Below are positions 1 through 64,000 of a stretch of DNA of 64,000 nt, piece after piece. The number at the start of each line of letters is the position of its first letter. The first letter of the stretch is position 1. The position numbers and the translations under genes were made by a program. The notes under the pieces are model-generated. The model was not told the DNA's origin, did no database searches, and was given only the letters and a program-made list of their open reading frames with translations. The stretch is from positions 1 through 64,000 of the IMG/VR virus record IMGVR_UViG_3300034101_003554. The stretch is one strand, 5' to 3'. This DNA is from a virus.

Positions 1-347
1 ATCATAGTAGCTTCATACCACTCCTCAATTGTATTTAACACAAATGATTCTCTTACACTAAACATTTGTTGTATTGTTTTAACAACATCTTCAGATATAA
101 GTAATAATCCACCATTAAATTTACCATCATTGAACTTATAACTCATAGTTATAGTATTAACCCCATCAATACACCATTCCTCATAAAAATTACCGTAGTT
201 ACGAGATTTCTTCCCAATCTTTCTAGTACCATTTGACATATAATCATCCAAATACTTGTTAATTGCTTCTCTTAATTTGGGTGTACTTATCAAATACCTA
301 GATTCAATAATCTGTCTTAACTGTCTTTCATTTATTATTACTCTCAT
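1..347 (-). CDS. Capsid-targeted protein, partial (C-terminus beyond window)
   Basis: Reverse-strand reading frame starting at 347 and still open at base 1, so it is cut by the window edge. It begins MRVIINERQLRQIIES, the leader shared by many genes here, with a likely prohead-protease cut after IIE. The body is a close paralogue of the next gene upstream (344..949): both contain STPKLREAINKYLD and the RKIGKKSRNYGN segment. Its ATG overlaps that gene's TGA (ATGA), so the two are translationally coupled. No known domain was recognised. Function unknown; packaging in the head is inferred from the leader only. Confidence 0.75.
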   Translation of the reverse strand, partial: MRVIINERQLRQIIESRYLISTPKLREAINKYLDDYMSNGTRKIGKKSRNYGNFYEEWCIDGVNTITMSYKFNDGKFNGGLLLISEDVVKTIQQMFSVRESFVLNTIEEWYEATM

Positions 348-949
348 ATTCCATATATTTTTTTTCTATTAACATTATCAAGAATATCCAAATAAAAATC
401 CTCCAAATCTCTCTCACCAGATTCAATCTTATCTTTAATCTGTTGTCTATTATATCCCGTGTTTTTATCAATGAAGTCAATCATCTCATCATCTGTAATA
501 CCTTCAGGTTTAACTGGTTCAGGAACACAAGGGTTACTATTAACTTTATCAATCTCAGTAATATAAAACCCTGACTCTCCCATAATTGATTCAAACTTTG
601 GTATCATTGTATCTTCATACCACTCCTCAATTGTATTTAATGCAAATGACTCTCTTACACTAAACATTTGTTGTATTGTTTTAAGAACATCTTTAGATAT
701 AAGCAAAGTCCCATTCTCAAAATTACCATCCTCAAAATAATATACCATAGTTATAACTTTAACCCCATCAACACACCAATCCTCACGAAGATTACCATAG
801 TTACGAGATTTCTTCCCAATCTTTCTAGTACCATTTGACATATAATTATCCAAATACTTGTTAATTGCTTCTCTTAATTTGGGTGTACTTCTCAAATACC
901 TAGACTCAATAATCTGTCTTAATTGTCTTTCACTTATTATTATTTTCAT
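344..949 (-). CDS. Capsid-targeted protein of unknown function
   Basis: 201 residues. The leader MKIIISERQLRQIIE is followed by a hydrophilic protein with alternating charged helices, and I recognise no domain. It is a paralogue of the truncated gene that follows it. It sits in a reverse-strand operon of five leader-bearing genes (about 3093 down to 1) joined by 4-nt ATGA overlaps. A T4-gp21-type cut after IIE would release the mature protein inside the prohead. Function is unknown. Confidence 0.8.
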   Translation of the reverse strand: MKIIISERQLRQIIESRYLRSTPKLREAINKYLDNYMSNGTRKIGKKSRNYGNLREDWCVDGVKVITMVYYFEDGNFENGTLLISKDVLKTIQQMFSVRESFALNTIEEWYEDTMIPKFESIMGESGFYITEIDKVNSNPCVPEPVKPEGITDDEMIDFIDKNTGYNRQQIKDKIESGERDLEDFYLDILDNVNRKKIYGI

Positions 950-1647
950 ATATATATATTTTTTTCATCCATTTTTAATTTATCAGCTATTTCTTCTTTT
1001 GTCATTGTTTCAGCAAGGGGAGTTCCTTTCAAACTCAGATAACCACCAACATATTCCAATTTACCTAATGATGTTAAATTTTTACAATTTATTAAACGTA
1101 ATGTACTTCCAACGTATTTTAAATTATCTAATGAAGTAATGGGGGCATTTATTAAGTTTAAATTACGACCAACTTTATTCAAATTACCCAATGATGTTAA
1201 ATTTTCACAATCAGTTAAATTCAGAAATAATTTAACTGAAGTTAACCCACTTAATGTTTCAATTGATGAACCTTCCAAATCCAAATAACCATCAACTTTT
1301 TTTAAATTATTTAATGATTTGATTTTAGTATTAAATGATAAATCCAAATAACCTTTTACATACTCAAGTTCCCCTAAATCTTCCATTGGGTTTCTATGAC
1401 CTCCAAAATTTAAATTTATCATTGCCTTTTTTACTGCACCTAATGTATTAATTGGTGTATTAATCAAATTTATATCAGCATCAATCTTTTCAACAGCACC
1501 CATCTCAATTAATTTATTTACAGGTATACCCAATTGTTCTGATGCGTTCTTTAATCCAAGTTCATCAACCATTATTTTATATGCCTTAATATTTTTTTTA
1601 GATTCAATAATCTGTCTTAATTGTCTTTCATTAATTATTATTTTCAT
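946..1647 (-). CDS. Leucine-rich-repeat protein with capsid-targeting leader
   Basis: 233 residues. It starts MKIIINERQLRQIIE|S. Residues ~25-50 carry a small helical module (GLKNASEQLGIPVNKLIEMG) seen in several neighbours. From ~residue 60 on there are tandem repeats of about 20-22 residues built on SLgnLkxVgxxLnLxxtxI, for example TSLGNLNKVGRNLNLINAPI, which is a bacterial leucine-rich-repeat solenoid. LRR proteins usually bind proteins or glycans. Packaged LRR proteins would be candidates for host-directed effectors; that role is inference. It overlaps both neighbours by 4 nt. Confidence 0.85.
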   Translation of the reverse strand: MKIIINERQLRQIIESKKNIKAYKIMVDELGLKNASEQLGIPVNKLIEMGAVEKIDADINLINTPINTLGAVKKAMINLNFGGHRNPMEDLGELEYVKGYLDLSFNTKIKSLNNLKKVDGYLDLEGSSIETLSGLTSVKLFLNLTDCENLTSLGNLNKVGRNLNLINAPITSLDNLKYVGSTLRLINCKNLTSLGKLEYVGGYLSLKGTPLAETMTKEEIADKLKMDEKNIYI

Positions 1648-2489
1648 ATATATAAATTACCTTTTACACCAAATTTATTTTTAATCTCATCTTCACTCAT
1701 TTCTGATATTAATCTTTCCCCAAGTGGGGAATCTTGTAAACTTAATGAACCACCAACATATTCAAGTTCCCCCAAACTTTCAATTTCGGAATAACTTAAA
1801 TCCAAATCACCATAAACACATTTTAATTTACCCAAACTTTTAATTACACTAAAAGCTAAACTAAAATCACGACCTACTTCTTTCAAATTACCCAAACTTT
1901 TAATTTTGGTGTTTTTATGTAAATCCAAATCACCATTAACATATTTAAGTTTACCCAAATCTTCAACTTGAGAATCATAAAAACTTAAATCCCCACCAAC
2001 TTCTTCCAAATTCCCCAAACTTTTAATTTTGGTACCTTCTAAATTCAAATCACGACCTACTTTTTTAAGATTATCCAAACTTTCAATTTTGGAATAACTT
2101 AAATTCAAATAACCCCCAACTGATGTTAAATTTCCCAATGATGTTAATACTGAATCATCTCTGCTATCACGTAAATTCAAAAAACCACCAACTTCTTCCA
2201 AAGAACCCAAGGTTTCAATATCAGTTTGACGTAAATCCAAATCACCCCCAACTTTTTTCAAAATACCCAAACTAGTAATTGGTGTATAACCAAAGTACAA
2301 ATCCTCATCATATGATTCCACAATACCCATCTCAATTAATGCCCAACGTGCTATATCAAAATAATCCGAAGCATAATCAAGACCAAAAAAATCAATGGTT
2401 TCTTTATATATCTTTAACTTCTTATCACTAATCTTCTTCTCAGATTCAATAATAGTCCTCAATTGTCTTTCATTAATTATTATTTTCAT
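1644..2489 (-). CDS. Leucine-rich-repeat protein with capsid-targeting leader
   Basis: 281 residues, the longest of three adjacent LRR paralogues. The leader MKIIINERQLRTIIE|S is followed by the ~25-residue helical module (FFGLDYASDYFDIARWALIEMG) and then about nine repeats of the form SLGxLxxVGGDLxLxxTxI. The very regular asparagine-poor repeats with GGDL/GRDL turns suggest repeat expansion by recombination. Function unknown; binding of a host partner after ejection is an inference from LRR biology and the leader. Confidence 0.85.
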   Translation of the reverse strand: MKIIINERQLRTIIESEKKISDKKLKIYKETIDFFGLDYASDYFDIARWALIEMGIVESYDEDLYFGYTPITSLGILKKVGGDLDLRQTDIETLGSLEEVGGFLNLRDSRDDSVLTSLGNLTSVGGYLNLSYSKIESLDNLKKVGRDLNLEGTKIKSLGNLEEVGGDLSFYDSQVEDLGKLKYVNGDLDLHKNTKIKSLGNLKEVGRDFSLAFSVIKSLGKLKCVYGDLDLSYSEIESLGELEYVGGSLSLQDSPLGERLISEMSEDEIKNKFGVKGNLYI

Positions 2490-2490
2490 A

Positions 2491-3093
2491 TTATCTTATT
2501 ATATCACCTTTTATTTCTACCTGACTTCTGATTTCTTCATCACTTAATTCAGCGAGGGGAGTATCTCTCAAATATAAATAACCACCAACATATTTAAGAC
2601 TCCCCAAACTTTCAACTTTACTAAAAGGTAAAAACAAATTTTCACCAACATATATTAGACGATTACCCAAATCTTTAATTGGGGTATTAAATAAATTCAA
2701 ATAACCACCAACTTCTTCCAAAGAACCCAAACTTTCGATTTTACTATTTGCCAAATTCAAAAGACCCTCAACAAATTCTAATTTACCTAAACTTTTAACT
2801 AGTGGGTCATCCAAGTATAAATCCCCATCATATGATTTCACAAAACCCATCCCAATTAATTTATATTTAGGTATACGCAAAAACTCTGACGCATCATATA
2901 AACCCATTTGGTCAATTATTTTAATTATAATATTATGTTCAACAAGTCCCATCTCAATTAATTCATACGTAGTTACACCCAAAAACTCTGATGCTCTATG
3001 TAAACCCATTTGGTCAATTATTGCTGTTATGGCCTTCTTATTTTTGGATTCTTTCAATATCCTATACTGACTCTCACTTATTATTACTCTCAT
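2491..3093 (-). CDS. Short LRR protein with capsid-targeting leader; first gene of operon
   Basis: 200 residues. The leader MRVIISESQYRILKE|S is followed by two tandem copies of the ~30-residue helical module (IIDQMGLHRASEFLG and IIDQMGLYDASEFLR, each ending in LIEMG/LIGMG) and about four LRR units. It is the promoter-proximal gene of the reverse-strand operon; a GTATTTATG motif lies at 3111-3119 just upstream of its start. The duplicated helical module distinguishes it from the two other LRR paralogues. Confidence 0.82.
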   Translation of the reverse strand: MRVIISESQYRILKESKNKKAITAIIDQMGLHRASEFLGVTTYELIEMGLVEHNIIIKIIDQMGLYDASEFLRIPKYKLIGMGFVKSYDGDLYLDDPLVKSLGKLEFVEGLLNLANSKIESLGSLEEVGGYLNLFNTPIKDLGNRLIYVGENLFLPFSKVESLGSLKYVGGYLYLRDTPLAELSDEEIRSQVEIKGDIIR

Positions 3094-3849
3094 TCAATTA
3101 TTAGTTTATACATAAATACAATAATGGGGAATTAAATTACTCACTCCCCACCTCATTTTCCCCTCCACTACGTTTCTGGGAAACCGCTACACTATCGTTC
3201 CACTATTCGCCCCGTTCATAATCCAATTCCCCATTATTATCAGTAATCCATTTCATAACCCTCACATTTCCCCTACACAACACTTTCTACCTTGTCTTCG
3301 ACTCAATATATGGTAAGTGTAATTAAATCCCACATAATGGTAATTTATCACCAATATCAACGATATATTAGACTATCGTCCATTTCAATGATATTATATG
3401 GTAAATTATTACAAGGGTTACTATCAATGGATTTCATAATGTCCAATTATATGAACACTATAGTACGCATTTGTATAATCATTTAAACATTATCATATCC
3501 ATCAAAGATGGGGTTGAAGTATTCATATTATTACACTATATTAGTCCTATTTCTAAGACACTATGTGTCCCACCCACTCCCCAATAATCAATAACTTTTT
3601 TTACTGAGAAATGGGTATAGTAAAATAATCGACCCTAATGAGGTCAAAAACGACAATAAATTACGTTTTAACTATCATTAACACTATTTATTGGTGGAGA
3701 ATTGTGGGAAGAAGTGGGAAACATTACTTGTTCAACGTATAGCTGGGGATTGTCCCCACCACCTGACACAATGACATTTCCAAATTTTTTAACAATTTTA
3801 ACATAAAAATTAACGACTGACATAGTGTCAGACCCAAATATACTAAATT
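3094..3849. other. Mostly non-coding stretch with inverted repeats
   Basis: About 750 bp without a convincing gene. A perfect 14-bp inverted repeat (AATAATGGGGAATT at 3120-3133 and its complement at 3225-3238) brackets a C-rich segment. Short palindromes such as GACACtatGTGTC (about 3559) and CTGACAtagTGTCAG (3817-3831) recur. The left part contains many ATATGGTAA-like direct repeats. The composition differs from the flanking genes. It could be a regulatory or replication-origin region; nothing here proves either. Confidence 0.5.
3817..3831. promoter_or_regulatory. Palindromic operator-like site CTGACA-N3-TGTCAG
   Basis: Perfect inverted repeat CTGACAtagTGTCAG. The same TGACA-N3-TGTCA core recurs at 3911-3923, 4921-4933, 4979-4991 and before dnaK at 27068-27084. 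Such a shared dyad suggests a dimeric DNA-binding protein. Confidence 0.5.
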
Positions 3850-4149
3850 ATGAATCAGTTTTTAACCAACATCCCCACCACCATAACTCAAATAGACGAA
3901 AGATATGTGGTGACATATTGTCAGGATGATATAAGTGGTACTTGTATATACACAACATACACATCCAGACTACAACCCCAACCAATATACTTGTTATCTT
4001 ATTGTAATATGACTGACATCATAACTGACATAAACAAAAAATCCCCACTCAATGAGGGGGACTTCTTTAATCTTCAATTCGAAATACGAGAAGACTCACT
4101 TACTAAACTGAAACACTACATCTCATCAGGATCCGTATCTGATACATAG
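3850..4149 (+). CDS. Doubtful hypothetical protein
   Basis: 99 residues, no recognisable domain and no clear promoter or ribosome binding site. Amino-acid composition is protein-like (mixed polar and hydrophobic, few homopolymers), but the frame contains one of the TGACA-N3-TGTCA dyads (3911-3923). Its 3' end overlaps a better-supported reverse-strand gene (4116..4268). It may be a chance frame in a regulatory region. Confidence 0.3.
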   Translation: MNQFLTNIPTTITQIDERYVVTYCQDDISGTCIYTTYTSRLQPQPIYLLSYCNMTDIITDINKKSPLNEGDFFNLQFEIREDSLTKLKHYISSGSVSDT

Positions 4150-4268
4150 TGTCTCCAGGACTTAGCAAACCAAGATTGGGGGTACTTGTTACTAATAAGT
4201 TCCCCAATGTAGAGGAATAATGCAACCCCTACAATAATAACCAATACCCAAGCAATAATATACAACAT
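4116..4268 (-). CDS. Small single-pass membrane protein
   Basis: 50 residues. An N-terminal hydrophobic helix (residues ~3-22, LYIIAWVLVIIVGVALFLYI) is followed by KYPQSWFAKSW. The small protein at 51560..51706 has the same layout and a matching KYPDSWVAKWW motif, which supports this short frame as real. It lies just downstream of the metallopeptidase gene on the same strand (7-nt gap), so they are probably co-transcribed. Function unknown. Confidence 0.6.
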   Translation of the reverse strand: MLYIIAWVLVIIVGVALFLYIGELISNKYPQSWFAKSWRHYVSDTDPDEM

Positions 4269-4274
4269 AATAAT

Positions 4275-4673
4275 CTATTTTAGTTCCCTACGAATATAGT
4301 TCAATACTTTCCTATTGTAAATCTTCTCATTAGCATAAGCCTCAATCTCCATTGGGTGGTTCTCATACCCAAACTTCTTATATAGTTTAGTATATGACTT
4401 ACTAATATCCTGGATAGAGTGGGTATACTCGTGGATAATAGTTCTAGTTAAATCACTAACAGTCTTAATGTTCTTCATATACACATAGATGTGGTGAGTG
4501 TCAGGGTCATACATCCCCCAATCCTCACACTCAATGTAAGATAAAGTTATACCACTGATACCCAATGTCTTTCTATACCCAAGAACATTAACACAGTACT
4601 CCATAACCAGATCCTTAATCTTATTGACCTTGTACTTGGCCGTCCCTTCAAGTCTGTCGTTAGCGTATATCAT
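4275..4673 (-). CDS. Zinc metallopeptidase-like protein (HEYTH)
   Basis: 132 residues. The motif HEYTHSIQ at about residue 90 is an HExxH zinc-binding site, and a following EIEAYANE helix could supply the third ligand, as in minimal gluzincin-like phage peptidases. It resembles 21092..21490 (HEWVHEYQ, EDEANAIAG). No signal peptide, so it should act in the cytoplasm. Substrate unknown. It is upstream of the small membrane protein and within the palindrome-rich region. Confidence 0.7.
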   Translation of the reverse strand: MIYANDRLEGTAKYKVNKIKDLVMEYCVNVLGYRKTLGISGITLSYIECEDWGMYDPDTHHIYVYMKNIKTVSDLTRTIIHEYTHSIQDISKSYTKLYKKFGYENHPMEIEAYANEKIYNRKVLNYIRRELK

Positions 4674-5362
4674 ATCAGTTGTATTATAGATGGGTGAATA
4701 ATCATTACAATACTATAACGATCCACCACACCATTTAGTTCCCCAATACTATAATAAAATATTATTTTGTCATTCTCCCATTATACCAAATCACCCCTAC
4801 GTATTTTTATTATACTTAACCAAACATTATTCTGTTTGATTTAACTTGTGCAAAAATTGAACAAGTTGGGTATGTCATATTGTCATGCCGGCACATACGT
4901 AATACATCCAATACCTACATTGACATTATGTCAGTTCTCATCCCCCCATCTTACCCACAATATACAACATACCTACATTGACATTATGTCAGTCCCCCAT
5001 ATACACAATACATAACATATACTAAGGGGGATGGTATGTCATATTGTCATAGGGTTTAATTTGACACAGGGGGGACTATCTATTTTATTTGATTGAACAT
5101 CATACCCCTACCTCCCATATCCCCTCATAGACCCCCCCATGCCCTATACTCCCCCTAGCTGGGGTATCCCCCCTCCCCCTAAATTGTCGTATTTGTCGTA
5201 AATAGGGGGGACAATCCCCAATATGATGTATATGGGTAAAAAAATATTTGGGTAATTTTTTTGGAAAATTGGAAATATCCCCATATATGAAAAAAAAAAT
5301 TTGGGAAATTTTCATAATATGAGATATATTTAGTTATACAAATAAATTAATCAAAAAAAAAT
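4674..5362. other. Non-coding, palindrome- and G/C-run-rich region
   Basis: About 690 bp. It holds the repeated block tacctacattgacattatg followed by TCAGT (starting about 4913 and 4971), each with a TGACAttaTGTCA dyad, and two tandem TATGTCATATTGTCAT sites (about 4871 and 5034). There are also GGGGTATCCCC/GGGGATTGTCCCC-type hairpins and long G or C runs. No convincing gene: the only long frame, on the reverse strand at 5100-5315, is low complexity. It could be a replication origin, a partition-like site or a repressor-controlled region. Confidence 0.5.
4921..4991. repeat. Duplicated TGACAttaTGTCA block
   Basis: Two copies of CATTGACATTATGTCAGT (dyads at 4921-4933 and 4979-4991), each preceded by TACCTA and separated by 58 bp, with related half-sites on both sides. 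The iterated spacing resembles iterons or stacked operators. Confidence 0.6.
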
Positions 5363-5737
5363 ATGAGAAGAATAGTAAGATTAACTGAAGGTGATTTAAC
5401 TAAATTAGTTAAAAGGGTAATAAATGAATCAAATGGTGAGACATATACTACATATCTTTATTTCGAAGATAGACATGATACGGCATTTGATGAACAAATA
5501 GTTTTAAAATATTTGGAAACAATTGAAGAAGAAAATACTCTCAAAATAAAATTTGATGTTGTAGCAGAACCACTATTGGATAAGAATAAACCTTGGAGTG
5601 GGTTTTCCTTTTTTGATTGTAAAACAGGTTTAGTGGTTTTGACAGAAAAAACAAATAAAAGGATAGGATCATCTGATATGAGATTCAACGAAAAAGTTGA
5701 GACAATAATAAAATCAAAATATTGTCAAGTGGCATAA
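5363..5737 (+). CDS. Capsid-targeted protein of unknown function
   Basis: 124 residues. It begins MRRIVRLTEGDLTKLVKRV followed by INE|S, the longer of the two leader types (basic amphipathic helix, then INE). The mature part is a small mixed alpha/beta protein without a domain I can name. It is the first forward gene after the palindrome-rich region; an ATATTTA motif lies about 40 nt upstream. Start chosen because the leader matches its paralogues exactly. Confidence 0.78.
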   Translation: MRRIVRLTEGDLTKLVKRVINESNGETYTTYLYFEDRHDTAFDEQIVLKYLETIEEENTLKIKFDVVAEPLLDKNKPWSGFSFFDCKTGLVVLTEKTNKRIGSSDMRFNEKVETIIKSKYCQVA

Positions 5738-5912
5738 CAAATATTATATAAAAAATAATTTATTCCCCTTCCCCAAAAGAGAGGTTTTTTATTTTTGGGT
5801 AAAAAAGTAAGTCACCCCATATATAAGTGAAAATGTAAAAAAAAAATTTTGGAAAAAATTTGAAAAATTGGGATAATGTATTAAATTTGTGAATCATTAA
5901 AAAAAAGTAATT

Positions 5913-6464
5913 ATGGAAACAAAAGTATGTATAACATGTAATGTTGAAAAACCTATTAATCAGTATAGTAAGAGAAATAGTTGTAATAAGTGTGAAAATA
6001 AGAAGAGGTATCAGAGAAAGTTAAAACAATTTGAAGATGACCCTGAGAGTAAGGAAAAACATAAACAAGAAAAAATTAAAATGACAAGGGAAAAAGAGGT
6101 GACATTACCTATTGAGGGTTTCAAGCAGGCGATGAGGAGTGCTATAAGGAAATCATTTAGTAGGATGGATATAAATAAGAATTATACGCCTTTGGAAATA
6201 TTGGGTGTGGATTGGGTTGAATTTTTCAGTTATTTTGAAAAGTTATTTAAGGAGGGTATGAGTTGGGATAATAGGGGTAAGTGGCAGATTGACCATATTA
6301 TTCCGATATCAATTGCAAGGAATGAGGATGATATGTTTAAGTTAAATCATTATTCAAATTTTCAACCATTATGGAGAAAAGAAAATATGGAAAAGTCTAA
6401 TAAGATATTGGAGGAACATAAGGAATTATTATATAAATTATTGGGGGATGATTTTGTGTTATAA
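5913..6464 (+). CDS. HNH endonuclease (homing type)
   Basis: 183 residues. The N-terminus has two CxxC pairs (CITC, CNKC at residues ~7-27), a zinc finger. The C-terminal part carries WQIDHIIPIS, then LNHYSNFQPLWRKENMEKSNK, the classical HNH pattern of phage mobile endonucleases (DHxxP, N, and the K-rich end). It probably is a free-standing homing nuclease. It stands alone between leader-bearing genes and has no leader itself, which fits an insertion. Confidence 0.85.
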   Translation: METKVCITCNVEKPINQYSKRNSCNKCENKKRYQRKLKQFEDDPESKEKHKQEKIKMTREKEVTLPIEGFKQAMRSAIRKSFSRMDINKNYTPLEILGVDWVEFFSYFEKLFKEGMSWDNRGKWQIDHIIPISIARNEDDMFKLNHYSNFQPLWRKENMEKSNKILEEHKELLYKLLGDDFVL

Positions 6465-6539
6465 AATTTAATTTAATGGAACTAAATGGGAGGTGTGATG
6501 GTTTATTAATTATTAGATAACCAATAAAAAAATAAGATT

Positions 6540-7091
6540 ATGCCAAGAGCAACGAAGGTTCAAGGATCAAACGTAAAGAAGGAGAAAAAAACAAGGGTAA
6601 AGAAAGTAAAAGAACCAAAGGTAAAACCAGAGTTTAATGATAGGCAGATTTGGAAGATGAATGAATTATATGAACTTTACAAAGTTACTTTACTTAGGTA
6701 TCTAGTAATAAAAGATGATGAAGATAAACTTAACAATTTCTGTTCAATTTTTCGTTCCCCAATTTTTGATTTATCTTTTTTGAAGACAAGGTTAATATCT
6801 GAGGCTGCAAAATTAGTTCCATATAATATGAGGGCTAAGGATCATTACTACAATCGTACATTATCAAGTAAGTTTATATTTCGAGATATGGACTTAAATC
6901 GAGATATGACATTTGAAGAATTTGTTGTTATGATAAAAAAATATGGTTCAACAATTATAATAACAAAAGAAGAACATGCGAGATTTAAAAAAGATGCTCA
7001 AGGTATGTATTTAAAAACATATAGGGATTATGAGGATAGAGGTGTTGATGTTCCAGGTTTAAGGGAGTATAGTGAATCACACGGACATTAA
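6540..7091 (+). CDS. Unknown protein with lysine-rich N-terminus
   Basis: 183 residues. The first ~30 residues are strongly basic (KKEKKTRVKKVKEPK). The C-terminal region (TFEEFVVMIKKYGSTIIITKEEH...GMYLKTYRDYEDRG) is paralogous to the C-terminus of 7926..8303 (TFEQYIEFMRKYNVTIKLTKLEH...GYYVKGIEDYLGR), defining a shared ~55-residue domain of unknown role. No capsid leader. A hairpin terminator follows directly. Confidence 0.65.
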   Translation: MPRATKVQGSNVKKEKKTRVKKVKEPKVKPEFNDRQIWKMNELYELYKVTLLRYLVIKDDEDKLNNFCSIFRSPIFDLSFLKTRLISEAAKLVPYNMRAKDHYYNRTLSSKFIFRDMDLNRDMTFEEFVVMIKKYGSTIIITKEEHARFKKDAQGMYLKTYRDYEDRGVDVPGLREYSESHGH

Positions 7092-7101
7092 TGATGATAA
7101 G

Positions 7102-7136
7102 AACAATGTGTATTATTTGCACATTGTTTTTTTTTA
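7102..7136 (+). terminator. Rho-independent terminator
   Basis: AACAATGTG (7102-7110) pairs with CACATTGTT (7120-7128), followed by a run of T. It closes the transcription unit of 6540..7091. Confidence 0.8.
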
Positions 7137-7195
7137 TTTTCCCATCTTTGGTATTCAAATATATTTATTATAATCATATATTTGTGGGTTTATTA

Positions 7196-7204
7196 ATATT
7201 TATT
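7196..7204 (+). promoter_or_regulatory. Late-promoter-like motif ATATTTATT
   Basis: Member of the RTATTTATW family, 17 nt before the ATG of the capsid-targeted peptidase. A second copy lies at 7161-7169. Confidence 0.5.
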
Positions 7205-7221
7205 AATAAGAATTATAAAAA

Positions 7222-7860
7222 ATGAAGCGATTAATAATAACTGAAGGGGAAAAAATTGAGATTCTTTCATTATATAACTTGAGTGAGGAAACGTCAGTTC
7301 CAGGATATACTGGGATTACAGATTACCCTGGTGATGCTTGGGAGTTTGAGAAACCATCATATTCTCCATTCATTAATTACCCCAACAATTGGCGTTTAAT
7401 GTCATCTCAAGACAAATTGGTATTTGTTGCAAAACAGATGGCGGAAAAGAAAATAGATGTATCAAGACAGGCCAAAGGAACAAAAGAGACAGTTTGGAAG
7501 AATGTAACAGGACAAGCGGAGTTTAAATCTAATACTTGCGTTAAGGGGGTTTGTGACATATATAAAAATGCTGGGTTATCATCTGGAATTCCTATGGATG
7601 TTTTGGATAATAGAACTTTTAAACAAAATCACGGACAATATGGGTATAAAATAGTTCCAAATAAAGAATTAAAACCTGGTGATTTGATTCAGTATGTTTG
7701 GTCTTCTGAAAATACGTATCCATATCATATTGGGGTTTATGTAGGAAACAATGAATATGTGAGTGATGGGTCAGCTGATAAACCAATAATGAAACAAAAT
7801 ATATATAAAACGGAAGACGGTGAAAATAAAGACCCATTTATTGTTTATAGAAAAAAATAA
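7222..7860 (+). CDS. CHAP/NlpC-P60-like peptidase with capsid-targeting leader
   Basis: 212 residues. The leader MKRLIITEGEKIEILSLY ends in NLSE|E. The body has the layout of a cysteine amidase/peptidase: a cysteine followed by a helix (CVKGVCDIYKNAG, residues ~100-112), then KELKPGDLIQYVW and YHIGVYVGNNEYVSDGS (His-containing beta strand). These are typical of NlpC/P60 and CHAP peptidoglycan hydrolases. Packaged in the head, it could act on the cell wall at entry. The catalytic residues are assigned by pattern only. A late-type motif ATATTTATT lies at 7196-7204. Confidence 0.7.
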   Translation: MKRLIITEGEKIEILSLYNLSEETSVPGYTGITDYPGDAWEFEKPSYSPFINYPNNWRLMSSQDKLVFVAKQMAEKKIDVSRQAKGTKETVWKNVTGQAEFKSNTCVKGVCDIYKNAGLSSGIPMDVLDNRTFKQNHGQYGYKIVPNKELKPGDLIQYVWSSENTYPYHIGVYVGNNEYVSDGSADKPIMKQNIYKTEDGENKDPFIVYRKK

Positions 7861-7864
7861 AATT

Positions 7865-7966
7865 ATGAAAAGAATAATAAAATTAACTGAGGGTGACTTG
7901 GTGAGATTAGTTAAGAGGGTAATCAATGAGGATGACTTTGAAATTAAATTCTATGACAAAAGATGA
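7865..7966 (+). pseudogene. Capsid-targeting leader cut short by a frame change
   Basis: Frame encoding MKRIIKLTEGDLVRLVKRV followed by INE|DDFEIKFYDKR and a stop, 33 residues in total. The leader is intact, but after about ten further residues the frame ends. The downstream protein 7926..8303 continues in the +1 frame and overlaps it. The simplest reading is a frameshift that separated a leader from its former body; a programmed shift or a genuine mini-protein are alternatives. Confidence 0.5.
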
Positions 7967-8303
7967 AAAGGAAAAAGTTAAGAATGACGATGCTTACAAA
8001 TTTACAGACGAGCATCCAGTTAATAGGGTAGTAATTAGTTGTTTGTTGATATATTTGATGGAGATTAAGAACATTACCACATTTGAACAATATATTGAAT
8101 TTATGCGTAAGTATAATGTTACAATTAAACTAACTAAATTGGAACACAATAGTTTGGGTAATACTACAGGTTATTACGTGAAGGGTATTGAAGATTATTT
8201 AGGTAGAAATATTTTTGTGCTTGGGGTGGAAAATGTTTTTGATGGTATGGATATTGAATTAATTCAAAAGGCGTTAGCTGAAATTCAATTAATTGAAGGA
8301 TAA
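7926..8303 (+). CDS. Unknown protein, paralogue of 6540..7091 C-terminus
   Basis: 125 residues. The start is uncertain: ATG at 7926 overlaps the leader frame at 7865, and an in-frame ATG follows near 7953. Residues ~55-105 match the C-terminal domain of 6540..7091. No leader in its own frame, although an intact leader sits immediately upstream in another frame. A terminator follows. Confidence 0.6.
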   Translation: MRMTLKLNSMTKDEKEKVKNDDAYKFTDEHPVNRVVISCLLIYLMEIKNITTFEQYIEFMRKYNVTIKLTKLEHNSLGNTTGYYVKGIEDYLGRNIFVLGVENVFDGMDIELIQKALAEIQLIEG

Positions 8304-8310
8304 TTTTAAT

Positions 8311-8342
8311 TCCCCATTTCATAAGAGTGGGGATATTTTTTT
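8311..8342 (+). terminator. Rho-independent terminator (TCCCCA stem)
   Basis: TCCCCA (8311-8316) pairs with TGGGGA (8328-8333), then a T-rich tail. The same ATCCCCA/TGGGGAT stem is reused at 10062, 11468 and 61663. Confidence 0.75.
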
Positions 8343-8362
8343 TCTCTCGTTATACTCGATAT

Positions 8363-8419
8363 CAATCCCCCAACCCCTTTTTAAATTGATATATTTATAT
8401 TAAAATTACATATGAAAAT
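8363..8419 (+). repeat. 57-bp direct repeat, copy 1 (late promoter and start region)
   Basis: Identical to 9107-9163. It spans a C-rich leader, the late-promoter motif ATATTTATA (8391-8399), the ATG and the first codons of the leader. The two copies are 744 bp apart and precede two different genes. Confidence 0.85.
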
Positions 8420-8972
8420 AAGAATAACTGAGAGTCAGTATAGGTTGATTAAGGAGATATTAGAAAATAAAGGTTATTATAGAGCCGTTACGGAATATTT
8501 AGGTAAAAATATTATATTTGAGCCAACAGGGTATTATGAAAGTTTTGATGATGAGGGGAATCCTAAGTTTATGACTGGGGATGTTATGGCAAGAAGTAAT
8601 ATTCCAGAGGTGGCAGCATCTAAGAATATTGGAGGAGCTTTGTTAGGAGTTTGGAGTATGTTAATGCATTATGGTGGGGATAAAAATGGTGTTAAAATAT
8701 ATATCTATTCAATTAATGAAACCCCCGATAAAGATTTGAGTCATATTAGGTATGGTGATTTTGAGTATTTAAAAGAGGTACGATATAAAAAAGCGGTAAA
8801 AGGTAATTATATTGGTTATTTTATTATAGATAAAAAATTTAATGAATATGCTGAAAATTTTTATAATAGAATTAATGGTGACCCATGGGATGAATTCACA
8901 GATGAGGAGATTGATATGTATGATGAATTTGAAAAGTTTTTGGAGGATATAAATATTAATGATTTAAAATGA
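8412..8972 (+). CDS. Capsid-targeted protein of unknown function
   Basis: 186 residues. The leader is MKIRITESQYRLIKE. The body contains NIGGALLGVWSMLMHYGG and a strand-rich segment GDFEYLKEVRYKKAVKGNY, with an acidic C-terminus. The FEYLKEVRY segment faintly recalls the catalytic Glu strand of ADP-ribosyltransferases, but I cannot support this. The late motif is 12 nt before the ATG. It lies in a run of leader-bearing genes that share duplicated intergenic DNA. Confidence 0.75.
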   Translation: MKIRITESQYRLIKEILENKGYYRAVTEYLGKNIIFEPTGYYESFDDEGNPKFMTGDVMARSNIPEVAASKNIGGALLGVWSMLMHYGGDKNGVKIYIYSINETPDKDLSHIRYGDFEYLKEVRYKKAVKGNYIGYFIIDKKFNEYAENFYNRINGDPWDEFTDEEIDMYDEFEKFLEDININDLK

Positions 8973-9003
8973 GATTTTGTATATGTTTATAACTAAAAAA
9001 AAT

Positions 9004-9060
9004 ATGAAGAAGATAGTAAGATTAACAGAATTTGATAGTATAGATAAATCAAAAAAAATA
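9004..9060 (+). pseudogene. Remnant of a capsid-targeting leader
   Basis: The frame MKKIVRLTEFDSIDKSKKI* is 19 codons long. Its first nine residues match the MKRIIRLTE leader type, then it ends. There is no body downstream before the next gene, so it looks like debris of a deleted leader-bearing gene. Confidence 0.45.
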
Positions 9061-9106
9061 TAATTTATTATGGTCTTCCAGTTTAGATAGTTGGGGGATA
9101 TTTTTT

Positions 9107-9163
9107 CAATCCCCCAACCCCTTTTTAAATTGATATATTTATATTAAAATTACATATGAAAAT
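9107..9163 (+). repeat. 57-bp direct repeat, copy 2
   Basis: Identical to 8363-8419, including the ATATTTATA motif (9135-9143) and the ATG at 9156. It indicates recent duplication of an expression cassette, or gene conversion of its promoter. Confidence 0.85.
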
Positions 9164-10055
9164 TATAATAACGGAGAGGCAATTAAATGAATTAATGTCA
9201 TTGGACAATTACGATGCAAAGACATTTATTTCAAATAAATTAATTGAGTTTTTGAATAAATTATTGGTTGGTGATTCAACAGAAAAGGAAATAACTTATA
9301 AAGTTACCAAAGTTATTATTGATTCAATAATTGAATTTTATGAATTGGAAGATAATAAGGAGAATAGAAAAAAGATTAATTCTTTATTTTATGTTAGTAC
9401 TTATATTGATGCTAGTTCTATTGGTGGTGATGATGACAACCCTTTAACAGCTTTATGGGAGCATTTATTTCACATTTACATACACATTAACAATGAAGAA
9501 AGTAATATTTATGTTAAAGGTAGTCGTTATAAAAAGGCTCTAATTTTTGAGGGTAGGATTGTGGAAATGATTTCCAAATTAATTGGTGAATTAAAAAAGA
9601 AATATCCTAAGTGGGTTGAGGGTGGTGAATTTAAAAAGGAAATGATATTACCATATAAGAACACCCCATTTCAAAGTGATGATGAATTAAGTGTTGGGAT
9701 ATATGAGTGGAATACAACTTTTGAAACTTTGGAGAAGTTATTTTATGATTTCTTATTTGAGAATTTGGGGGATGCTGAATATGAGGAGTATAAAACTATT
9801 ATTGATAGGAATATGGATAGGTTAAAGGATTATGTGGAAAAGAATGATTATAAAAAACACATTTATTATGATAAGCCAATATCCGATAGGATGGGGAAAC
9901 GAATGATTAAGGTATTGGGACAGGATAAGATATATGATAAAAAATATTTATATGATTACATTTATTCTTTGCATGACTTTGGAATTGAGAAGAAATTATT
10001 TGATAAAGATTTTATTGATTTTTTGGTTATGTTTAGGAAGTTTGTAATGAAATAA
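9156..10055 (+). CDS. Capsid-targeted protein of unknown function
   Basis: 299 residues. It starts MKIIITERQLNE|LMSL, so a hydrophobic-x-Glu triplet comes earlier (residue 12) than in most relatives. The body is helix-rich and highly charged. It contains a segment with DASSIGGDDDNP, LWEHLFHIYIHINNE and several histidines; no domain recognised. The promoter and start are part of the 57-bp repeat. A terminator follows at 10062. Confidence 0.75.
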   Translation: MKIIITERQLNELMSLDNYDAKTFISNKLIEFLNKLLVGDSTEKEITYKVTKVIIDSIIEFYELEDNKENRKKINSLFYVSTYIDASSIGGDDDNPLTALWEHLFHIYIHINNEESNIYVKGSRYKKALIFEGRIVEMISKLIGELKKKYPKWVEGGEFKKEMILPYKNTPFQSDDELSVGIYEWNTTFETLEKLFYDFLFENLGDAEYEEYKTIIDRNMDRLKDYVEKNDYKKHIYYDKPISDRMGKRMIKVLGQDKIYDKKYLYDYIYSLHDFGIEKKLFDKDFIDFLVMFRKFVMK

Positions 10056-10061
10056 TATATT

Positions 10062-10095
10062 ATCCCCATCTTTTATAGTGGGGATATTTTTTTTT
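10062..10095 (+). terminator. Rho-independent terminator
   Basis: ATCCCCA (10062-10068) pairs with TGGGGAT (10079-10085), followed by a long T run. Confidence 0.8.
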
Positions 10096-10157
10096 CTCGT
10101 TATACTCGTAATCAATCCCCAGCCCCTTTTTTATAGTATTTATTTTAAAATTAGATT

Positions 10158-10946
10158 ATGAAAAGAATTATAAGATTAACTGAGGGTGAATTGGTTAAAT
10201 TGATTAAGAGGGTTATTAATGAGGGTGAAATAGATGAGATTGACATTGAGGGGACATATTTGGAGAAACCTAATACCGACTATTATAGGAAAAAGGATTT
10301 GGATGACGCTTTTGTAAAGGATTATGGTAATGTATTCAAGGATGAACCGATTACTCGTAGTGAACCATATGGATTGAAGTTTATAAATATAGGTAAAAAT
10401 TTATATAATGTTAAATTTCCCCCAAATTTTGGTATTAGACATTTTCCATCTAGGGTTAATTTTGAAGATGGTGGTTTGTATGGGAATGAACATTATGGTT
10501 TGGAGATTCCCGCAATGAAAAAAACAAATAGGGGGATAATAAAGAATGTTGATGAGATATTGAATGATTGGGGTGTTGAGATTGGAACTGAGGGTGAACC
10601 TAGAAATAGGATACATTTTATTGGTGGATTGCCATCAATTTTAATGGGGACTGGATTGGGTTATTTGATATATCAAGAATTCATAAAATATTTGGGATGG
10701 GGTAGTTCAACCTCCAATGTCAGTGCGGAGTCTCAAAGAATTTGGACAAAACTTATTAAAGACCCAGATTTTTATAGTTTTTATATTGATGGTGAGATAT
10801 CGTCAAGAATATTTGCGATATATAAAGGAACTGATAAAGACATTGTTAAAATTGTTGATGACAATTATAATGATGTTAATTTTATTAAATTTGATAAAGA
10901 CTTATTAAATGATTATCCTGAATTAATAAAGTATAAAAAAAATTGA
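10158..10946 (+). CDS. Capsid-targeted protein of unknown function
   Basis: 262 residues. The leader MKRIIRLTEGELVKLIKRV is followed by INE|G. The mature part is acidic and has one hydrophobic segment (residues ~163-182, GGLPSILMGTGLGYLIYQEF) that could insert in a membrane. GTATTTATT lies at 10136-10144, 13 nt before the ATG. Function unknown. Confidence 0.75.
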   Translation: MKRIIRLTEGELVKLIKRVINEGEIDEIDIEGTYLEKPNTDYYRKKDLDDAFVKDYGNVFKDEPITRSEPYGLKFINIGKNLYNVKFPPNFGIRHFPSRVNFEDGGLYGNEHYGLEIPAMKKTNRGIIKNVDEILNDWGVEIGTEGEPRNRIHFIGGLPSILMGTGLGYLIYQEFIKYLGWGSSTSNVSAESQRIWTKLIKDPDFYSFYIDGEISSRIFAIYKGTDKDIVKIVDDNYNDVNFIKFDKDLLNDYPELIKYKKN

Positions 10947-10964
10947 TGTATTTATAAATAAAAA

Positions 10965-11462
10965 ATGAAATCATATAGAATTAACGAAGACTTTAGTAAT
11001 AAACAGCTTAAAGGTATTAATATGGCTGTTAAGGCATTATCATCTGATTATGATTTTATTACTGGGTGGGAGTTAGGAGAAATGGCTAAGGGATATGCTT
11101 CGGTGATATATATCGATTTGATTGTTGATTTGGATAAAGTTAATGAGTTTTATTTAGATAACGGAACACTTACACCTGAAACAAAAATTAGAAAATATTG
11201 GTTAGATGTATGGAAGGAGGATGACAATTATTCTACTTTTTTTCTTTTAAGTCTTAGTGATAGTAAAAATAATAGGACTGATGAGACAAAACAACTAAAA
11301 GCTGAGTTAGACGAATATTACAAACAAATCCCAGAGATATTTGCAACAAACTATGTGTTTGAAAATGATGACTTAGATATAAAAATAGAATATAGATGTG
11401 AATTAAATATAAATTCGTTTATGAATAAACCTAAAGGGAATGTGTATTTTTCAAAAGTATGA
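10965..11462 (+). CDS. Capsid-targeted protein of unknown function, short leader
   Basis: 165 residues. A minimal leader MKSYRINE|D keeps the INE cleavage triplet at residue 8. The body is a mixed alpha/beta protein with VIYIDLIVDLDKVNEFYL and no recognised domain. GTATTTATA is at 10948-10956, 8 nt before the start. A terminator follows. Confidence 0.7.
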   Translation: MKSYRINEDFSNKQLKGINMAVKALSSDYDFITGWELGEMAKGYASVIYIDLIVDLDKVNEFYLDNGTLTPETKIRKYWLDVWKEDDNYSTFFLLSLSDSKNNRTDETKQLKAELDEYYKQIPEIFATNYVFENDDLDIKIEYRCELNINSFMNKPKGNVYFSKV

Positions 11463-11467
11463 AATAT

Positions 11468-11498
11468 ATCCCCATCTTTAAGGTGGGGATTTTTTTTT
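11468..11498 (+). terminator. Rho-independent terminator
   Basis: ATCCCCA (11468-11474) pairs with TGGGGAT (11484-11490), followed by eight or more T. It belongs to a recurrent terminator family in this region. Confidence 0.8.
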
Positions 11499-11501
11499 GA
11501 T

Positions 11502-11510
11502 ATATTTATA
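11502..11510 (+). promoter_or_regulatory. Late-promoter-like motif ATATTTATA
   Basis: Sits between the preceding terminator and the ATG at 11524, 13 nt before it. The terminator-promoter-leader order shows that the next gene starts its own transcript. Confidence 0.55.
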
Positions 11511-11523
11511 TTAAAATTATAAT

Positions 11524-12702
11524 ATGAAAATAAAATTAACTGAATCTCAGTTAACCAAAATGGTTAAAGTATTAAAAGAAGGACATAATTACACATTTAA
11601 TGATGTGTTAGATATGGTGGGTCGTATCAAAGAATATTTTTCATCTTTTATTTCTAATCTTGAGAAACAAAAAACAACAAAGGAACATAAACATCCTAAT
11701 TTCCCATTGGAACATATGATTAAATATGTTTTGGATTCTATTAGAGATAATGAATATGAGGCCGAAAATATGTTTGATAATAGTGATTTTGAGGATAATT
11801 TCATTTATGCGTTTTTTTATAGGGATTCAAGGTCTATTGATTCTTGGCATAATTTATATTGTCAATTTAAGTATGAATTAGAACGTAAAGAACCTGAAAT
11901 ATGTAAACACGAAGATGACATTGATTGGGATGTGGTAAAAAAGGAATCTGGGATAATAACAAATGAACCTAAAAAAGAAATCAAACAACCAAAAGTAAGT
12001 ATCAATGAACCAAAACAAATTACGTTTGAAGATACCCCAATTTATGACACATTTGAGGATGCTTATAAATTTTTATTTGAATTAAAAGAAGTGTCTTTAG
12101 ATAAAAAGTTTTGTACAAAAGAGTATTATAGGATGTTTAGAATTTTATATAGTACTGGTAGTGCTAAAGTTGACCAACTAAGAATAAAATATAAGCGTAC
12201 TAAAGATTCTCCACCAGAAAGAAGTCTTCCATCTGATAGTGATGAGGAGAAAATAAACGATTTTATTAAAAAATATCGTTATTTATCTACTAACAAATTT
12301 TACGAATTTGCAAAAATGTTTTCTGATGAAACTGGGATAAGTTTAGATAAAATTAAAAAGAAGAGGTCAGAATTCATTGATAAAAAAATTGAAAAGATAT
12401 TTACACCAAAGTATGATGAAAGTAGTGTAATAAAAGACCCTGATTATAATAAAGCGCAAGAAATTATGCGAATTGCTAGAAAATATCTTAATTGTTGTAG
12501 AAAAGGATATTGGGATTGTGATGACGATGACCCTCCTTTTGATTTTTCAGGACCTAAGATTTATACAGAACCGAATGTTGAATATGAACCAACAATAAAG
12601 GGTGGGAATAATACACCATCAAAACCTAGTTCTGGTGATGGTGGTGTTGGTAAACCATCAAGTTTAAGTGAAACAATTAGAAAGATACTTAGAAAATTAT
12701 GA
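11524..12702 (+). CDS. Large capsid-targeted protein
   Basis: 392 residues. The leader MKIKLTESQLTKMVK ends VLKE|G. The middle is proline/lysine-rich (residues ~140-160, NEPKKEIKQPKVSINEPKQ), followed by a helical region (~170-300). A cysteine pair and acidic stretch (NCCRKGYWDCDDDDPPFD) come next, then a Gly/Ser/Pro-rich linker and a short basic C-terminal helix. No enzyme domain recognised. It overlaps the next gene by 4 nt. Confidence 0.75.
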   Translation: MKIKLTESQLTKMVKVLKEGHNYTFNDVLDMVGRIKEYFSSFISNLEKQKTTKEHKHPNFPLEHMIKYVLDSIRDNEYEAENMFDNSDFEDNFIYAFFYRDSRSIDSWHNLYCQFKYELERKEPEICKHEDDIDWDVVKKESGIITNEPKKEIKQPKVSINEPKQITFEDTPIYDTFEDAYKFLFELKEVSLDKKFCTKEYYRMFRILYSTGSAKVDQLRIKYKRTKDSPPERSLPSDSDEEKINDFIKKYRYLSTNKFYEFAKMFSDETGISLDKIKKKRSEFIDKKIEKIFTPKYDESSVIKDPDYNKAQEIMRIARKYLNCCRKGYWDCDDDDPPFDFSGPKIYTEPNVEYEPTIKGGNNTPSKPSSGDGGVGKPSSLSETIRKILRKL

Positions 12703-13301
12703 AAATAATAATAACTGAGAGTCAGTATAGATTGATATTGGAGGATAAGTCATCTAAGGATAAGATGATAGAATTAATTCAAACATTTGGATTGAAACAC
12801 ATATTTGAAAATATTGGTGAGGACATTGTCCTCAAAAAATTGGGTTCATCATTTGATGATGTATTTACAAATGAGGTTAAGAAAATTTGTGATGAGTTAT
12901 TGGATGGGTCGTATAAAGATGTTGAGATTAAGGGTGGAACAATTTATATCTTAATGGAGGGTGAAAAAACTTATTTTTATGATGATTATCTTTCAAAGAT
13001 AAGAGAACAACTACCTTGGCGATATAATAATGCTCAATTCAAATTTGAAAAAGAATTTTCCGCTAAAGTTGAATATGACGAGGATGGTGATGAGTATGAT
13101 GTTACATTAATGAAATCATTGGCTGATGGGAGGTTTTTTGAATTAACTGGAAGACTATCTCAATATTCTTCTGGTAGGGATGATGAATGGGAATTTGAAC
13201 CTGATTACATATCTGATGATGATTATTATACTGAAATGTGGGAAGTTATAGATGAATATATTTTGGATGGGTTAACTGACAAGTTGTATAACAAAAAATA
13301 A
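12699..13301 (+). CDS. Capsid-targeted protein of unknown function
   Basis: 200 residues. The leader is MKIIITESQYRLILE|D. Residues ~18-50 are a helical module (ELIQTFGLKHIFENIGED) related to that in the LRR genes. The remainder is acidic with many Asp/Tyr. It is coupled to the upstream gene by ATGA overlap and followed after 7 nt by another leader-bearing gene, so three to four packaged proteins share this transcript. Confidence 0.78.
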   Translation: MKIIITESQYRLILEDKSSKDKMIELIQTFGLKHIFENIGEDIVLKKLGSSFDDVFTNEVKKICDELLDGSYKDVEIKGGTIYILMEGEKTYFYDDYLSKIREQLPWRYNNAQFKFEKEFSAKVEYDEDGDEYDVTLMKSLADGRFFELTGRLSQYSSGRDDEWEFEPDYISDDDYYTEMWEVIDEYILDGLTDKLYNKK

Positions 13302-13308
13302 AAAATAA

Positions 13309-13755
13309 ATGAGAATAATAATTAGTGAGTCACAATATAAGTTTTTGATTTCTGAGTCTAAATTTGATAAGGACCGTCCAGAAATTATGAACAAGATAGA
13401 AAAGTATGGAATTGGGGCTGTCGCTCAATCTATGGGTATTACATCTAATAAACTCATTGATATGTTCAATATACCTTTTAATGATGATAAGGCTAAAGAA
13501 CTCATCAAACATTATATAGATAACTTTGATTATTTCTATGATTTTTCAAAGGTAAAAAATTATCTTTGTACCAAATATATAAAGGAGAGTTTTCTCGATG
13601 GAGTTAAAGAAACTATTTTAGAATATCTATATTTTAATTATTATGAGTATCGTGCTGTTGAATTTGATAATGTTGTTAATTTGGCTCCAAATTATATTGA
13701 TAAAAAATATGGAAAATTAATTAAGGATAAATTTATTGAAAATTGTGAAAAATAA
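13309..13755 (+). CDS. Capsid-targeted protein with helical module
   Basis: 148 residues. The leader is MRIIISESQYKFLISE|S. Residues ~25-50 (IEKYGIGAVAQSMGITSNKLIDM) match the helical module of the LRR proteins and of 40192..40569. The rest is a tyrosine-rich helical region. Function unknown. Confidence 0.75.
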   Translation: MRIIISESQYKFLISESKFDKDRPEIMNKIEKYGIGAVAQSMGITSNKLIDMFNIPFNDDKAKELIKHYIDNFDYFYDFSKVKNYLCTKYIKESFLDGVKETILEYLYFNYYEYRAVEFDNVVNLAPNYIDKKYGKLIKDKFIENCEK

Positions 13756-13911
13756 ATGAGAATAGAAAATAAATCAATTTGGGATTGGGATTTATATCAC
13801 CAATTAAAAGGTACAAAAAGTATTATAACCAATAAACTAAATATGTCAGGTGAAACTGATTTTAAGAAAATAATAAAACGTATTATTGATGATAAGAAAT
13901 CCCCAAGATGA
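13756..13911 (+). CDS. Small hypothetical protein
   Basis: 51 residues, ATG directly after the preceding stop. It begins MRIENKSIWDWDLY and contains KKIIKRIIDDKK. It may be a rearranged relative of the leader-bearing family (RIEN could be a degenerate cleavage site). Its stop lies inside the terminator hairpin at 13898. Confidence 0.45.
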   Translation: MRIENKSIWDWDLYHQLKGTKSIITNKLNMSGETDFKKIIKRIIDDKKSPR

Positions 13912-13925
13912 ATGGGGATTTTTAA
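13898..13925 (+). terminator. Rho-independent terminator
   Basis: AATCCCC (13898-13904) pairs with GGGGATT (13914-13920), followed by TTTAATTT. A near-identical terminator is at 15112. Confidence 0.7.
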
Positions 13926-13963
13926 TTTATTATAATATTTATTTAATAAGATAATACATAATA

Positions 13964-15067
13964 ATGAATTATACAAAAAAAAGACACATATTTGAGGCTA
14001 ATCTTTTATTAGAAAAAAGATTCTTGAATGAACAAGGACCACCTGACGAGATTATGGATAAAAGAGGTATTGCAATTACATCAACAATACGAGGTGATTC
14101 AGATGAGGAATATGTTCGTAAATTGAAAGAATATGATGAGTTTAGTAAAATACCATTTTCTGCAACATTATCTGAAATATTTGGTCTTTTAACAATAGAT
14201 AACATTGTTGATATTATTGCAGCGGTATTAGATGGAATACCAGGAGTTGGGAATGCGGTATCATTTGGAGTTGATATTATTCATGCCATAAGTTATTTTA
14301 TTAGAGCTTTTATTTATTCCGATGATTTGGATAAACTTGAAAATGTCTTGAATGGGGTTATTACTTGTATGTTGGCATATGTACCATTAGCGGGAAATAT
14401 TGCAAGTATTGGAATCAGAGGAACGATTAGAAACCTTCTAAGACAAACAGATTCTGAAGTAATAGAATTTTTAAAACGTTTTGGTATTATTATAAGCCAA
14501 TCAGTACGTTTTAACCTAAAAAAAGATTCAAAATTTGTTTATAGATGGTTGGCGGCATTAATATCATTTATTATAGATAAAGCAACGGAAGTTCAAGACT
14601 CAAAACCTAAAATTCAATCTTACATTGAAAATTTATCAAAACAATTAAAAGAAATTATAAAAAAACTTAAATCAGTAACACGTTACATACCTTTTTTTGA
14701 TAAAATAATTGAGGCGATTGAAGATGTATCAGGTACTGTAGAAGATGCTAAAAAATTACTTGGAACATCAATTGAACCAATTTCAACAATACCAACATTA
14801 ACATCATCATTAACACCATCAGTAATACCATTTAAGAATCAAGAAGAAGGAGATAAGTTTAGAGCTTGGTTTAGAAAAAACTATTTAAATATTGCAAGGG
14901 ATTTGGATTTAACTTCATTTGGACCTTATAATAACGAAAATATTATAAATGCTTGGAATTATGTTTTACCATCTCCTATGCAAATTGATGGTGAAACAGC
15001 TGGCGATGTGTATAAAAAAACTGTTTTAATAAAAAGACTTCCAAAAAATACTTTAAACATACGATGA
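13964..15067 (+). CDS. Membrane-active capsid-targeted protein
   Basis: 367 residues. The leader has three repeats of the hydrophobic-x-Glu type (HIFEANLLLEKRFLNE|Q). Residues ~75-150 are strongly hydrophobic: IVDIIAAVLDGIPGVGNAV, then SYFIRAFIYS and ITCMLAYVPLAGNIASIG. This arrangement is like the pre-toxin hydrophobic segments of polymorphic toxins or a pore-forming hairpin. The C-terminal third is soluble. An ejected, membrane-inserting protein is a reasonable inference. ATATTTATT at 13935-13943 precedes it. Confidence 0.72.
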   Translation: MNYTKKRHIFEANLLLEKRFLNEQGPPDEIMDKRGIAITSTIRGDSDEEYVRKLKEYDEFSKIPFSATLSEIFGLLTIDNIVDIIAAVLDGIPGVGNAVSFGVDIIHAISYFIRAFIYSDDLDKLENVLNGVITCMLAYVPLAGNIASIGIRGTIRNLLRQTDSEVIEFLKRFGIIISQSVRFNLKKDSKFVYRWLAALISFIIDKATEVQDSKPKIQSYIENLSKQLKEIIKKLKSVTRYIPFFDKIIEAIEDVSGTVEDAKKLLGTSIEPISTIPTLTSSLTPSVIPFKNQEEGDKFRAWFRKNYLNIARDLDLTSFGPYNNENIINAWNYVLPSPMQIDGETAGDVYKKTVLIKRLPKNTLNIR

Positions 15068-15111
15068 TATTCGTCTATTAAATGATGTAAAATATTTTAT
15101 TGATGATTAGA

Positions 15112-15142
15112 AATCCCCCAAGATGATTGGGGATTTTTAATT
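15112..15142 (+). terminator. Rho-independent terminator
   Basis: AATCCCC (15112-15118) pairs with GGGGATT (15129-15135), then TTTAATTT. Confidence 0.7.
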
Positions 15143-15215
15143 TGGTAAAGATATTTATTTTTGTAAGACATCAAATCAAGATAATAAACTTAATATAGTT
15201 AAAACAATATAAAAA

Positions 15216-16457
15216 GTGATAAGATTATTAATAACTGAAGAAGAAAAAAAAGAAATCCTAAAATTACATGGGAGTAGAGAAATTTTGAAAGAACAAATTA
15301 AAAATAGTGAAGATATAAATGAAGCCTATTTGTTTAATTTAGTAAAAGATGATTTTTCAACAACGCTTTCAAAGCTTAAGACTAGTAACCCTAGTTGTTT
15401 AGAACGCATTATAAATTGTTTAAAATTATTATATTACCTTCGTAAAACGACAGACGATAAAGAAAATGAACAAAAAAAACTAAAAAATCTATATAACAAT
15501 CAATGTTTTGAAAATAATACTGATAATACCGAAATGTTAAAATTTATTGTTCAAAAATTTGAAGAGACTGAACTTTCAAAAATAACACCAGGTGAAATAG
15601 GTGTTATACCTAATTTAGGTATAGAATATAAAAAGAGTGATGGAACAATTACAAATAAAAAAGAAATTTTTGGTTATGATGCTGAAATTGTAAGTGCTAA
15701 AGTATATAGTAATGATATATTCTTAGACTTTAATACAAACTCTAGAATTAAAGGTTTTTATATATTTAACTATGATGAAATAACTGATGAAAAAATAAAG
15801 AATTTAATTAAAGATTTAATAACTAAATCGGTAACAAATGGTTTATTAGATTTGTATGAACAAAAACAACCTAATTTTGATAAAATATTTGACGCTTTTC
15901 AAAAAGATAAATTAAAAGGATTTGAGGGTCATATTTTTACTTTTGGTAATAAAGATTTACCTGAGATACTATTAATTGGTGATATCAACGATAAAAATTT
16001 AACCCAAAAGGTTGACCCTCCCATAGGTGAAAAAAAAATTGAAATTCTTAATACCAGAGAATATATTAAATTTAAAGAGGGTAATAAATATATTGGAGAT
16101 ATTGTAAATGATGAGCTAATGTTGACTCCATATACAGGTGGTGATGACGAAGAAGAAAATGAAGAGGTAGTGAACAACAATGCCGAAAGTGGAATTAATT
16201 TTTATTTGGATTTAGCTGAAAGAAAACTATATAAAACAATATATGAAGACCCAATTGCTACACTAGATTATGAAACATATGATATGCCTTATGTAGAGAT
16301 AACCTTTAATACCTCGGAGGATATTTTTGAATATTTTTGTCATCAAAAATATTTTAATGAACCAAATAAAGATATACCTAAATATTATAATTTAGGGTAT
16401 TCAAATTATTTAGACAAAGAGATTTGTAAAGGTAGTACAAAACCTAAATGGGACTAA
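15216..16457 (+). CDS. Capsid-targeted protein with duplicated C-terminal domain
   Basis: 413 residues, GTG start chosen because the leader (IRLLITEEEKKEILKLHGS then EILKE|Q) begins there. The middle is helical then beta-rich. The last ~85 residues (INFYLDLAERKLYKTIYEDPI ... NYLDKEIC) are clearly homologous to the C-terminus of the next gene. ATATTTATT at 15151-15159 is farther upstream (56 nt) than usual. Function unknown. Confidence 0.72.
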   Translation: MIRLLITEEEKKEILKLHGSREILKEQIKNSEDINEAYLFNLVKDDFSTTLSKLKTSNPSCLERIINCLKLLYYLRKTTDDKENEQKKLKNLYNNQCFENNTDNTEMLKFIVQKFEETELSKITPGEIGVIPNLGIEYKKSDGTITNKKEIFGYDAEIVSAKVYSNDIFLDFNTNSRIKGFYIFNYDEITDEKIKNLIKDLITKSVTNGLLDLYEQKQPNFDKIFDAFQKDKLKGFEGHIFTFGNKDLPEILLIGDINDKNLTQKVDPPIGEKKIEILNTREYIKFKEGNKYIGDIVNDELMLTPYTGGDDEEENEEVVNNNAESGINFYLDLAERKLYKTIYEDPIATLDYETYDMPYVEITFNTSEDIFEYFCHQKYFNEPNKDIPKYYNLGYSNYLDKEICKGSTKPKWD

Positions 16458-16483
16458 CAATAAATTAATTATAAATGATTACA

Positions 16484-17149
16484 ATGAAAAGAATTATAAA
16501 TTTAACTGAACATGATTTATATAAATTGGTTAAAAGAATTATTATTAAGGAAGGCAAACCCAAAAATATTACTCTAGAAGAGTTACGTGCATTAGCTAAG
16601 GATAACCCAAAATTATTAGAATTAATACAAAAATATATTAATGATGTAAGTATAAGTGACCAATTCTATTCAATAATGAAAGAAATTCAAGGAATTGGTA
16701 ATGAAAAAGAAAAAGTGGATGAATATATTGCAAGCAATCCAGATACTAAATATATGTATGATGAGATTAAAAAACTATCATTCCCATCAAATATATACAC
16801 TAACAATAAAGACAAAACTATAGTTAAGAATAAAGAAGAAGAATCAACAATCGTTGGTGATGGAATTGTGTTCTACTTAGATTTAGCCCAAAGAAAACAA
16901 TATATAGTATATGAAGAAAATCCAATAGCAAAAATTAATCAAGAGGATAAATCTTTGGTTGATATTTCGTTTGAAACCTATGATAATACATACATATATT
17001 ATTGTAATAAAAATAGATTTATAGAAGAAGAAAAACCTAATTATTACCTATATAATTCAAAATACGCAGATTATTTGAATAAGAATATTTGTATATCTCA
17101 AACAAAAAGTAAGGGAGGTGTTTTAGTTCCAAATGTTAGATGGCCATAA
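16484..17149 (+). CDS. Capsid-targeted protein, shares C-terminal domain with upstream gene
   Basis: 221 residues from the second in-frame ATG (16484), where the leader MKRIINLTEHDLYKLVKRI starts. The cut is predicted at IIKE|G. An N-terminal helical part precedes an ~85-residue domain (IVFYLDLAQRKQYIVYEENPI ... YLNKNIC) found also in 15216..16457. The two genes look like products of tandem duplication with replaced N-terminal parts. Confidence 0.74.
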   Translation: MKRIINLTEHDLYKLVKRIIIKEGKPKNITLEELRALAKDNPKLLELIQKYINDVSISDQFYSIMKEIQGIGNEKEKVDEYIASNPDTKYMYDEIKKLSFPSNIYTNNKDKTIVKNKEEESTIVGDGIVFYLDLAQRKQYIVYEENPIAKINQEDKSLVDISFETYDNTYIYYCNKNRFIEEEKPNYYLYNSKYADYLNKNICISQTKSKGGVLVPNVRWP

Positions 17150-17191
17150 GATAATTTTTATATGATTACGATATATTTATAAATAAAAAAT

Positions 17192-17272
17192 ATGAAACAT
17201 TTATTAAATGATTTATCATATTCTGAGAAGAACAGAATATTAGAACAATATGATAACTCATATATTAATTGA
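17192..17272 (+). pseudogene. Remnant leader peptide
   Basis: The frame MKHLLNDLSYSEKNRILEQ... ends after 26 codons. It has the late motif ATATTTATA (17173-17181) 10 nt upstream and a leader ending RILE|Q, but no body. It is probably a deleted packaged-protein gene whose promoter and leader remain; a real mini-protein cannot be excluded. Confidence 0.4.
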
Positions 17273-17364
17273 AACAAAAAAATTTAATAAATTAATTGGT
17301 TTAAAATTGGATAATGAATTACTAGGACATTTAAATTAATAAAATAAAACAATAAAAAGATAAT

Positions 17365-17976
17365 ATGAAAAAAATAATTAGATTAACAGAAACTGATTTA
17401 ACAAACTTGGTTAAAAGAGTATTAAAAGAACATCCAATTAGTAAACCTAATCAAGTAACAACTACAACAACAACAAAAAAAGTAGATAGATCACTACAGG
17501 CACAACAGTGGGTGGTTAATAACTTTAAAAAAAATGCCACAATAACATTGTATGATAGACCAAATAGTAATGGAGAAGGTATTGGTAGTTTTGTTATTCT
17601 AGGTCAAGTTCCAGCTAGAGATGAGAACAAATTAGTTATTAATAAACCAGCCAATTATTTAGAAGAGTTAGGAGAAATAGATGCTAACGCTATAGGATCA
17701 TTTGGTTTACTTACATTTAGAGTTGTAGGTCAAGAAGGAAATAACAAAGCTTATAATGCGGACAAAGAATTAAATCTAACATTTAAATGCAAAAATAAAC
17801 ATGCTTTAATTGCTGGTAAGATTAGACGTAATCAACTTGGTAAATTTTTTGTTAGGACTGGTGATGCTTTTAATTGGAATCAAGCTACAGTATATGCTCC
17901 AAATTTAACAAATAATTTATTGGCTGGTTATTGTAGAACTTCAGGTAAAAATGTTGTAACAAAAACAGATATTTAA
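17365..17976 (+). CDS. Capsid-targeted protein of unknown function
   Basis: 203 residues. The leader MKKIIRLTETDLTNLVKRV is followed by LKE|H. A Thr-rich linker (residues ~28-38) precedes a beta-rich domain containing ATITLYDRPNSNGEGIGSF. No domain recognised with confidence. It is followed after 18 nt by the membrane-active gene below. Confidence 0.73.
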   Translation: MKKIIRLTETDLTNLVKRVLKEHPISKPNQVTTTTTTKKVDRSLQAQQWVVNNFKKNATITLYDRPNSNGEGIGSFVILGQVPARDENKLVINKPANYLEELGEIDANAIGSFGLLTFRVVGQEGNNKAYNADKELNLTFKCKNKHALIAGKIRRNQLGKFFVRTGDAFNWNQATVYAPNLTNNLLAGYCRTSGKNVVTKTDI

Positions 17977-17994
17977 AAATATTAAAATTTAATT

Positions 17995-19335
17995 ATGAAA
18001 CTAACAAATAAAGAAAAAGAAAGAATATTGGCATTACATTATAGTATGCCAATGAATCCTTATTTGTTTGAACATCAAATTGATGTTCCAAAATCTGATT
18101 ATTCTTATTCTTGGAATCTTGGAAATAATCTTGTACCAACTGCTCAAATAAATCCAAATTCATATGACGAGCAAGGTATGGGTACTACTGAAGAATTGGT
18201 TTATCCTGGTTCAGTTGAATGGGATAATGAGGCTATTCACGAATTTTTATTTTGGTCTAGTTTTGTAATTGGATTAATACCCTTACCTGTGACACAAGTT
18301 ATTGCAGGTGGGTTAGATTTAGTTAATGCTGGGATATACGCAGCAGAAGGAAAATATACTGATGCTGGACTTTATGCCATTTTAGCTGTTGTACCTTTTG
18401 CTCTTGACCGCCCTTTAGTTACAGCAGGAAAATATATTGATAAATTAAAATATAGTAATAGAATTAAAGGATTGGGTGAAAAATTAACAACAAGAGAAGG
18501 ATTAAAAGAATTAACACATACAGAACAAAGGGCTTTAAGTGCCTTACTTGATAATAATTTTTTAAGTTCAAGTATTAAAGGTTATTCAGAAATGGCCAAA
18601 CAAAATTTAAAATCATATTTAATAAAGCCAAACACATTCAAAAATGGGTATACACTTGAGAAAATTCTTATAAAATATAATTTAAAAGAACAAGAAAAAA
18701 TTGTTAACAAAATTGTATTAGAAAATTTTAGGGACATCGCTACTAATACTTTTAAATATTTGGGATTTTCAGGTGTTTATTATGGAAGTGAGGAGGCTGT
18801 TAGATACATCTTCGATCAGTATCTCAAAGATATACCAAAATCATCAGAAACCACTAAACCAACAAATACAATTAAAAATACGACTAAAGACAAAATTGAA
18901 AGTTTAGGTTATAATTATGAAGAGGTAATTCGTGAGTTTGGTGGAGATATTAATAATCCAAAAGATGTTGAAAAATTAGATAAAGCTTGGAATGACTCTA
19001 GTATTACTTCAATGATTTATGAAAATGGTAAATTTGTAGAAACAAGTGGCTATAGACCACGTATAACTACCAAAGGTAAATATCATGATCAATTAGGTAT
19101 TACTGAAGAGTTACCTTGTAAATATCATGCTTCAAAAAATATACCATTAGATAATAGTAAGTGTTGGAGAATATTATCTAATTCAAAATTAAAAAGTAAA
19201 AATATTAATTTACCTTACGACTACAAAATAAAAGGAAGTGATTATTATTATTCTGAGATTGGGAAAAATAAATGGTATTTAGTAACAGGTGAAGATAACA
19301 TTAAAACTTTAGAGAATGTATTCTCAAAATTTTAA
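17995..19335 (+). CDS. Membrane-active capsid-targeted protein
   Basis: 446 residues. The leader MKLTNKEKERILALHYS leads to PYLFE|H. Residues ~80-140 form hydrophobic helices (FLFWSSFVIGLIPLPVTQVI, then AGLYAILAVVPFAL) as in the PT-TG/pre-toxin type region. A helical middle and a C-terminal domain with two Cys follow (LPCKYHASKNIPLDNSKCWR). It resembles 13964..15067 in plan. It could form a membrane channel or deliver the C-terminal domain; neither is proven. Confidence 0.7.
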   Translation: MKLTNKEKERILALHYSMPMNPYLFEHQIDVPKSDYSYSWNLGNNLVPTAQINPNSYDEQGMGTTEELVYPGSVEWDNEAIHEFLFWSSFVIGLIPLPVTQVIAGGLDLVNAGIYAAEGKYTDAGLYAILAVVPFALDRPLVTAGKYIDKLKYSNRIKGLGEKLTTREGLKELTHTEQRALSALLDNNFLSSSIKGYSEMAKQNLKSYLIKPNTFKNGYTLEKILIKYNLKEQEKIVNKIVLENFRDIATNTFKYLGFSGVYYGSEEAVRYIFDQYLKDIPKSSETTKPTNTIKNTTKDKIESLGYNYEEVIREFGGDINNPKDVEKLDKAWNDSSITSMIYENGKFVETSGYRPRITTKGKYHDQLGITEELPCKYHASKNIPLDNSKCWRILSNSKLKSKNINLPYDYKIKGSDYYYSEIGKNKWYLVTGEDNIKTLENVFSKF

Positions 19336-19471
19336 TATAAATTCTTGGATTAATTCTTCCATCTTTTATTTATATGACTAATTCTATTTATTTTAATTAA
19401 AAGAAAACGTACTTTGACAAAGTAATTATAGGGGTTAATTAATTGTGGTTTAACCTTAAAACAAAAACATT

Positions 19472-20074
19472 ATGAAAAAAGTAATTGTAATTCTTTTGGG
19501 TTTATTATTTATCTCATTTGAAAATAAAGAAATCCAAAATATTTCAGTTTCTTCGGAAGATGAAAAATTTGTTCACAACAATGTTATTGCTGAAAATATA
19601 TCATATAGTGTGAACTTTAAACAAAAACATCCCTACGCTAAGTTTTGTGAGGAATATGGTGGTATTGCCATCTATCACCAACTAGAATGTGGTATACCGG
19701 CTAGTATTCAATTAGCACAGGCCATTGCGGAAAGTGGTGGTGGGGTGTCAGAGATTGCAAAGAAAAGCAATAATCTGTTTGGAATGAGATATTATAAAGA
19801 ATTGTATTCTGGTGATTATTATGAGGCTATAGGAGGGTCAAAATGGAGAAAATATAATAGTTTTGAAGACTCTTTTGAAGACCATGCACAATTCTTGAAT
19901 AAATTTTATCCTAACGCAGTTGGAAAAGATTGGACATATTGGTCTAACAATTGTGTTGGTTATGGAGGAGAAGGATATTGGAAACACATCGGAATGGTTA
20001 TTGAAAAATTTGAACTATGGAAATATGATGATTTGGTGGAAAAACACCAAGAACATCAACGATATAAATTATAG
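19472..20074 (+). CDS. Secreted GH73-type glucosaminidase
   Basis: 200 residues. An N-terminal signal peptide (MKKVIVILLGLLFISF) is followed by a flagellar-FlgJ/GH73-like domain: GIPASIQLAQAIAESGGG (catalytic Glu in AESG), then KKSNNLFGMR and YNSFEDSFEDHAQFL. It cleaves peptidoglycan glycan strands in the periplasm. No capsid leader, so it is made and exported in the infected cell. It overlaps the 3' end of the reverse-strand membrane protein gene. Confidence 0.85.
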   Translation: MKKVIVILLGLLFISFENKEIQNISVSSEDEKFVHNNVIAENISYSVNFKQKHPYAKFCEEYGGIAIYHQLECGIPASIQLAQAIAESGGGVSEIAKKSNNLFGMRYYKELYSGDYYEAIGGSKWRKYNSFEDSFEDHAQFLNKFYPNAVGKDWTYWSNNCVGYGGEGYWKHIGMVIEKFELWKYDDLVEKHQEHQRYKL

Positions 20075-20568
20075 TTTTTTCTCAACCTATCTAAATTATG
20101 TTTATAAATAAGTATTGTTAAATGGTATGCCCCTAGTATTAAAATACAATAAATTTCAAACCACAACATACCTGATAACAAAAAAACCAAAATTGACAAT
20201 AAATAAAGAAAACTAAAAAATTTAAATCTTTTTAACGTCAACAATGGGTAAACACAAGAAATAAAAAAACATCCTGCAAAAACATTATGAATTGTAGGAT
20301 ACATTTCTAAAGAAAACGCAGTCAAAAGTAATAAAAAAATTGAAGGTATTAACCATCGGTCAGTACTGAAAAAAAAATAACTTGTGGCTGCGTTTACAAT
20401 TATAAAAATGGGCTGGAGTGGAGTCTTCCAATAACTAGAGATAGACCATAATTCTCCACATATTGACATTAGAATAAATGGTTGTATAATTGATAGTATA
20501 ATAACCATCAATTTAATTTTAAAATCATATTTTTTAATTAAATTCATATAAAAATAAATATTAACCAT
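20056..20568 (-). CDS. Polytopic membrane protein
   Basis: 170 residues with about five hydrophobic helices (e.g. LMVIILSIIQPFILMSI, FIIVNAATSYFFF, IPSIFLLLLTAF, FLYLLSILVFLLSGML). No catalytic motif. The start lies back to back with 20570..20755, and the 3' end runs into the glucosaminidase gene. It could be involved in lysis control or membrane remodelling; unassigned. Confidence 0.65.
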   Translation of the reverse strand: MVNIYFYMNLIKKYDFKIKLMVIILSIIQPFILMSICGELWSISSYWKTPLQPIFIIVNAATSYFFFSTDRWLIPSIFLLLLTAFSLEMYPTIHNVFAGCFFISCVYPLLTLKRFKFFSFLYLLSILVFLLSGMLWFEIYCILILGAYHLTILIYKHNLDRLRKNYNLYR

Positions 20569-20569
20569 T

Positions 20570-20755
20570 ATGACAACAGAACAAAAAGCACAGATTTACG
20601 GAAATTTAATGAATGAACATACAAAATGTTTCAATGAAATTAATAGAATAAAAGGTGAAAGTATTGAATTAAATCGAGAACAACGTACAAAGATTAAACA
20701 ATTGGAAGAAAGACAACAACAGATTATGACCGAAGTTAACAAATTATTGAGTTAA
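20570..20755 (+). CDS. Small coiled-coil protein
   Basis: 61 residues, highly charged, predicted helical throughout (NEINRIKGESIELNREQ, then KIKQLEERQQQIMTEVNKLL). Its start codon abuts that of the divergent membrane protein. A strong terminator follows. Function unknown. Confidence 0.65.
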   Translation: MTTEQKAQIYGNLMNEHTKCFNEINRIKGESIELNREQRTKIKQLEERQQQIMTEVNKLLS

Positions 20756-20765
20756 TAATAAAAAA

Positions 20766-20793
20766 TCCCATCAAAAAAGATGGGATTTCTTTT
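20766..20793 (+). terminator. Rho-independent terminator
   Basis: TCCCATC (20766-20772) pairs with GATGGGA (20779-20785), followed by TTTCTTTT. Confidence 0.8.
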
Positions 20794-20801
20794 ATAATAT
20801 A

Positions 20802-20810
20802 ATATTTATT
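20802..20810 (+). promoter_or_regulatory. Late-promoter-like motif ATATTTATT
   Basis: 12 nt upstream of the ATG at 20823, directly after a terminator. Confidence 0.5.
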
Positions 20811-20822
20811 TTAAAATAAAAT

Positions 20823-21095
20823 ATGACGATAAGAAAAAAACAACTTATACAAGAAAGAAATATATTATTGGAACGTAAATATCTAATTGAACAAGATGTT
20901 GTTAATAGTGGTAACACAGGGACTACTCAAGTCACAACTACATCAACAAAAAAAATAGACCCAAAAACATTAATTGATTGCAGTACAAATGATTCAAGAA
21001 AAAATCCAATAACTCTAGGTGAAAAAATTGGTGAATTTCAAATATTTAATACAAGTCAGGGTAAACCTTTTTGTACTAAAAAAATTAAAGCATGA
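20823..21095 (+). CDS. Small capsid-targeted protein
   Basis: 90 residues. The leader MTIRKKQLIQERNILLERK reaches YLIE|Q. A Thr/Ser-rich linker (GTTQVTTTSTKK) like that of 17365..17976 precedes a short C-terminal part with two Cys. It overlaps the next gene by 4 nt (ATGA). Confidence 0.7.
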   Translation: MTIRKKQLIQERNILLERKYLIEQDVVNSGNTGTTQVTTTSTKKIDPKTLIDCSTNDSRKNPITLGEKIGEFQIFNTSQGKPFCTKKIKA

Positions 21096-21490
21096 AAGTA
21101 AAATTAGTATTTAAAAAAAATTCAATACCAACTAAACATCGTGGATTAATAAAAGAATTTATTCATTTCTTATATAAAAAATTAATGTTAAAAAAAGACA
21201 TAAAGATTATTTTTTTAACTGAAAGAGAATATAATATGTCAACTGGGGCAAGACGTTTTGATGGTGTTATATTTGTTTTGTGTAAAAAGAGAATTATACG
21301 TGACATATTACGTACATTAACCCACGAATGGGTGCATGAATACCAATTCAATGTGTTGGGTAGGGAAAAAGGAGCTGATATTGGGGGTGTTAATGAAGAT
21401 GAAGCTAATGCTATTGCGGGTAAATTAATTAAATTATTTGAAAAAGAAAATCCACAAATTGAAAAAATAATGTACGAACACAAATTATAG
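21092..21490 (+). CDS. Zinc metallopeptidase-like protein (HEWVH)
   Basis: 132 residues. HEWVHEYQ (residues ~78-85) is an HExxH site, followed by EDEANAIAG, where a Glu could be the third zinc ligand. Same family type as 4275..4673. It is translationally coupled to the upstream capsid-targeted gene. It has no leader or signal peptide, so it is probably cytoplasmic or virion-associated by another route. Confidence 0.7.
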   Translation: MKVKLVFKKNSIPTKHRGLIKEFIHFLYKKLMLKKDIKIIFLTEREYNMSTGARRFDGVIFVLCKKRIIRDILRTLTHEWVHEYQFNVLGREKGADIGGVNEDEANAIAGKLIKLFEKENPQIEKIMYEHKL

Positions 21491-21526
21491 TTTATATTCG
21501 TACATTAATAATCTTGTTATTTCTTT

Positions 21527-21952
21527 TTAATTAATACCAGTAACCTCAACATCAAAGATTAACTTTTGACTTGCCAATGGGTGATTAGCATCAATAGTAA
21601 CGGTTTCTTCATCAACTTCTAAAATTTTAACAATTATTGGTCCTCTTGAAGAATTTCCTTGTAGTGTCTCACCAACTTGAACATTAGGTGGGAACTGACT
21701 ACGGTCTACTTTTGTTTTAAGTTCAGGATTATATGTTCCATAAGCAAATTCTGGGTCAATTTCAATTGTTTTTGATTCTCCAATACTCATTTCAAGTAAT
21801 CCTTTTTCAAAACCTTCAATTAATTGACCTTGTCCTAATGTTGCTTTTAATGGTTCTCTTCCATCAGTTAAAGATGTATCAAAAATTGTCCCATCCTCCA
21901 ATTTTCCTGTGTAATTGACTGTAACGGTGTCACCAATTTGAACTTTTTTCAT
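21527..21952 (-). CDS. FKBP-type peptidyl-prolyl isomerase (SlyD-like)
   Basis: 141 residues. It starts MKKVQIGDTVTVNYTGKLED, then FDTS, GQGQLIEGFEKGLLEM and FAYG, the FKBP fold active-site strands. An inserted domain of the SlyD type and DANHPLASQKLIFDVEV follow; NHPLAG is the SlyD/FkpA-type signature. It catalyses proline isomerisation and chaperones folding in the cytoplasm. It sits among structural-type genes and could assist virion protein folding. Confidence 0.9.
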   Translation of the reverse strand: MKKVQIGDTVTVNYTGKLEDGTIFDTSLTDGREPLKATLGQGQLIEGFEKGLLEMSIGESKTIEIDPEFAYGTYNPELKTKVDRSQFPPNVQVGETLQGNSSRGPIIVKILEVDEETVTIDANHPLASQKLIFDVEVTGIN

Positions 21953-21987
21953 TTTGTAATTTTTATTTAATGATAATTTTATTTTTT

Positions 21988-22266
21988 TTATAAATCAACC
22001 ATTCGCATTGAACATGCCAAAATTAATTTTGTTTTCGGTAAATCCAATAACTCCCAACTCCTTTCCAACAAAAAATCGGATCCAACATTCATTGTCTCTA
22101 ACAAATATTCTTGATTGGTGTATAATAACTTATAATTTATTATCGTTTCATTGTGTCTTGAACCTACAATTATTGAACTAATGTCAACACTACTTCCTTT
22201 ACCATATAGGTCTTCAAGATATTCAATCAAAACTTTATTCATTAATAGTGTTAAACGTCTTTTCAT
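21988..22266 (-). CDS. Hypothetical protein
   Basis: 92 residues starting MKRRLTLLMNKVLIEYLEDL at 22266. The frame is open farther upstream, but that extension overlaps the promoter and start of the divergent gene at 22309, so the shorter start is preferred. The body is a mixed alpha/beta protein with no recognised domain. Confidence 0.6.
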   Translation of the reverse strand: MKRRLTLLMNKVLIEYLEDLYGKGSSVDISSIIVGSRHNETIINYKLLYTNQEYLLETMNVGSDFLLERSWELLDLPKTKLILACSMRMVDL

Positions 22267-22308
22267 TAACCAATAATATTTATATTTAAATAGATAATCA
22301 ATTTTATT

Positions 22309-22773
22309 ATGAAAAAAATAATAATTTCGGAGAACGAAAAAAGAAGAATACTTAACAAACATTATGGTGATGTTAACCAAGAATTGTTTGAATACCTTAA
22401 AACAATTTTTAATGTAAGTAATGACCTTATGTTCCATAATCTAACCGATGGTAGAGCAAATAAAATTGATTTTGTTGCCAAATATACTGATATGTTTGGT
22501 GTTGAGGTTAAAGAGTATTTTAGATATCTTAATAATAAAAAAGTATTAAAGGAAGAGATTGTTAATTTTCTAAAATATGACCCAAAAATATATAAGATAC
22601 TTCAAATTGGTGGATTTAAAAAATTAACTAATCTGATACAAACAGCTGAAACTGATTCTGACCGAGAATTTTATGAAAATGAAATGTCAAATCAAATGGA
22701 AATTCATATGAATGAAGTTGAACACCCTCTCAATCTAGTAGTGAAAAGATTTTTGGATTTTTATATCAAATAA
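22309..22773 (+). CDS. Probable capsid-targeted protein
   Basis: 154 residues. It begins MKKIIISENEKRRILNKHYG, similar to the EEEKKEILKLHG leader, with QELFE as possible cut. The rest is helical and charged. ATATTTATA at 22276-22284 precedes it. The cleavage triplet is less clear than elsewhere. Confidence 0.65.
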   Translation: MKKIIISENEKRRILNKHYGDVNQELFEYLKTIFNVSNDLMFHNLTDGRANKIDFVAKYTDMFGVEVKEYFRYLNNKKVLKEEIVNFLKYDPKIYKILQIGGFKKLTNLIQTAETDSDREFYENEMSNQMEIHMNEVEHPLNLVVKRFLDFYIK

Positions 22774-22843
22774 TTTTTTACTTTGAATTTCTTTTCTTAC
22801 TTTTGTGATGATTATTAACTCACCCATTAAACTTATAGTCATT

Positions 22844-23095
22844 ATGAACAGAAAAGGACCTTACAACCAGTACACTTGGATTATGACAGTTTTGGATTCT
22901 TGTGAAAACCCAAGTCAAGTTGAAACAACTCAAAAACTTTTTGAACTATATCTCAAAAAATGGGGTAAAGATATAAGTGAAGTTAGTAAAACTACTTTAA
23001 CAAGTAACTTTGATAAGGAAACTAAATCAAAATCATATAAATTGAGAAAAAACAAATCATTTTTTTCAAAATTCTCTCAAATTTTTTTGTTCTAA
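22844..23095 (+). CDS. Small hypothetical protein
   Basis: 83 residues from MNRKGPYNQYTWIMTVLDS. An earlier in-frame ATG at 22805 lies in the promoter, so the internal start is preferred. TACTTTTG at 22798-22805 matches the host-like -7 box. Basic C-terminal tail (KLRKNKSFFSKFS). Function unknown. Confidence 0.6.
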   Translation: MNRKGPYNQYTWIMTVLDSCENPSQVETTQKLFELYLKKWGKDISEVSKTTLTSNFDKETKSKSYKLRKNKSFFSKFSQIFLF

Positions 23096-23111
23096 ATAAA
23101 AAATATTCAAA

Positions 23112-23669
23112 ATGTCTTACTCATATACTTGGTTTGGTAGAACCAAACGGTTTCTAATGCGAGATTTACCTAATTTCTTTAGGAATATATACAAATTCAG
23201 AAAAGCTCTGTGGAATCACCATTGGTGGGATTATAGTGGTACATTAGATTTCATTGAAATAGGTGTAAATGACATCGCTAATGGTGTTGAAAATAAAGGT
23301 ATCGAAATTGAACACAGCAGAATGAAGAAAGTAGCTAAAATGAGACGTGCTACTGAGATAATTAAAAACATTAGAGAAGATAGATATTTCGATATTGTAG
23401 AAGCGGAAATGGGTAGAGGTTTGAGTGGGTTTAATTATGATTTTATACCTCTTGAAGATAAACCAGGTTTCTTGGAAATGGTAGATAAAGATTCTGAAGA
23501 AGAACAAGAGTTCAAAAATAGATATTTTGCAAGAATTAGAGAACTTGAAGAAATAGAATGGAATGAACTTTGGGAAATATTGAAAGGTCAACATCCAAGT
23601 GTTTATAAAAATGAAGGGAATTGGGATGATATTTTTGATGGCTCTGGTATGAGAGGATGGTGGGATTAA
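23112..23669 (+). CDS. Hypothetical protein
   Basis: 185 residues, rich in Trp/Arg/Glu, starting MSYSYTWFGRTKRFLMRDL. Similar HWWDYSG...IENKGIE-type proteins occur in large phages as conserved unknowns; I do not know a function. It precedes the phosphoesterase gene by 21 nt, likely the same operon. Confidence 0.65.
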   Translation: MSYSYTWFGRTKRFLMRDLPNFFRNIYKFRKALWNHHWWDYSGTLDFIEIGVNDIANGVENKGIEIEHSRMKKVAKMRRATEIIKNIREDRYFDIVEAEMGRGLSGFNYDFIPLEDKPGFLEMVDKDSEEEQEFKNRYFARIRELEEIEWNELWEILKGQHPSVYKNEGNWDDIFDGSGMRGWWD

Positions 23670-23690
23670 TAATTTTTAAACTAATTTACA

Positions 23691-24410
23691 ATGAAAATTA
23701 CATTTGTATCAGATACACATAGTAAACATAAATTAATCGAGAAGGATTTACCTGGAGGTAATCTTTTAATTCATGCTGGGGATATGTCTTCAATGGGTTA
23801 TAATCACGAGATACAAGATTTCTGTCAATGGTTTGATGGATTGGATTACGATTTCAAAGTATTCATTGCTGGTAATCACGATTGGGGTTTCATAGATAGA
23901 GAACCATTCTTTGTTCATAAGAGTGTTCTAATACCTAGACGTACCGAAGAAATATTAAACAGCTATAAGAACTTTGAATACCTAAGAGATAGTTCAGTAG
24001 AAGTCCAAATTGGGGACGAAAAACCTGTGAAGATATATGGCAGTCCTTGGCAACCAGAATTCTTTGATTGGGCATTTAATCTACCAAGAAAAGGTGAGGA
24101 ACTAAAACGCAGATGGGATAATATTCCAACCGATACTGACATCCTTATCACTCACGGACCAGCTTATGGTTATGTTGACCAAGTTATTGGTAGAACTGAA
24201 CATCTAGGTTGTGAATTATTGGCTGATAGAATCAAAGAAATTAAACCAAAGATTCACGTTTGTGGTCACATTCACTCAGGATATGGCTATGTATTTGATG
24301 GTGATACTCATTATATTAATGCAAGTGTATTGAATGAAAGATATGAGTATAAAAACAAACCATTAACTGTGGAATGGAATCCTAAAACAAATGAATTGGA
24401 ATTCATATAA
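23691..24410 (+). CDS. Calcineurin-like metallophosphoesterase
   Basis: 239 residues. Motifs in order: FVSDTHSKH (D-x-H), HAGDMSSMG (GD), AGNHDWGF (GNHD), THGPAYG and CGHIHSGYG (GHxH). The complete di-metal set fits the MPPED2-like branch. It hydrolyses phosphoester bonds, perhaps cyclic nucleotides or RNA ends. No signal peptide. Last gene before a bidirectional terminator. Confidence 0.88.
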   Translation: MKITFVSDTHSKHKLIEKDLPGGNLLIHAGDMSSMGYNHEIQDFCQWFDGLDYDFKVFIAGNHDWGFIDREPFFVHKSVLIPRRTEEILNSYKNFEYLRDSSVEVQIGDEKPVKIYGSPWQPEFFDWAFNLPRKGEELKRRWDNIPTDTDILITHGPAYGYVDQVIGRTEHLGCELLADRIKEIKPKIHVCGHIHSGYGYVFDGDTHYINASVLNERYEYKNKPLTVEWNPKTNELEFI

Positions 24411-24412
24411 AA

Positions 24413-24441
24413 AAACCCCCAATAAAATGGGGAGTTTTTTT
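24413..24441. terminator. Bidirectional terminator between convergent genes
   Basis: ACCCCCA (24415-24421) pairs with TGGGGAGT, flanked by an A run on the left and a T run on the right. It serves the phosphoesterase (+) and endolysin (-) genes. Confidence 0.75.
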
Positions 24442-25241
24442 TAAGATAATAAACTATTAAATTTTTTGAATTCTTGTAAACGATGTGCTAAACCATTTGT
24501 ACCTCCATTTACTCTTCTTGTTACTTTTGTTACAACATCATCTGTTGAACCTTCATCACACATAGACCAAAGACCTACATTATTGAAAAAGAATGCTGCA
24601 GAACCAAGAGGATATTTAGTTGCAACTAAATCAGGGTTTGCTACACAATCTTCACCAATGAATTTTGAGAAGATTTCATAATTTTGTTTACCTGTAAGTT
24701 GAATGTAACCGCGACCACGGAATTTCCACCCCTCTTTAGTCGTTTCATCACCATTGCCCATTCTACTTCCATAAACACGAGAAGCAATTTTCTCAGGTTG
24801 GTGGGCATAAGATTCAGCCAAGTTACCAGCAAAATAACCACCAAAGATTCTCATTAAACCTTCTTTTGAATAATTTAAATTTTCTGTAAGGATTTTAAAA
24901 TTACCCGATTCGTGAGAACATTGAGCTAAGAAATGCGCTAAACGAAGATTTGTGATAAGGTTAAATTTTTCAGCGATTAAACCAATTTCATCAATCACAT
25001 TTTGAGGTATGTGACCTTTAAGTTTATCCAATTTTAATGGTTCTTTTTTGACTACAGGAATTTCAATTCCCATTTTACCCAAAGTAATAGGCCCTGCAAC
25101 ACCATCAGCGGTTAGTCCATTCTTAGATTGCCATTCTTTTAGTGCTGATTCGGTTTTAGGTCCGAAGTCACCATCAGCTGTAACTCCTAGTTTTTCTTGG
25201 AGGAGTTTTACCAAGTTTCCTTTTGATCCGATTTTTAACAT
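24441..25241 (-). CDS. GH19 endolysin with N-terminal peptidoglycan-binding domain
   Basis: 266 residues. Residues ~3-58 are a PG_binding_1 domain (GSKGNLVKLLQEKLG, DGDFGPKTESALKEWQ). Residues ~85-260 are a GH19 chitinase-type lysozyme: AHFLAQCSHESGNF (catalytic Glu), YGSRMGNGDETT, then WKFRGRGYIQLTGKQNY. It breaks down the cell wall for lysis. It is divergent from the holin-like gene at 25345, with late-type motifs on both strands in between. Confidence 0.92.
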   Translation of the reverse strand: MLKIGSKGNLVKLLQEKLGVTADGDFGPKTESALKEWQSKNGLTADGVAGPITLGKMGIEIPVVKKEPLKLDKLKGHIPQNVIDEIGLIAEKFNLITNLRLAHFLAQCSHESGNFKILTENLNYSKEGLMRIFGGYFAGNLAESYAHQPEKIASRVYGSRMGNGDETTKEGWKFRGRGYIQLTGKQNYEIFSKFIGEDCVANPDLVATKYPLGSAAFFFNNVGLWSMCDEGSTDDVVTKVTRRVNGGTNGLAHRLQEFKKFNSLLS

Positions 25242-25258
25242 AGTATAATAGTTTTTTA

Positions 25259-25267
25259 TATAAATAC
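25259..25267 (-). promoter_or_regulatory. Late-promoter-like motif GTATTTATA for endolysin
   Basis: Reverse-strand GTATTTATA, 17 nt before the endolysin start. The forward copy for the holin is at 25288-25296, so lysis genes share the late signal. Confidence 0.5.
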
Positions 25268-25287
25268 CAACTTTTATTCGAATTTAG

Positions 25288-25296
25288 ATATTTATA
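25288..25296 (+). promoter_or_regulatory. Late-promoter-like motif ATATTTATA for holin
   Basis: Forward copy of the RTATTTATW motif in the divergent endolysin/holin intergenic region, 48 nt before the holin ATG. Confidence 0.45.
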
Positions 25297-25344
25297 ATTG
25301 TTAAATTTAATAAAAACTATTTACTTTTAAAAGAAAAAATATAT

Positions 25345-25842
25345 ATGAAGCATTTATTTGAAATTGTCAAAGAGGGGTTATTTGGATTTTGGTTATCGAT
25401 TTTGACGTTTTTTGCCCCTTCTGCTGGAATATTATTGGTTGTCCTAGGATTTGTATTACTTGATATCATTACAGCTTATTGTAGGATAATTAAACAACGT
25501 AGAGAGGGGGTTAAAATTAGATGGACTTCAAGAGCTTTTGTGAGAGGGTTTGTTCCAAAATTAATTGGGTATACCTCACTGATATTGTTGTTTTTTATGT
25601 TGGATGTTTTTTTACTAGATGAATTTGTTAAATATGTAATACCTATACAACATCTATCAACCAAGATAATAAGTTTGGGTCTAATTTATGCTGAAATGAA
25701 ATCAATTGATGAGAATTGGAAAGTAATGTTTGGGAAAGGACTTATACGTCACGTTTTAGATTTAGTTAATTTTGGTAAGAATATAAAGAATAATTTAAAA
25801 GAATTTAATGACGAAAAATATAAAGAAGGTGAACAAGAATAA
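25345..25842 (+). CDS. Holin-like membrane protein
   Basis: 165 residues. Helices at ~12-45 (FWLSILTFFAPSAG, then LLVVLGFVLLDIITAY) and ~70-110 (LIGYTSLILLFFMLDVF), with a basic loop between (RIIKQRREGVKIRW). The pattern (LDIITAY, basic loop, further helices, charged C-terminus) is that of the phage holin family 4/toxin-secretion type common in Bacteroidota phages. It would permeabilise the inner membrane to release or activate the divergent endolysin. Confidence 0.8.
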   Translation: MKHLFEIVKEGLFGFWLSILTFFAPSAGILLVVLGFVLLDIITAYCRIIKQRREGVKIRWTSRAFVRGFVPKLIGYTSLILLFFMLDVFLLDEFVKYVIPIQHLSTKIISLGLIYAEMKSIDENWKVMFGKGLIRHVLDLVNFGKNIKNNLKEFNDEKYKEGEQE

Positions 25843-25844
25843 AA

Positions 25845-25873
25845 AAAAGGGGTCTATTTCGACCCCTTTTTTA
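25845..25873. terminator. Bidirectional terminator
   Basis: AAAAGGGGTC (25845-25854) pairs with GACCCCTTTT (25861-25870), symmetric A/T tails; serves the holin and the reverse gene at 25854. Confidence 0.85.
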
Positions 25874-26039
25874 ATTTACTAAACTTTGGTTCTCCTTTAT
25901 AGATATTTTCTATTTCATATGGTGTTTTACTGATTCTTTTGTCATATTTCCATATTTGAATGATATCATCCCCATCAACAACGACCTCGTATTTAGTAGT
26001 CCCAGTATTAATGGTTTCAGGATTTTGTTTTTTTGCCAT
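25854..26039 (-). CDS. Small hypothetical protein
   Basis: 61 residues, basic and hydrophilic, beginning MAKKQNPETINTGTTKYEVV. It follows the synthetase-like gene by 2 nt on the same strand, so it is co-transcribed. Its 3' end lies in the terminator hairpin. No domain recognised. Confidence 0.6.
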   Translation of the reverse strand: MAKKQNPETINTGTTKYEVVVDGDDIIQIWKYDKRISKTPYEIENIYKGEPKFSKLKKGSK

Positions 26040-26041
26040 AA

Positions 26042-26875
26042 TTAAGCGATGTCTAGACTAAGTTTTTTTTGAAGATTAAGTTCATACGCTCTTGCCAGTC
26101 TGGTCATACCACAACCCCAACCAAATCTTGGGAAGAAGTCCAAAGATAAGAAATCTTCCAAATCTTTTTCTACTCTTTCCTTACCAAATAATTCAAAAAG
26201 TTTTCCAGCGTAGTTTCCACCTTCAATTGTGTAGAACATTTCTTTCATACTCTCTTTATCACAACTTCTTTCGGCTGACCCAATAGTCTCTTGGCCGAAT
26301 AATATCACGTCAACCTTTTGGAATTTATCACCCTCACCCTTTTGCATATTCCAAAATGGGTTTGTTCTTAATGGGAAGTTTTGAAGGGAGATTGAATCAC
26401 CGATTTCATCCCACATTTTTGTTTCGTGTTCAGCTTCAAGAATTTCTGTTCCATAATGTTCACATAGTTGGTTATAATCAACAACTTTTGGTGTATCAAA
26501 ACCAAGATATTCCAACATTTCAGCTTGAAGTTTAACCATATCTTCTTTTGTACCTTTAGTTTCAACTTCAAACATAGGGAAAATTAAATCATGTCTTCCA
26601 GGTATTGGTGTTTTCTCTTGTCTATATGATGTTGAGATACAATATACTCCAGGATATTCAGGATTTTTCAATAATTCGTACTCAAGCCACATCTGTCCAG
26701 TCTGCGGCAATGGCCAAACCTCATTAGAATACTCAAATGTTGTGATGCTATGTGGATTTTCACATGCGGCTAAGATTGATAATCTTGATTGTACTGGAAC
26801 TTCCAAGAAACCTTTAGCTTGGAAGAAGGTTCTCATCTTTTGAACCAATTCATTGTAAATTTTTGTGTTTTTCAT
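26042..26875 (-). CDS. Class II aminoacyl-tRNA synthetase-like catalytic core
   Basis: 277 residues, catalytic core only. Motif 2: STSYRQEKTPIPGRHDLIFPMFEVE (Arg, then FRAE-like E). Motif 3: GWGCGMTRLARAYEL (GxGxGxxR). N-terminal motif-1-like helix (VQKMRTFFQAKGFLEVPV). There is no anticodon-binding OB domain. This resembles Asp/Asn/Lys-RS subclass IIb cores such as archaeal asparagine synthetase A or PoxA/EpmA. It could make an amino acid (Asn) or modify a protein. Activity on the phage tRNAs is possible but unproven. Confidence 0.75.
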   Translation of the reverse strand: MKNTKIYNELVQKMRTFFQAKGFLEVPVQSRLSILAACENPHSITTFEYSNEVWPLPQTGQMWLEYELLKNPEYPGVYCISTSYRQEKTPIPGRHDLIFPMFEVETKGTKEDMVKLQAEMLEYLGFDTPKVVDYNQLCEHYGTEILEAEHETKMWDEIGDSISLQNFPLRTNPFWNMQKGEGDKFQKVDVILFGQETIGSAERSCDKESMKEMFYTIEGGNYAGKLFELFGKERVEKDLEDFLSLDFFPRFGWGCGMTRLARAYELNLQKKLSLDIA

Positions 26876-27181
26876 TTTTTTTAAAAATTGTTTTTATGTG
26901 TTAATTTATGTATAAAAAAAATCCCCCTAATAATAGGAGGATTAGTAAGATAAAACGCGATTTATGTTGATTAGATTAGTACCCATTGATTTTTATTTTA
27001 GGAATAAATACTATAAAGTTTTCAAAAAAACAATAATTTGATAAAAAAAATTTAATTTGTCATAAAAACTGACAAATTGTCAGTTATTTTCATTATGGTC
27101 TAGTTTTTATATATTGAAATATGAATTTTGGATTGACTCCATAAAAAATAAAACATATAATTAAACAAAAACAGAAAAATT
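26876..27181. promoter_or_regulatory. Intergenic region with operator before dnaK
   Basis: 306 bp between divergent genes. It holds a hairpin ATCCCCCTA/TAGGAGGAT (about 26921-26942) and, at 27068-27084, the perfect palindrome ACTGACAaatTGTCAGT, the same dyad as in the 3.8-5.0 kb region. No gene seen. Confidence 0.55.
27068..27084. promoter_or_regulatory. Operator-like palindrome ACTGACA-N3-TGTCAGT before dnaK
   Basis: Perfect 7-bp inverted repeat with a 3-bp spacer, 98 bp upstream of the dnaK ATG. It does not match CIRCE. It matches the dyads at 3817, 3911, 4921 and 4979. Confidence 0.6.
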
Positions 27182-29041
27182 ATGAGCAAAATTTTAGGAA
27201 TTGACTTAGGTACGACAAATTCGTGCGTTGCAATTATGGAAAATGGTGAACCAGTAATTATCACCAATTCGGAAGGTAAAAGAACTACCCCATCAATTGT
27301 TGGATTTATTGATGGAGGGGAAAGAAAGATTGGAGACCCCGCTAAAAGACAATCTGTAACAAATCCAGACAAGACCGTTTATTCAATTAAACGATTTATG
27401 GGCTCAAATTATGACGAAATCAAGTCTGAGGTTAAGAGAGTACCATATAATGTCGTAAAAGGGAAAAATAACACACCTAAAGTGAAGATTGATGGTAAGG
27501 AATATTCTCCACAAGAAATTTCAGCTATGGTATTACAGAAAATGAAACAAACTGCTGAAGATTATTTGGGTCAATCAATAACTGAAGCGGTTATTACAGT
27601 ACCAGCATACTTTAATGATGCTCAAAGACAAGCAACAAAGGAAGCTGGAGAGATTGCAGGGTTGAATGTAAGACGTATTATCAATGAACCAACGGCCGCA
27701 GCATTGGCTTATGGTCTAGATAAGAAGAACAAAGACTCAAAAATCGTTGTTTTTGACTGTGGTGGTGGTACTCATGACGTTTCTATCCTTGAATTGGGTG
27801 GTGGAGTATTTGAAGTATTGTCAACTGATGGTGATACTCACCTTGGAGGTGATGATTTTGACCAAGCAATTGTTGATTGGTTGACAACAGAGTTTAAAAA
27901 TGAGAATGGAGGTTGGGTTGATGATTCAATGTCATTACAAAGACTTAGAGAAGCCGCAGAAAAGGCAAAAGTTGAACTTTCATCGGCTCTAAATACTGAA
28001 ATTAACCTACCATACTTTATGGTTATTGATAATCAACCAAAACACCTTGTAAAAACACTTACAAGAGCTAAATTTGAACAGATTATTGACAAATTGGTTG
28101 AAAGAACAATAAATCCTTGTAAATCAGCCCTTAAAAACGCTGGATTATCTGTAAATGACATTGATGAAATCATTTTGGTTGGGGGATCCACAAGAATTCC
28201 AGCAATTCAAGAGGCGGTTAAGAAATTCTTTGGAAAAGAACCATCAAAAGGTGTAAATCCTGATGAAGTTGTTGCTCTAGGTGCTGCAATTCAAGGTGGT
28301 GTATTAGCTGGAGACGTAAAAGATGTACTTTTATTGGATGTAACCCCACTTTCATTAGGAATTGAGACTATGGGGGGTATTATGACCAAATTAATTGAGG
28401 CAAATACCACAATTCCGACCAAAAAGTCTCAAATTTTCTCTACAGCCGTAGATAATCAACCATCTGTAGAAATTCACGTATTACAAGGTGAAAGGTCAAT
28501 GGCAAAAGACAACAAAACTATTGGTAAATTCCATCTGGATGGTATTCCACCATCAATGAGAGGTGTTCCTCAGATTGAAGTGACATTTGACATTGATTCA
28601 AATGGTATTATTAATGTTTCTGCTCTAGATAAGGGTACAAATAAGAAACAAACCATTAGAATTGAGTCATCATCAGGACTTTCACAAGAAGAAATTGATA
28701 GAATGAAGAAAGAAGCTGAAGAAAACGCTGAAAGTGATAGATTAGCTAAAGAAAAAGTTGAAAAAATCAATGAAGCTGATAGTACAATCTTTAATATTGA
28801 GAAAACAATGAAAGATTTGGATGAAAAAATCAGTGATGAACACAAAGAAGAAATTAAAAAAGGTTTAGAAGAATTGAGAGAAGCTAAAAATACTGGTGAA
28901 ATGGATAAAATTAATACAGCACTAGATAATGTTAACTCAACTATGCAAAAAGTTACACAAGAACTCTATAGTAATGCAGGACAAACTGAAAATACTGATG
29001 GATTTACAGGGTCAGATGTAGAATTTGAAGAAGTGAAGTAA
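27182..29041 (+). CDS. dnaK: Molecular chaperone DnaK (Hsp70)
   Basis: 619 residues, full length for DnaK. N-terminal ATPase: [19 protein letters not shown], then [20 protein letters not shown], and the phosphate-2 loop [16 protein letters not shown]-like segment. Substrate-binding domain from ~385 ([14 protein letters not shown]). The C-terminus VEFEEVK is like Bacteroidota DnaK. In the phosphate loop the usual LGGGTFDVS reads CGGGTHDVS, an unusual Phe-to-His change. It probably supports folding of phage proteins. The partner may be the DnaJ-type zinc protein at 35149. Confidence 0.95.
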
Positions 29042-29047
29042 ATAAAA

Positions 29048-29075
29048 GCCCCCAATTAAACGTTGGGGGTTTCTT
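29048..29075. terminator. Terminator between convergent genes
   Basis: CCCCCAA (29049-29055) pairs with TTGGGGG (29063-29069) followed by TTTCTTCTTTTT. It ends the dnaK transcript. Confidence 0.75.
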
Positions 29076-29352
29076 CTTTTTGCTCTTCAGTTTTCTTTTC
29101 TTTTTGAATTTGGTGAATTATATAACCTGAGATTGCAAATTCAACTCCAGCCCACATAATTAAATCAGTCATAGATAATGTGGAGTGCTTTTCAAGTAGG
29201 AAGAAAATCATACCCCATTGTGCTACAATGAATGCAATACCAGATTCAATTCTTTTTTTGGAAAATATTGAGTTCTTTGAAGAATAAATTTTACCAATTT
29301 CTCTAATTAACCATTTGGTATTTTCCCATCCAAAAAATAATTTCTTTTTCAT
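29056..29352 (-). CDS. Small membrane protein
   Basis: 98 residues with two hydrophobic helices (ESGIAFIVAQWGMIFFLLE and MTDLIMWAGVEFAISGYII) and a charged C-terminus (QKEKKTEEQKEETP). ATATTTATA (reverse, 29365-29373) lies 12 nt before its start. Function unknown. Confidence 0.65.
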   Translation of the reverse strand: MKKKLFFGWENTKWLIREIGKIYSSKNSIFSKKRIESGIAFIVAQWGMIFFLLEKHSTLSMTDLIMWAGVEFAISGYIIHQIQKEKKTEEQKEETPNV

Positions 29353-29463
29353 AATAGTTTTATTTATAAATATAATGAAAAAAAATGTTCTTCAGTGAAC
29401 TTTATAGTAAGTTAGTTCGTTATATCATTATAACATTTAGCCACCATTTTAAATTTTACAACT

Positions 29464-30249
29464 ATGAGAAACTTAATTCTGTTCCTATTGATTAGTGTTT
29501 CTTTGTTTGGTCAAAGAAAACCATCAGATGTTGTTGATGTTAATAACTTCGATTATGTCTATGCTGAAAAACTTTTACACGATAAGTTTGTTACTGAGTT
29601 AGGTAAAATCTTCAAAGATAGTACATATTTCATAAATGAAGGGATTAATGAAATATTTTATAATTATAATGGATCCTATACTAAAGATAGTATTGCTCAC
29701 AAGGCAATTGAGTATCAACTAAGTCATTTTAAAAATGGCGGTAAATTTGGCCATAGAAATACTGTAATGTTTCGAGGTGTTTTATTGCCTTTTCTTGATG
29801 ATAGATTTTATTTTTTTAATAATAAAAAACTTAATACCAATTACTCTTTAATCTGTCAAGAAGTCTGTGCATACATTCCTTATACTCTTAATGTTAGAGA
29901 TACCACTAAAAAACAATATTATATTTTAGATTCAGTATATCTAAGAGAAAATAATGATTATAGATTTAAAAAAACAAATAAATTAAATGACACTAAAACT
30001 TATTTCACATGGAATGAAAAAGAAAAATGTTATTCAAGTGAAATAAAAGAGGAATTAACTTATGACGATTTTACTTATGAAATTGTAATTGACAATATCT
30101 ACAAGGCATTAATGAACTCATTTAAACACAAAATATCAATATTAGATGCGTACCAAAATAATTCAAAATGTTATTGGAAAATAATATTTAAACGTACAGC
30201 TAATAATATAGAAATATGGTCTGGTGCTTTTTTTTATGAATTAAATTAA
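29464..30249 (+). CDS. Secreted protein, weak CAP-like features
   Basis: 261 residues. A signal peptide (MRNLILFLLISVSLFGQ) is followed by NNFDYVYAEKLLHDKFVTEL and, later, HKAIEYQLSHFKNGGKFGHRN. The order of helix and His residues faintly recalls the CAP/SCP fold found in Bacteroidota phage proteins. The assignment is weak. It is exported to the periplasm. It ends at a shared terminator. Confidence 0.55.
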   Translation: MRNLILFLLISVSLFGQRKPSDVVDVNNFDYVYAEKLLHDKFVTELGKIFKDSTYFINEGINEIFYNYNGSYTKDSIAHKAIEYQLSHFKNGGKFGHRNTVMFRGVLLPFLDDRFYFFNNKKLNTNYSLICQEVCAYIPYTLNVRDTTKKQYYILDSVYLRENNDYRFKKTNKLNDTKTYFTWNEKEKCYSSEIKEELTYDDFTYEIVIDNIYKALMNSFKHKISILDAYQNNSKCYWKIIFKRTANNIEIWSGAFFYELN

Positions 30250-30253
30250 AATT

Positions 30254-30284
30254 AAAACCCTCCTATATATAGGAGGGTTTTAAT
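30254..30284. terminator. Bidirectional terminator
   Basis: AAAACCCTCC (30254-30263) pairs with GGAGGGTTTT (30272-30281) between convergent genes. Confidence 0.85.
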
Positions 30285-30289
30285 TTTAA

Positions 30290-31672
30290 TTACTTTAGTT
30301 CATATTGGTGAAAAGTAACCTCATAAAACATTACAGGGTAATACTTTTTTTCTTTATACATTTGAGGTCTTCTTAAACTCCTATCAACACACAACCTACC
30401 AGTTGTTTTATATTGTTCTAGTGCGTTAGCGCTACTAGCTTTATATATTGTACCCATATCTATGTTATCAATGATTAATTCCCTACCACTGATAACTGCT
30501 GCCACTTTTGATTTTCCATTGAATTCTGTAGGTGTAATAACAGGGAGTATATTTTTATATTTAATCATTGTTTCCTCATCGACACCCCAAAATAAACCGG
30601 GTTGTCCTTCCATTTTTAATTGTACACCTGGTACTGAAAATTTTTCGTCTTGTTGACCCCTAAAAATTGGAAGTGTTAGTAGACCTATATACGTCCCATC
30701 GGCAAGGTTAATTTTTTCTTTTGGTGGGGTAGGTTCAAATGTGGTTTCAGAATCTGAACTAGTTAATTGTGGAATAAAATCCATTCTCCTAAAAGTTGGA
30801 CCAATTTCTGCTGGGTTTGCACTTCCATCTTGATTTAAATGGTTTACTACACGTAATATAGATTTACCACCATTATCATTTAGTTTAAGTATACCCATTA
30901 TTTTATCCATTAAAGATTTATCAGTAAAAACTTGAGCTAACCTTGGTGCACTATTTTTAATTGTATTTAAAAAAATATTATAAGAAACTTTAGCTCTTTG
31001 TGTTGCTAACCAATCATTTCTTTGAAATAAATTTGTTATACCGTCAAAAACAATATTAAATCCATTATTTTGGTGGTCAGCAGTAATTGTTGCGTCAACA
31101 AAACTAGGGGGACTTCCATCAGCGTGACCTTCAATGATAAAACCATTACCTAAAAATTTTAAAATAGCATTTTTATCTCTACCATTAGTTAAATATACTT
31201 TATTCATTATTTCGACTAATCTTTTTGCCTCTTCTTCCAATTGTTTAACAACAACACTAGTTGGTGTTATTAGATTATTACCAAATTGATTATTTGCATT
31301 AAATGTAAATGTTTGACCTGGAACTGAAATTGGTGGTTTTTGAGTACCCGGAATTGTAGTTTTTGATTTCCATCCTCCACCAAGTCCTGCTAAAACACTT
31401 GAAAATTTCAGGCTAAATTTTTGTTCATTATAAATAACTCCTCTAGCTTGATAAAAATTTAAGTCCCCCTTCATAGACTCAGCCCAATTTGAAAAATCCA
31501 TTTGGAAAAATCCTTCTCTACCTAATTCAACAGCATTCTTTACTGCCCACCCAAGTGGATCATGTTCATTCAAATAAGTCCTTTTTACTTGACTTTCAGT
31601 CATAAGTTGTCCAGGTTTGTATCCCAATAGGAATTTTAATCTATTTAATTCTTCGTTTAAATTATTCTTCAT
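30290..31672 (-). CDS. OmpA-like protein with capsid-targeting leader
   Basis: 460 residues. The leader MKNNLNEELNRLKFLLGYK continues to GQLMTE|S and TYLNE|H, two candidate cuts. Residues ~135-235 look like an OmpA C-terminal peptidoglycan-binding fold: KFLGNGFIIEGHADGSPP, then NDWLATQRAKVSYNIFLN (the GHxD...L...RA pattern). The C-terminal region is beta-rich. A packaged peptidoglycan-binding protein may help penetration. ATATTTATA at 31686-31694 on this strand is 13 nt before the start. Confidence 0.72.
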   Translation of the reverse strand: MKNNLNEELNRLKFLLGYKPGQLMTESQVKRTYLNEHDPLGWAVKNAVELGREGFFQMDFSNWAESMKGDLNFYQARGVIYNEQKFSLKFSSVLAGLGGGWKSKTTIPGTQKPPISVPGQTFTFNANNQFGNNLITPTSVVVKQLEEEAKRLVEIMNKVYLTNGRDKNAILKFLGNGFIIEGHADGSPPSFVDATITADHQNNGFNIVFDGITNLFQRNDWLATQRAKVSYNIFLNTIKNSAPRLAQVFTDKSLMDKIMGILKLNDNGGKSILRVVNHLNQDGSANPAEIGPTFRRMDFIPQLTSSDSETTFEPTPPKEKINLADGTYIGLLTLPIFRGQQDEKFSVPGVQLKMEGQPGLFWGVDEETMIKYKNILPVITPTEFNGKSKVAAVISGRELIIDNIDMGTIYKASSANALEQYKTTGRLCVDRSLRRPQMYKEKKYYPVMFYEVTFHQYELK

Positions 31673-31685
31673 ATTTTTTTTTATT

Positions 31686-31694
31686 TATAAATAT
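31686..31694 (-). promoter_or_regulatory. Late-promoter-like motif ATATTTATA
   Basis: Reverse-strand motif 13 nt upstream of the OmpA-like gene. Its orientation follows the gene, as in the forward-strand examples. Confidence 0.5.
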
Positions 31695-31712
31695 ATTAAT
31701 TTTTAAAAAAAG

Positions 31713-31745
31713 AAAAGGAGAAGTAGCGAATTTCTCCTTTTTTTG
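31713..31745 (-). terminator. Terminator downstream of 31792..32325
   Basis: AAAAGGAGAA (31713-31722) pairs with TTCTCCTTTT (31732-31741), with an A run (T run on the reverse strand) next to it. Confidence 0.65.
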
Positions 31746-31791
31746 TTACCATAACTAGTAACGGTCCTAAAAGTCCTCCTAAGAGGTTAGA

Positions 31792-32325
31792 TTATTCTCC
31801 CTTAACCAAGGCCAAACATCTTTTAAGATATTCTTTTGCTCTTGGTGAAGGTGTGTATTCGTCATCTTTTGTTTGGAGATTTAATACTCTTTCAATGTCT
31901 TTAACAAGTTCAGTTCCATGTTCATTTTCTTTATACAATTCAATTATCTTGTCCATAGCTTTATTACATTGATTTGATGTTTCATCGTAATAGTTTTTAT
32001 TTCTGAACTTATTTAAATGGTGCATCATATTATAAGCTAAATGAGAACCTCCATCTTTAACATCTTTGAATAATCTAATATTATTAAGAATACCCAAAGT
32101 ATCAACCATTGAGTTTACCCCAAGTTTTCTTTTGTTTACACCTGGTGCGTAGTTATCATATTCATCAGCAGTACCAACAATTTCATCCAATGGAATTACA
32201 TTTTCTGGAACACAACGAGGTGGTGTATCAGTTTTTTCTTTTGAATTTTCATTATTTGAGTTTTCCAATAATTTTTTTCTGATAACTCGTCTAATGTCGG
32301 ATTCGTTTATTATTATTCTTTTCAT
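31792..32325 (-). CDS. Capsid-targeted protein of unknown function
   Basis: 177 residues. The leader MKRIIINESDIRRVIRKK ends LLE|N. A polar linker (NSNNENSKEKTDTPPRCVPE) precedes a helical domain with conserved-looking GSHLAYNMMHHLNKFRNK. No domain recognised. ATATTTATA at 32337-32345 on this strand is 11 nt upstream. Confidence 0.75.
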   Translation of the reverse strand: MKRIIINESDIRRVIRKKLLENSNNENSKEKTDTPPRCVPENVIPLDEIVGTADEYDNYAPGVNKRKLGVNSMVDTLGILNNIRLFKDVKDGGSHLAYNMMHHLNKFRNKNYYDETSNQCNKAMDKIIELYKENEHGTELVKDIERVLNLQTKDDEYTPSPRAKEYLKRCLALVKGE

Positions 32326-32336
32326 AAATTTTATTT

Positions 32337-32345
32337 TATAAATAT
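32337..32345 (-). promoter_or_regulatory. Late-promoter-like motif ATATTTATA
   Basis: 11 nt before the start of 31792..32325 on the reverse strand. Confidence 0.5.
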
Positions 32346-32354
32346 TACAATTAT

Positions 32355-33932
32355 TTAGATTTCAATAATATTATTTACATAACCCCAAGTTTCTCTAGGT
32401 ATTTTTCCTTCTAACTCTGAAAAATGTGCATTATCTCTTAACGCTTCGGTATAAACTTTAAGATAAGGACCACTATTATAACCAGCCAAAGCTAAATCAA
32501 CTCTACCTTTAAATCTATCTAATAAAAAGTCCATAAGTTTAACATAAGCATTTAAAGCATCAGGAACATTACAAGGGTCACCACCTCCACCATATGCACT
32601 CCATGCTGATGGTATAAATTGTGAAAGACCCATTGCACCAGCGGGTGACAATGTTTCACAACTAATAACATCGGGTCTAAAAAATATAGATTCAACAGCT
32701 AATTGTTGTACAGCAATTTCAGGGTCTAAACCAATTGACCTAACATCACTGGCAAAGTCATCATAACTTACATCATTTTTTTCTAATAATGATTTAAACT
32801 TTGATAATAAAGATGGAGTTAACTTTGAATTACCCATTAATTCTTCAAAAGTATCAACATCTTCTGGAGTATATATTTGTGTTTTTTCTAATTGTACATC
32901 AGCGAACATTTCATCAGGTATTTTTTTACTAGACAAAACATCAATTAGCTTATTTTTTGTTCTTTCATCAAAAATACCATCATCAGGTAAACCATATTTT
33001 TCTTTAAATTTTTTAACGGCCATTTCAGTTTCTTCACCAAACTTACCATCAACACCATAAACAGGTAAACTAAGTCCTAATAATTGTAGCCCTAATTGAA
33101 GGAATTTAACAATTGGGGTTTCTATTATTTCACCAGTAAATTCTAATCTAGTTTCTTCGGTTAATCGTTTTTTAAACGAACTCTCATTTAAATTTTTAAG
33201 TGAAGATATTAATTGTTTTTTTAATTTTTCTTGTGGTCCAAAAATAAACTCAGAAGGATTTTCAATAAATTTTTTCAATTTAGTAAAAAATGAATCTTCA
33301 GTTTTTGGACTTTCTTTAGATTGGTCTATATACTTCTCAACATGATTAGCCATTAATTTGTGAGCCCAAGCGTGTGGATGTGTACTATCAGATGTCCATG
33401 AATTATCACCTACAATTTTAGGAATAATAACCGCATTTGTTAGATTTTTTAAATATTTTTGAAACTCAATCATTTTTTCACGTTTCTCAACCATACATTC
33501 TGCGTCACAATATATTGTTGGTACTAATTTTTTTGGCATAACACTTTCAGCATCATAACCAATAAAAACATATGGTGTCCCATCGGATTCGTTAACCATA
33601 TTAATCATTGTTTGAATATTACTAAATGCTCTTTCTTTTGATATGTTTGAAAACATATCATTAGTACCCCCATATATAAAAACTTTATCATATGTGTTAT
33701 TTGTTAATTCATTTTCCAATTCATCTAACATCCAATCGGTTCTTGTACCACCCTTTACAATATGTTTTACATTCCAATTTGGATGATTTTTTTCAATTAA
33801 ATAATTCCAAGTCCATCCAGGACCAGCACTTAAACTATCCCCAATGAATAATACATTAATTTCATCATCTTCAGATTCAGAAATTATGGCAATTATTTTT
33901 TTTAATTGCGATTCTTTTATTATAATTTTCAT
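32355..33932 (-). CDS. Three-domain virion hydrolase: SGNH esterase, PG-binding, lytic transglycosylase
   Basis: 525 residues. The leader MKIIIKESQLKKIIAIISE|S is followed by an SGNH hydrolase (~27-205): FIGDSLSAGPGW (Ser), KGGTRTDW, IYGGTNDMF (Asn) and DSTHPHAWAH (Asp/His). Then comes a PG_binding_1 domain (~283-340, YGVDGKFGEETEMAVKKF). The C-terminal SLT domain (~400-510) has LAVESIFF (catalytic Glu), SPAGAMGLSQFIPSAW and ALAGYNSGP. It could deacetylate and cleave peptidoglycan on entry. It is a paralogue of the secreted SGNH protein at 53861. Confidence 0.9.
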   Translation of the reverse strand: MKIIIKESQLKKIIAIISESEDDEINVLFIGDSLSAGPGWTWNYLIEKNHPNWNVKHIVKGGTRTDWMLDELENELTNNTYDKVFIYGGTNDMFSNISKERAFSNIQTMINMVNESDGTPYVFIGYDAESVMPKKLVPTIYCDAECMVEKREKMIEFQKYLKNLTNAVIIPKIVGDNSWTSDSTHPHAWAHKLMANHVEKYIDQSKESPKTEDSFFTKLKKFIENPSEFIFGPQEKLKKQLISSLKNLNESSFKKRLTEETRLEFTGEIIETPIVKFLQLGLQLLGLSLPVYGVDGKFGEETEMAVKKFKEKYGLPDDGIFDERTKNKLIDVLSSKKIPDEMFADVQLEKTQIYTPEDVDTFEELMGNSKLTPSLLSKFKSLLEKNDVSYDDFASDVRSIGLDPEIAVQQLAVESIFFRPDVISCETLSPAGAMGLSQFIPSAWSAYGGGGDPCNVPDALNAYVKLMDFLLDRFKGRVDLALAGYNSGPYLKVYTEALRDNAHFSELEGKIPRETWGYVNNIIEI

Positions 33933-33948
33933 AATATTATTTTTATTT

Positions 33949-33957
33949 TATAAATAT
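33949..33957 (-). promoter_or_regulatory. Late-promoter-like motif ATATTTATA
   Basis: 16 nt upstream of the three-domain hydrolase on the reverse strand. Confidence 0.5.
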
Positions 33958-33970
33958 AATTGTAAATAAA

Positions 33971-33998
33971 AAAACCCCATATATAAATGAGGTTTTTG
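33971..33998 (-). terminator. Terminator downstream of 34006..34194
   Basis: AACCCCAT (33971-33978) partly pairs with ATGAGGTT (about 33987-33994); A run on the left gives a T run on the reverse strand. Confidence 0.55.
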
Positions 33999-34005
33999 TC
34001 AGTCT

Positions 34006-34194
34006 TTAATCTTTATTTTTTTCATTTGGTATAATAGTATTCATCCAAATATCAAAAATTAGGAAATATATCCACCAATTTAACATTGATAGTGGGTAGG
34101 CTTCAGGATTATAAGAAGTCATAAAAAGTAAATAAGAAACTTTAATAAGAATATAGATTTGTATAATCGTGTGAAAAAACGAATAAAATTTCAT
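34006..34194 (-). CDS. Small membrane protein
   Basis: 62 residues, hydrophobic at both halves (FHTIIQIYILIKVSYLLFM and WWIYFLIFDIWM), short charged C-terminus. No known family. Confidence 0.55.
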   Translation of the reverse strand: MKFYSFFHTIIQIYILIKVSYLLFMTSYNPEAYPLSMLNWWIYFLIFDIWMNTIIPNEKNKD

Positions 34195-34243
34195 AATAGT
34201 TATTTAATTGTTTGATGGTTAATATATGATTATAAAAGTAAGA

Positions 34244-34252
34244 ATATTTATC
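34244..34252 (+). promoter_or_regulatory. Late-promoter-like motif ATATTTATC
   Basis: 14 nt before the ATG at 34267; last base differs from the RTATTTATW consensus. Confidence 0.4.
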
Positions 34253-34266
34253 TAAAAAAACAAATT

Positions 34267-34893
34267 ATGAGAAATAGTTTAGACAATCTAATAAAAAAAG
34301 TTTTGAGGGAATCTCTTAACCCCCCAATGAGATTAACAGAACCTTGTATGATATCTGAAGATTTAAAATATCACTTGGAAAACAGAATATCATTAAATGA
34401 AAATATCTTTAGAATATATTCTGACAAATATTTTAAATTAATCAATGAAGTTAGAAATTTATATTATCAAGGTAATATTAGATTAAACGAAGATGATATT
34501 TGGTTGGTTGAATCTGATTTGGGTAAAAAGGTATTATTAGAAAATGGTGATGAAGTATGGTTAGATGCCCCAATGTTTGAAGAGGAAGTTGAGGAGTTAT
34601 TATTTGAAGCGAAACATCGTGGAAAGAATGTTAAATTAAACTCCCCATTTAGAACACCAGGAAGTCCTAAAAAATTTGCTGTTTATGTAAAAACACCAAA
34701 AGGGACAATTAAAAAAGTAACATTTGGAGACCCAAATCTTAAAGTGAGAAATAGAAATCCAAAAGCAGCAAAATCATTTAGAGCAAGACATAATTGTGCC
34801 CAAAAGAAAGACAGAACAATGGCCGGGTACTGGAGTTGCAATGTTGGGAGGCATGCCAAAAAATTGGGATTAAAATCTAGTGCTAATTGGTAA
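34267..34893 (+). CDS. Capsid-targeted protein with conserved basic C-terminal domain
   Basis: 208 residues. The leader MRNSLDNLIKKVLRE|S opens the protein. The C-terminal ~75 residues (KKFAVYVKTPKGTIKKVTFG, then SFRARHNCAQKKDRTMAGYW and SCNVGRHAKKLGL) match a small domain I recall from T4-like cyanophage proteins, of unknown function, with two Cys and one His that may bind metal. The ATG of the cupin gene follows its TAA within a base. Confidence 0.75.
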   Translation: MRNSLDNLIKKVLRESLNPPMRLTEPCMISEDLKYHLENRISLNENIFRIYSDKYFKLINEVRNLYYQGNIRLNEDDIWLVESDLGKKVLLENGDEVWLDAPMFEEEVEELLFEAKHRGKNVKLNSPFRTPGSPKKFAVYVKTPKGTIKKVTFGDPNLKVRNRNPKAAKSFRARHNCAQKKDRTMAGYWSCNVGRHAKKLGLKSSANW

Positions 34894-35162
34894 TGAAAAA
34901 TTTACCCTTTCAACAAGAAATAATTGATGACATTAGAATCAGAACATTTGATGAAAATGTTGATGATGAAGAATTAAAATGGCATAGAGATAGAGAAAAT
35001 AGACTTGTTGAAATCTTAGAAAGTGATAATTGGTATTTACAAATGGATAATGAACTTCCCATCAAATTAATTGTTGGGGAGAAATATTTTATCCCAGAGG
35101 GTGTTTATCATCGTGTTATTAAAGGAAAAAGTAATTTGAAAGTCAAAATTAATATGCACTAA
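34893..35162 (+). CDS. Cupin-like small protein
   Basis: 89 residues from MKNLPFQQEII; an ATG six bases upstream overlaps the previous gene. The central and C-terminal parts (ELKWHRDRENRLVEILESD, WYLQMDNELPIKLIVGEKYF, IPEGVYHRVIKG) have the cupin fold pattern with H..E and a distal His. It is like a small conserved protein of T4-like cyanophages. Ligand unknown. Confidence 0.7.
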   Translation: MKNLPFQQEIIDDIRIRTFDENVDDEELKWHRDRENRLVEILESDNWYLQMDNELPIKLIVGEKYFIPEGVYHRVIKGKSNLKVKINMH

Positions 35163-35973
35163 TTTTACCAAAACTATGTTTTAATTCAGGTTTACTTTTT
35201 TCTTGAACTAAAAATACATCACCTTCTTCCATTTCTTTATAATTTGGATGGTCATAGTCCTCAGAAAGATAATCAGAATCTTGAATTACTAAAAACTTTT
35301 TTCTACTCATCAATCGGTTATAAAATTCTGGGGAAATAACATCATCTGGCACCATATTTTCAAATTTTTTAGTAAAATTAATATCGTAAGATAGATATCT
35401 AGTCATTTTAACTAAAGTTTCATTAACTGCTTTAATCTCTCCCTTACCATCACATATTTCACATTCTAAATCACCATCACCTCCACAATCAGAACAAGTT
35501 TCACTACCTCGTCCATAACAATTACTACATTTTACTTCCCCGCCACCTTCACAATCATAACAATCGTCCCCATCACTATCAACACCATCACCATCACAGA
35601 CATCACATTCTACTCTACCATCACCACCACATTCAGAACAATCTACTTCTCCATCGCCATGACATTTTATACAACCTACATTACCACCACCATCACATTC
35701 ATAACATTCTTTATTTGGATTAAAACTTAAAATTTCTCCAATAGTAAATCTAGAGTAGTTATTACTAATAAAGTCATATAATTTAGATAAATCGACTGAA
35801 AATCTTTGTTCATAAGTTAAAAAACAAAATAACATTACGTCTTTACCATTCATAACATCTAAAAGATTCTGATCAACATAGTCACTTAAATTTATATAAA
35901 TTTCTTGAGGGGAATCGTAATTGTCAAAATAGTCTACATCTTCAACAATTTTAATTAAGGTTTTCTTATTCAT
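35149..35973 (-). CDS. DnaJ-type zinc-finger protein with eight CxxCxGxG motifs
   Basis: 274 residues. Residues ~90-175 hold eight consecutive CxxCxGxG-type motifs (CYECDGGG, CIKCHGDG, CSECGGDG, CDVCDGDG, CYDCEGGG, CSNCYGRG, CSDCGGDG, CEICDGKG). Cellular DnaJ has four. No J-domain HPD was seen. The zinc domain of DnaJ binds unfolded protein, so it may assist the phage DnaK, or be an independent chaperone or scaffold. It is cotranscribed with the IMPDH-like gene. Confidence 0.85.
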   Translation of the reverse strand: MNKKTLIKIVEDVDYFDNYDSPQEIYINLSDYVDQNLLDVMNGKDVMLFCFLTYEQRFSVDLSKLYDFISNNYSRFTIGEILSFNPNKECYECDGGGNVGCIKCHGDGEVDCSECGGDGRVECDVCDGDGVDSDGDDCYDCEGGGEVKCSNCYGRGSETCSDCGGDGDLECEICDGKGEIKAVNETLVKMTRYLSYDINFTKKFENMVPDDVISPEFYNRLMSRKKFLVIQDSDYLSEDYDHPNYKEMEEGDVFLVQEKSKPELKHSFGKISAY

Positions 35974-35974
35974 A

Positions 35975-37000
35975 TTATTTATAATACCTTTTTAAGGCAT
36001 TCTCCGTAATAAATATATATTCAGTATCTTTAAATTCTTCTAAATTCTTTGAGTTAGTATATGACATTGCAGATTTAAGATAATCTTGTAGATTCTCAAG
36101 CCATTTATCCAAGGTATATTCAACTTTATTATATTTTGATATACCTTCAGATGTTATTAGTTTATCTCTACCCCATTTTTTTTGTACTTCTTTTGTACTC
36201 ATACCTCTAAATTTTTTATACATATATTTTCTAAGGTATGGTAAGTTATTCCAAATATAAGTTGATGTTGAATCATTTAATTTAATCCATTTATTGAAAT
36301 AAATTGGGGAACAAGATTCAAGACATTTGTTTAATACTCCACCTAACATAATATAATCAGCACCAAGGGCTAATGCTTTAATTATATCGTCATAATTTCT
36401 AAATCCACCATCAGCAACAATATTGGTTTTATAACCTCTTTTCTTTTTAATTTGACAACATTCTGAAATTAGAGAAGCCATAGGGTAATGAACACCAGTA
36501 TTAGCAGATGTTAGACACCCTGAACCACCACCAATACCAACACGAATATAATCAACACCAAGTTCAGCAAATTTCTCGTATGTTGTTGGATTGGCAATAT
36601 TACCAATCATTAATTCTTGGTCTGTTTTGATATTTTCAATGAAGTATTTACATAAGTCATATAATTTTGACATATGACCATTTGCGATATCAACAAGAAT
36701 TTTTTGATATATTGGTACTTTCTCAAATTTTTGATGTTTCAATACCATTAGTTCAAAATCATATAATGATATTGATGTAAAAACATTATTATCACTTGAA
36801 TATTCCCCTCTTGGTAAACAAACTTCTAAATTGTTACTTAAAAACTTTTTATAATTTGAATTATCTACCACAGTATCCATTGGACTTACTATAATGGGTA
36901 GGGTGACATTTTCGGTTAAAATGTTAATTTCACTTCTTGAATCAATATTTGTAATTGTTTCTGGAACTAAGGTGATGTCTTTAAAATCAAATTTCTGCAT
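35975..37000 (-). CDS. IMP dehydrogenase / GMP reductase family enzyme
   Basis: 341 residues, a TIM barrel without CBS domains. Motifs: FDFKDITLVPET (N-terminal), LPIIVSPMDTVV, ANGHMSKL, VGIGGGSGCLTSANTGVHYP (catalytic Cys loop, normally SxCxT), ADGGFRNYDDIIKALALGAD and MLGG. The length fits GMP reductase or a CBS-less IMPDH. It acts in guanine nucleotide supply for phage DNA synthesis. The catalytic loop reads SGCLTSAN rather than the usual S-[IV]-CTTR, so specificity is open. Confidence 0.88.
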   Translation of the reverse strand: MQKFDFKDITLVPETITNIDSRSEINILTENVTLPIIVSPMDTVVDNSNYKKFLSNNLEVCLPRGEYSSDNNVFTSISLYDFELMVLKHQKFEKVPIYQKILVDIANGHMSKLYDLCKYFIENIKTDQELMIGNIANPTTYEKFAELGVDYIRVGIGGGSGCLTSANTGVHYPMASLISECCQIKKKRGYKTNIVADGGFRNYDDIIKALALGADYIMLGGVLNKCLESCSPIYFNKWIKLNDSTSTYIWNNLPYLRKYMYKKFRGMSTKEVQKKWGRDKLITSEGISKYNKVEYTLDKWLENLQDYLKSAMSYTNSKNLEEFKDTEYIFITENALKRYYK

Positions 37001-37054
37001 ATGTAATTTATATTTGTTTAGCTAAAACATAAATCAATAATTTAAGAAATTCAA

Positions 37055-37681
37055 TTATTTACCTTTAAATCTTCTAACCATTTTTGTAATTAAATCTTTG
37101 AAAAGAATACCTGATATAGTTAAACCAGTAAAAGCAATAACTCTTGTTGCCAAATTTTTTAAATCACTATTTGTTACTAATCCATCAGTTACCATTTGAT
37201 ATATCATTGGGATGATTGGTATTATAAAGGTATAACTCAACATATTTGTTATTCTATGGAATGTGACACCCAAACTTTCAACAAAATCAGAAAAAACTGA
37301 TTTTAATTCGTTTGTTTTTTTTGATGATATTTTAAATTGTTTTAAAATACCATCTTCCTTTATTTTATCTAATATTTTATTGTTAAGTTCTTTATTTTCA
37401 ATTAAATGTGTTGATATGACACCAAGAATAATAAGAAATACTTGTAAATCGGTTAATTCTGGGAATCTACCTCTTACGAAATCTTCAACAGGACCCATAA
37501 ATCCACCAATACCTGCCCCCCAAGTTAAAAGAAATTGAAGATTCATTCCAATTTGAGTTTGAACTTCTGAAATCAATTTTTTTACTCTTTCAGCATTTTG
37601 TTTGATAATACTTCCAAGGTCTTCACCTATGTTTTCAAGTAATATCATTCTTTTTTGACTTTCTGTAATTATAATTCTCAT
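37055..37681 (-). CDS. Capsid-targeted membrane protein
   Basis: 208 residues. The leader MRIIITESQKRMILLE|N is followed by helices (MNLQFLLTWGAGIGGFMG, LQVFLIILGVISTHLI, then ITNMLSYTFIIPIIPMIYQM and RVIAFTGLTISGILF), at least three membrane segments. An ejected membrane-inserting protein is plausible, e.g. for a DNA-passage channel. It is divergent from 37730. Confidence 0.72.
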   Translation of the reverse strand: MRIIITESQKRMILLENIGEDLGSIIKQNAERVKKLISEVQTQIGMNLQFLLTWGAGIGGFMGPVEDFVRGRFPELTDLQVFLIILGVISTHLIENKELNNKILDKIKEDGILKQFKISSKKTNELKSVFSDFVESLGVTFHRITNMLSYTFIIPIIPMIYQMVTDGLVTNSDLKNLATRVIAFTGLTISGILFKDLITKMVRRFKGK

Positions 37682-37708
37682 ATCAATAAATATTTAAATA
37701 AATACATA

Positions 37709-37717
37709 ATATTTATA
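37709..37717 (+). promoter_or_regulatory. Late-promoter-like motif ATATTTATA
   Basis: 12 nt before the ATG at 37730. Confidence 0.5.
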
Positions 37718-37729
37718 AATAAAAAGAAC

Positions 37730-38230
37730 ATGAACGCATATTTTTTTAAAATGAACAAAGCGGAAAGGAATGACATTCTTGACCAACACAGACAAGTCTA
37801 TGATGGATTTGTTACAACATATGGACAACAAATAAATCAACAACCACTTTATGTCCAAGATTATGCAAATGATAAAGGTGGGATAACTGTTAATAATAAA
37901 GGTGAAGTTAAATCATATACCAATATGAGAATAAATGAAATGAGATATGATGGTAAAAGTACTGGATTATTTTCTGAGGAGGAAGATGATTATACTTATA
38001 TGACACCAACACAAAAAGATTTTACTGGTCAAGATATGATTGGAGATGGTGATGATGATGATTTGGATAAACCTTATTTTATGGAAATGGAAGAAGATGA
38101 TGACTATTTTGAAGAATATGAGGGTGACATTGATTTAAGTGATGAGGATGTTGATGATGACATAATAGAACCACTTCAAGAACAAGTTAATAAAACTTTG
38201 GATATGTTTAAACGATTTAAAAATTATTAA
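37730..38230 (+). CDS. Acidic structural-type protein
   Basis: 166 residues from MNAYFFKMNKAERNDILDQ, which places the late motif 12 nt upstream; a longer frame would cover the promoter. The C-terminal half is extremely acidic (DGDDDDLDKP, EEDDDYFEEYEGDIDLSDED). The N-terminal helix resembles the leader type but lacks a clear hydrophobic-x-Glu near residue 20 (RINE at ~70). It could be a scaffold or internal head protein. Confidence 0.65.
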   Translation: MNAYFFKMNKAERNDILDQHRQVYDGFVTTYGQQINQQPLYVQDYANDKGGITVNNKGEVKSYTNMRINEMRYDGKSTGLFSEEEDDYTYMTPTQKDFTGQDMIGDGDDDDLDKPYFMEMEEDDDYFEEYEGDIDLSDEDVDDDIIEPLQEQVNKTLDMFKRFKNY

Positions 38231-38232
38231 AA

Positions 38233-38526
38233 ATGGAAATTATTGAAATTATAACATTTCATATTAATAAACTAGAAGAAGTTTTAGAAGTTACATTTAG
38301 AACTAATTCAGATAGTGAAGAAGAGTGTAGAGAAGCTGAAATCCCATTTATTGAAATCGATGATTTTGGGTATAATTTTCATACAGATATAGATGAATTT
38401 AATTCAAGTGATGATTATGAAGACATTGATGATGATTTGTTCATTGACGAAAATGAAATATTATCATTTCTTAATGAATATTATGTTTTATTTATGGATA
38501 AATTACCAAAACCAGAATTACTATAA
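38233..38526 (+). CDS. Small acidic hypothetical protein
   Basis: 97 residues, very acidic (SSDDYEDIDDDLFIDENE), starting 2 nt after the preceding stop. Its TAA overlaps the next ATG (TAATG). Co-transcribed set of three; function unknown. Confidence 0.6.
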   Translation: MEIIEIITFHINKLEEVLEVTFRTNSDSEEECREAEIPFIEIDDFGYNFHTDIDEFNSSDDYEDIDDDLFIDENEILSFLNEYYVLFMDKLPKPELL

Positions 38527-38774
38527 TGGAAAATTACGAAATTGACAAAATAATTAGTTTAATGAAAAGATACACCCCCAAAAAAGATATTGATGGTGAA
38601 CTTGATGAACAAGATGCCGCACCAGCCGCTAGTGGTGGAGGGACTAAACCTGTTTATCCTACAGTAACAAAATGGGAGTCAGGTGTAACTAGAGGACCTG
38701 CAAATCAAATTGGAAATACTAAATGGAGAGATATTGTAAAAGTAACTAGAGGTAAAGCAAATACTTTGTTATAA
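38526..38774 (+). CDS. Small capsid-targeted candidate
   Basis: 82 residues. The N-terminal helix MENYEIDKIISLMKRYTPK leads to GELDE|Q, compatible with a prohead-protease site, then a Gly/Ala/Ser-rich linker (DAAPAASGGGTKP) and a basic tail. The leader assignment is weaker than in the MKIIITES types. Confidence 0.6.
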   Translation: MENYEIDKIISLMKRYTPKKDIDGELDEQDAAPAASGGGTKPVYPTVTKWESGVTRGPANQIGNTKWRDIVKVTRGKANTLL

Positions 38775-38779
38775 ACAAT

Positions 38780-38788
38780 ATATTTATT
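38780..38788 (+). promoter_or_regulatory. Late-promoter-like motif ATATTTATT
   Basis: 15 nt before the ATG at 38804. Confidence 0.5.
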
Positions 38789-38803
38789 AAATAAAAAAAC
38801 ATT

Positions 38804-39451
38804 ATGGACAATAATTTAAAAAGTTTAATATCTGAAAAACTTAATAGAACAAAAAAAACAATACTAAGAGAAAGGACTGAAGTTAAATATAGATTCAAAA
38901 TAATTAAAGAATTGAATAAAAATAAATCAAAAGAAAAATTGATTGATGATATTATAACTGAAATGTTCTATCTAAATTCAAATGGATATAAAAAAAGTGT
39001 TATTTCTGAAAATATAATTGATTGGTTTAAAAATTTATTAGGGTTTGGTGATAACACTATGATTGAACCGGTTATTGACACATTTAAAGAATCTCTTTTA
39101 GGATATCTTATCAAAATAATTACACCTGGGTCAACAAATAGTTATTTAGCTAATATTGTTAAAACTGGTTTAGCGGATATTGATATGAGTGATTTAAGTA
39201 AATTAACAGATTGTGAGTTTTTATCTGACACAATAACTAAAGCTATAGTTGAAGGAACGGTTAATAAATTGAAAAATAATGCTGGTATGACTGGTGGTAT
39301 TTATGATGTTGTTAGAAATGGATTAGTTGACCAATTAGATAATATGGAATTTGCAAAAAATATCAAAGAAGGTATTAATAACTTTATCTGTGATGCGATT
39401 GTTGATAAAATATCTTTATTAAAAGATAAAATTGAGGACATTACTGGATAA
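38804..39451 (+). CDS. Capsid-targeted protein of unknown function
   Basis: 215 residues. The leader MDNNLKSLISEKLNRTKKT continues to ILRE|R. The mature part is helical with amphipathic segments (ENIIDWFKNLLGFG, FKESLLGYLIKIITPG), as in membrane-interacting peptides. A cellular counterpart was not recognised. Confidence 0.7.
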   Translation: MDNNLKSLISEKLNRTKKTILRERTEVKYRFKIIKELNKNKSKEKLIDDIITEMFYLNSNGYKKSVISENIIDWFKNLLGFGDNTMIEPVIDTFKESLLGYLIKIITPGSTNSYLANIVKTGLADIDMSDLSKLTDCEFLSDTITKAIVEGTVNKLKNNAGMTGGIYDVVRNGLVDQLDNMEFAKNIKEGINNFICDAIVDKISLLKDKIEDITG

Positions 39452-39526
39452 TGTAAAGAAACCTGTAAGGTAGTGCTTACATGGGATAAACTCGACTAAA
39501 AGAAAGGGAGGTATCCAACATCTACC

Positions 39527-39552
39527 AAAAGGACGTGAAAACGTCCTTTTGT
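39527..39552. terminator. Bidirectional terminator
   Basis: AAAAGGACG (39527-39535) pairs with CGTCCTTTT (39542-39550) between convergent genes. Upstream, GTAAGgtagtgCTTAC (about 39466-39481) forms another small hairpin. Confidence 0.75.
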
Positions 39553-39555
39553 GTT

Positions 39556-40047
39556 TTAGTAGATATCGTTTTTAAATTCATTCCAAACTTGACCAACTGA
39601 TGAATTTAATATCTCTGAGAATATTGTTGGTTCGTAAGGTCTAGTATTTAATTTCATATTTGCTTCTTCAGGAGTTCTATCTCCTTTCAATCTATTACAA
39701 CTTGAACAACAAGTAATCAAATTCATCCAAGTGTTTTGTCCTCCTTTTGATTTGGGTATAATGTGATCAATTGTTAAATTTTTCTTACTACCACAATAAG
39801 TACATTCATTATTATCTCTTTTGTAAATTCTTTGTCTATTGATTCTTAATTTGTTGACTCTGAACTTAACAAAATTTAATAATCTAATTATTAATGGTCG
39901 TACAAACTGATTAACCCCAGATAAAATTGGTTTATCACTTGCTTTAATAACTTCAGCCTTACCTTTATTAACCAAGATAAATCCTTTATATACAGATGTT
40001 ACATTTATTGGGGTGAAATCCGCATTTAATACTAATACTTTTTCCAT
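39556..40047 (-). CDS. HNH endonuclease
   Basis: 163 residues from MEKVLVLNADFTPINV; an upstream in-frame ATG adds nine poorly conserved residues. CTYCGSKKNLTIDHIIPKSKGG and WMNLITCCSSCNRLKGDR give a complete HNH with two CxxC zinc pairs. It resembles chromosomal Bacteroidota HNH proteins of the McrA-like group rather than homing nucleases. Role could be DNA packaging, restriction or host DNA attack. Confidence 0.88.
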   Translation of the reverse strand: MEKVLVLNADFTPINVTSVYKGFILVNKGKAEVIKASDKPILSGVNQFVRPLIIRLLNFVKFRVNKLRINRQRIYKRDNNECTYCGSKKNLTIDHIIPKSKGGQNTWMNLITCCSSCNRLKGDRTPEEANMKLNTRPYEPTIFSEILNSSVGQVWNEFKNDIY

Positions 40048-40143
40048 ATTTGTTTTGTTGATTATACATTTCAATCAAATCTAAATACTCTTTTACATAT
40101 TATCAAATAAGAAAAAATATTTTATTCATTTTTGAATGAAAAA

Positions 40144-40175
40144 TTTGTTTGTTTGAACCTTAAAATATATCTTTG
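40144..40175 (+). promoter_or_regulatory. Bacteroidota-type promoter TTTG-N20-TATCTTTG
   Basis: TTTG at 40144-40147 and TATCTTTG at 40168-40175 fit the -33/-7 consensus of the Bacteroidota primary sigma factor. The ATG at 40192 lies 17 nt downstream. Confidence 0.7.
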
Positions 40176-40191
40176 TGTAAAATTAATCCCA

Positions 40192-40569
40192 ATGAAACAG
40201 AAAACACTTGATGCCATAAAATCAAATATTGAAACTGATGGTTTAATCAACACATCAGAACAATTTGGACTTAGTGTCAATAAATTAATTGAACTTTGTG
40301 ATTTACATTACAAAACATTTGAGGATATTGATTTCCAGCCTAATTGGGCAGGAGGTGTTGCTGGTAAAATTATGTTTGAAAATGGGTATGGTGCTTCGGT
40401 AATTCGTAATGAACAATCATATGGTGGTCATATAGGTTTATATGAATTGGCCGTACTTGACAATTATGGTAAATTAACTTATGATACCCCAATTACTGAT
40501 GATGTTCTTGGATATCTAAAACCAGAAGAAGTAACAAATTATTTAATTCAAATACAAGATTTAAAATGA
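40192..40569 (+). CDS. Hypothetical protein with helical module
   Basis: 125 residues from MKQKTLDAIKSNIETDG. The start is chosen because the promoter -7 box lies 17 nt upstream and a longer frame would cover it. Residues ~5-35 (NIETDGLINTSEQFGLSVNKLIEL) match the helical module of the LRR and other capsid-targeted proteins. It has no leader. It overlaps the next gene by 4 nt. Confidence 0.7.
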   Translation: MKQKTLDAIKSNIETDGLINTSEQFGLSVNKLIELCDLHYKTFEDIDFQPNWAGGVAGKIMFENGYGASVIRNEQSYGGHIGLYELAVLDNYGKLTYDTPITDDVLGYLKPEEVTNYLIQIQDLK

Positions 40570-40757
40570 AAAATTTAAAGTTAAACCAAGATGAATTTGT
40601 GTTATTAACCTCTCATTCTATGATGTTAAGAAATCATTTTATTGATGAGATGAACAAATCACAACACGAGGAGGTCAAAAATTATTATCAAAAAGAAATT
40701 GACAATATCAATAAACTTTTTGATATTTTGAATGAAAAATTTAAAACAAATATTTAA
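40566..40757 (+). CDS. Small helical hypothetical protein
   Basis: 63 residues, charged, predicted helical (FIDEMNKSQHEEVKNYYQKE). Coupled by ATGA overlap to the gene upstream. Function unknown. Confidence 0.65.
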   Translation: MKNLKLNQDEFVLLTSHSMMLRNHFIDEMNKSQHEEVKNYYQKEIDNINKLFDILNEKFKTNI

Positions 40758-40765
40758 AATTTCAC

Positions 40766-40797
40766 TTGACAAACCAAAGTATATATTTTATACTTTC
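40766..40797 (+). promoter_or_regulatory. Promoter of the TROVE-vWA gene
   Basis: TTG(AC) at 40766-40770 and TATACTTT at 40789-40796 are 20 nt apart, a Bacteroidota-like layout, 26 nt before the ATG at 40823. Confidence 0.55.
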
Positions 40798-40822
40798 AAA
40801 ACAAATTCAAAAACAGAATATT

Positions 40823-42226
40823 ATGAACTTCTTAGACGCATTACAGACAGAAGATACTTTAACTGAAAATGGTATGGTTACAAATTCATCAACTCTTAAC
40901 GAGTGTGTGAATCTATTCTTTACTATTGGAGCAATGAGAGGACAAGACAAAGAAAGATTGTTAAGTCTATTCTCAAAGGCTTTCATTGAGAGTCCTAAAA
41001 CTGCATTGCGTATATTATTTTGGGCAAGAGATGTTCGTGGTGGTGCTGGTGAAAGACAAATATTCCGTGATATAATCCAACTCTTAGCAGAGGTGGCACC
41101 AAAAGTATTGGCAAAGAATATTAAATTCATCCCTGAATTCGGTCGTTGGGACGATCTTACAGTCCTATTCAACACAAAAGTGAATGACGATGCGATTGAC
41201 ACAATAGTACAAGGTTTAGAAGCCAAAAATGGACTATGTGCAAAGTGGATGCCAAGAAAAGGAGTTATTTTTAACTCAATCAGGAAGGTTATGGGTCTTA
41301 CACCAAAATCATTACGTAAAACTTTGGTTGTTCTTTCCAAAACGGTCGAGCAAAAGATGTGTGCTAACGAGTGGACAAATATTGAATACTCAAAAGTACC
41401 ATCTTTGGCTATGGCTCGATACACCAAAGCGTTCTCTAAACACAATTTAATTGGTTTTGGAGAATACTTGGAATCATTGAAAAAAGGTGAGACCAAAGTA
41501 AATGCTGGGGCTGTATATCCATATGATGTTATTAAAACCTTGGAACAAGGTGTCAAAGATTTGGCAATAGAACAATGGAAAGCTCTCCCCAACTTTATGG
41601 AAGGAAGTACTGAAAGAATTTTACCAGTAGTTGATGTATCAGGTTCAATGATTAATTTAGCCGGTAACAATAGTAATCTAACTTGTTTGGATGTCGCAGT
41701 ATCATTGGGATTATATATTTCAGAAAGAAATGAAGGTTCTTTTAAAGACTCTTTCATTACATTCTCTGAGAGACCGCAATTACAAAAGTTGAGAGGTAAT
41801 CTATATGATAGATACACACAACTACGTGTAGCTGAATGGGGTATGAGTACAAACTTGGAGTCTGTGTTCAAATTGATTTTAAACCAATCAATTAAACACA
41901 ATGTACCTCAAAGTGAGATGCCGACTAAAATCCTTATCTTATCAGATATGGAATTTAATCAAGCAACTGGTCGTAATAATTCCGCAATTCAAATGATTCG
42001 TGAAGAATATGAGAATAGTGGATATCAACTACCTGGTATTATCTTTTGGAACATACAATCGAGAGGAGATAACTTCCCTGTTCGTTTTGATGAAAGTGGG
42101 ACAGCGTTAATATCTGGTTTTAGTCCTTCAATCTTGAAGTCAATTCTTGGTGGAAAAGAACTATCACCAGTATTAATTATGACCGAAACCATTGAGTCCG
42201 AAAGATACAAGATGATAGAAGTTTAA
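40823..42226 (+). CDS. TROVE-vWA protein (DUF2828, Ro60-like)
   Basis: 467 residues starting MNFLDALQTEDTLTENG, chosen because the promoter lies just upstream. The N-terminal helical-repeat part (TALRILFWARDVRGGAGERQ) is the DUF2828/TROVE type. The C-terminal von Willebrand A domain has the MIDAS motif VVDVSGSM (~274), later TNLESV and LSDMEFNQATG. Ro60 proteins of this architecture bind the ends of misfolded RNAs and Y RNAs. It lies directly before a folded RNA candidate (42234-42365) and the tRNA array. RNA binding is inferred. Confidence 0.85.
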   Translation: MNFLDALQTEDTLTENGMVTNSSTLNECVNLFFTIGAMRGQDKERLLSLFSKAFIESPKTALRILFWARDVRGGAGERQIFRDIIQLLAEVAPKVLAKNIKFIPEFGRWDDLTVLFNTKVNDDAIDTIVQGLEAKNGLCAKWMPRKGVIFNSIRKVMGLTPKSLRKTLVVLSKTVEQKMCANEWTNIEYSKVPSLAMARYTKAFSKHNLIGFGEYLESLKKGETKVNAGAVYPYDVIKTLEQGVKDLAIEQWKALPNFMEGSTERILPVVDVSGSMINLAGNNSNLTCLDVAVSLGLYISERNEGSFKDSFITFSERPQLQKLRGNLYDRYTQLRVAEWGMSTNLESVFKLILNQSIKHNVPQSEMPTKILILSDMEFNQATGRNNSAIQMIREEYENSGYQLPGIIFWNIQSRGDNFPVRFDESGTALISGFSPSILKSILGGKELSPVLIMTETIESERYKMIEV

Positions 42227-42233
42227 AAAAAAT

Positions 42234-42365
42234 GGAAAAATTGGTTTAAAAGGAATGATTACTGCAAAGTTAACACAACAAATCAATGAGGGGGGTTAGT
42301 CTCACTTTCCTAATCGCACGGGAATAAATTACTAACCAAAAACCCATTCTGAAACCAATTTTTCC
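42234..42365 (+). ncRNA. Structured RNA next to Ro60-like gene (Y-RNA candidate)
   Basis: GGAAAAATTGGTTT (42234-42247) pairs perfectly with AAACCAATTTTTCC (42352-42365), continued by GAATG/CATTC (42253-42257, 42345-42349). Inside, GGTTAGT (42294-42300) pairs with ACTAACC (42331-42337). The long terminal stem with a large internal loop, directly behind a Ro-like gene, is the general plan of Y RNAs. A second 3' strand at 42538-42560 could pair with the same 5' strand instead (GGAATGATT/AATCATTCC). Identity is inference. Confidence 0.5.
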
Positions 42366-42595
42366 TATTTTTTCTTGACTTAATGAAACTTTTAAATTAA
42401 ATTTACGTTATATAGAACAAAGGATAGATTCAGCAAATTAAAATATCAAATTTAGTCAAATTGAACAAAAACTATCCTGACAATTAAGGTTATAACGAAT
42501 GAGTTCAGCAACTTAAAAAAGACAGCATATCTTAAAAAATCATTCCGAACCAAACTTTTTAATAATTTAGTAATATTTATAAACAAATAACAAAA
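42366..42595 (+). other. Non-coding stretch with repeated RNA-like segments
   Basis: About 230 bp. AGGATAG (42421-42427) pairs with CTATCCT (42472-42478). TTCAGCAA is repeated (42429 and about 42504). The segment CATTCCGAACCAAACTTTTTAA at 42541 repeats CATTCTGAAACCAATTTTTCC at 42345. A TTGACTT box near 42375 may start a transcript. No gene seen. Confidence 0.4.
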
Positions 42596-42691
42596 ATGAG
42601 AACATCGATAAACCATATTAGTAATTCAGTACAACCGCAATTTAAAAATTGTTGGTCAGCGGATTCTTATGGTTCAGGTGGAATCTCGTGA
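42596..42691 (+). CDS. Possible 31-residue peptide
   Basis: MRTSINHISNSVQPQFK followed by NCWSADSYGSGGIS. It has ATATTTATA (42573-42581) 14 nt upstream and a strong terminator just downstream, which argues for expression. Glycine-rich tail. Function unknown; it may be non-coding. Confidence 0.4.
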   Translation: MRTSINHISNSVQPQFKNCWSADSYGSGGIS

Positions 42692-42720
42692 TGGTAAAAA
42701 AAATATTAATTTTTTATACA

Positions 42721-42752
42721 AACCCTGGACAAAAGACGTTCAGGGTTTTTTT
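42721..42752 (+). terminator. Rho-independent terminator before the tRNA array
   Basis: AACCCTG (42721-42727) pairs with CAGGGTT (42741-42747), then a T run. Confidence 0.8.
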
Positions 42753-42782
42753 GTGTTCTTTGACATCGTTGGTAAAATATAA

Positions 42783-42855
42783 TCCCCCTTGGTATAAAGG
42801 TTGATTACATCAGATTTTGAATCTGAGGATGGTGGTTCAATTCCATCAGGGGGAA
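42783..42855 (+). tRNA. tRNA-Gln(UUG)
   Basis: TCCCCCT/AGGGGGA acceptor, anticodon arm TCAGA-TTTTGAA-TCTGA (TTG), T arm TGGTTCAATTCCA. First canonical tRNA of the array. CCA is not encoded. Confidence 0.92.
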
Positions 42856-42931
42856 CAATTTAAAGTGGTTAAATTTGACCACTTAAAAAAAAATATGCAA
42901 TATTGGAACTTTAAGGGATGTGGGATGGTTA

Positions 42932-42939
42932 TAATAATG
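42932..42939 (+). promoter_or_regulatory. Variant promoter TTGGAACT...TTATAATAATGTAAC
   Basis: A TTGGAACT element (42903-42910) and TTATAATAATGTAAC (-7 region about 42929-42943) recur almost unchanged at 51503/51530 and 56758/56785, each before a small protein gene. Confidence 0.5.
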
Positions 42940-42963
42940 TAACACACTTAAAAAAATAATAAA

Positions 42964-43125
42964 ATGGAAATGAAAAATCTAACTGGAGCTGAAAAAGTAC
43001 TTTACAAAGCAACTTATGAATTCTTTCTTAATGTTGTAAAAGTTTCTGATGAATGTGCTCATAATGAAGCAATCAATAAGATTGACAAAACTAGAAAGTT
43101 GGCTAAAAAAGTATCTCGTTACTAA
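42964..43125 (+). CDS. Small protein
   Basis: 53 residues, MEMKNLTGAEKVLYKATYEF then a Lys-rich tail (KIDKTRKLAKKVSRY). It follows a variant promoter and lies between tRNA genes. Predicted helical; function unknown. Confidence 0.6.
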   Translation: MEMKNLTGAEKVLYKATYEFFLNVVKVSDECAHNEAINKIDKTRKLAKKVSRY

Positions 43126-43141
43126 AAAACTTGATAAAACA

Positions 43142-43173
43142 TTTGGAAATAAGAATAAAGGATTGTAATTTTG
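43142..43173 (+). promoter_or_regulatory. Bacteroidota-type promoter TTTG-N20-TAATTTTG
   Basis: TTTG 43142-43145 and TAATTTTG 43166-43173. Transcription would start about at the tRNA-like RNA at 43178. Confidence 0.75.
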
Positions 43174-43177
43174 TGGG

Positions 43178-43244
43178 AGAGTAAGGAAAGGTCGTAGGTA
43201 GCACTGTCCACAACCAGCCTTAAACGTGGTGGATACTTACTCTA
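43178..43244 (+). ncRNA. Acceptor-closed mini-RNA, degenerate tRNA-like
   Basis: 67 nt. AGAGTAA (43178-43184) pairs with TTACTCT (43237-43243) plus an A like a discriminator base. Inside is a D-arm-like GTCGTAGGTAGCAC and a hairpin TCCAC...GTGGTGGA. There is no anticodon arm and no TTCGA T-loop. It lies directly after a promoter. Confidence 0.5.
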
Positions 43245-43250
43245 AATTAT

Positions 43251-43326
43251 GGTGATGTTGCCAAGTTGGTCAAGGCGAACGACTGAAAATCGTTTTATAC
43301 CAGTTCGAATCTGGTCATCACCACCA
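43251..43326 (+). tRNA. tRNA-Phe(GAA)
   Basis: GGTGATG/CATCACC acceptor, AACGA-CTGAAAA-TCGTT anticodon arm (GAA), CCAGTTCGAATCTGG T arm. CCA encoded. Confidence 0.93.
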
Positions 43327-43337
43327 AACAATTATAT

Positions 43338-43413
43338 GTGGTATGTACCCCAACTGGTAGAGGGGCATCATTGTGGATGATGTATGTGTGGGTTCAAATC
43401 CCATCATACCACC
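43338..43413 (+). tRNA. tRNA-His(GUG)
   Basis: Eight-bp acceptor with extra 5' G (GTGGTATG / CATACCAC), anticodon arm CATCA-TTGTGGA-TGATG (GTG), TGGGTTCAAATCCCA T arm. Confidence 0.92.
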
Positions 43414-43422
43414 AAACAAATT

Positions 43423-43509
43423 GGAAAGTTAAGCTCGGCGGCCCGAGTCTACGTCTTGAAAACGATAGGTACAATTGTATTGTATGGGGATCGACACCTC
43501 AACTTTCCG
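43423..43509 (+). tRNA. tRNA-Ser(UGA)
   Basis: GGAAAGT/ACTTTCC acceptor with G73. Anticodon loop CTTGAAA (TGA) on a stem CTACGT/ACG-A-TAG with a bulged A. Long variable arm TACAAT/ATTGTA. The T loop ATCGACA is unusual. Confidence 0.85.
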
Positions 43510-43519
43510 CAACAAATTT

Positions 43520-43592
43520 AGTCCCATAGTTCAATGGATTAGAACCGAACAATACGAATGTTCAAATACCTGTTCGAATCGGGTTGGGACTA
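43520..43592 (+). tRNA. tRNA-Arg(ACG)
   Basis: AGTCCCA/TGGGACT acceptor, GAACA-ATACGAA-TGTTC anticodon arm (ACG), CCTGTTCGAATCGGG T arm. A34 would need deamination by TadA. Confidence 0.9.
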
Positions 43593-43601
43593 CAAACAAT
43601 T

Positions 43602-43688
43602 GGAGGATAAAGTAATCAGGGTCGTTACCACCGCCTGCTAAGCGAGTGGCACCAAGTATGGTGTGGGGTTCGTGTCCTCTGTCCTCCG
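43602..43688 (+). tRNA. tRNA-Ser(GCU)
   Basis: GGAGGAT/GTCCTCC acceptor with G73, anticodon loop CTGCTAA (GCT), class II variable arm CACCAAGTATGGTG. The T loop is GGGTTCGTGTCCTC. Confidence 0.88.
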
Positions 43689-43705
43689 CAGAAAAATATT
43701 AATAA

Positions 43706-43772
43706 GATTAGAGCAGTTGAGTTCATAACTCAAAGGAATGCAGACAGTGGAGATGAGCGACCCACCTAATCA
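43706..43772 (+). ncRNA. tRNA-Met-like RNA lacking a D arm (CAT loop)
   Basis: 67 nt. GATTAG (43706-43711) pairs with CTAATC (43766-43771) plus A. A perfect anticodon-type arm TTGAG-TTCATAA-CTCAA (CAT) begins only five nt after the acceptor strand, so no D arm fits. The T-arm position holds GTGG-agatgagcga-CCAC with an oversized loop. It resembles armless mitochondrial tRNAs. Function uncertain. Confidence 0.5.
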
Positions 43773-43801
43773 TATTAAATGAAGAAAAATATTCCAAAGT
43801 G

Positions 43802-43833
43802 TTTGGAAATTAGAAAATGAAATCGTAATTTTG
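43802..43833 (+). promoter_or_regulatory. Bacteroidota-type promoter TTTG-N20-TAATTTTG
   Basis: TTTG 43802-43805 and TAATTTTG 43826-43833; the flanking bases (GGAAaTTAgAAAATgAAATCG) are repeated before 52237 and 52418. Confidence 0.75.
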
Positions 43834-43842
43834 TGATACAAT

Positions 43843-43972
43843 AGTCCTGTGGCGAAAGTTAAGGGTAGAGTGAAGATTGAATGTTCAGACACTCCTTAAT
43901 ACTAGGATTGGAGCGAAAGGTCTAACATAAACAATATGTAGCTTAATACAAGTTCGAATCTTGTCAGGACTA
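43843..43972 (+). ncRNA. Expanded tRNA-like RNA (AGTCCTG family, 130 nt)
   Basis: AGTCCTG/CAGGACT acceptor plus A73, T arm ACAAG-TTCGAAT-CTTGT. The middle, about 100 nt, does not form a normal anticodon arm. Instead TTAAG..GAGTG (about 43859-43876) pairs with CACTC-CTTAA (about 43894-43903) into one long hairpin. It starts about ten nt after a promoter. Confidence 0.55.
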
Positions 43973-43994
43973 CTAAAAATTAAAAACTAAAATT

Positions 43995-44171
43995 ATGGAC
44001 ACACATTATTGGGTAAGATTTGAGATTAGAATTGAAACTATCAACAATAGTTTAAACGCTGATGAACAAAAAGAAATCTTTGACTATATAAAATCAAGAA
44101 TTGACGGTAGAGATGACATAGATAGACCTAAAAAGTTGGATTGTTGTTTTGTCAATATGAGAAAATTTTAG
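43995..44171 (+). CDS. Small protein
   Basis: 58 residues, MDTHYWVRFEIRIETINNS then a charged C-terminus (RDDIDRPKKLDCCFVNMRKF). Placed between tRNA-like genes. Function unknown. Confidence 0.6.
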   Translation: MDTHYWVRFEIRIETINNSLNADEQKEIFDYIKSRIDGRDDIDRPKKLDCCFVNMRKF

Positions 44172-44184
44172 ATAAGTTAAATAT

Positions 44185-44295
44185 AGTCCTATGGCGGAAT
44201 TGGTAGACGCACTCCCCCTAGATAGGGAGAATATTGTTTCGACGCAATTAACCAGGTGATGGCATCTAATACAGGTTCGAATCCTGTCAGGACTA
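44185..44295 (+). ncRNA. Expanded tRNA-like RNA, Leu(UAG)-like anticodon
   Basis: 111 nt. Acceptor AGTCCTA/CAGGACT (one A-C mismatch), D arm GCGGAATTGGTAGACGC typical of tRNA-Leu, stem CTCCC/GGGAG with an 8-nt loop CCTAGATA containing TAG, normal T arm. The region between anticodon and T arms is about 40 nt and has a T-arm-like hairpin ATTGTTTCGACGCAAT. Confidence 0.55.
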
Positions 44296-44320
44296 CAAAA
44301 ATAAAAATAAAATTAGGAAT

Positions 44321-44554
44321 ATGAAAAAGTCACTTGAAGAAGTAAAGAAATTGAATACGAAAAATCTTCTACGTTTTTATAGAGCAGAACGTATAAGATT
44401 TTATGGTAGTGGATACTGGTGTAGTTGTGGGTGTGGTGAAATGATATGGGAAGCAAGAACATCACAAGCAGATATGGAACAAAAATATAATGAACATAAA
44501 GATTTTTTGAATGTAATTAAAGCAGAACTCAATACAAGAGAACATATTTCTTAA
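44321..44554 (+). CDS. Small protein with CxCxC motif
   Basis: 77 residues. WCSCGCGEMIWEA (residues ~33-45) is a cysteine cluster that may bind metal; the flanks are helical (LNTKNLLRFYRAERIRF). Small proteins with this C-S-C-G-C-G segment occur in large phages. Function unknown. Confidence 0.68.
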   Translation: MKKSLEEVKKLNTKNLLRFYRAERIRFYGSGYWCSCGCGEMIWEARTSQADMEQKYNEHKDFLNVIKAELNTREHIS

Positions 44555-44575
44555 AATTGTTTGCGAAACTTTTAA

Positions 44576-44696
44576 AGTCTTGTGGCGGAAGTGATAGACG
44601 CTATTGTAAAAGGGTTCACATCCCAAAGATGAGCAAGTGTAATTGCTACATAGATAATGTCATATTATCATACAGGTTCGAATCCTGTCAGGACTA
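44576..44696 (+). ncRNA. Expanded tRNA-like RNA (AGTCTTG variant, 121 nt)
   Basis: Acceptor AGTCTTG/CAGGACT, D arm GCGGAAGTGATAGACGC, T arm ACAGG-TTCGAAT-CCTGT. The middle contains a second T-arm-like hairpin (AGGGTTCACATCCC) and a TGTA..TACA hairpin. No standard anticodon arm could be drawn. Confidence 0.55.
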
Positions 44697-44721
44697 TTTT
44701 TTAACTTTAAAACAAATTATT

Positions 44722-44976
44722 ATGAAATCTTTACAAGAACTTTACGCAAACACACCAATTCAAGTGATTGTTGATTTCTATATTCAAAATAACACAGAAG
44801 TATGCCTACTCGAAGGTAAAATTCATAACGGTGACTTGTCTGCAATTGAAGAATTAGAAACCCTTGTTGCCAAAATCCTAAATTATGAGATTGAGAATTT
44901 TGAAGGTAAAGAGTGTTTTGAATCAGCATACCTGAAAAGAATGAAAATGTTGGTTAGAACTAAACAAATTCTTTAA
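44722..44976 (+). CDS. Small helical protein
   Basis: 84 residues from MKSLQELYANTPIQVIVDF. The frame is open upstream through the tRNA-like gene, so this internal ATG is preferred. Contains CLLEGKIHNGDLSAIEELET and ends in a basic helix. Function unknown. Confidence 0.62.
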   Translation: MKSLQELYANTPIQVIVDFYIQNNTEVCLLEGKIHNGDLSAIEELETLVAKILNYEIENFEGKECFESAYLKRMKMLVRTKQIL

Positions 44977-44992
44977 AAAAAAATTAAAACTT

Positions 44993-45204
44993 AGTCCTGT
45001 GGCGGAATTGGTAGACGCACATTAGCTGAGTGATGCAATAAGCAAGTACCCCTAATTAAAAGCCTAACGGATTTTACCCACTAGAACAATAAAAATCCTC
45101 AGATTGGGTTTAGGGTCTTACCAAACTCTCCGAAAACAGAGTAGGAGCTGTTAATAACCAAGATGGTAAGTGTTTATTTACAGGTTCGAATCCTGTCAGG
45201 ACTA
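44993..45204 (+). ncRNA. Largest expanded tRNA-like RNA (212 nt)
   Basis: Acceptor AGTCCTG/CAGGACT, D arm GCGGAATTGGTAGACGC and T arm ACAGG-TTCGAAT-CCTGT are normal. A CATTA/TGATG stem follows the D arm (6-nt loop GCTGAG). About 140 nt of insertion comes next, with CTTACCA/TGGTAAG enclosing CTCT/AGAG hairpins. No group I P7/S signature seen. Confidence 0.55.
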
Positions 45205-45218
45205 CAAAAAATTAAAAA

Positions 45219-45368
45219 ATGTTAGTAATTATTGGTCTTTTATTTTTGATAATTGGAATCTTATTCTTAATTTTGTCTTACAAAACAAAGAACTCAGACT
45301 TGTTTATAGTTGGAATTATATTTCTAATTGTTCTTTTGTTTGGATTTATATATGGTTTAATAATATAG
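45219..45368 (+). CDS. Small two-helix membrane protein
   Basis: 49 residues: MLVIIGLLFLIIGILFLIL, a short polar turn SYKTKNSD, then LFIVGIIFLIVLLFGFIYG. Its stop overlaps the first bases of tRNA-Pro. Function unknown. Confidence 0.6.
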   Translation: MLVIIGLLFLIIGILFLILSYKTKNSDLFIVGIIFLIVLLFGFIYGLII

Positions 45369-45436
45369 GTGTAGCTCAGAGGTAGAGTGCTAGTTTTGGG
45401 AACTAGTGGTCGCTGGTTCAATCCCAGTCACCTATA
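45365..45436 (+). tRNA. tRNA-Pro(UGG)
   Basis: ATAGGTG/CACCTAT acceptor, CTAGT-TTTGGGA-ACTAG (TGG), CTGGTTCAATCCCAG T arm. It overlaps the stop of the upstream membrane protein gene. Confidence 0.92.
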
Positions 45437-45449
45437 CAAGATTTTTAAA

Positions 45450-45523
45450 GGTTCTATAGCTCAATTGGTTAGAGCACCCGACTCATAATCGGTAGGTTCT
45501 AGGTTCAAGTCCTAGTGGAACCA
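45450..45523 (+). tRNA. tRNA-Met/Ile2(CAU)
   Basis: GGTTCTA/TGGAACC acceptor, CCCGA-CTCATAA-TCGGT (CAT), CTAGGTTCAAGTCCTAG. Whether it is elongator Met or lysidine-modified Ile is not decidable by eye. Confidence 0.9.
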
Positions 45524-45538
45524 CAACAATTTTAACAA

Positions 45539-45613
45539 TGTCCTGTAACTCAGTTGGTTTAGAGTATTCGTCTGATACGCGAAAAGTCGTGAGTTCGAGC
45601 CTCACCAGGACAA
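45539..45613 (+). tRNA. tRNA-Ile(GAU)
   Basis: TGTCCTG/CAGGACA acceptor, TTCGT-CTGATAC-GCGAA (GAT), GTGAGTTCGAGCCTCAC T arm. Confidence 0.9.
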
Positions 45614-45621
45614 CAACAAAT

Positions 45622-45694
45622 GTCTCAGTAGCTCAGTGGTAGTAGCCCTTGACTGTTAATCAAGTTGTCGTAGGTTCGAATCCTACCTGGGACG
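45622..45694 (+). tRNA. tRNA-Asn(GUU)
   Basis: GTCTCAG/CTGGGAC acceptor with G73, CTTGA-CTGTTAA-TCAAG (GTT), GTAGGTTCGAATCCTAC T arm. Confidence 0.93.
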
Positions 45695-45710
45695 CAAATT
45701 TTAATAAATT

Positions 45711-45938
45711 ATGGTTAATGTAAAAATTGGTGAATTTAAGGTTGGTGATAAGTTGTTTATTGATTATAGTGAAAATAATCCAAACAATAAACACATCGAA
45801 ATTAGAGCAATTGTGGATATGGAAGTGGTGATTTATTTGGATGAAAAAAATAACTACCATATGGAACCAATTCATTACTTCAATGTGTTATGTAGATGTA
45901 ACTCACTTAAAAAAATAACAAATGAAACGGACAATTAG
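45711..45938 (+). CDS. Small beta-rich protein
   Basis: 75 residues, MVNVKIGEFKVGDKLFIDYS; alternating strands suggest a small barrel. Its end overlaps the next small frame. Function unknown. Confidence 0.62.
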   Translation: MVNVKIGEFKVGDKLFIDYSENNPNNKHIEIRAIVDMEVVIYLDEKNNYHMEPIHYFNVLCRCNSLKKITNETDN

Positions 45939-46035
45939 AAAACCAAGTTCATCCAAGTTTTATGAAATGCTTAGAAATAAGTACAACAACCACATTAAGA
46001 AACAAGAAAATGAAATGGAAGATTCTACAAATTAG
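45922..46035 (+). CDS. Small basic peptide
   Basis: 37 residues, MKRTIRKPSSSKFYEMLRNK then a Lys/Glu-rich helix. It overlaps the preceding gene by 17 nt. Strongly basic; could bind nucleic acid. Uncertain. Confidence 0.45.
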   Translation: MKRTIRKPSSSKFYEMLRNKYNNHIKKQENEMEDSTN

Positions 46036-46077
46036 ATTCCAACCTAAAAAATTTAATTAACAATATATAATTTTCAT

Positions 46078-46587
46078 ATGAAAAAAGAGTTTTTATTTAA
46101 TGATAACATTATTGATTTTGAATTTGACGAAGTAATAGATAAAAAAATAAATGTTAAGGTATTTCACTATTTCAGTAATAATCTTTTATTTGAAAAAATT
46201 GAAGATAGAATAATTTGTCTTAAAGGTATTGGTAAATTATTCTTTCAAGAAGGATTCCCAATTTCATTATCTATTTCAGTATTAAAAGAACAAGGGGTTG
46301 AGGTTAGTATATTACACGTTGCTGATGAATGTTTAAAAAATGGGTGGTCACCAATAACAACATATAATAAATTAAAATCTGACTTTGAAGAAGATATTGA
46401 CAAAGAAAATCATTATGATTTACATTTATTAAAAAAATTTTGTGAATCAAATTATGAAGACCAAAGAGAAATGATATTTGAATATCTGTTTAAATGCAAA
46501 ACTGATGATGTCAGAAATAAAAAAAATGAAAATCCAATAGACTGGTTACAATTACTTGTAACTAGTGGGGCTAAAAATAAACTTTAA
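46078..46587 (+). CDS. Hypothetical protein
   Basis: 169 residues, MKKEFLFNDNIIDFEFDEVI. The N-terminal half is beta-rich and the C-terminal half helical (KKFCESNYEDQREMIFEYLF). No family recognised. It ends just before tRNA-Lys. Confidence 0.65.
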   Translation: MKKEFLFNDNIIDFEFDEVIDKKINVKVFHYFSNNLLFEKIEDRIICLKGIGKLFFQEGFPISLSISVLKEQGVEVSILHVADECLKNGWSPITTYNKLKSDFEEDIDKENHYDLHLLKKFCESNYEDQREMIFEYLFKCKTDDVRNKKNENPIDWLQLLVTSGAKNKL

Positions 46588-46596
46588 CAAGAAAAT

Positions 46597-46671
46597 GACC
46601 CTGTAGCTTAGCTGGTTTAAAGCACAATACTTTTAATATTGGGAGCGGGAGTTCAAATCTCCCCAGGGTCA
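46597..46671 (+). tRNA. tRNA-Lys(UUU)
   Basis: GACCCTG/CAGGGTC acceptor, CAATA-CTTTTAA-TATTG (TTT), GGGAGTTCAAATCTCCC T arm. Confidence 0.92.
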
Positions 46672-46729
46672 CAACACAATAAGTTACGAAAGGTGTTATT
46701 AGAAAATAGTAGACATATTTTTTGACATT

Positions 46730-46846
46730 ATGGGTCTGAAAATAAAAATTAAGGATGGTACGAAAGTTCAGGACTTTGACTGTAAACTAGGAAAGGTAAC
46801 TAAGATACGCGGTCTCGGTTCTATTGGAGTACAATTATCAGTATAG
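46730..46846 (+). CDS. Small KOW-like peptide
   Basis: 38 residues, MGLKIKIKDGTKVQDFDCK then LGKVTKIRGLGSIGVQLSV. The GxVxxI...GxVxL pattern is SH3/KOW-like. Located between tRNA-Lys and tRNA-Val. Confidence 0.5.
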   Translation: MGLKIKIKDGTKVQDFDCKLGKVTKIRGLGSIGVQLSV

Positions 46847-46868
46847 CCCAATCATTCTTTTATAAATA

Positions 46869-46953
46869 GTCCTTATGGTGTAATGGTTAAACATCCCACT
46901 CTTACAAAGTGGAGACGAGAAGTATAATCCTAGTTCGAATCTAGGTAAGGACA
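46869..46953 (+). tRNA. tRNA-Val(UAC) with enlarged variable loop
   Basis: GTCCTTA/TAAGGAC acceptor, CCACT-CTTACAA-AGTGG (TAC), CCTAGTTCGAATCTAGG T arm. The variable region is 16 nt (AGACGAGAAGTATAAT), where tRNA-Val normally has five. Confidence 0.85.
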
Positions 46954-46982
46954 CATTAAATAATTTTTAAATTACAAAAACG

Positions 46983-47231
46983 ATGAAAAAAATATTATTC
47001 CTTGGATTAATTTCTGTATTATTCCTTAGTTGTCAAAGAGAAGGTATAGAAGAACTAAAAACAGATAATGCGAATTATAACGTTGAGCTTCTATTTAAAG
47101 TTGATGGATGTAAGGTCTATCGATTTTGGGATAAAGGATACAAGTATTTTACAACTTGTGATGGATCCGTGACTCATAAACTAAGTGGAAAACACCCCAA
47201 AGATTTGGGAATACAGACAATCGTGAAATAA
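46983..47231 (+). CDS. Small lipoprotein
   Basis: 82 residues. Signal peptide with lipobox LFLSC (Cys ~17), then a small domain with GCKVYRFWDKGYKYFTTCDG, a cysteine pair pattern common in small phage lipoproteins. It should be anchored in the membrane; might be a superinfection-exclusion or lysis factor, but that is a guess. Confidence 0.72.
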   Translation: MKKILFLGLISVLFLSCQREGIEELKTDNANYNVELLFKVDGCKVYRFWDKGYKYFTTCDGSVTHKLSGKHPKDLGIQTIVK

Positions 47232-47237
47232 AGATTT

Positions 47238-47299
47238 GAACAATTAAGGGACCGAGCCTGCCTACAATTTCGGTGTGAGGTGCTAGTAGGTAATTGTTC
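47238..47299 (+). ncRNA. Acceptor-closed mini-RNA
   Basis: 62 nt. GAACAATTA (47238-47246) pairs perfectly with TAATTGTTC (47291-47299). A second stem CCTAC/GTAGG closes a 20-nt loop. Same plan as the RNAs at 43178 and 57196, with no anticodon arm. Confidence 0.5.
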
Positions 47300-47467
47300 T
47301 TTATGTTATAATAGTACCACGAGGCATCCCATAAGAACTGCTCACTACTGTGGTCTTGTTGCTTGTAAACGAATAGCCCAAGGTATAAGTTATGAAGCTT
47401 AACTCAACCTATCCCCCACTGACGAGTGGGGTGAAGTTGGGGGATTTCATATATTTATAGTAAAAAA
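47300..47467 (+). other. Non-coding region with hairpins and late promoter
   Basis: Contains TATAATAG (about 47309) and ACCAC/GTGGT pairing over about 40 nt. A perfect hairpin CCCCACT-gacg-AGTGGGG lies at 47414-47431. The late motif ATATTTATA is at 47451-47459, 8 nt before the ART-like gene. Confidence 0.5.
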
Positions 47468-47926
47468 ATGATGAAAGATTTAAGAATACGTATTAAAACA
47501 ATTTTAAAAGAAGAATTTGAAAATTATACTATAGTATATCGTGGTATTGGAGATAGAATTAACGCTACCTATGGTAAAGTATCTGATGATGGAATGGGTG
47601 TATTTTGGACAGATAATTTAACTATGGCCAAATGGTTTGCTGGACTTATTGATTATTCTGTTGATACTTATAGATATGAAAATATAAAAGGTTCTAAGGG
47701 TAAGATTTTAACTAAAGAAATAAAATTTGAAAATCCATATGTTGTTAATTCAGATGATGAAGATTATGACTCATTTCAAGTTTATATGGATGAAATATAC
47801 AAATTCGGTGGGGTTGACAAATATAAAGAAATGTTAATTGAAAAAAATTATGATGGTATCATATTAAGAAATTGTTCAACAAATTACTATGAAAATGGAA
47901 CTTATGATATCTTTATTGAGTTATAG
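47468..47926 (+). CDS. ADP-ribosyltransferase-like protein with capsid-targeting leader
   Basis: 152 residues. The leader MMKDLRIRIKTILKE|E is followed by an ART-like domain: TIVYRGIGDR (Arg of the R-S-E/H-Y-E fold, ~25-34), GVFWTDNLTMAKWFAG (~54-69), strand LTKEIKFENPYVV, and KNYDGIILRNC (~133-143). This order recurs in phage ART-like proteins. T4 packages and injects the ART Alt with a cleaved leader, an exact precedent. The catalytic Glu is not certain. Confidence 0.68.
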   Translation: MMKDLRIRIKTILKEEFENYTIVYRGIGDRINATYGKVSDDGMGVFWTDNLTMAKWFAGLIDYSVDTYRYENIKGSKGKILTKEIKFENPYVVNSDDEDYDSFQVYMDEIYKFGGVDKYKEMLIEKNYDGIILRNCSTNYYENGTYDIFIEL

Positions 47927-47948
47927 GTAATATAAAAAGAAACAATAG

Positions 47949-48033
47949 GGTTGGGTGGCCGAGTTGGTTAAGGCACTAGTCTGCAAAACTATCGAATGAA
48001 AATTCATCGTGGGTTCGAATCCCTCCCCAACCT
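47949..48033 (+). tRNA. tRNA-Cys(GCA) with long variable arm
   Basis: GGTTGGG/CCCAACC acceptor with T73, CTAGT-CTGCAAA-ACTAT (GCA), long variable arm TGAATGAAAATTCA-like, GTGGGTTCGAATCCCTC T arm. Confidence 0.88.
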
Positions 48034-48042
48034 CAAACAAAT

Positions 48043-48115
48043 GTAGATGTAGCTCAATTGGTAGAGTTGCTGATTCCAAACCAGCCGGTTGGGGGTTCGA
48101 GTCCCTCCATCTATG
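48043..48115 (+). tRNA. tRNA-Trp(CCA)
   Basis: GTAGATG/CATCTAT acceptor with G73, GCTGA-TTCCAAA-CCAGC (CCA), GGGGGTTCGAGTCCCTC-type T arm. Confidence 0.9.
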
Positions 48116-48146
48116 CAAATTTTATCAACAATTAAAACTATTTATT

Positions 48147-48467
48147 ATGGTAAGGGATTACATAATCGAAACATTAACAAAAATCAAAGAACAAGATGAG
48201 AAGGTACACAAGCTCTATACTATGGGAGTTGATTTACTTGACTTTGACAACACCATTTCGCAACTTGAGAAGTCCATTCCGACCATCCTCAGAAAAGAAA
48301 AAGACGAACAATACGGATGGATACAGGATTTAGTTGGTTGGTGGTTGTATGAAAAAATTGAAAAAAAGATTTGGCACGATAAAATTGAATTTAATGTTGA
48401 AAGTGTGGAAAATTTTACCGACTATTTGATAAGAGAGTATGGAACAAATGACATACCAACAAATTAA
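48147..48467 (+). CDS. Hypothetical protein
   Basis: 106 residues from MVRDYIIETLTKIKEQDEK; the frame upstream runs through tRNA-Trp, so the internal ATG is chosen. Helical with several Trp (YGWIQDLVGWWLYEKIEKKI). Similar small proteins accompany phage tRNA regions. Function unknown. Confidence 0.68.
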   Translation: MVRDYIIETLTKIKEQDEKVHKLYTMGVDLLDFDNTISQLEKSIPTILRKEKDEQYGWIQDLVGWWLYEKIEKKIWHDKIEFNVESVENFTDYLIREYGTNDIPTN

Positions 48468-48469
48468 TT

Positions 48470-49102
48470 ATGGCTTATATTGAAAGTAATTTTTTCCCTT
48501 TAAAGGTATATGTTCGAAATGAATATCTATATCAAAATAAGAAGGGATTTGGTGAATTTACTGAGGGTGTTATAATCTCAATTAGATGTTTACCAGGACA
48601 AGCTGCACTATTCCAAGTATTATTTAATAATGGTGTTATGAGAGATAAACTTCCATCTCACGCATTATTAACTGAACCCAAATCACCTAATGTTGATTTA
48701 CCATTCCATTATCTTCAAATATGGAATTGTTTTTCATACAATTTCTCGGTACATCATTTAAGTTATATCTATGATACCAAAGTTTCAGTCTTTATGAAAG
48801 ATAAGAAATGGTATGATGGAAGTTATTATGCCACAATAAATTGGGGTTCTAGTGATTTGAATAGTGATTTTACCTTGGCTGAGGATCCAATGGAACATAA
48901 ATCACATCACATAATACTACTGAATAATGGCCAAATTGCCCTACAACCAAATAATAGAATAAAATGGGCAGAACCATCCTTTGTCACAAAATCTTTCCCT
49001 GAGAAGCCAGATTATTTGGTGAATAAGGATTATTATAATTGTGAGGGGTTCGAGAAATGGCAAACTGAGGATTCTGATTATATGTTTTATGATAATAATT
49101 AA
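48470..49102 (+). CDS. Hypothetical protein
   Basis: 210 residues, beta-rich, aromatic-rich (MAYIESNFFPLKVYVRNEYL). It starts 2 nt after the preceding stop and is followed closely by the SET gene. No domain recognised. Confidence 0.65.
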   Translation: MAYIESNFFPLKVYVRNEYLYQNKKGFGEFTEGVIISIRCLPGQAALFQVLFNNGVMRDKLPSHALLTEPKSPNVDLPFHYLQIWNCFSYNFSVHHLSYIYDTKVSVFMKDKKWYDGSYYATINWGSSDLNSDFTLAEDPMEHKSHHIILLNNGQIALQPNNRIKWAEPSFVTKSFPEKPDYLVNKDYYNCEGFEKWQTEDSDYMFYDNN

Positions 49103-49105
49103 GAT

Positions 49106-49489
49106 ATGTTTTTATATAAAGTAGAAGTTAAAATAGCAACTAATCCTGAAATGGACTTAGGTTTATTCACAAAAGAATTTATCCCAAAAGGAACTATAGT
49201 TTGGGAATTCGTGGAAGGTGTGGATATTAAAATGGATGAAACGACATTCAATAAATTGAACGAAGCTCAAAAAGAATTTTTTGAAAAATATGGGTGGAAG
49301 GAAGATGATGGGTTTTATTATTCCTCTTGTGACTTAACTAACTTTATTAATCATAGTTACAATCCAAATTTAGATGTTGTGGGGGAAATAATAATTTCAA
49401 ATAAAGATATCCAAATTGGGGAAGAATTATTTGAAGATTATAGTCAATTTGATACTGAGTTTCATACTTATAAAAATGAATTTATTTAA
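49106..49489 (+). CDS. SET-domain protein (putative lysine methyltransferase)
   Basis: 127 residues, essentially a bare SET domain. Residues ~18-35 GLFTKEFIPKGTIVWEF, ~76-85 LTNFINHSYNPN (the NHSxxPN signature) and ~103-112 IGEELFEDYS (GEEL.xDY). SET enzymes transfer methyl groups from AdoMet to lysines. No leader or signal peptide, so it acts in the infected cell. No post-SET Cys cluster. Target unknown (phage structural or host ribosomal proteins are options). Confidence 0.85.
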   Translation: MFLYKVEVKIATNPEMDLGLFTKEFIPKGTIVWEFVEGVDIKMDETTFNKLNEAQKEFFEKYGWKEDDGFYYSSCDLTNFINHSYNPNLDVVGEIIISNKDIQIGEELFEDYSQFDTEFHTYKNEFI

Positions 49490-49498
49490 CAAAAAAAT

Positions 49499-50014
49499 AT
49501 GACACCAATGGTAATTGTAAATTTCTATAAACCCTATGATACGACTTGGGAACAACTCCAACTAATGGCATTGGATAAAATTGCCGAACACGAAAAAGAA
49601 ACAAGCGAAGTTGAATTTGGGGATGTCTCCGTTCAACAACAATTTGATGATTATCGTGCAGCTTGTTTTCAAGGGTTAAAAACATTTATAATGCAAGTTC
49701 TAAATGAATGGGGGACTGAAAACATCTTGGTGTTTAATGATAAATTCTATAAGAAATTTGAACATATGGAAATGGAGGGTAGATTAAAAACTTATACAAC
49801 TCCAAATGTTTTCAAAACATCAAAGGAATTATTTAAATGTTTAAAGAAAGAAAAGTTTCAATTAGAACCAGATGATTTTGATTTTATTCACGAAACTTTT
49901 TCAAGTGCTGACGATGTTGTATGTAATATATTCGCGTTTGAATATGAATTAAAAGAAATTGATGATGACAAAGATTGGTTGGATGAGAACGGATTTGGTG
50001 ATATTTTAGAATAA
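49499..50014 (+). CDS. Hypothetical protein with C-terminal DENGFGDILE
   Basis: 171 residues. Alpha-helical, acidic at the end. Its last ten residues DENGFGDILE recur exactly at the end of the next, otherwise different, protein. It is in the SET gene cluster. Function unknown. Confidence 0.65.
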   Translation: MTPMVIVNFYKPYDTTWEQLQLMALDKIAEHEKETSEVEFGDVSVQQQFDDYRAACFQGLKTFIMQVLNEWGTENILVFNDKFYKKFEHMEMEGRLKTYTTPNVFKTSKELFKCLKKEKFQLEPDDFDFIHETFSSADDVVCNIFAFEYELKEIDDDKDWLDENGFGDILE

Positions 50015-50030
50015 AAAAAAAGATAATAAT

Positions 50031-50270
50031 ATGAAAACAATAGGCGTATTAGAAGCATTGAAAGATGAAACAATTAAAAAAGGAGATAAAATAATTATTG
50101 AACTTATTGTTGATGAAATAGATATTGAAAGTATGTACCCATTATCTGCATTTTGTTTTAATCAATATGATGAAATATCAAAAACTAATTATTTTAAATT
50201 GTCATGGAGTACTAAAATAAAAATAAAAGACATAAATGATGAGAACGGATTTGGGGATATTTTAGAATAG
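50031..50270 (+). CDS. Hypothetical protein sharing C-terminal DENGFGDILE
   Basis: 79 residues, MKTIGVLEALKDETIKKGDK, small beta protein. The end DENGFGDILE matches the previous gene at protein and nearly at DNA level (one base change in 30), so it was duplicated recently. Confidence 0.62.
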   Translation: MKTIGVLEALKDETIKKGDKIIIELIVDEIDIESMYPLSAFCFNQYDEISKTNYFKLSWSTKIKIKDINDENGFGDILE

Positions 50271-50272
50271 TT

Positions 50273-50590
50273 ATGAAAAAGAAAAAAAATATATTTACAA
50301 AAGAAATTAAGGTAGCCGATGCTAAGACATCTGTTAGTGAATTAATAAGAGAAACATTAATTAACTTCAGTTGGGGTTTCTTTGGTAATTCAATAGTTGT
50401 ATTTATGGCCAAAGAAATTGATCTTGCCGTATTGATTAATTTTTTATTATATTATATCTTAATATCTTATATTGTTAATCGTGCGAAATATGAAAGTAAT
50501 TTTGGTAAATTCATTGTTTTACCTGGTTCAGCGGCATTAGGAGCATTCACAGGATATAAAGTAGCACAAATTATTTCACAATTTTTGTAA
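50273..50590 (+). CDS. Small membrane protein
   Basis: 105 residues. Basic N-terminus (KKKKNIFTKEIKVADAK), then helices NFSWGFFGNSIVVFMA, LAVLINFLLYYILISYIV and FIVLPGSAALGAFTGYKVA. It follows the DENGFGDILE genes by 2 nt. Function unknown. Confidence 0.65.
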   Translation: MKKKKNIFTKEIKVADAKTSVSELIRETLINFSWGFFGNSIVVFMAKEIDLAVLINFLLYYILISYIVNRAKYESNFGKFIVLPGSAALGAFTGYKVAQIISQFL

Positions 50591-50605
50591 CTAATTTAAT
50601 ATAAT

Positions 50606-50614
50606 ATATTTATT
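50606..50614 (+). promoter_or_regulatory. Late-promoter-like motif ATATTTATT
   Basis: Only 3 nt before the ATG at 50618; an isolated late-type gene within the host-promoter region. Confidence 0.45.
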
Positions 50615-50617
50615 AGT

Positions 50618-51106
50618 ATGAAACTTAATGAAGAAATAAAACGAATAAAAGGTTTAATGTTGGAAAACTCCGACCCTTTCACTATTTCAACAGCGGGTAG
50701 TATTAATATAACACCTGGTCTTCACATATCTATTAATAATGGTGAAGTTAAGATGGGTCATATTAATATGATTGATTTTGATAATGGAAAACATTATGAT
50801 TACTACCTACCAAGACTTTTGTATAATGTTAATGAATATTGTAAATCAAATTGTACTGAAAATTTATTCAATAATAATAACTCAATATATCTACACGATT
50901 TAGAAATTTTTAAACCTTACAGAGGTAAAGGTCTAAGTAATCGTCTAATGGACGAATGTCATAAATTAGGAAAAAATATGGGAGTTGACTACATTATTCT
51001 AATAACTGAATGTAATAATTATGTAGCCCAAAACTTATATAAAAAATATGGGTACGAAATTTATAGTTCAGATGGTATTGAAGACTTATTTTACAAAAAA
51101 ATTTAA
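50618..51106 (+). CDS. GNAT acetyltransferase with capsid-targeting leader
   Basis: 162 residues. The leader MKLNEEIKRIKGLMLE|N is followed by a GNAT fold. HDLEIFKPYRGKGLSNRLMD (~90-110) is the acetyl-CoA loop (RGKGL), and NYVAQNLYKKYGYEIYS (~135-150) is the C-terminal strand. N-acetyltransferases modify proteins, metabolites or antibiotics. With the leader it is predicted to be injected with the DNA. Target unknown. Confidence 0.82.
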   Translation: MKLNEEIKRIKGLMLENSDPFTISTAGSINITPGLHISINNGEVKMGHINMIDFDNGKHYDYYLPRLLYNVNEYCKSNCTENLFNNNNSIYLHDLEIFKPYRGKGLSNRLMDECHKLGKNMGVDYIILITECNNYVAQNLYKKYGYEIYSSDGIEDLFYKKI

Positions 51107-51300
51107 AATAAAGACTCAACAACTTGATTAATTTTTGTAACAAACTTGACCTTTTGTATTATATCGTTATATTTAATAAAAAAATAGTAAAAACTTCACA
51201 AATGAAACACAATCTCTATATGGACTTAACAACTAGAGCTGAGGGTAGAAATCCTCGGATGGAGATGGTATGATATAAGGTTTTAATTGTTAATAAAATC

Positions 51301-51340
51301 AAATCCATCTTCCTAAAAAAAAGATGGATTTTTTTTTTTG
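51301..51340 (+). terminator. Rho-independent terminator
   Basis: AAATCCATCTT (51301-51311) pairs with AAGATGGATTT (51321-51331), followed by a T run. Confidence 0.88.
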
Positions 51341-51346
51341 AGAGTG

Positions 51347-51378
51347 TTTGAAAATGTGAATTAGTAATTGTATCTTTG
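51347..51378 (+). promoter_or_regulatory. Bacteroidota-type promoter TTTG-N20-TATCTTTG
   Basis: TTTG 51347-51350 and TATCTTTG 51371-51378 lie 32 nt before tRNA-Asp. Confidence 0.75.
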
Positions 51379-51410
51379 TGATGTTCATTGAAATTGAGGG
51401 AAAAATATTT

Positions 51411-51485
51411 GGTACCATAGTTTAACGGCAAGAATATAAGGTTGTCACTCTTATGGTAGGGGTTCGATTCCCCTTGGTACCGCCA
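51411..51485 (+). tRNA. tRNA-Asp(GUC)
   Basis: GGTACCA/TGGTACC acceptor with G73, TAAGG-TTGTCAC-TCTTA (GTC), AGGGGTTCGATTCCCCT T arm, CCA encoded. Confidence 0.9.
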
Positions 51486-51502
51486 AAAAAAAGTTTTAAA
51501 AG

Positions 51503-51540
51503 TTGGAACTAAATGAGATGAAGGTTGGTTTATAATAATG
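51503..51540 (+). promoter_or_regulatory. Variant promoter TTGGAACT...TTATAATAATGTAAC
   Basis: Second copy of the element at 42903-42943; the same spacing (about 26 nt) to TAATAATG. Confidence 0.5.
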
Positions 51541-51559
51541 TAACTTAAAAAAATAGATT

Positions 51560-51706
51560 ATGACAAACTTTATGATAAACTTTATTATTCTTGCTATTTT
51601 TATAATGCTTTTGGGTTTTATTGGTAACTATATCATAAAAAAATATCCAGATTCTTGGGTAGCAAAATGGTGGGATGATATGACTGATATTGGTCATTGG
51701 TGGTAA
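51560..51706 (+). CDS. Small single-pass membrane protein
   Basis: 48 residues: hydrophobic MINFIILAIFIMLLGFIG followed by KYPDSWVAKWWDDMTDIGHWW. Homologous in layout and motif to the reverse-strand protein at 4116..4268. Trp-rich C-terminus. Function unknown. Confidence 0.65.
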   Translation: MTNFMINFIILAIFIMLLGFIGNYIIKKYPDSWVAKWWDDMTDIGHWW

Positions 51707-51715
51707 ATTAAAATA

Positions 51716-51844
51716 ATATCTATGTCACGAGATTAAGATGTGACTTACGTTCTAAGGAGTTTACTTATTGTCAATTAGGGCGGACGAAGGCAACATAAGT
51801 TATATTATGGTGACTTGATATTCACCATAACGAATACAAGATAT
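51716..51844 (+). ncRNA. Structured RNA closed by ATATCT/AGATAT
   Basis: 129 nt. Closing pair 51716-51721/51839-51844. GTCAC/GTGAC hairpin at 51724-51744, perfect TTATGGTGA/TCACCATAA hairpin at 51805-51830, and ACTTA/TAAGT-type pairing in between. A terminator follows. Confidence 0.5.
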
Positions 51845-51850
51845 CAAAAA

Positions 51851-51890
51851 GAGAAGTGGAGAGTTCTTATTCAAAACTTCTCTTTATTTT
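51851..51890 (+). terminator. Rho-independent terminator
   Basis: GAGAAGT (51851-51857) pairs with ACTTCTC (51876-51882), followed by TTTATTTT, ending exactly at the next tRNA. Confidence 0.65.
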
Positions 51891-52173
51891 GCCTAGGTGG
51901 TGTAATGGTAGCCACGCAAGACTTAAAAATTTGAGTGCTATTGGTGAAAACCTTTAAGTAGAACTCCGTAAATTCGGTGAAGCCTTTAAAATGGTAATAC
52001 CGAGCCAAGTTCAAGAAATTGAAAAGGTGTAGAGACTAGACACGGAGAACCTAAGTCGAAAGATATGGTTAAGGTATAGTCCAGACCACAAACTGAAAAG
52101 GTGGTGAAAACCATAGTGGTAAGAAAATCTTGTGACCAGTAAGGTCGTGCGGGTTCGAGTCCCGCCCTGGGTA
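51891..52173 (+). tRNA. tRNA-Leu(UAA) interrupted by a group I intron
   Basis: Exon 1 is 51891-51924 and exon 2 is 52124-52173. Joined, they give acceptor GCCTAGG/CCTGGGT, anticodon arm CAAGA-CTTAAAA-TCTTG (TAA), class II variable arm TGACC-agtaa-GGTCG and T arm GCGGGTTCGAGTCCCGC. All arms pair once the intron is removed. The intron sits in the anticodon loop after U34, the same place as in cyanobacterial tRNA-Leu. Confidence 0.9.
51925..52123 (+). other. Group I self-splicing intron in tRNA-Leu
   Basis: 199 nt, no reading frame. Conserved boxes in order: Q-like GGTAATACCGAGCCAAG, R-like GGTGTAGAGACTAGACACGG, S-like AAGGTATAGTCC. The 3' end is G followed by AAAATCTTG of exon 2. The start AAAAATTTGAG resembles the Anabaena tRNA-Leu intron start. 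It should splice by two guanosine-initiated transesterifications. Confidence 0.88.
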
Positions 52174-52195
52174 CAAAAAAAAAGTTTAAAAAAGA

Positions 52196-52227
52196 TTTGG
52201 AATTAAGAAAATCAAATCGTAATTTTG
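52196..52227 (+). promoter_or_regulatory. Bacteroidota-type promoter TTTG-N20-TAATTTTG
   Basis: TTTG 52196-52199, TAATTTTG 52220-52227; ten nt before the tRNA-like RNA at 52237. Confidence 0.78.
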
Positions 52228-52236
52228 TGAGACAAT

Positions 52237-52348
52237 AGTCAGGTGGCGAAATGGTAGACGCACATCCGCAGGTGATTTAGTTTGAGGATACAGCGGCAGT
52301 CGAGGTCACAAACATATACAAATATAGGTTCGAATCCTATCCTGACTA
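52237..52348 (+). ncRNA. Expanded tRNA-like RNA, Leu(CAG)-like loop
   Basis: 112 nt. AGTCAGG/CCTGACT acceptor, D arm GCGAAATGGTAGACGC, loop CGCAGGT flanked by a weak ATC/GAT stem, GTTTG/CAAAC pairing in a ~55-nt region where the variable arm should be, T arm ATAGG-TTCGAAT-CCTAT. Confidence 0.55.
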
Positions 52349-52370
52349 CAAAAAAAAAGTTTAAAAAAGA

Positions 52371-52402
52371 TTTGGAATTAAGAAAATGAAATCGTAATTT
52401 TG
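52371..52402 (+). promoter_or_regulatory. Bacteroidota-type promoter TTTG-N20-TAATTTTG
   Basis: TTTG 52371-52374, TAATTTTG 52395-52402; the whole 40-bp promoter block is nearly identical to the one at 52190. Confidence 0.78.
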
Positions 52403-52417
52403 TGACACAATAAAAAC

Positions 52418-52490
52418 GCACCATTCGACAAGGGGTATAAGTCACCTCCCTTTCACGGAGGAGTCACGGGTTCGAATCCCGTATGGTGTA
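52418..52490 (+). tRNA. tRNA-Glu(UUC)
   Basis: GCACCAT/ATGGTGT acceptor, CCTCC-CTTTCAC-GGAGG (TTC), ACGGGTTCGAATCCCGT T arm. Confidence 0.92.
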
Positions 52491-52543
52491 CAAATCTCAG
52501 AAGTAATTAATCTGGGGCTGAGAGGTTCGAAACTCACGGAAAT

Positions 52544-52641
52544 GATTATGGTGTAGGCGCACGGAAAGATAAAGTATGAGAATGGTAAGTACCCATTAAA
52601 GAAATTGACATCAGGATTAAGGTTCGAATCCTTATTAATCA
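52544..52641 (+). ncRNA. Scrambled tRNA-like RNA
   Basis: GATTA/TAATC acceptor remnant, D-arm-like GGTGTAGGCGCAC, T arm AAGG-TTCGAAT-CCTT. No anticodon arm is evident. A second T-arm-like hairpin TGAG-AGGTTCGAAA-CTCA lies just upstream (about 52519-52534), so pieces of two tRNAs seem mixed. Confidence 0.45.
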
Positions 52642-52651
52642 ACAAACATTA

Positions 52652-52723
52652 TGCAAGGAAGGGCAACGGTCGTCCGCTAGGCTCATAACCTAGAAGCTGT
52701 GGGTTCGATTCCCACCCTTGCGT
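52652..52723 (+). tRNA. tRNA-Met/Ile2(CAU)
   Basis: TGCAAGG/CCTTGCG acceptor with T1-G72 wobble, CTAGG-CTCATAA-CCTAG (CAT), GTGGGTTCGATTCCCAC T arm. Second CAU tRNA. Confidence 0.88.
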
Positions 52724-52732
52724 CAAACAAAT

Positions 52733-52807
52733 TGCAAGATGGACTGGAGGTGGTTCCAGCTCGGTCTCATAAGCCGTACCATGTGGGTTCGACTCCCACT
52801 CTTGCAA
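52733..52807 (+). tRNA. tRNA-Met(CAU), third copy
   Basis: TGCAAGA/TCTTGCA acceptor, loop CTCATAA on a CGGT/GCCG stem, GTGGGTTCGACTCCCAC T arm. D arm GGACTGGAGGTGGTTCC. Initiator, elongator and Ile2 roles may be divided among the three. Confidence 0.85.
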
Positions 52808-52813
52808 CTAAAC

Positions 52814-53048
52814 AACTTAACTAATGGCGGTAACTGATTAGTAAAATAATCGAACTAAAGCAATCTAATGGAAGTTGAGTAGCGTCTAATATAGTAGTTT
52901 TATAATACTTGCACTACAAATGGGTATTAAATTAACAGGTTGGGAATCTGACTACATAATATTAGTGTTAGGTGGACTTAAATAAGTGAACACCTGTGTA
53001 ACGGGTTGAAAACTTTACGATTGAAATGTCGACCATTTGGGTTAAGTT
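52814..53048 (+). ncRNA. Large structured RNA candidate
   Basis: 235 nt. Ends AACTTAAC (52814-52821) and GTTAAGTT (53041-53048) pair perfectly. Inside: ACTAAT/ATTAGT hairpin, GTAGT/ACTAC hairpin and a nested AGGTG-G-ACTTA-aa-TAAGT-gaa-CACCT hairpin (about 52973-52999). No reading frame. Not RNase P, tmRNA or 6S by eye. Confidence 0.5.
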
Positions 53049-53079
53049 CTATTTGTAGTAGAACTTGTAAGTTGTAAAA

Positions 53080-53165
53080 GGGTGTCTATCCAAATTGGTG
53101 AAGGAAGCTGTCTGTAAAACAGTTGCCACGTGCTAAACTTGGGGGTTCGAATCCCTCGGCACCCA
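53080..53165 (+). tRNA. tRNA-Tyr(GUA)
   Basis: GGGTGTC/GGCACCC acceptor, CTGT-CTGTAAA-ACAG (GTA), class II variable arm, GGGGGTTCGAATCCCTC T arm. Confidence 0.92.
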
Positions 53166-53182
53166 CAAAAGAAATGAAACCT

Positions 53183-53275
53183 TACATAGGATGGATTAGC
53201 ACCATTGAAAGAGAACTTGGCTCTCATAGGATCGCAACCTAAATCGAGAGTAATAATGACCCAAGTTGTTATGTA
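53183..53275 (+). ncRNA. Structured RNA closed by TACATA/TATGTA
   Basis: 93 nt. TACATA (53183-53188) pairs with TATGTA (53270-53275). Coaxial AACTTGG/CCAAGTT (53214-53220/53261-53267) and CTCTC/GAGAG (53221-53225/53246-53250) stems. The downstream ~100 nt contains another TATGGG/CCCATA pair. Confidence 0.5.
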
Positions 53276-53377
53276 GGAGACCCTGCTCTACTGTGCACGG
53301 TATCAGGCTATGGGGAACAAACCATCGTAAAACTCTTGCCCATATAATACTTATGGAAGGACTTTCATTTCTAATTT

Positions 53378-53452
53378 GCAGTAATAGCTCAATGGTAGAG
53401 TTCTTGTCTTCCAAACAAGATGTTGCGAGTTCGAGTCTCGCTTACTGCTCCA
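53378..53452 (+). tRNA. tRNA-Gly(UCC)
   Basis: GCAGTAA/TTACTGC acceptor, CTTGT-CTTCCAA-ACAAG (TCC), GCGAGTTCGAGTCTCGC T arm, CCA encoded. Confidence 0.93.
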
Positions 53453-53468
53453 AATTTAAAAATTCATT

Positions 53469-53681
53469 ATGAATCAGTCTGAATTTAGAAATCTTAGAAC
53501 TGGGGATAAAATCCATATTAAGTCTCGTGATGGTTTATATACCTTCTTAACAAAAGACTTTATAACTGGTGAAATTCATATAACTTGTAAAAGATGGAAA
53601 TATGAAGATTCCCCAATCAGAGTAACAAGTTTTGATGATTTCAAATGTTTGGCTGGTGGATTATGGAGAAAAATTATGTAA
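53469..53681 (+). CDS. Small hypothetical protein
   Basis: 70 residues, MNQSEFRNLRTGDKIHIKSR; beta-rich, basic, KOW/SH3-like spacing. Between tRNA-Gly and tRNA-Ala. Function unknown. Confidence 0.62.
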   Translation: MNQSEFRNLRTGDKIHIKSRDGLYTFLTKDFITGEIHITCKRWKYEDSPIRVTSFDDFKCLAGGLWRKIM

Positions 53682-53754
53682 TAGGAGAAAGTAAGTCGGT
53701 TGGTGTATAGCTTCCTTACGTCTAAAATTTAAGCACAATTACATAATACAAAAA

Positions 53755-53831
53755 GGGGGATTAGCTCATTCAGCAAGAGCACTTGTTTTGCACACAAGAG
53801 GTGGTCGGAGCAAAGCCGACATCCTCCACCA
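53755..53831 (+). tRNA. tRNA-Ala(UGC) with abnormal T loop
   Basis: GGGGGAT/ATCCTCC acceptor, CTTGT-TTTGCAC-ACAAG (TGC), CCA encoded. The T stem GTCGG/CCGAC closes AGCAAAG instead of TTCxAxx, so the usual T54-Psi55-C56 is missing. Confidence 0.85.
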
Positions 53832-53860
53832 AAAAATAAACGTTGTTTTAAATTTAATTT

Positions 53861-54466
53861 ATGAAAAAATTTTTAGTATTTTTAGTATTATTTGTATTAT
53901 TGACATCTTGGTCATATACACCCCCACGTAGGGTATTATATATCGGTGATAGTTTAACCTGTGCTCCTGGTGGGTGGCAGGATCAAGTTTCAAAACATTT
54001 TGGATATCAAAGTCTCAATCTAGCAAAAGGTGGTGTTAGAACGGATTATATGAGAACGACAATGAATGCTTGTTTTAAAAAAGATTCAGCTTTCTCTCAG
54101 GTATTCATTTATGGTGGATGTAACGATGCTTTTTCTATGGTAGATTTACAAGGGGCGGTGAATAACATTCAGATGATGGTTGATAGTTGTAATAGAAGAG
54201 GAATTGAACCTATTGTAATTGTGGGTTTTAATCCAGCTCAAGTAACAACAAAGACTGTGTATGACGCAGAAACAACCAAGAGATGTGTTGGAAGATACAT
54301 TGAGTTTCAAAAACTAATGGTTAAAGAAAAAACTGGATTAAAGAATTGTAAAATAATTCCTATGGACACTACAATGTTTTATAGTGATACTTGGGATGGA
54401 ATTCACTTCGCACCTTCTGGACATAAGAAATTTTCTACTTGGGTTATAAATAATATGGAAAAATGA
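53861..54466 (+). CDS. Secreted SGNH hydrolase
   Basis: 201 residues. Signal peptide (MKKFLVFLVLFVLLTSWS). SGNH motifs: YIGDSLTCAPGGW (Ser), AKGGVRTDYM (Gly), FIYGGCNDAF (Asn), DGIHFAPSGH (Asp/His). The sequence parallels the SGNH domain of the packaged hydrolase at 32355. Likely a periplasmic esterase or peptidoglycan O-acetyl esterase. It overlaps the next lipoprotein gene by 4 nt. Confidence 0.85.
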   Translation: MKKFLVFLVLFVLLTSWSYTPPRRVLYIGDSLTCAPGGWQDQVSKHFGYQSLNLAKGGVRTDYMRTTMNACFKKDSAFSQVFIYGGCNDAFSMVDLQGAVNNIQMMVDSCNRRGIEPIVIVGFNPAQVTTKTVYDAETTKRCVGRYIEFQKLMVKEKTGLKNCKIIPMDTTMFYSDTWDGIHFAPSGHKKFSTWVINNMEK

Positions 54467-54714
54467 AAAAAATATTTTGGTTTTCAACTTTAATCACTAT
54501 CTTTGTATCCTGTTACAAACACCCCACAATAGAACCTGGTGATATTGTTAAGAAGTGTGTGATTGATACGATGTATATTACAGAATCTCCATCTACAATT
54601 GAATTTGGTAAAAGATATAATTATAAAACCGATTGTGATGAATTGATAATGACAAGAAGAAGTGATGTATATAAAATAGGGGATACAATAACCTATGTTT
54701 ATAAAAGAAGATAA
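54463..54714 (+). CDS. Small lipoprotein
   Basis: 83 residues. Lipobox ITIFVSC (Cys ~17), then a short beta domain with Cys residues (KKCVIDTMYITES). Coupled by ATGA to the secreted SGNH gene, so the two probably act together at the envelope. Confidence 0.7.
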   Translation: MKKIFWFSTLITIFVSCYKHPTIEPGDIVKKCVIDTMYITESPSTIEFGKRYNYKTDCDELIMTRRSDVYKIGDTITYVYKRR

Positions 54715-54720
54715 TTATTT

Positions 54721-54806
54721 GCCGTTTTCGCATAGTGGTTGATTGCACTGGATTTGTAACCCAGTTCCGTTAGGACACGTCAGTTCGAATCTGACAAACG
54801 GCTCCA
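54721..54806 (+). tRNA. tRNA-Thr(UGU) with long variable arm
   Basis: GCCGTTT/AAACGGC acceptor with T73 and CCA. CTGGA-TTTGTAA-CCCAG (TGT). The variable region TTCCGTTAGGACAC is class-II-like, unusual for Thr. GTCAGTTCGAATCTGAC T arm. Confidence 0.86.
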
Positions 54807-54810
54807 AAAA

Positions 54811-55063
54811 TCCCAATTGATGTAGATAGATTGGGTGGTCTGCAAGCCTCAATTGCCGTATTTGGTTAATATGTTAACCTAACCACGTATTATGGTTAAT
54901 ATGTCACTATAACTAGGGGTCGCCAAGACCAGATTGTTGGCAGTTTACACGAGATAGTCACTCGCATTTTCTACAAAAGGCAAAAAACACTAGTCCGTTT
55001 CTACTGGATGAGGGGGTATTGAAAAAGTGTAGCTAACTTGGAAGATACCCCAAAATTTTTTAA
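54811..55063 (+). ncRNA. Folded ~250-nt RNA with its own terminator
   Basis: Series of hairpins: CCCAAT/ATTGGG (54812-54835), GGTTAA-tatg-TTAACC, GCCAA/TTGGC, CGAG/CTCG, and a terminal GGGGTAT/ATACCCC (55013-55019/55045-55051) followed by AAAATTTTTT. No reading frame longer than a few codons. Short stretches CTAGTCCGTT and TTGAAAAAGTG coincide with the S. pyogenes tracrRNA, but no Cas gene is present. Confidence 0.55.
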
Positions 55064-55104
55064 AAAAAAACATAGGAAAAAGTGAATAATTCAGGAAGAA
55101 CAAC

Positions 55105-55112
55105 TATCTTTG
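55105..55112 (+). promoter_or_regulatory. -7 box TATCTTTG before 55143
   Basis: TATCTTTG 31 nt before the ATG; the -33 region is weak. Confidence 0.4.
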
Positions 55113-55142
55113 TCTTATTAATCACTGAAACACATAATCACA

Positions 55143-55373
55143 ATGGCTAAAGAGAAAAAAACAATCCAAGTTGAGTTATTAAAAGAATTCGCAAACAACT
55201 ATTTGGCTATTCCAATGGTTTCTATCCAAGAAAAAATGGGCATTATCACAATGATTGAAAAGGTTCTACATGAATCCAATGCTTATAAAGGCTATATGTA
55301 TTTGAAACTTGAAGAAAACAATACCCCACCAGCATTTGAAACTGAGGGGTGGGTAACAAGAAAATATTTTTAG
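55143..55373 (+). CDS. Small hypothetical protein
   Basis: 76 residues, MAKEKKTIQVELLKEFANNY, helical, acidic C-terminus. Stands alone after the folded RNA. Function unknown. Confidence 0.65.
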   Translation: MAKEKKTIQVELLKEFANNYLAIPMVSIQEKMGIITMIEKVLHESNAYKGYMYLKLEENNTPPAFETEGWVTRKYF

Positions 55374-55488
55374 TGGTTGTGACACCTAATAATTCACAAG
55401 TAGTGGTTGACACTTAGAATGTTACCTGACTTTAAGGTTTGGAATAGAAAAACCGAAAACTTTTAAAACTTTTAAAACTTTGAATATT

Positions 55489-55752
55489 ATGGCACTTATT
55501 TATGTAATCTTGGATAGCAACGATAGAATTCCTATTCTAACTGCAAGTAGTATTGAAAAAGCTGAATTACTTTTGAATCAATATATGGGTGTTGAAGGTC
55601 CTATATTTGATGAAAGTGTTGAGTATATAGGTTTTGAACCATTTGATGACAGAGGTTATTACACAATTTATGAAGGCGAATACAAATATAAGACAGAAGA
55701 TGGTGAACAAAGATTCATGAGATATTGTATGGGATTAGATAGTTTAGATTAA
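55489..55752 (+). CDS. Small hypothetical protein
   Basis: 87 residues from ATG 55489 (MALIYVILDSNDRIPILTAS); an upstream TTG is possible but unlikely. Acidic alpha/beta protein. The TTTTAAAAC repeat precedes it. Function unknown. Confidence 0.62.
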   Translation: MALIYVILDSNDRIPILTASSIEKAELLLNQYMGVEGPIFDESVEYIGFEPFDDRGYYTIYEGEYKYKTEDGEQRFMRYCMGLDSLD

Positions 55753-55798
55753 AAATTATGGTAAAGATTGTAATTTTGTGAACTATTTTTTATTCTAA

Positions 55799-55807
55799 AT
55801 ATTTATT
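55799..55807 (+). promoter_or_regulatory. Late-promoter-like motif ATATTTATT
   Basis: 15 nt before the capsid-targeted gene at 55823; a host-like TAATTTTG (55771-55778) also lies upstream, so this gene may have two promoters. Confidence 0.45.
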
Positions 55808-55822
55808 ATTAAAAATAAAACT

Positions 55823-56272
55823 ATGAGTAAAGAAATGAGGAAATTTATAGACGCATTCAAAAAATTCAATTTGAATGAAAGTGTTACTAATGTATATAAA
55901 CGAGATGATGATGATGATGATTCACCTATTATAATTGAAGGTGAAATAGAATATGATGATGATGTATTTTATTACAAAGTCGAGTATCACGATGATTTCG
56001 GATATAAAGTATTTGAAGTAACATCAGAAGAAAATGAAGATGTTGAAGATTTTTTTGATGATGATGAATATGAAGAATTATTAGGTTTAATAATTGATGA
56101 TGTAAAATCAGAAAGATATAAAGAAAAAGAAATATCCACTAAGTGGGTTGCTATTGATACCAGAAATGGTAGAGTAATACACAGAAGTAAAAATCATATT
56201 GATAGAAAATTTGTTGCTGAATTGTATGATATACCAAAATCTTTTATAGAAATTAAAATAGAGACAAGGTAA
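55823..56272 (+). CDS. Acidic capsid-targeted protein
   Basis: 149 residues. The leader MSKEMRKFIDAFKKFNLNE|S is followed by strongly acidic sequence (KRDDDDDDSPIIIEGEIEYD). The C-terminal end is basic and beta-rich (KWVAIDTRNGRVIHRSKNH). Function unknown. Confidence 0.68.
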   Translation: MSKEMRKFIDAFKKFNLNESVTNVYKRDDDDDDSPIIIEGEIEYDDDVFYYKVEYHDDFGYKVFEVTSEENEDVEDFFDDDEYEELLGLIIDDVKSERYKEKEISTKWVAIDTRNGRVIHRSKNHIDRKFVAELYDIPKSFIEIKIETR

Positions 56273-56284
56273 AAATTATTACAC

Positions 56285-56337
56285 ATAACATAAATATATA
56301 TGTAACTTTTAGTCCTATGGCGGAAGTAGACGCTGTG
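56285..56337 (+). repeat. 53-bp direct repeat, copy 1
   Basis: Identical to 57017-57069. It covers the 5' flank plus acceptor and D-arm part (AGTCCTATGGCGGAAGTAG...) of two expanded tRNA-like genes. Confidence 0.85.
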
Positions 56338-56452
56338 GTGCAAATCCACTTAGCCCAAAGGGGGTTACAATATAGAGGTTCAATTCCTCTACTGGCACGG
56401 ATGTGTCAGATTGGCGTTGTTGTAAATACAGGTTCGAATCCTGTCAGGACTA
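56311..56452 (+). ncRNA. Expanded tRNA-like RNA with two T arms (142 nt)
   Basis: Acceptor AGTCCTA/CAGGACT, shortened D arm GCGGAAGTAGACGC, outer T arm ACAGG-TTCGAAT-CCTGT, and an inner complete T arm AGAGG-TTCAATT-CCTCT at about 56376-56392. It looks like one tRNA 3' half inserted into another tRNA. Confidence 0.55.
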
Positions 56453-56487
56453 CAAAATAAATTTTTTAACAAACTTAAATTTTAATT

Positions 56488-56655
56488 ATGAGTGATTTAG
56501 AAACAAAACTTCAAATTTTACAAGAGCAATTAAAACTCAACAATGAAAAACTTGAACATATGAGAGATGAAATAAAGTTTAGTAAAACTTTTATTTATTT
56601 TGATTTAGCATTGTTGGGATTAATTTTGTTATACGTAATTTTGTTTGTAATTTAA
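56488..56655 (+). CDS. Small coiled-coil membrane protein
   Basis: 55 residues: coiled coil LETKLQILQEQLKLNNEKL, then hydrophobic helix FDLALLGLILLYVILFVI. Spanin-like or holin-like in size but unassigned. Confidence 0.6.
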   Translation: MSDLETKLQILQEQLKLNNEKLEHMRDEIKFSKTFIYFDLALLGLILLYVILFVI

Positions 56656-56665
56656 AGTGGAATTT

Positions 56666-56737
56666 AGTCCTGTAGCCAAATTGGTAAAGGCCTCATGTAT
56701 GGATGAGAGAGTATGGGTTCGAATCCTGTCGGGACTA
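56666..56737 (+). ncRNA. tRNA-like RNA with 6-nt anticodon loop
   Basis: 72 nt, normal size. AGTCCTG/CGGGACT acceptor, D arm GCCAAATTGGTAAAGGC, stem CTCAT/ATGAG with loop GTATGG (6 nt), T arm ATGGG-TTCGAAT-CCTGT. The anticodon cannot be assigned. It may be a functional but aberrant tRNA. Confidence 0.55.
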
Positions 56738-56787
56738 TTAAAAAATAATTCTAACCTTTGGAACTAAATGATAGGTAAAAAGGTTTA

Positions 56788-56795
56788 TAGTTATG
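56788..56795 (+). promoter_or_regulatory. Variant promoter TTGGAACT...TTATAGTTATGTAAG
   Basis: Third copy of the variant element (compare 42903 and 51503), before 56832. Confidence 0.45.
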
Positions 56796-56831
56796 TAAGT
56801 TGAATATTAACACACAAAAAAATTAAAAATT

Positions 56832-57002
56832 ATGAATATAGAAGATGTAAAAAAATTAATTAAGGAAAACCTTAAAATTAGTGTAGAAACTCTCACTAGA
56901 GGTAGTGAATGTTCGTATAATGAAAAAACATATGTTAAATTAATTTTTCTTGATGAAGTTATTTCAGAAACAGAAATTGAAAAACTTAGTGAAGATAGAT
57001 AA
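56832..57002 (+). CDS. Small hypothetical protein
   Basis: 56 residues, MNIEDVKKLIKENLKISVET then beta strand TYVKLIFLDEVISETEI. Small proteins of this form are common in large phages. Function unknown. Confidence 0.62.
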   Translation: MNIEDVKKLIKENLKISVETLTRGSECSYNEKTYVKLIFLDEVISETEIEKLSEDR

Positions 57003-57016
57003 TAATTTTATGTTTT

Positions 57017-57069
57017 ATAACATAAATATATATGTAACTTTTAGTCCTATGGCGGAAGTAGACGCTGTG
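57017..57069 (+). repeat. 53-bp direct repeat, copy 2
   Basis: Identical to 56285-56337. Confidence 0.85.
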
Positions 57070-57187
57070 AGAGTATGTGTATGGCTCTGTTAGGTTCGTG
57101 TAACGCTATTAACGGGAATTAGTAGATGATTTCAAAGATAAAAGCACATACAAAATCTACGTATAGGTTCAAATCCTATTAGGACTA
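57043..57187 (+). ncRNA. Expanded tRNA-like RNA with potential pseudoknot (145 nt)
   Basis: Acceptor AGTCCTA/TAGGACT (perfect), D arm GCGGAAGTAGACGC, T arm ATAGG-TTCAAAT-CCTAT. The middle has GTATGTG/CACATAC and GTAGAT/ATCTAC stems that interleave, giving a pseudoknot. Also an inner TTAGGTTCGTGTAA hairpin. Confidence 0.55.
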
Positions 57188-57195
57188 CAACATTT

Positions 57196-57280
57196 AAAAC
57201 ATCAACTCGTAAAGAAAATGATGGCAAAGAGGTTCAGATTAAAGGTAACGGGCTCCTACCTACCCTGAACAAGATGTTTT
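57196..57280 (+). ncRNA. Acceptor-closed mini-RNA
   Basis: 85 nt. AAAACATC (57196-57203) pairs with GATGTTTT (57273-57280); GTTCAG/CTGAAC and AGGTA/TACCT stack inside. Third RNA of this plan (see 43178, 47238). Confidence 0.5.
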
Positions 57281-57289
57281 AATTAATAT

Positions 57290-57403
57290 GGTCAAGTGGC
57301 GGAATGGAAGACGCTAAGTAAGATGGTGTACGTTTGTCCCATAAGAAAGACCGATGCAACAGAAATGTGAAGGGTCGTATAGGTTCAAATCCTATCTTGA
57401 CTA
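57290..57403 (+). ncRNA. Expanded tRNA-like RNA (114 nt)
   Basis: GGTCAAG/CTTGACT acceptor, D arm GCGGAATGGAAGACGC, T arm ATAGG-TTCAAAT-CCTAT. The middle (about 60 nt) includes TTTGTCCCATAAGAAAGAC; no proper anticodon arm. Confidence 0.55.
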
Positions 57404-57415
57404 CAATATATATTA

Positions 57416-57488
57416 GCACCCATAGCTCAACTGGAAGAGCAATTGCCTTCTAAGCAATAGGTTACAGGTTCGAATCCTGTTGGGTGTA
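57416..57488 (+). tRNA. tRNA-Arg(UCU)
   Basis: GCACCCA/TGGGTGT acceptor, TTGC-CTTCTAA-GCAA (TCT), ACAGGTTCGAATCCTGT T arm. Confidence 0.92.
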
Positions 57489-57595
57489 CTAAATTTTAAA
57501 GAAGTACAAGAGTTCTATTTCTATGTAAATTGATAACTTAAAATCTAACGGCTTTCAAAAACGCAGAATATAGTTTATTAAAATTCCGACCTTCA

Positions 57596-57931
57596 GTGGT
57601 ATTGGATGAACAAGTAAATGTTGGTATTTTAATCTTTCTTAAAGAAGATTCAAAACTACAATTCATCTATCCAAATTCATTGACACGATTAACATATCTT
57701 TTTCCAAATATTGATTTAAATTGTATTAAAGAAAAATTGGAGAATTTTAAAAGTCGTGTTAATCAATTCAACACAGATGGATTAACAAATTTTGAGTCCA
57801 TTAGAGACGAACATTTGCTTATATTGGATGATAATAGTTTTTTCTTCAGTAATACAATTAATACCAAATACACCAATAGTGATGGTATTCTAAAACATTA
57901 CACTGAAAAATATTTTTTATCTTACAAATAA
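57596..57931 (+). CDS. DUF3037-like protein with eroded 5' end
   Basis: 111 residues from GTG 57596. The same frame is open back to about 57541 and encodes AEYSLLKFRPSVVLDEQVNV, which resembles the conserved N-terminal strand of DUF3037 proteins (YSxxRxxPxxxxxExxNVG). No usable start codon was found before it. Either a rare start is used or the gene has lost its 5' end, perhaps when tRNA-Arg moved in. Confidence 0.5.
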   Translation: MVLDEQVNVGILIFLKEDSKLQFIYPNSLTRLTYLFPNIDLNCIKEKLENFKSRVNQFNTDGLTNFESIRDEHLLILDDNSFFFSNTINTKYTNSDGILKHYTEKYFLSYK

Positions 57932-57957
57932 ATCATTATATTATTTAAAAAAAAATT

Positions 57958-58143
57958 ATGAAATTTAAAGTAGGAGACAAAGTTTACAAACCAAAAGGTT
58001 ACAAATTCCCAGGTATAGTTGTTGCGGTATTCCAAACCACATCTGGTGAAACAAGAATTGTTGCAGAATTAATTGACAATGGTATGTTGCACATATTTAG
58101 TGAGAGTCAGCTAGAACTTGATAATGATGAAAAAAATGATTAA
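57958..58143 (+). CDS. Small KOW/SH3-like protein
   Basis: 61 residues: MKFKVGDKVYKPKGYKFPGI, VVAVFQTTSGETRIVAEL, then LHIFSESQLE. The pattern is of a small SH3/KOW barrel common in phages. It overlaps none of the neighbours except a possible extended start of the next gene. Confidence 0.68.
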   Translation: MKFKVGDKVYKPKGYKFPGIVVAVFQTTSGETRIVAELIDNGMLHIFSESQLELDNDEKND

Positions 58144-58144
58144 T

Positions 58145-58384
58145 ATGAAAAACACACCTCTCCAAAATGTTATAGACAGAGTTGAAAAACTTGCTAGAGA
58201 AGCTAAAGAAAATACAGAGGAAAAAAGAAAATTAAACATAGTTATTTCTTATCTTTGGGATGAGTTACAAAATGAAAGATATGTAATGTCTGAAATTTAT
58301 GAAAAAAGTAAAAAAGAAGATAATGAAGTAACTGGAAAAATGTGGATTGAAAAAAATTTTATAGACTATCAAAAATTTTTATAA
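58145..58384 (+). CDS. Small helical protein
   Basis: 79 residues from MKNTPLQNVIDRVEKLA. The frame has ATGs from 58118 that overlap the previous gene; the one right after its stop is preferred. Similar small helical proteins with NVIDxxEKLA...EEKRKLNIVISYLWDEL are frequent in phages. Stop overlaps the next ATG. Confidence 0.66.
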   Translation: MKNTPLQNVIDRVEKLAREAKENTEEKRKLNIVISYLWDELQNERYVMSEIYEKSKKEDNEVTGKMWIEKNFIDYQKFL

Positions 58385-58512
58385 TGAAAAACAAAAATCA
58401 AGGTAAAACAAATGACCAAAGAGAATTTGCAATGTATATGTTTTCAACAGCAATGCTTGGACTTATTGTATTGGGATTGGTTTATCTAATCAAATTTGGA
58501 TTTAACCTTTAA
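58384..58512 (+). CDS. Small membrane protein
   Basis: 42 residues: polar start MKNKNQGKTNDQREFA, then helix FSTAMLGLIVLGLVYLIKFG. ATG overlaps the upstream TAA. Confidence 0.58.
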   Translation: MKNKNQGKTNDQREFAMYMFSTAMLGLIVLGLVYLIKFGFNL

Positions 58513-58517
58513 AAAAA

Positions 58518-58615
58518 ACATACATAGAGAAAACTGGTATGTATGTTGTAAAGTAAAATCTTACTTACCTCCGACTATTTTGATAGTCATACGGAAGTTC
58601 CCAGATAAAAGATTT
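58518..58615 (+). ncRNA. Two-hairpin RNA before tRNA-Leu
   Basis: ACATACATA/TATGTATGT (58518-58526/58538-58546) perfect hairpin, then AAATCTT/AAGATTT (58556-58562/58609-58615) enclosing TCCGACTAT-tttg-ATAGTcatACGGA. Could be a terminator-like structure plus another acceptor-closed mini-RNA. Confidence 0.45.
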
Positions 58616-58621
58616 ATTTAT

Positions 58622-58704
58622 GCCTGAGTGGCGGAATTGGCAAACGCAATTGATTTAGGATCAATCGTTATAATGACTTGTGGGTTCGAGTCCCACCTTG
58701 GGTA
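58622..58704 (+). tRNA. tRNA-Leu(UAG)
   Basis: GCCTGAG/CTTGGGT acceptor, ATTGA-TTTAGGA-TCAAT (TAG), class II variable arm CGTTATAATGACTT, GTGGGTTCGAGTCCCAC T arm. Last tRNA of the array. Confidence 0.92.
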
Positions 58705-58727
58705 CTAACATTTTAAAAAAAGAAATT

Positions 58728-58976
58728 ATGGATTTATTATTTGGTTCACTTTTTATGGTTGTTGGATTGTTTGCCTTTTTTGGTTCTTTCTCTTTTATAG
58801 ACAATCGAGGCATTTATTTATTTATTCTTGGGTTTATTTTATTTATTACTGGTTTTATGATTATCCCAAAAACACCCCCAAAACCAATTGAGATTAAATC
58901 AAACAAGGTAATTAATGTTGATTCAATTTATTTGCAAGGTTATAAAGATGGAATAAAAGATTGTAATAAAAATTGA
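58728..58976 (+). CDS. Small two-helix membrane protein
   Basis: 82 residues from ATG 58728 (MDLLFGSLFMVVGLFAFFGS); the longer frame enters tRNA-Leu. Second helix YLFILGFILFITGFMII, then a polar tail. Function unknown. Confidence 0.62.
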   Translation: MDLLFGSLFMVVGLFAFFGSFSFIDNRGIYLFILGFILFITGFMIIPKTPPKPIEIKSNKVINVDSIYLQGYKDGIKDCNKN

Positions 58977-59038
58977 ATTGTTGGGAACATTTGATTGAGT
59001 TATTTGGTTATAATAAAAACAACTTAAAACTTAATATT

Positions 59039-59215
59039 ATGAAAACCAAGAATAAACTTAAAGTTACAATTGATGCCATTGGTAATGGTGCTAGATTGGT
59101 GTATTTGGAGAATAACCCACATGGGTTTGTATCAGTAACTAAGGTACACAAAAGTTCAAAACAATATTCACGTAAAAACAAGAGTAAAAATGAAATACAA
59201 AATATATTTGGATGA
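59039..59215 (+). CDS. Small basic protein
   Basis: 58 residues from MKTKNKLKVTIDAIGNGARL; earlier in-frame ATG lacks support. C-terminal basic tail (KSSKQYSRKNKSKNE). Overlaps the start of the receiver-domain gene by 26 nt. Confidence 0.58.
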   Translation: MKTKNKLKVTIDAIGNGARLVYLENNPHGFVSVTKVHKSSKQYSRKNKSKNEIQNIFG

Positions 59216-59612
59216 TGAAAGAACTCCTAATGACAAAGATTGGATTGTTGTTAGAAATTATGGTCAATTCATCAAAAAGATTTCTGAGTTAGGATTAGAG
59301 AATATCGATGTTATTTCATTTGACCACGATTTGGGTGACACTGCGGTTGAAGAGTATTACACAAATGTAATGAATAAAGGTATATTAGATTATGATAACA
59401 TTGAAGAAAAAACTGGATATGATGCAGTTAAATGGTTGGTTGGACAATATATGGACAACTTTACAAGTCCTTTCCCTCAAGTATATGTTCACTCAGCCAA
59501 TCCTATTGGAGCTGCTAATATTGTTAATTATGTTAATCGTTTCCTAAGATATATGGATAAGGAACAAACCGCAAAATTAAGAGTAGAACCCTTCACCATT
59601 CAACATAAATAA
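59190..59612 (+). CDS. Cyclic-phosphate-type receiver-domain protein
   Basis: 140 residues. MKYKIYLDDERTPNDKDW (acidic pair DDER), DVISFDHDLGDT (phospho-acceptor-like Asp and HD), TGYDAVKWLVGQY, VYVHSANPIGAANI. This matches the cyclic-phosphate processing receiver (cREC) group associated with RNA end and NAD-like phosphate metabolism. Located a few genes before the RNA ligase. Precise substrate not known. Confidence 0.75.
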   Translation: MKYKIYLDDERTPNDKDWIVVRNYGQFIKKISELGLENIDVISFDHDLGDTAVEEYYTNVMNKGILDYDNIEEKTGYDAVKWLVGQYMDNFTSPFPQVYVHSANPIGAANIVNYVNRFLRYMDKEQTAKLRVEPFTIQHK

Positions 59613-59617
59613 AAATG
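59582..59617 (+). repeat. ~35-bp direct repeat, copy 1
   Basis: AGTAGAACCcTTCACCATTC continuing through AACATAAATAAAAATGA; repeated at about 60229-60264 with one change and an extra T. Copy 1 codes for the end of the receiver protein; copy 2 is non-coding and leads into the next gene. Confidence 0.8.
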
Positions 59618-60208
59618 ATATTAACAGAACAACAAGAAAAATTTCTTGAGTTTGTCAAAGAACAACATGGCACTCAAGTGAGAAAATATACGGGAGAACC
59701 TTACTGGACTCATCCATTGGCTGTCGCAGAATTAGTGAATAAATATAAATCAGATTCTTTTAGTAATGGTGAAGTATTTGCTATAGAAATATCGTTAGGT
59801 CATGATTTATTGGAAGATACTCCTTGTACTGTTGAAACTTTAAGAAAAAAATTAAGTGAGATTGGTTATCCCTATTTAAGTACTGAGATGATTGTTTCAG
59901 GTATTGGTCATTTAACCGACACCTATACCAAAGAAGCTTATCCTAAACTCAATAGAGCCAAAAGAAAAGCTATGGAAGTTGAAAGACTTGGTAGAATCCC
60001 TGCTTATTGTCAAACAGTTAAATATGCTGACTTGATTGAGAATATTGCATCTATTGTTGAGCATGATAAATCTTTCGCTGTTACTTATCTTAAAGAGAAA
60101 AAAGAGTTACTTAAGAATATGAGGGGTGGAAATTTTAATCTTTACTTGAAAGCGATAGAAGTTTATTTGGAAGCTTTAAAAACTCTTGAGAGGGGTAAAG
60201 GATTTTGA
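59615..60208 (+). CDS. HD-domain phosphohydrolase
   Basis: 197 residues. TGEPYWTHPLAVAEL (first His), SLGHDLLEDTPCT (HD), then KYADLIENIASI (distal Asp) form the HD metal site as in (p)ppGpp hydrolase/MESH1-type proteins. It could degrade alarmones or nucleotides. The gene is flanked by the 35-bp repeat, as if inserted between two formerly adjacent genes. Confidence 0.82.
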   Translation: MILTEQQEKFLEFVKEQHGTQVRKYTGEPYWTHPLAVAELVNKYKSDSFSNGEVFAIEISLGHDLLEDTPCTVETLRKKLSEIGYPYLSTEMIVSGIGHLTDTYTKEAYPKLNRAKRKAMEVERLGRIPAYCQTVKYADLIENIASIVEHDKSFAVTYLKEKKELLKNMRGGNFNLYLKAIEVYLEALKTLERGKGF

Positions 60209-60261
60209 TGAAATTCCTTATTACCCAAAGTAGAACCTTTCACCATTCAACATAAATAAAA

Positions 60262-60753
60262 ATGAACATTTTCTTTTTGGATTATGATGTTGTCAAATGT
60301 GCTAAATACCATTGTGACAAACACGTTGTTAAAATGATTTTGGAAACGGCACAATTGTTATGTTCAGCCCACCACGTAACTAATTCCAAACTAGATATCC
60401 CTTATAAATTATCACACAAAAATCACCCTTGTTCAATATGGGTTAGAGAATCATTATCTAACTATTTATACCTATGTGAACTTGGATTGGAATTGTGTAA
60501 GGAGTATACTTATAGATATGGAAAACGTCATAAATCCCAAGATGTTATTGAGTGGTGTGTCACAAATTTTGTCAATATTTGTGACAAAAGTTTCACTGAA
60601 CCACCCAAAGCAATGCCTGATGAATATAAGGTTAAAGACGTTATTCAATCTTATAGGAACTATTACATTGGGGCAAAAAAAGATTTTGTTTCTTGGAAAA
60701 ATCGTGATGTTCCCTATTGGTTTTGTGATGAAAATCACTTAGAATTGGTATAA
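60262..60753 (+). CDS. Conserved phage protein (DNA-repair-like, pyrimidine-dimer-glycosylase-type neighbourhood)
   Basis: 163 residues. MNIFFLDYDVVKCAKYHCDK, HVVKMILETAQLL, HKNHPCSIWVRES, then EPPKAMPDEYK and YRNYYIGAKKDFVSWKNRDVPYWF. This set is a well conserved family in tailed phages, often annotated as a T4-like DNA repair enzyme, but its function is not established as far as I know. No leader. Confidence 0.72.
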   Translation: MNIFFLDYDVVKCAKYHCDKHVVKMILETAQLLCSAHHVTNSKLDIPYKLSHKNHPCSIWVRESLSNYLYLCELGLELCKEYTYRYGKRHKSQDVIEWCVTNFVNICDKSFTEPPKAMPDEYKVKDVIQSYRNYYIGAKKDFVSWKNRDVPYWFCDENHLELV

Positions 60754-60759
60754 AAAATT

Positions 60760-61020
60760 ATGACAGAAGAAAAATTTTTTGAGTTAAAATCCTTTATGGA
60801 TAAAATTGAAAATATGGAAATGAGACTCCATATTATTGATTCTCTACTGAAATATAATAATTTAGATATGAAAATTACGGGGATGTCTGATTGTAAGTTT
60901 AAAATATCAAGATTTTTATATATAGGTGGAGATGATTTAATTAAATCAGTTTTAGAAACTGAAAGAAAAAATGTACAAGATGAATTATCTGTTTTAAAGG
61001 AAGAATTTGAAAAAAAATAA
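60760..61020 (+). CDS. Small helical protein
   Basis: 86 residues, MTEEKFFELKSFMDKIENME, largely coiled-coil-like, charged. Function unknown. Confidence 0.62.
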   Translation: MTEEKFFELKSFMDKIENMEMRLHIIDSLLKYNNLDMKITGMSDCKFKISRFLYIGGDDLIKSVLETERKNVQDELSVLKEEFEKK

Positions 61021-61024
61021 AACT

Positions 61025-61114
61025 ATGAATATATTCAATAAAATAATGACAGGAATTTGGTTTATACTATTTCTTCTATTTTTATTTACAATTAGAAAAA
61101 GGAGGAAGGCATGA
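61025..61114 (+). CDS. Mini membrane protein
   Basis: 29 residues: IMTGIWFILFLLFLFTI helix followed by RKRRKA. A GGAGG stretch near its end could act as ribosome binding site for the next gene, whose ATG overlaps its TGA. Confidence 0.5.
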   Translation: MNIFNKIMTGIWFILFLLFLFTIRKRRKA

Positions 61115-61350
61115 AAGAAAAATTAACAAAGTTTCAAACTAAGGTTTGGCAAACAATTGAACCCATAATTAAAAAAGAATCTTATCAAGTTAATTTGACA
61201 TTTGATGACGAATTTGTAATAACCAGAGATTCTAAATTTATAATTAAAATTTTTCCCAAAAAAGAAGTTTCAATAACACAAGATAATACAATAATTTTTG
61301 AGGAAAAAAATATAACTGAATTCGTAAAATTCTTGGAAAACTTAAATTAA
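61111..61350 (+). CDS. Small hypothetical protein
   Basis: 79 residues, MKEKLTKFQTKVWQTIEPII, beta-rich with Lys/Glu/Asp. Start is preceded by AGGAGGAAGGC, one of few Shine-Dalgarno-like sites in the window. Function unknown. Confidence 0.62.
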   Translation: MKEKLTKFQTKVWQTIEPIIKKESYQVNLTFDDEFVITRDSKFIIKIFPKKEVSITQDNTIIFEEKNITEFVKFLENLN

Positions 61351-61354
61351 AAAA

Positions 61355-61660
61355 ATGAACATTAATGAAGCGTATGAGTTTGTTATGAACAAACTTGAAA
61401 GATTGAAAAATGAGGGGATTGATTACACAATGAATGAATCAATTAAAACTCCAGTATTGATTGAGAAATATGATAAACCAAACAGATTACCAGTTGATAA
61501 GTGGATTAATATCGCATTCAACTTGGAAAATGAAAGTGATGTAAAGAAAATTCACGATATGGAAAATCTGTGTAAAATGGTTGGGATTTATTTTGATACT
61601 AGGTTTGGTAAAGTCCAACGAGACTGGGAAATAGATTGGTCATTTAGATTAAATTCTTAA
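61355..61660 (+). CDS. Hypothetical protein
   Basis: 101 residues, MNINEAYEFVMNKLERLKN; alpha/beta with YFDTRFGKVQRDWEIDWSF at the end. Small proteins of this form occur in many large phages. Function unknown. Confidence 0.64.
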   Translation: MNINEAYEFVMNKLERLKNEGIDYTMNESIKTPVLIEKYDKPNRLPVDKWINIAFNLENESDVKKIHDMENLCKMVGIYFDTRFGKVQRDWEIDWSFRLNS

Positions 61661-61662
61661 AA

Positions 61663-61699
61663 AAATCCCCATTTAATTTTGATATTAGGTGGGGATTTC
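61663..61699 (+). terminator. Rho-independent terminator
   Basis: AAATCCCCA (about 61663-61671) pairs with TGGGGATTT (about 61690-61698). Confidence 0.65.
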
Positions 61700-61708
61700 T
61701 TAATTTTG
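61678..61708 (+). promoter_or_regulatory. Bacteroidota-type promoter TTTG-N19-TAATTTTG
   Basis: TTTG 61678-61681 and TAATTTTG 61701-61708 overlap the terminator loop, 25 nt before the ATG at 61734. Confidence 0.6.
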
Positions 61709-61733
61709 TAAAACAATTAAAACGAATAAAACA

Positions 61734-62219
61734 ATGGGAACAAACTACTACAGAATTCCAAGTGTGGAAGAAATGGAAAAAAGAAAACAAGAGTTGATTG
61801 ATAATATTAATTCTTTGGATATTTCTCCATCTTCAATAGAAAGAAAATTTGCAACAATCCAAAAGGAAAATGATTGGGGTAACTATTCAATTTGGGATTT
61901 GTTTACTGATGGAACAAACATTCACTTAGGTAAACGTAGTAGTGGTTGGAAGTTTTTGTGGAATTTTAATGACAAAAAATTTTATTCAAATAAAGAAGAA
62001 TTATTGAACTTTATAAGAATAGGTAGGGTTATAGATGAGTATGGTAATGAAATGGATGTGGAAGATTTTATCACAATGGCGTTAGAATGGGGACAACCTG
62101 ATGGATATGATTTAAAACGTTATAGACAAGAACATCCAAGACAATACCATTACGATTTTGAAGTAAAAGAAGAATATATAGATGAATTAAGAATTTCACC
62201 AAATAATGAATTTAGTTAA
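61734..62219 (+). CDS. Conserved phage protein (MGTNYY family)
   Basis: 161 residues, MGTNYYRIPSVEEMEKRKQ, then DGTNIHLGKRSSGWKFLW and MALEWGQPDGYD. The MGTNYY...HLGKRSxGW pattern recurs in many phages and bacteria; role unknown. Promoter directly upstream. Its end overlaps the possible long start of the ligase gene. Confidence 0.72.
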   Translation: MGTNYYRIPSVEEMEKRKQELIDNINSLDISPSSIERKFATIQKENDWGNYSIWDLFTDGTNIHLGKRSSGWKFLWNFNDKKFYSNKEELLNFIRIGRVIDEYGNEMDVEDFITMALEWGQPDGYDLKRYRQEHPRQYHYDFEVKEEYIDELRISPNNEFS

Positions 62220-62220
62220 T

Positions 62221-63231
62221 ATGGAAAGAAAATTAGCGAGCATACAAATAGTAAAAGAAGTTAGACCAATCGTTGGGGCTGACGCTATAGAAGTTGTTAG
62301 AATAAACAACTGGGATGTTGTGTCCAAAAAAGGAGAATACAAAGCTGGAGACTTTTGTATCTATTGTGAAATTGACTCCTTCTTACCCATTAAAGAAGAA
62401 TTTGAATTCTTAAGAAAAACATCATACAAAAAAATGTCTGATGGTAGTGAAGGATTTAGATTGAAAACAATAAGATTAAGAGGACAATTAAGTCAAGGTC
62501 TATTGTTACCAATAAGTGTTCTTCCAATTGATATGGAAATAACTGAAGGAGAAGATGTAACTGAAATGTTGGGTATATTTAAATACGAACCCCCAATTCC
62601 AGCAGAACTTCAAGGTAAAGTTAAAGGTATGTTTCCATCTTTTATAAGAAAAACAGATGAAGAACGTATCCAAAACTTATCAAGTGAATACGAAAATATC
62701 AGATTGTCTGGTAAGGCATTTTATGTCACTGAGAAGTTGGATGGATCGAGTGCTACATTCTATTACAAGGATGGTGTATTTGGGGTATGTTCAAGAAATC
62801 TTGAGCTATTGGAGACTGAGGGTAATTCCTTTTGGAAAATTGCAAGAGAATTGAATTTAGAGGATTCTTTATCTAAATTGGGTTATAATATATGTGTTCA
62901 AGGTGAAATCATTGGAGAAGGAATCCAGGGTAACCCATACAAGATAAAAGGTCAAACAGTTAAATTCTTTAACGCATTTAATATTGATGAACAAAAAAAT
63001 ATCCCATTTACTAAATTCCTAATGTTAATGGAAGATTTGGGTTTAAAAACAGTTCCAATATTGGATTACGAATTTGTACTTCCAAAATCAATTGATGAAT
63101 TATTGTTATTTGCTGAAGATAAATCTCAACTTAATGGGAACTTTGATAGGGAAGGTGTTGTTATAAGAGGATATGATAGAAAAATATCATTCAAAGTTAT
63201 ATCAAACAAATTTTTGTTAAACGAAAAATAA
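62221..63231 (+). CDS. RNA ligase with N-terminal OB-like domain (Rnl5-like)
   Basis: 336 residues from MERKLASIQIVKEVRPIVG; the ATG at 62206 lies in the previous gene. N-terminal ~160 residues form an OB-like region (VVSKKGEYKAGDFCIYCEID). Nucleotidyltransferase motifs: I YVTEKLDGSSATFYY, III VKFFNAFNI, IV FDREGVVIR, V ISFKVISNKFLL. The layout matches Deinococcus-type RNA ligase. It would adenylylate and seal RNA ends, plausibly repairing cleaved tRNAs of the array. Confidence 0.9.
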   Translation: MERKLASIQIVKEVRPIVGADAIEVVRINNWDVVSKKGEYKAGDFCIYCEIDSFLPIKEEFEFLRKTSYKKMSDGSEGFRLKTIRLRGQLSQGLLLPISVLPIDMEITEGEDVTEMLGIFKYEPPIPAELQGKVKGMFPSFIRKTDEERIQNLSSEYENIRLSGKAFYVTEKLDGSSATFYYKDGVFGVCSRNLELLETEGNSFWKIARELNLEDSLSKLGYNICVQGEIIGEGIQGNPYKIKGQTVKFFNAFNIDEQKNIPFTKFLMLMEDLGLKTVPILDYEFVLPKSIDELLLFAEDKSQLNGNFDREGVVIRGYDRKISFKVISNKFLLNEK

Positions 63232-63239
63232 ATAAAACT

Positions 63240-63518
63240 ATGGCTAAGAGACTTTCATATCAAGAAAAAAGAGACAACCTAGTAATTGAAATATTGAATA
63301 AAATGTTTGAATTTGCTGGACATAAGGTTACATTTGAAGACATCAAAGATAGACAAGATGCTTGGTATAATGATTGGACAATTACTGAAGACCAATATGA
63401 CAAATGGAAAGAATGGGGTACTAAACAAATCAAGAAAAAACTTAAGTATACTGATACTTATGCCGACAGACAAATGTCAATGATTGGGGCAAGATGGGGT
63501 TTGAAATTTGAGAAATAA
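63240..63518 (+). CDS. Conserved small phage protein
   Basis: 92 residues, MAKRLSYQEKRDNLVIEIL, then DAWYNDWTITEDQYDKWKEW and TYADRQMSMIGARWGL. It follows the ligase by 8 nt. Conserved in large phages in my recollection, function unknown. Confidence 0.66.
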   Translation: MAKRLSYQEKRDNLVIEILNKMFEFAGHKVTFEDIKDRQDAWYNDWTITEDQYDKWKEWGTKQIKKKLKYTDTYADRQMSMIGARWGLKFEK

Positions 63519-63519
63519 G

Positions 63520-63528
63520 ATATTTATA
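63520..63528 (+). promoter_or_regulatory. Late-promoter-like motif ATATTTATA
   Basis: 13 nt before the 24-residue peptide gene at 63542; overlaps the end of the previous frame. Confidence 0.45.
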
Positions 63529-63541
63529 CTAAAAAAGAAGT

Positions 63542-63616
63542 ATGAAAAAATTTATTTGTAAATTTGTCCAAAAAATAACTTTTGGTAAAGTTTGTCTTGG
63601 GTGGTGTAAATTATAA
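63542..63616 (+). CDS. 24-residue cysteine-containing peptide
   Basis: MKKFICKFVQKITFGKVCL followed by GWCKL. Own late motif upstream and own terminator downstream argue for a real mini-gene. Amphipathic, basic, three Cys. Function unknown. Confidence 0.55.
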   Translation: MKKFICKFVQKITFGKVCLGWCKL

Positions 63617-63617
63617 A

Positions 63618-63645
63618 GTGTGAGAATAGTCTCACACTTTTTTGT
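63618..63645 (+). terminator. Rho-independent terminator
   Basis: GTGTGAGA (63618-63625) pairs with TCTCACAC (63630-63637), then TTTTTTG. Confidence 0.85.
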
Positions 63646-63654
63646 TTATATAAA

Positions 63655-63663
63655 GTATTTATA
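63655..63663 (+). promoter_or_regulatory. Late-promoter-like motif GTATTTATA
   Basis: 21 nt before the ATG at 63685. Confidence 0.45.
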
Positions 63664-63684
63664 TATTATAGCAAAAAATAGAAT

Positions 63685-64000
63685 ATGAAATTATCTGATT
63701 TTAAATCACAAATTAAAACCTTAAAAAAAGAAAATACTATTACTAATATAAAAGGTGATGATAATATTGATTATGGTAATCTTTTAGATGGGATTCTTAC
63801 TTGGTTAAAAACATATGGTGATGTACAATTACAAAACCTATCTACCGATAATAAAAATGTTTCAATTACAATACTTGGTACAAATAAGAATTCTTTAAAA
63901 GATTATTTAGTTAAGGGTTACACTAATCATAATGCAACTTGGGATAATAATAATTCTATACTTAAAATGTCATTAAACCCTATTAGTAAAGATAATGCTA
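63685..64000 (+). CDS. Hypothetical protein, partial (runs off window)
   Basis: At least 105 residues, MKLSDFKSQIKTLKKENTI, no stop before the window edge. The first helix could be a leader but lacks a clear hydrophobic-x-Glu site (TLKKE). Asn/Lys/Thr-rich. It is preceded by a late-type motif. Confidence 0.6.
   Translation, partial: MKLSDFKSQIKTLKKENTITNIKGDDNIDYGNLLDGILTWLKTYGDVQLQNLSTDNKNVSITILGTNKNSLKDYLVKGYTNHNATWDNNNSILKMSLNPISKDNA

Follow-up and report, generated by a model that had tools for sequence, protein, structure and literature searches.

The open reading frame described here lies in the opening 64 kb (64,000 nucleotides; hereafter the window) of the 141,041-base virus record IMGVR_UViG_3300034101_003554. 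It encodes a predicted acetyltransferase of the GNAT superfamily with a short N-terminal leader, is preceded by a TATTTAT box and is bounded by direct repeats (Table 1). The same record codes for a portal protein, a terminase, a Gp23 capsid protein (Gp23 2e-73) and an S77 prohead protease (at and around 83642-84064; E 1.8e-23; phrog_207 2.6e-42), which has H93 and S156/S157 in common with T4 gp21. Judged by sequence, the source is a T4-like environmental phage, whose nearest isolated relative, going by the capsid protein, is phage immuto.

Table 1. Features of the GNAT locus and of other leader-bearing genes in the window.
Feature	Position	Strand	Basis or remark
Left copy of 12-bp direct repeat AATTTTTGTAAC	50580..50591	.	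one copy at the empty site in L043, L044
TATTTAT box (ATATTTAT from 50606), late-promoter-like, putative promoter	50607..50613	+	upstream of GNAT; motif tests
GNAT open reading frame	50618-51106	+	162 aa, uninterrupted from ATG to TAA
16-residue leader MKLNEEIKRIKGLMLE, candidate capsid-targeting propeptide	50618..50665	+	leader scans, conservation; modelled helix 3-16
GNAT acetyltransferase domain, residues 17-162 and stop codon	50666..51106	+	profile, model and fold matches
Acetyl-CoA pyrophosphate loop RGKGLS, residues 102-107	50921..50938	+	R102 and G105 invariant across all three lineages
Right copy of direct repeat AATTTTTGTAAC	51130..51141	.	bounds GNAT cassette
Unrelated 460-aa protein, same leader type (MKNNLNEELNRLKFLLGY...QLMTE|S), TATTTAT box	30290..31672	-	leader pattern
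Leader (MMKDLRIRIKTILKE|E) and ART-PolyVal-like domain, TATTTAT box	47468..47926	+	relatives' profile matches
Third leader-bearing gene of the tRNA-rich region (MSKEMRKFIDAFKKFNLNE|S), TATTTAT box	55823..56272	+	leader and box

Profile matches and a structural model together place the product in the GNAT superfamily, with the GNAT fold and an acetyl-CoA loop. Pfam Acetyltransf_1 (PF00583) covers residues 86-146 (E 2.3e-9; 38 bits, cut-off 20.7), and phrog_3810 matches the protein at 3e-8. The complete acetyl-CoA loop (YRGKGL) claimed in the preliminary description was recovered at residues 101-106. Acetyl-CoA loops follow the consensus Q/RxxGxG/A; the GNAT loop reads R102-G-K-G105-L-S107, with S107 at the G/A position. 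The best AlphaFold2 model, built from a five-sequence alignment, has a mean pLDDT of 77.3 and a pTM of 0.69 (remaining four models, 40-62); in it, residues 3-16 form a separate helix and the GNAT sheet begins at residue 22. Foldseek against the PDB returned 467 matches at E<=0.001, in structure alignment 906 out of 999 chains reached Z>=8, and the best match in a Foldseek viral search was a GNAT of Tenacibaculum phage PTm1. With VIA-align, the model superposes on 2r7h_B (Z 13.8, rmsd 1.7, 113 aligned) and, through residues 20-162, on residues 1-146 of the RimI chain 5isv_A (Z 13.7, rmsd 1.9, 109 aligned), which leaves residues 1-17 beyond the usual GNAT domain. In most superpositions, solved GNATs cover the model from residue 18-22 on, usually via their own first residues, and the enzyme therefore probably begins at about the proposed cut. 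This agrees with the leader LMLE|N that had been placed ahead of the enzyme: LMLE occupies residues 13-16, N17 follows, and the GNAT domain starts at that boundary. RimI and the Naa N-terminal acetyltransferases rank high among its neighbours by fold and by sequence, although sequence identity to RimI is low (16%). No substrate class was singled out by the fold neighbours, many GNAT subfamilies tying within 1-2 Z.

The leader recurs elsewhere. Viral contigs were scanned with a degenerate DNA pattern for NEEIKRIK, with the reversed peptide at equal degeneracy as control, and the pattern was found in 33 stretches as compared to 1 for the reversed peptide. Counted by hand, 18 of these matches sit clearly at an N-terminus, 5 stand behind an ATG but within an open frame that is much longer, and the other 10 are internal. 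Under a mechanical rule that asks for an ATG within 12 codons, 23 of the 33 qualify, representing 16 distinct N-termini, whose downstream sequences are mostly unrelated to each other. Among all contigs examined, some handles denote one and the same contig (L029 = L037; L043 = L054; L044 = L056). Within the window, the leader pattern occurs twice, in the GNAT and in the minus-strand gene 30290-31672, against 0.01 expected from 100 shuffles. By these counts, the NEEIKRIK-type leader on the GNAT is not a product of chance, and the view that the GNAT N-terminus is a modular leader common to unrelated phage proteins is supported. In phage immuto, none of 172 ORFs passes a mechanical leader rule, although by eye a handful of its N-termini resemble leaders. 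Five loci (L005, L013, L015, L026, L032) carry NEEIKRIKSLF...RLYGNL[IV]NE within open frames some 980-1330 codons long; these may encode polyprotein-like fusions that the prohead protease would cut. In L017, a leader-like NEEIKRIKNLMLIK is found at the C-terminal rather than the N-terminal end of an 883-codon frame.

Relatives of the GNAT itself were reached via the leader scan and an alignment scan of viral contigs, and three lineages were found: the window protein, a near-identical group of four contigs (L009, L012, L029, L035), and L038. A scan of viral contigs with peptide patterns of the GNAT alone returned no close relatives, the patterns missing the existing ones; none were found among annotated phages, where the L038 protein gave a single match at E 0.5, or in genome contigs. 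Leader identity to the window GNAT is 15/17 in the four-contig group and 13/17 in L038, compared to 80/135 and 43/136 for the remainder (32-59% in the enzyme part). Among changed codons, synonymous and nonsynonymous changes number 5 and 2 in the leader and 37 and 55 in the rest versus L012, and 4 and 4 in the leader and 19 and 93 in the rest versus L038. The leader is more conserved than the enzyme and its codon changes are richer in synonymous ones, in keeping with purifying selection acting on it.

The three lineages also bear on catalysis. Y141, the usual GNAT tyrosine of helix 4, is present in the window GNAT and the L009 group and replaced by M in L038. The T4 proteins Ip1-3 inhibit by binding, not by catalysis. 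A GNAT that is packaged and injected to act as a binding inhibitor of this kind, with a fold that is no longer catalytic, would accord with the missing tyrosine in L038, with S107 in place of the usual G/A, and with the inhibition of type IV restriction enzymes by Ip1-3 in the available text of PMC12373910; such a role nevertheless seems very unlikely, given that the R102/G105 loop is retained in all three lineages and Y141 in two of them.

A TATTTAT box precedes the ATG by 11-12 nt in all three lineages (11 nt in the window). When window genes were sorted by hand, the box lay within 40 nt upstream of 19/29 leader genes versus 3/48 others; these genes were hand-chosen from 101 picked ORFs (24 were dropped, mostly short, antisense or tRNA-overlapping), and since the motif was discovered in the same set, p-values on that set are partly circular. 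This applies to the tRNA-rich 42-64 kb, where the box stands before 3/3 leader genes and 0/27 others (p 2.5e-4, partly circular). With the mechanical leader rule, it is found at 13/20 leader genes and 12/58 others in the window (p 0.0005), and at 10/13 versus 6/21 in the independent phage L038 (p 0.008). Across the leader-scan loci, the difference is not significant under this rule (10/23 versus 29/99, p 0.14), nor in comparison to all other ORFs of these loci (8/16 versus 40/122, p 0.14). In the phage's own head region, the rule gives 0/1 leader genes versus 7/14, and in loci without an N-terminal leader 0/1 versus 2/93. In phage immuto, 23/172 ORFs have TATTTAT upstream, those for terminase, portal and structural proteins among them. 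As the leader-gene element, the T4 late promoter TATAAATA was considered and rejected, since it showed no enrichment (2/29 leader genes versus 4/48). We read TATTTAT as a putative late promoter; if the box at the GNAT is a −10 element, the mRNA would be nearly leaderless, the box being 11 nt from the ATG.

Leader and box together weigh on the alternative that the protein is an ordinary cytoplasmic GNAT, produced during infection, whose N-terminal helix is an unrelated extension. Phage GNATs already known, Rac among them, are produced within the infected cell (PMC7552054, available text), and the gene is located in a tRNA-rich region amid leaderless genes. However, the same leader is found on unrelated proteins, the leader is conserved more strongly than the enzyme, and the TATTTAT box is common to leader genes, which makes this alternative unlikely.

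Packaging as in T4 would involve the prohead protease. S77 was found in 5/17 leader-bearing records versus 0/11 others, a weak co-occurrence (p 0.063), and Gp23 in 4/17 versus 0/11, most of these records being fragments. The capsid protein of the window phage contains LINE|A, whose E60-A61 matches up in alignment with both T4 gp23 and the Flavobacterium phage immuto protein, at what we take to be the T4 gp23 cut position. According to the accessible parts of PMC9026906, L/I-X-E is the motif after which T4 gp21 cleaves, and the first 10 residues of IPIII are enough for packaging. The proposed GNAT cut, E16|N17, reads M-L-E|N and thus departs from the strict motif, as does M-M-E|N in L038; a strict match, L-N-E5|E at residues 3-5, occurs earlier in the leader and is an alternative candidate cut. 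Met at P3 is seen in 3/37 cleavage sites marked by eye in the window phage and L038, a count that leaves out 9 of the 29 window leader genes as having no clear site. The earlier suggestion that the GNAT is injected, and could acetylate host transcription or defence proteins, is upheld in part, its injection and host targets being predictions: the GNAT fold, the intact loop, the modular shared leader and the T4-type prohead protease speak for it, whereas M-L-E|N departs from the L/I-X-E motif given in the available text of PMC9026906.

The GNAT gene is an accessory one-gene cassette that is polymorphic between close relatives. The sister contigs L043 (mostly about 99% identical) and L044 (93-99%) align on both flanks and lack the GNAT: exactly the 550 bp between the AATTTTTGTAAC copies at 50580 and 51130 are absent, and a single copy remains. 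The GNAT is found in 0/56 loci carrying the neighbour gene 50273-50590 (two of them with too little downstream sequence), and in L099 another leader-box gene comes after this neighbour. The surrounding part of the window (42783-58705) holds 24 tRNA genes by ARAGORN, one of them with an undefined anticodon (56665-56738). In T4, ipII and ipIII sit among other small genes and ipI adjoins the tRNA cluster, a layout like that of the GNAT. SET-domain proteins are not known to be common in phages; one without a leader (PF00856, 2.3e-12) is encoded at 49106-49489 inside the tRNA-rich region.

The accessory nature of the gene is also informative about where a packaged GNAT would act. It could work within the particle and have no function in the host; during maturation, it would then acetylate head proteins, DNA-associated proteins or polyamines. 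The leader evidence (33 matches versus 1 for the reversed peptide; 23/33 N-terminal by rule) holds equally for this option, and some window leader proteins look structural or cell-wall-acting, e.g., 32355-33932. However, the gene is absent from sister contigs and therefore dispensable for head building, and T4 packaged accessory proteins act in the host, as described in the available parts of PMC12373910 and PMC9026906. We assign a low probability to purely in-particle activity.

Other leader-bearing genes encode diverse products. The protein encoded at 47468-47926 has no Pfam match itself, and a PDB sequence search with it found nothing; its relatives match ART-PolyVal at 5e-8 and 1e-12, with a third, at 2.6e-4, below the cut-off. 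Among the relatives L045-L050, some have no leader and others a different one. On these matches, the gene is a candidate for a second packaged protein-modifying enzyme. The product of 32355-33932 combines the leader with GDSL lipase, peptidoglycan-binding and SLT transglycosylase domains in a single protein. In L038, a PAP2 phosphatase domain follows the same leader type (MLLNEEINRIKNLM) at 18618-19223, a further candidate enzymatic cargo. Many more window proteins begin with other short leaders that have a Glu motif at the end. Window positions 1-39500 form a dense gene array with several leader types (MKIIIxERQLRxII, MKRIIRLTExDLxKLVKRVIxE, MxxRKxxLIxExxLLLExxxLxEQ, and others), which suggests dozens of packaged proteins.

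The reading that we favour, with moderate confidence, is that the GNAT is an accessory cassette resembling the T4 internal proteins, with an enzyme as cargo, which would be expressed late, packaged, clipped and injected. Packaging is the well-supported part of this prediction, given leader sharing, leader conservation and T4 precedent. The GNAT would be expressed late from its own TATTTAT box; its amphipathic N-terminal helix would bind the prohead core and draw the protein into the head, where the S77 protease encoded in the record would cut after E16, so that the mature enzyme starts at N17. Ejected with the DNA, the GNAT might then acetylate an amino group in the host, most probably that of a protein, at a time when early phage genes have yet to act. 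A broader proposal is more tentative, but has a real chance of being right: in this phage group, a TATTTAT box and a short leader may constitute a portable tag that sends dozens of unrelated cargoes into the head, with at least two protein-modifying enzymes, an acetyltransferase and an ADP-ribosyltransferase, co-injected and swapped as one-gene cassettes.

The nearest known systems are described in PMC9026906, PMC12373910, PMC7824862, PMC5512222, PMC7552054 and PMC3012670, as far as their available text goes. T4 IPI-III have a capsid-targeting sequence, are cleaved by gp21 and are injected, whereas presence of the GNAT in virions is a prediction. The likeness lies in a short leader at the N-terminus with a Glu motif at its end, in a genome with a T4-type S77 protease and Gp23, and in accessory genes near a tRNA cluster that are present or absent among relatives. 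The leader of T4 IPII/III, MKTYQEFIAE, differs from that of the GNAT, which has Met at P3 and a GNAT enzyme as cargo; compared by eye only, both are short, start with MK and have a Glu site. T4 Alt is a packaged, injected protein-modifying enzyme, and the GNAT would be of the same sort. However, Alt transfers ADP-ribose and not acetyl groups, and ADP-ribosyltransferase-like chemistry is represented here by the leader gene 47468-47926. Rac of phiKMV-like phages, set beside the window GNAT by description, is likewise a phage GNAT altering host proteins and acts on host transcription, but it is made inside the cell, and the available parts of PMC7552054 describe no capsid leader on it. GNATs of polyvalent proteins are predicted to be injected and often lie beside ART domains (PMC5512222, PMC7824862, in part). 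These GNATs are mostly found within large multidomain proteins, in contrast to the single 146-aa domain after a 16-aa leader seen here; the 162-aa chain has one GNAT domain and a leader, whereas polyvalent proteins have at least two disparate domains per chain.

Injection of packaged proteins is known, and GNAT injection has been predicted earlier for large multidomain proteins. The literature searched, to the extent of its available text and with subscription papers mostly outside its scope, described neither a single-domain GNAT that is packaged nor these leader strings; neither a GNAT standing alone after a capsid leader nor this leader family was found there. In T4, a 10-residue tag loads proteins into the phage head, and the well-studied natural cargo is a small set, an ADP-ribosyltransferase together with three inhibitors. 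A leader family that can be read from sequence in environmental phages would allow the injected proteins of uncultured phages to be listed and tested. If the acetyltransferase is indeed injected, protein acetylation would join host takeover ahead of the reading of any phage gene.
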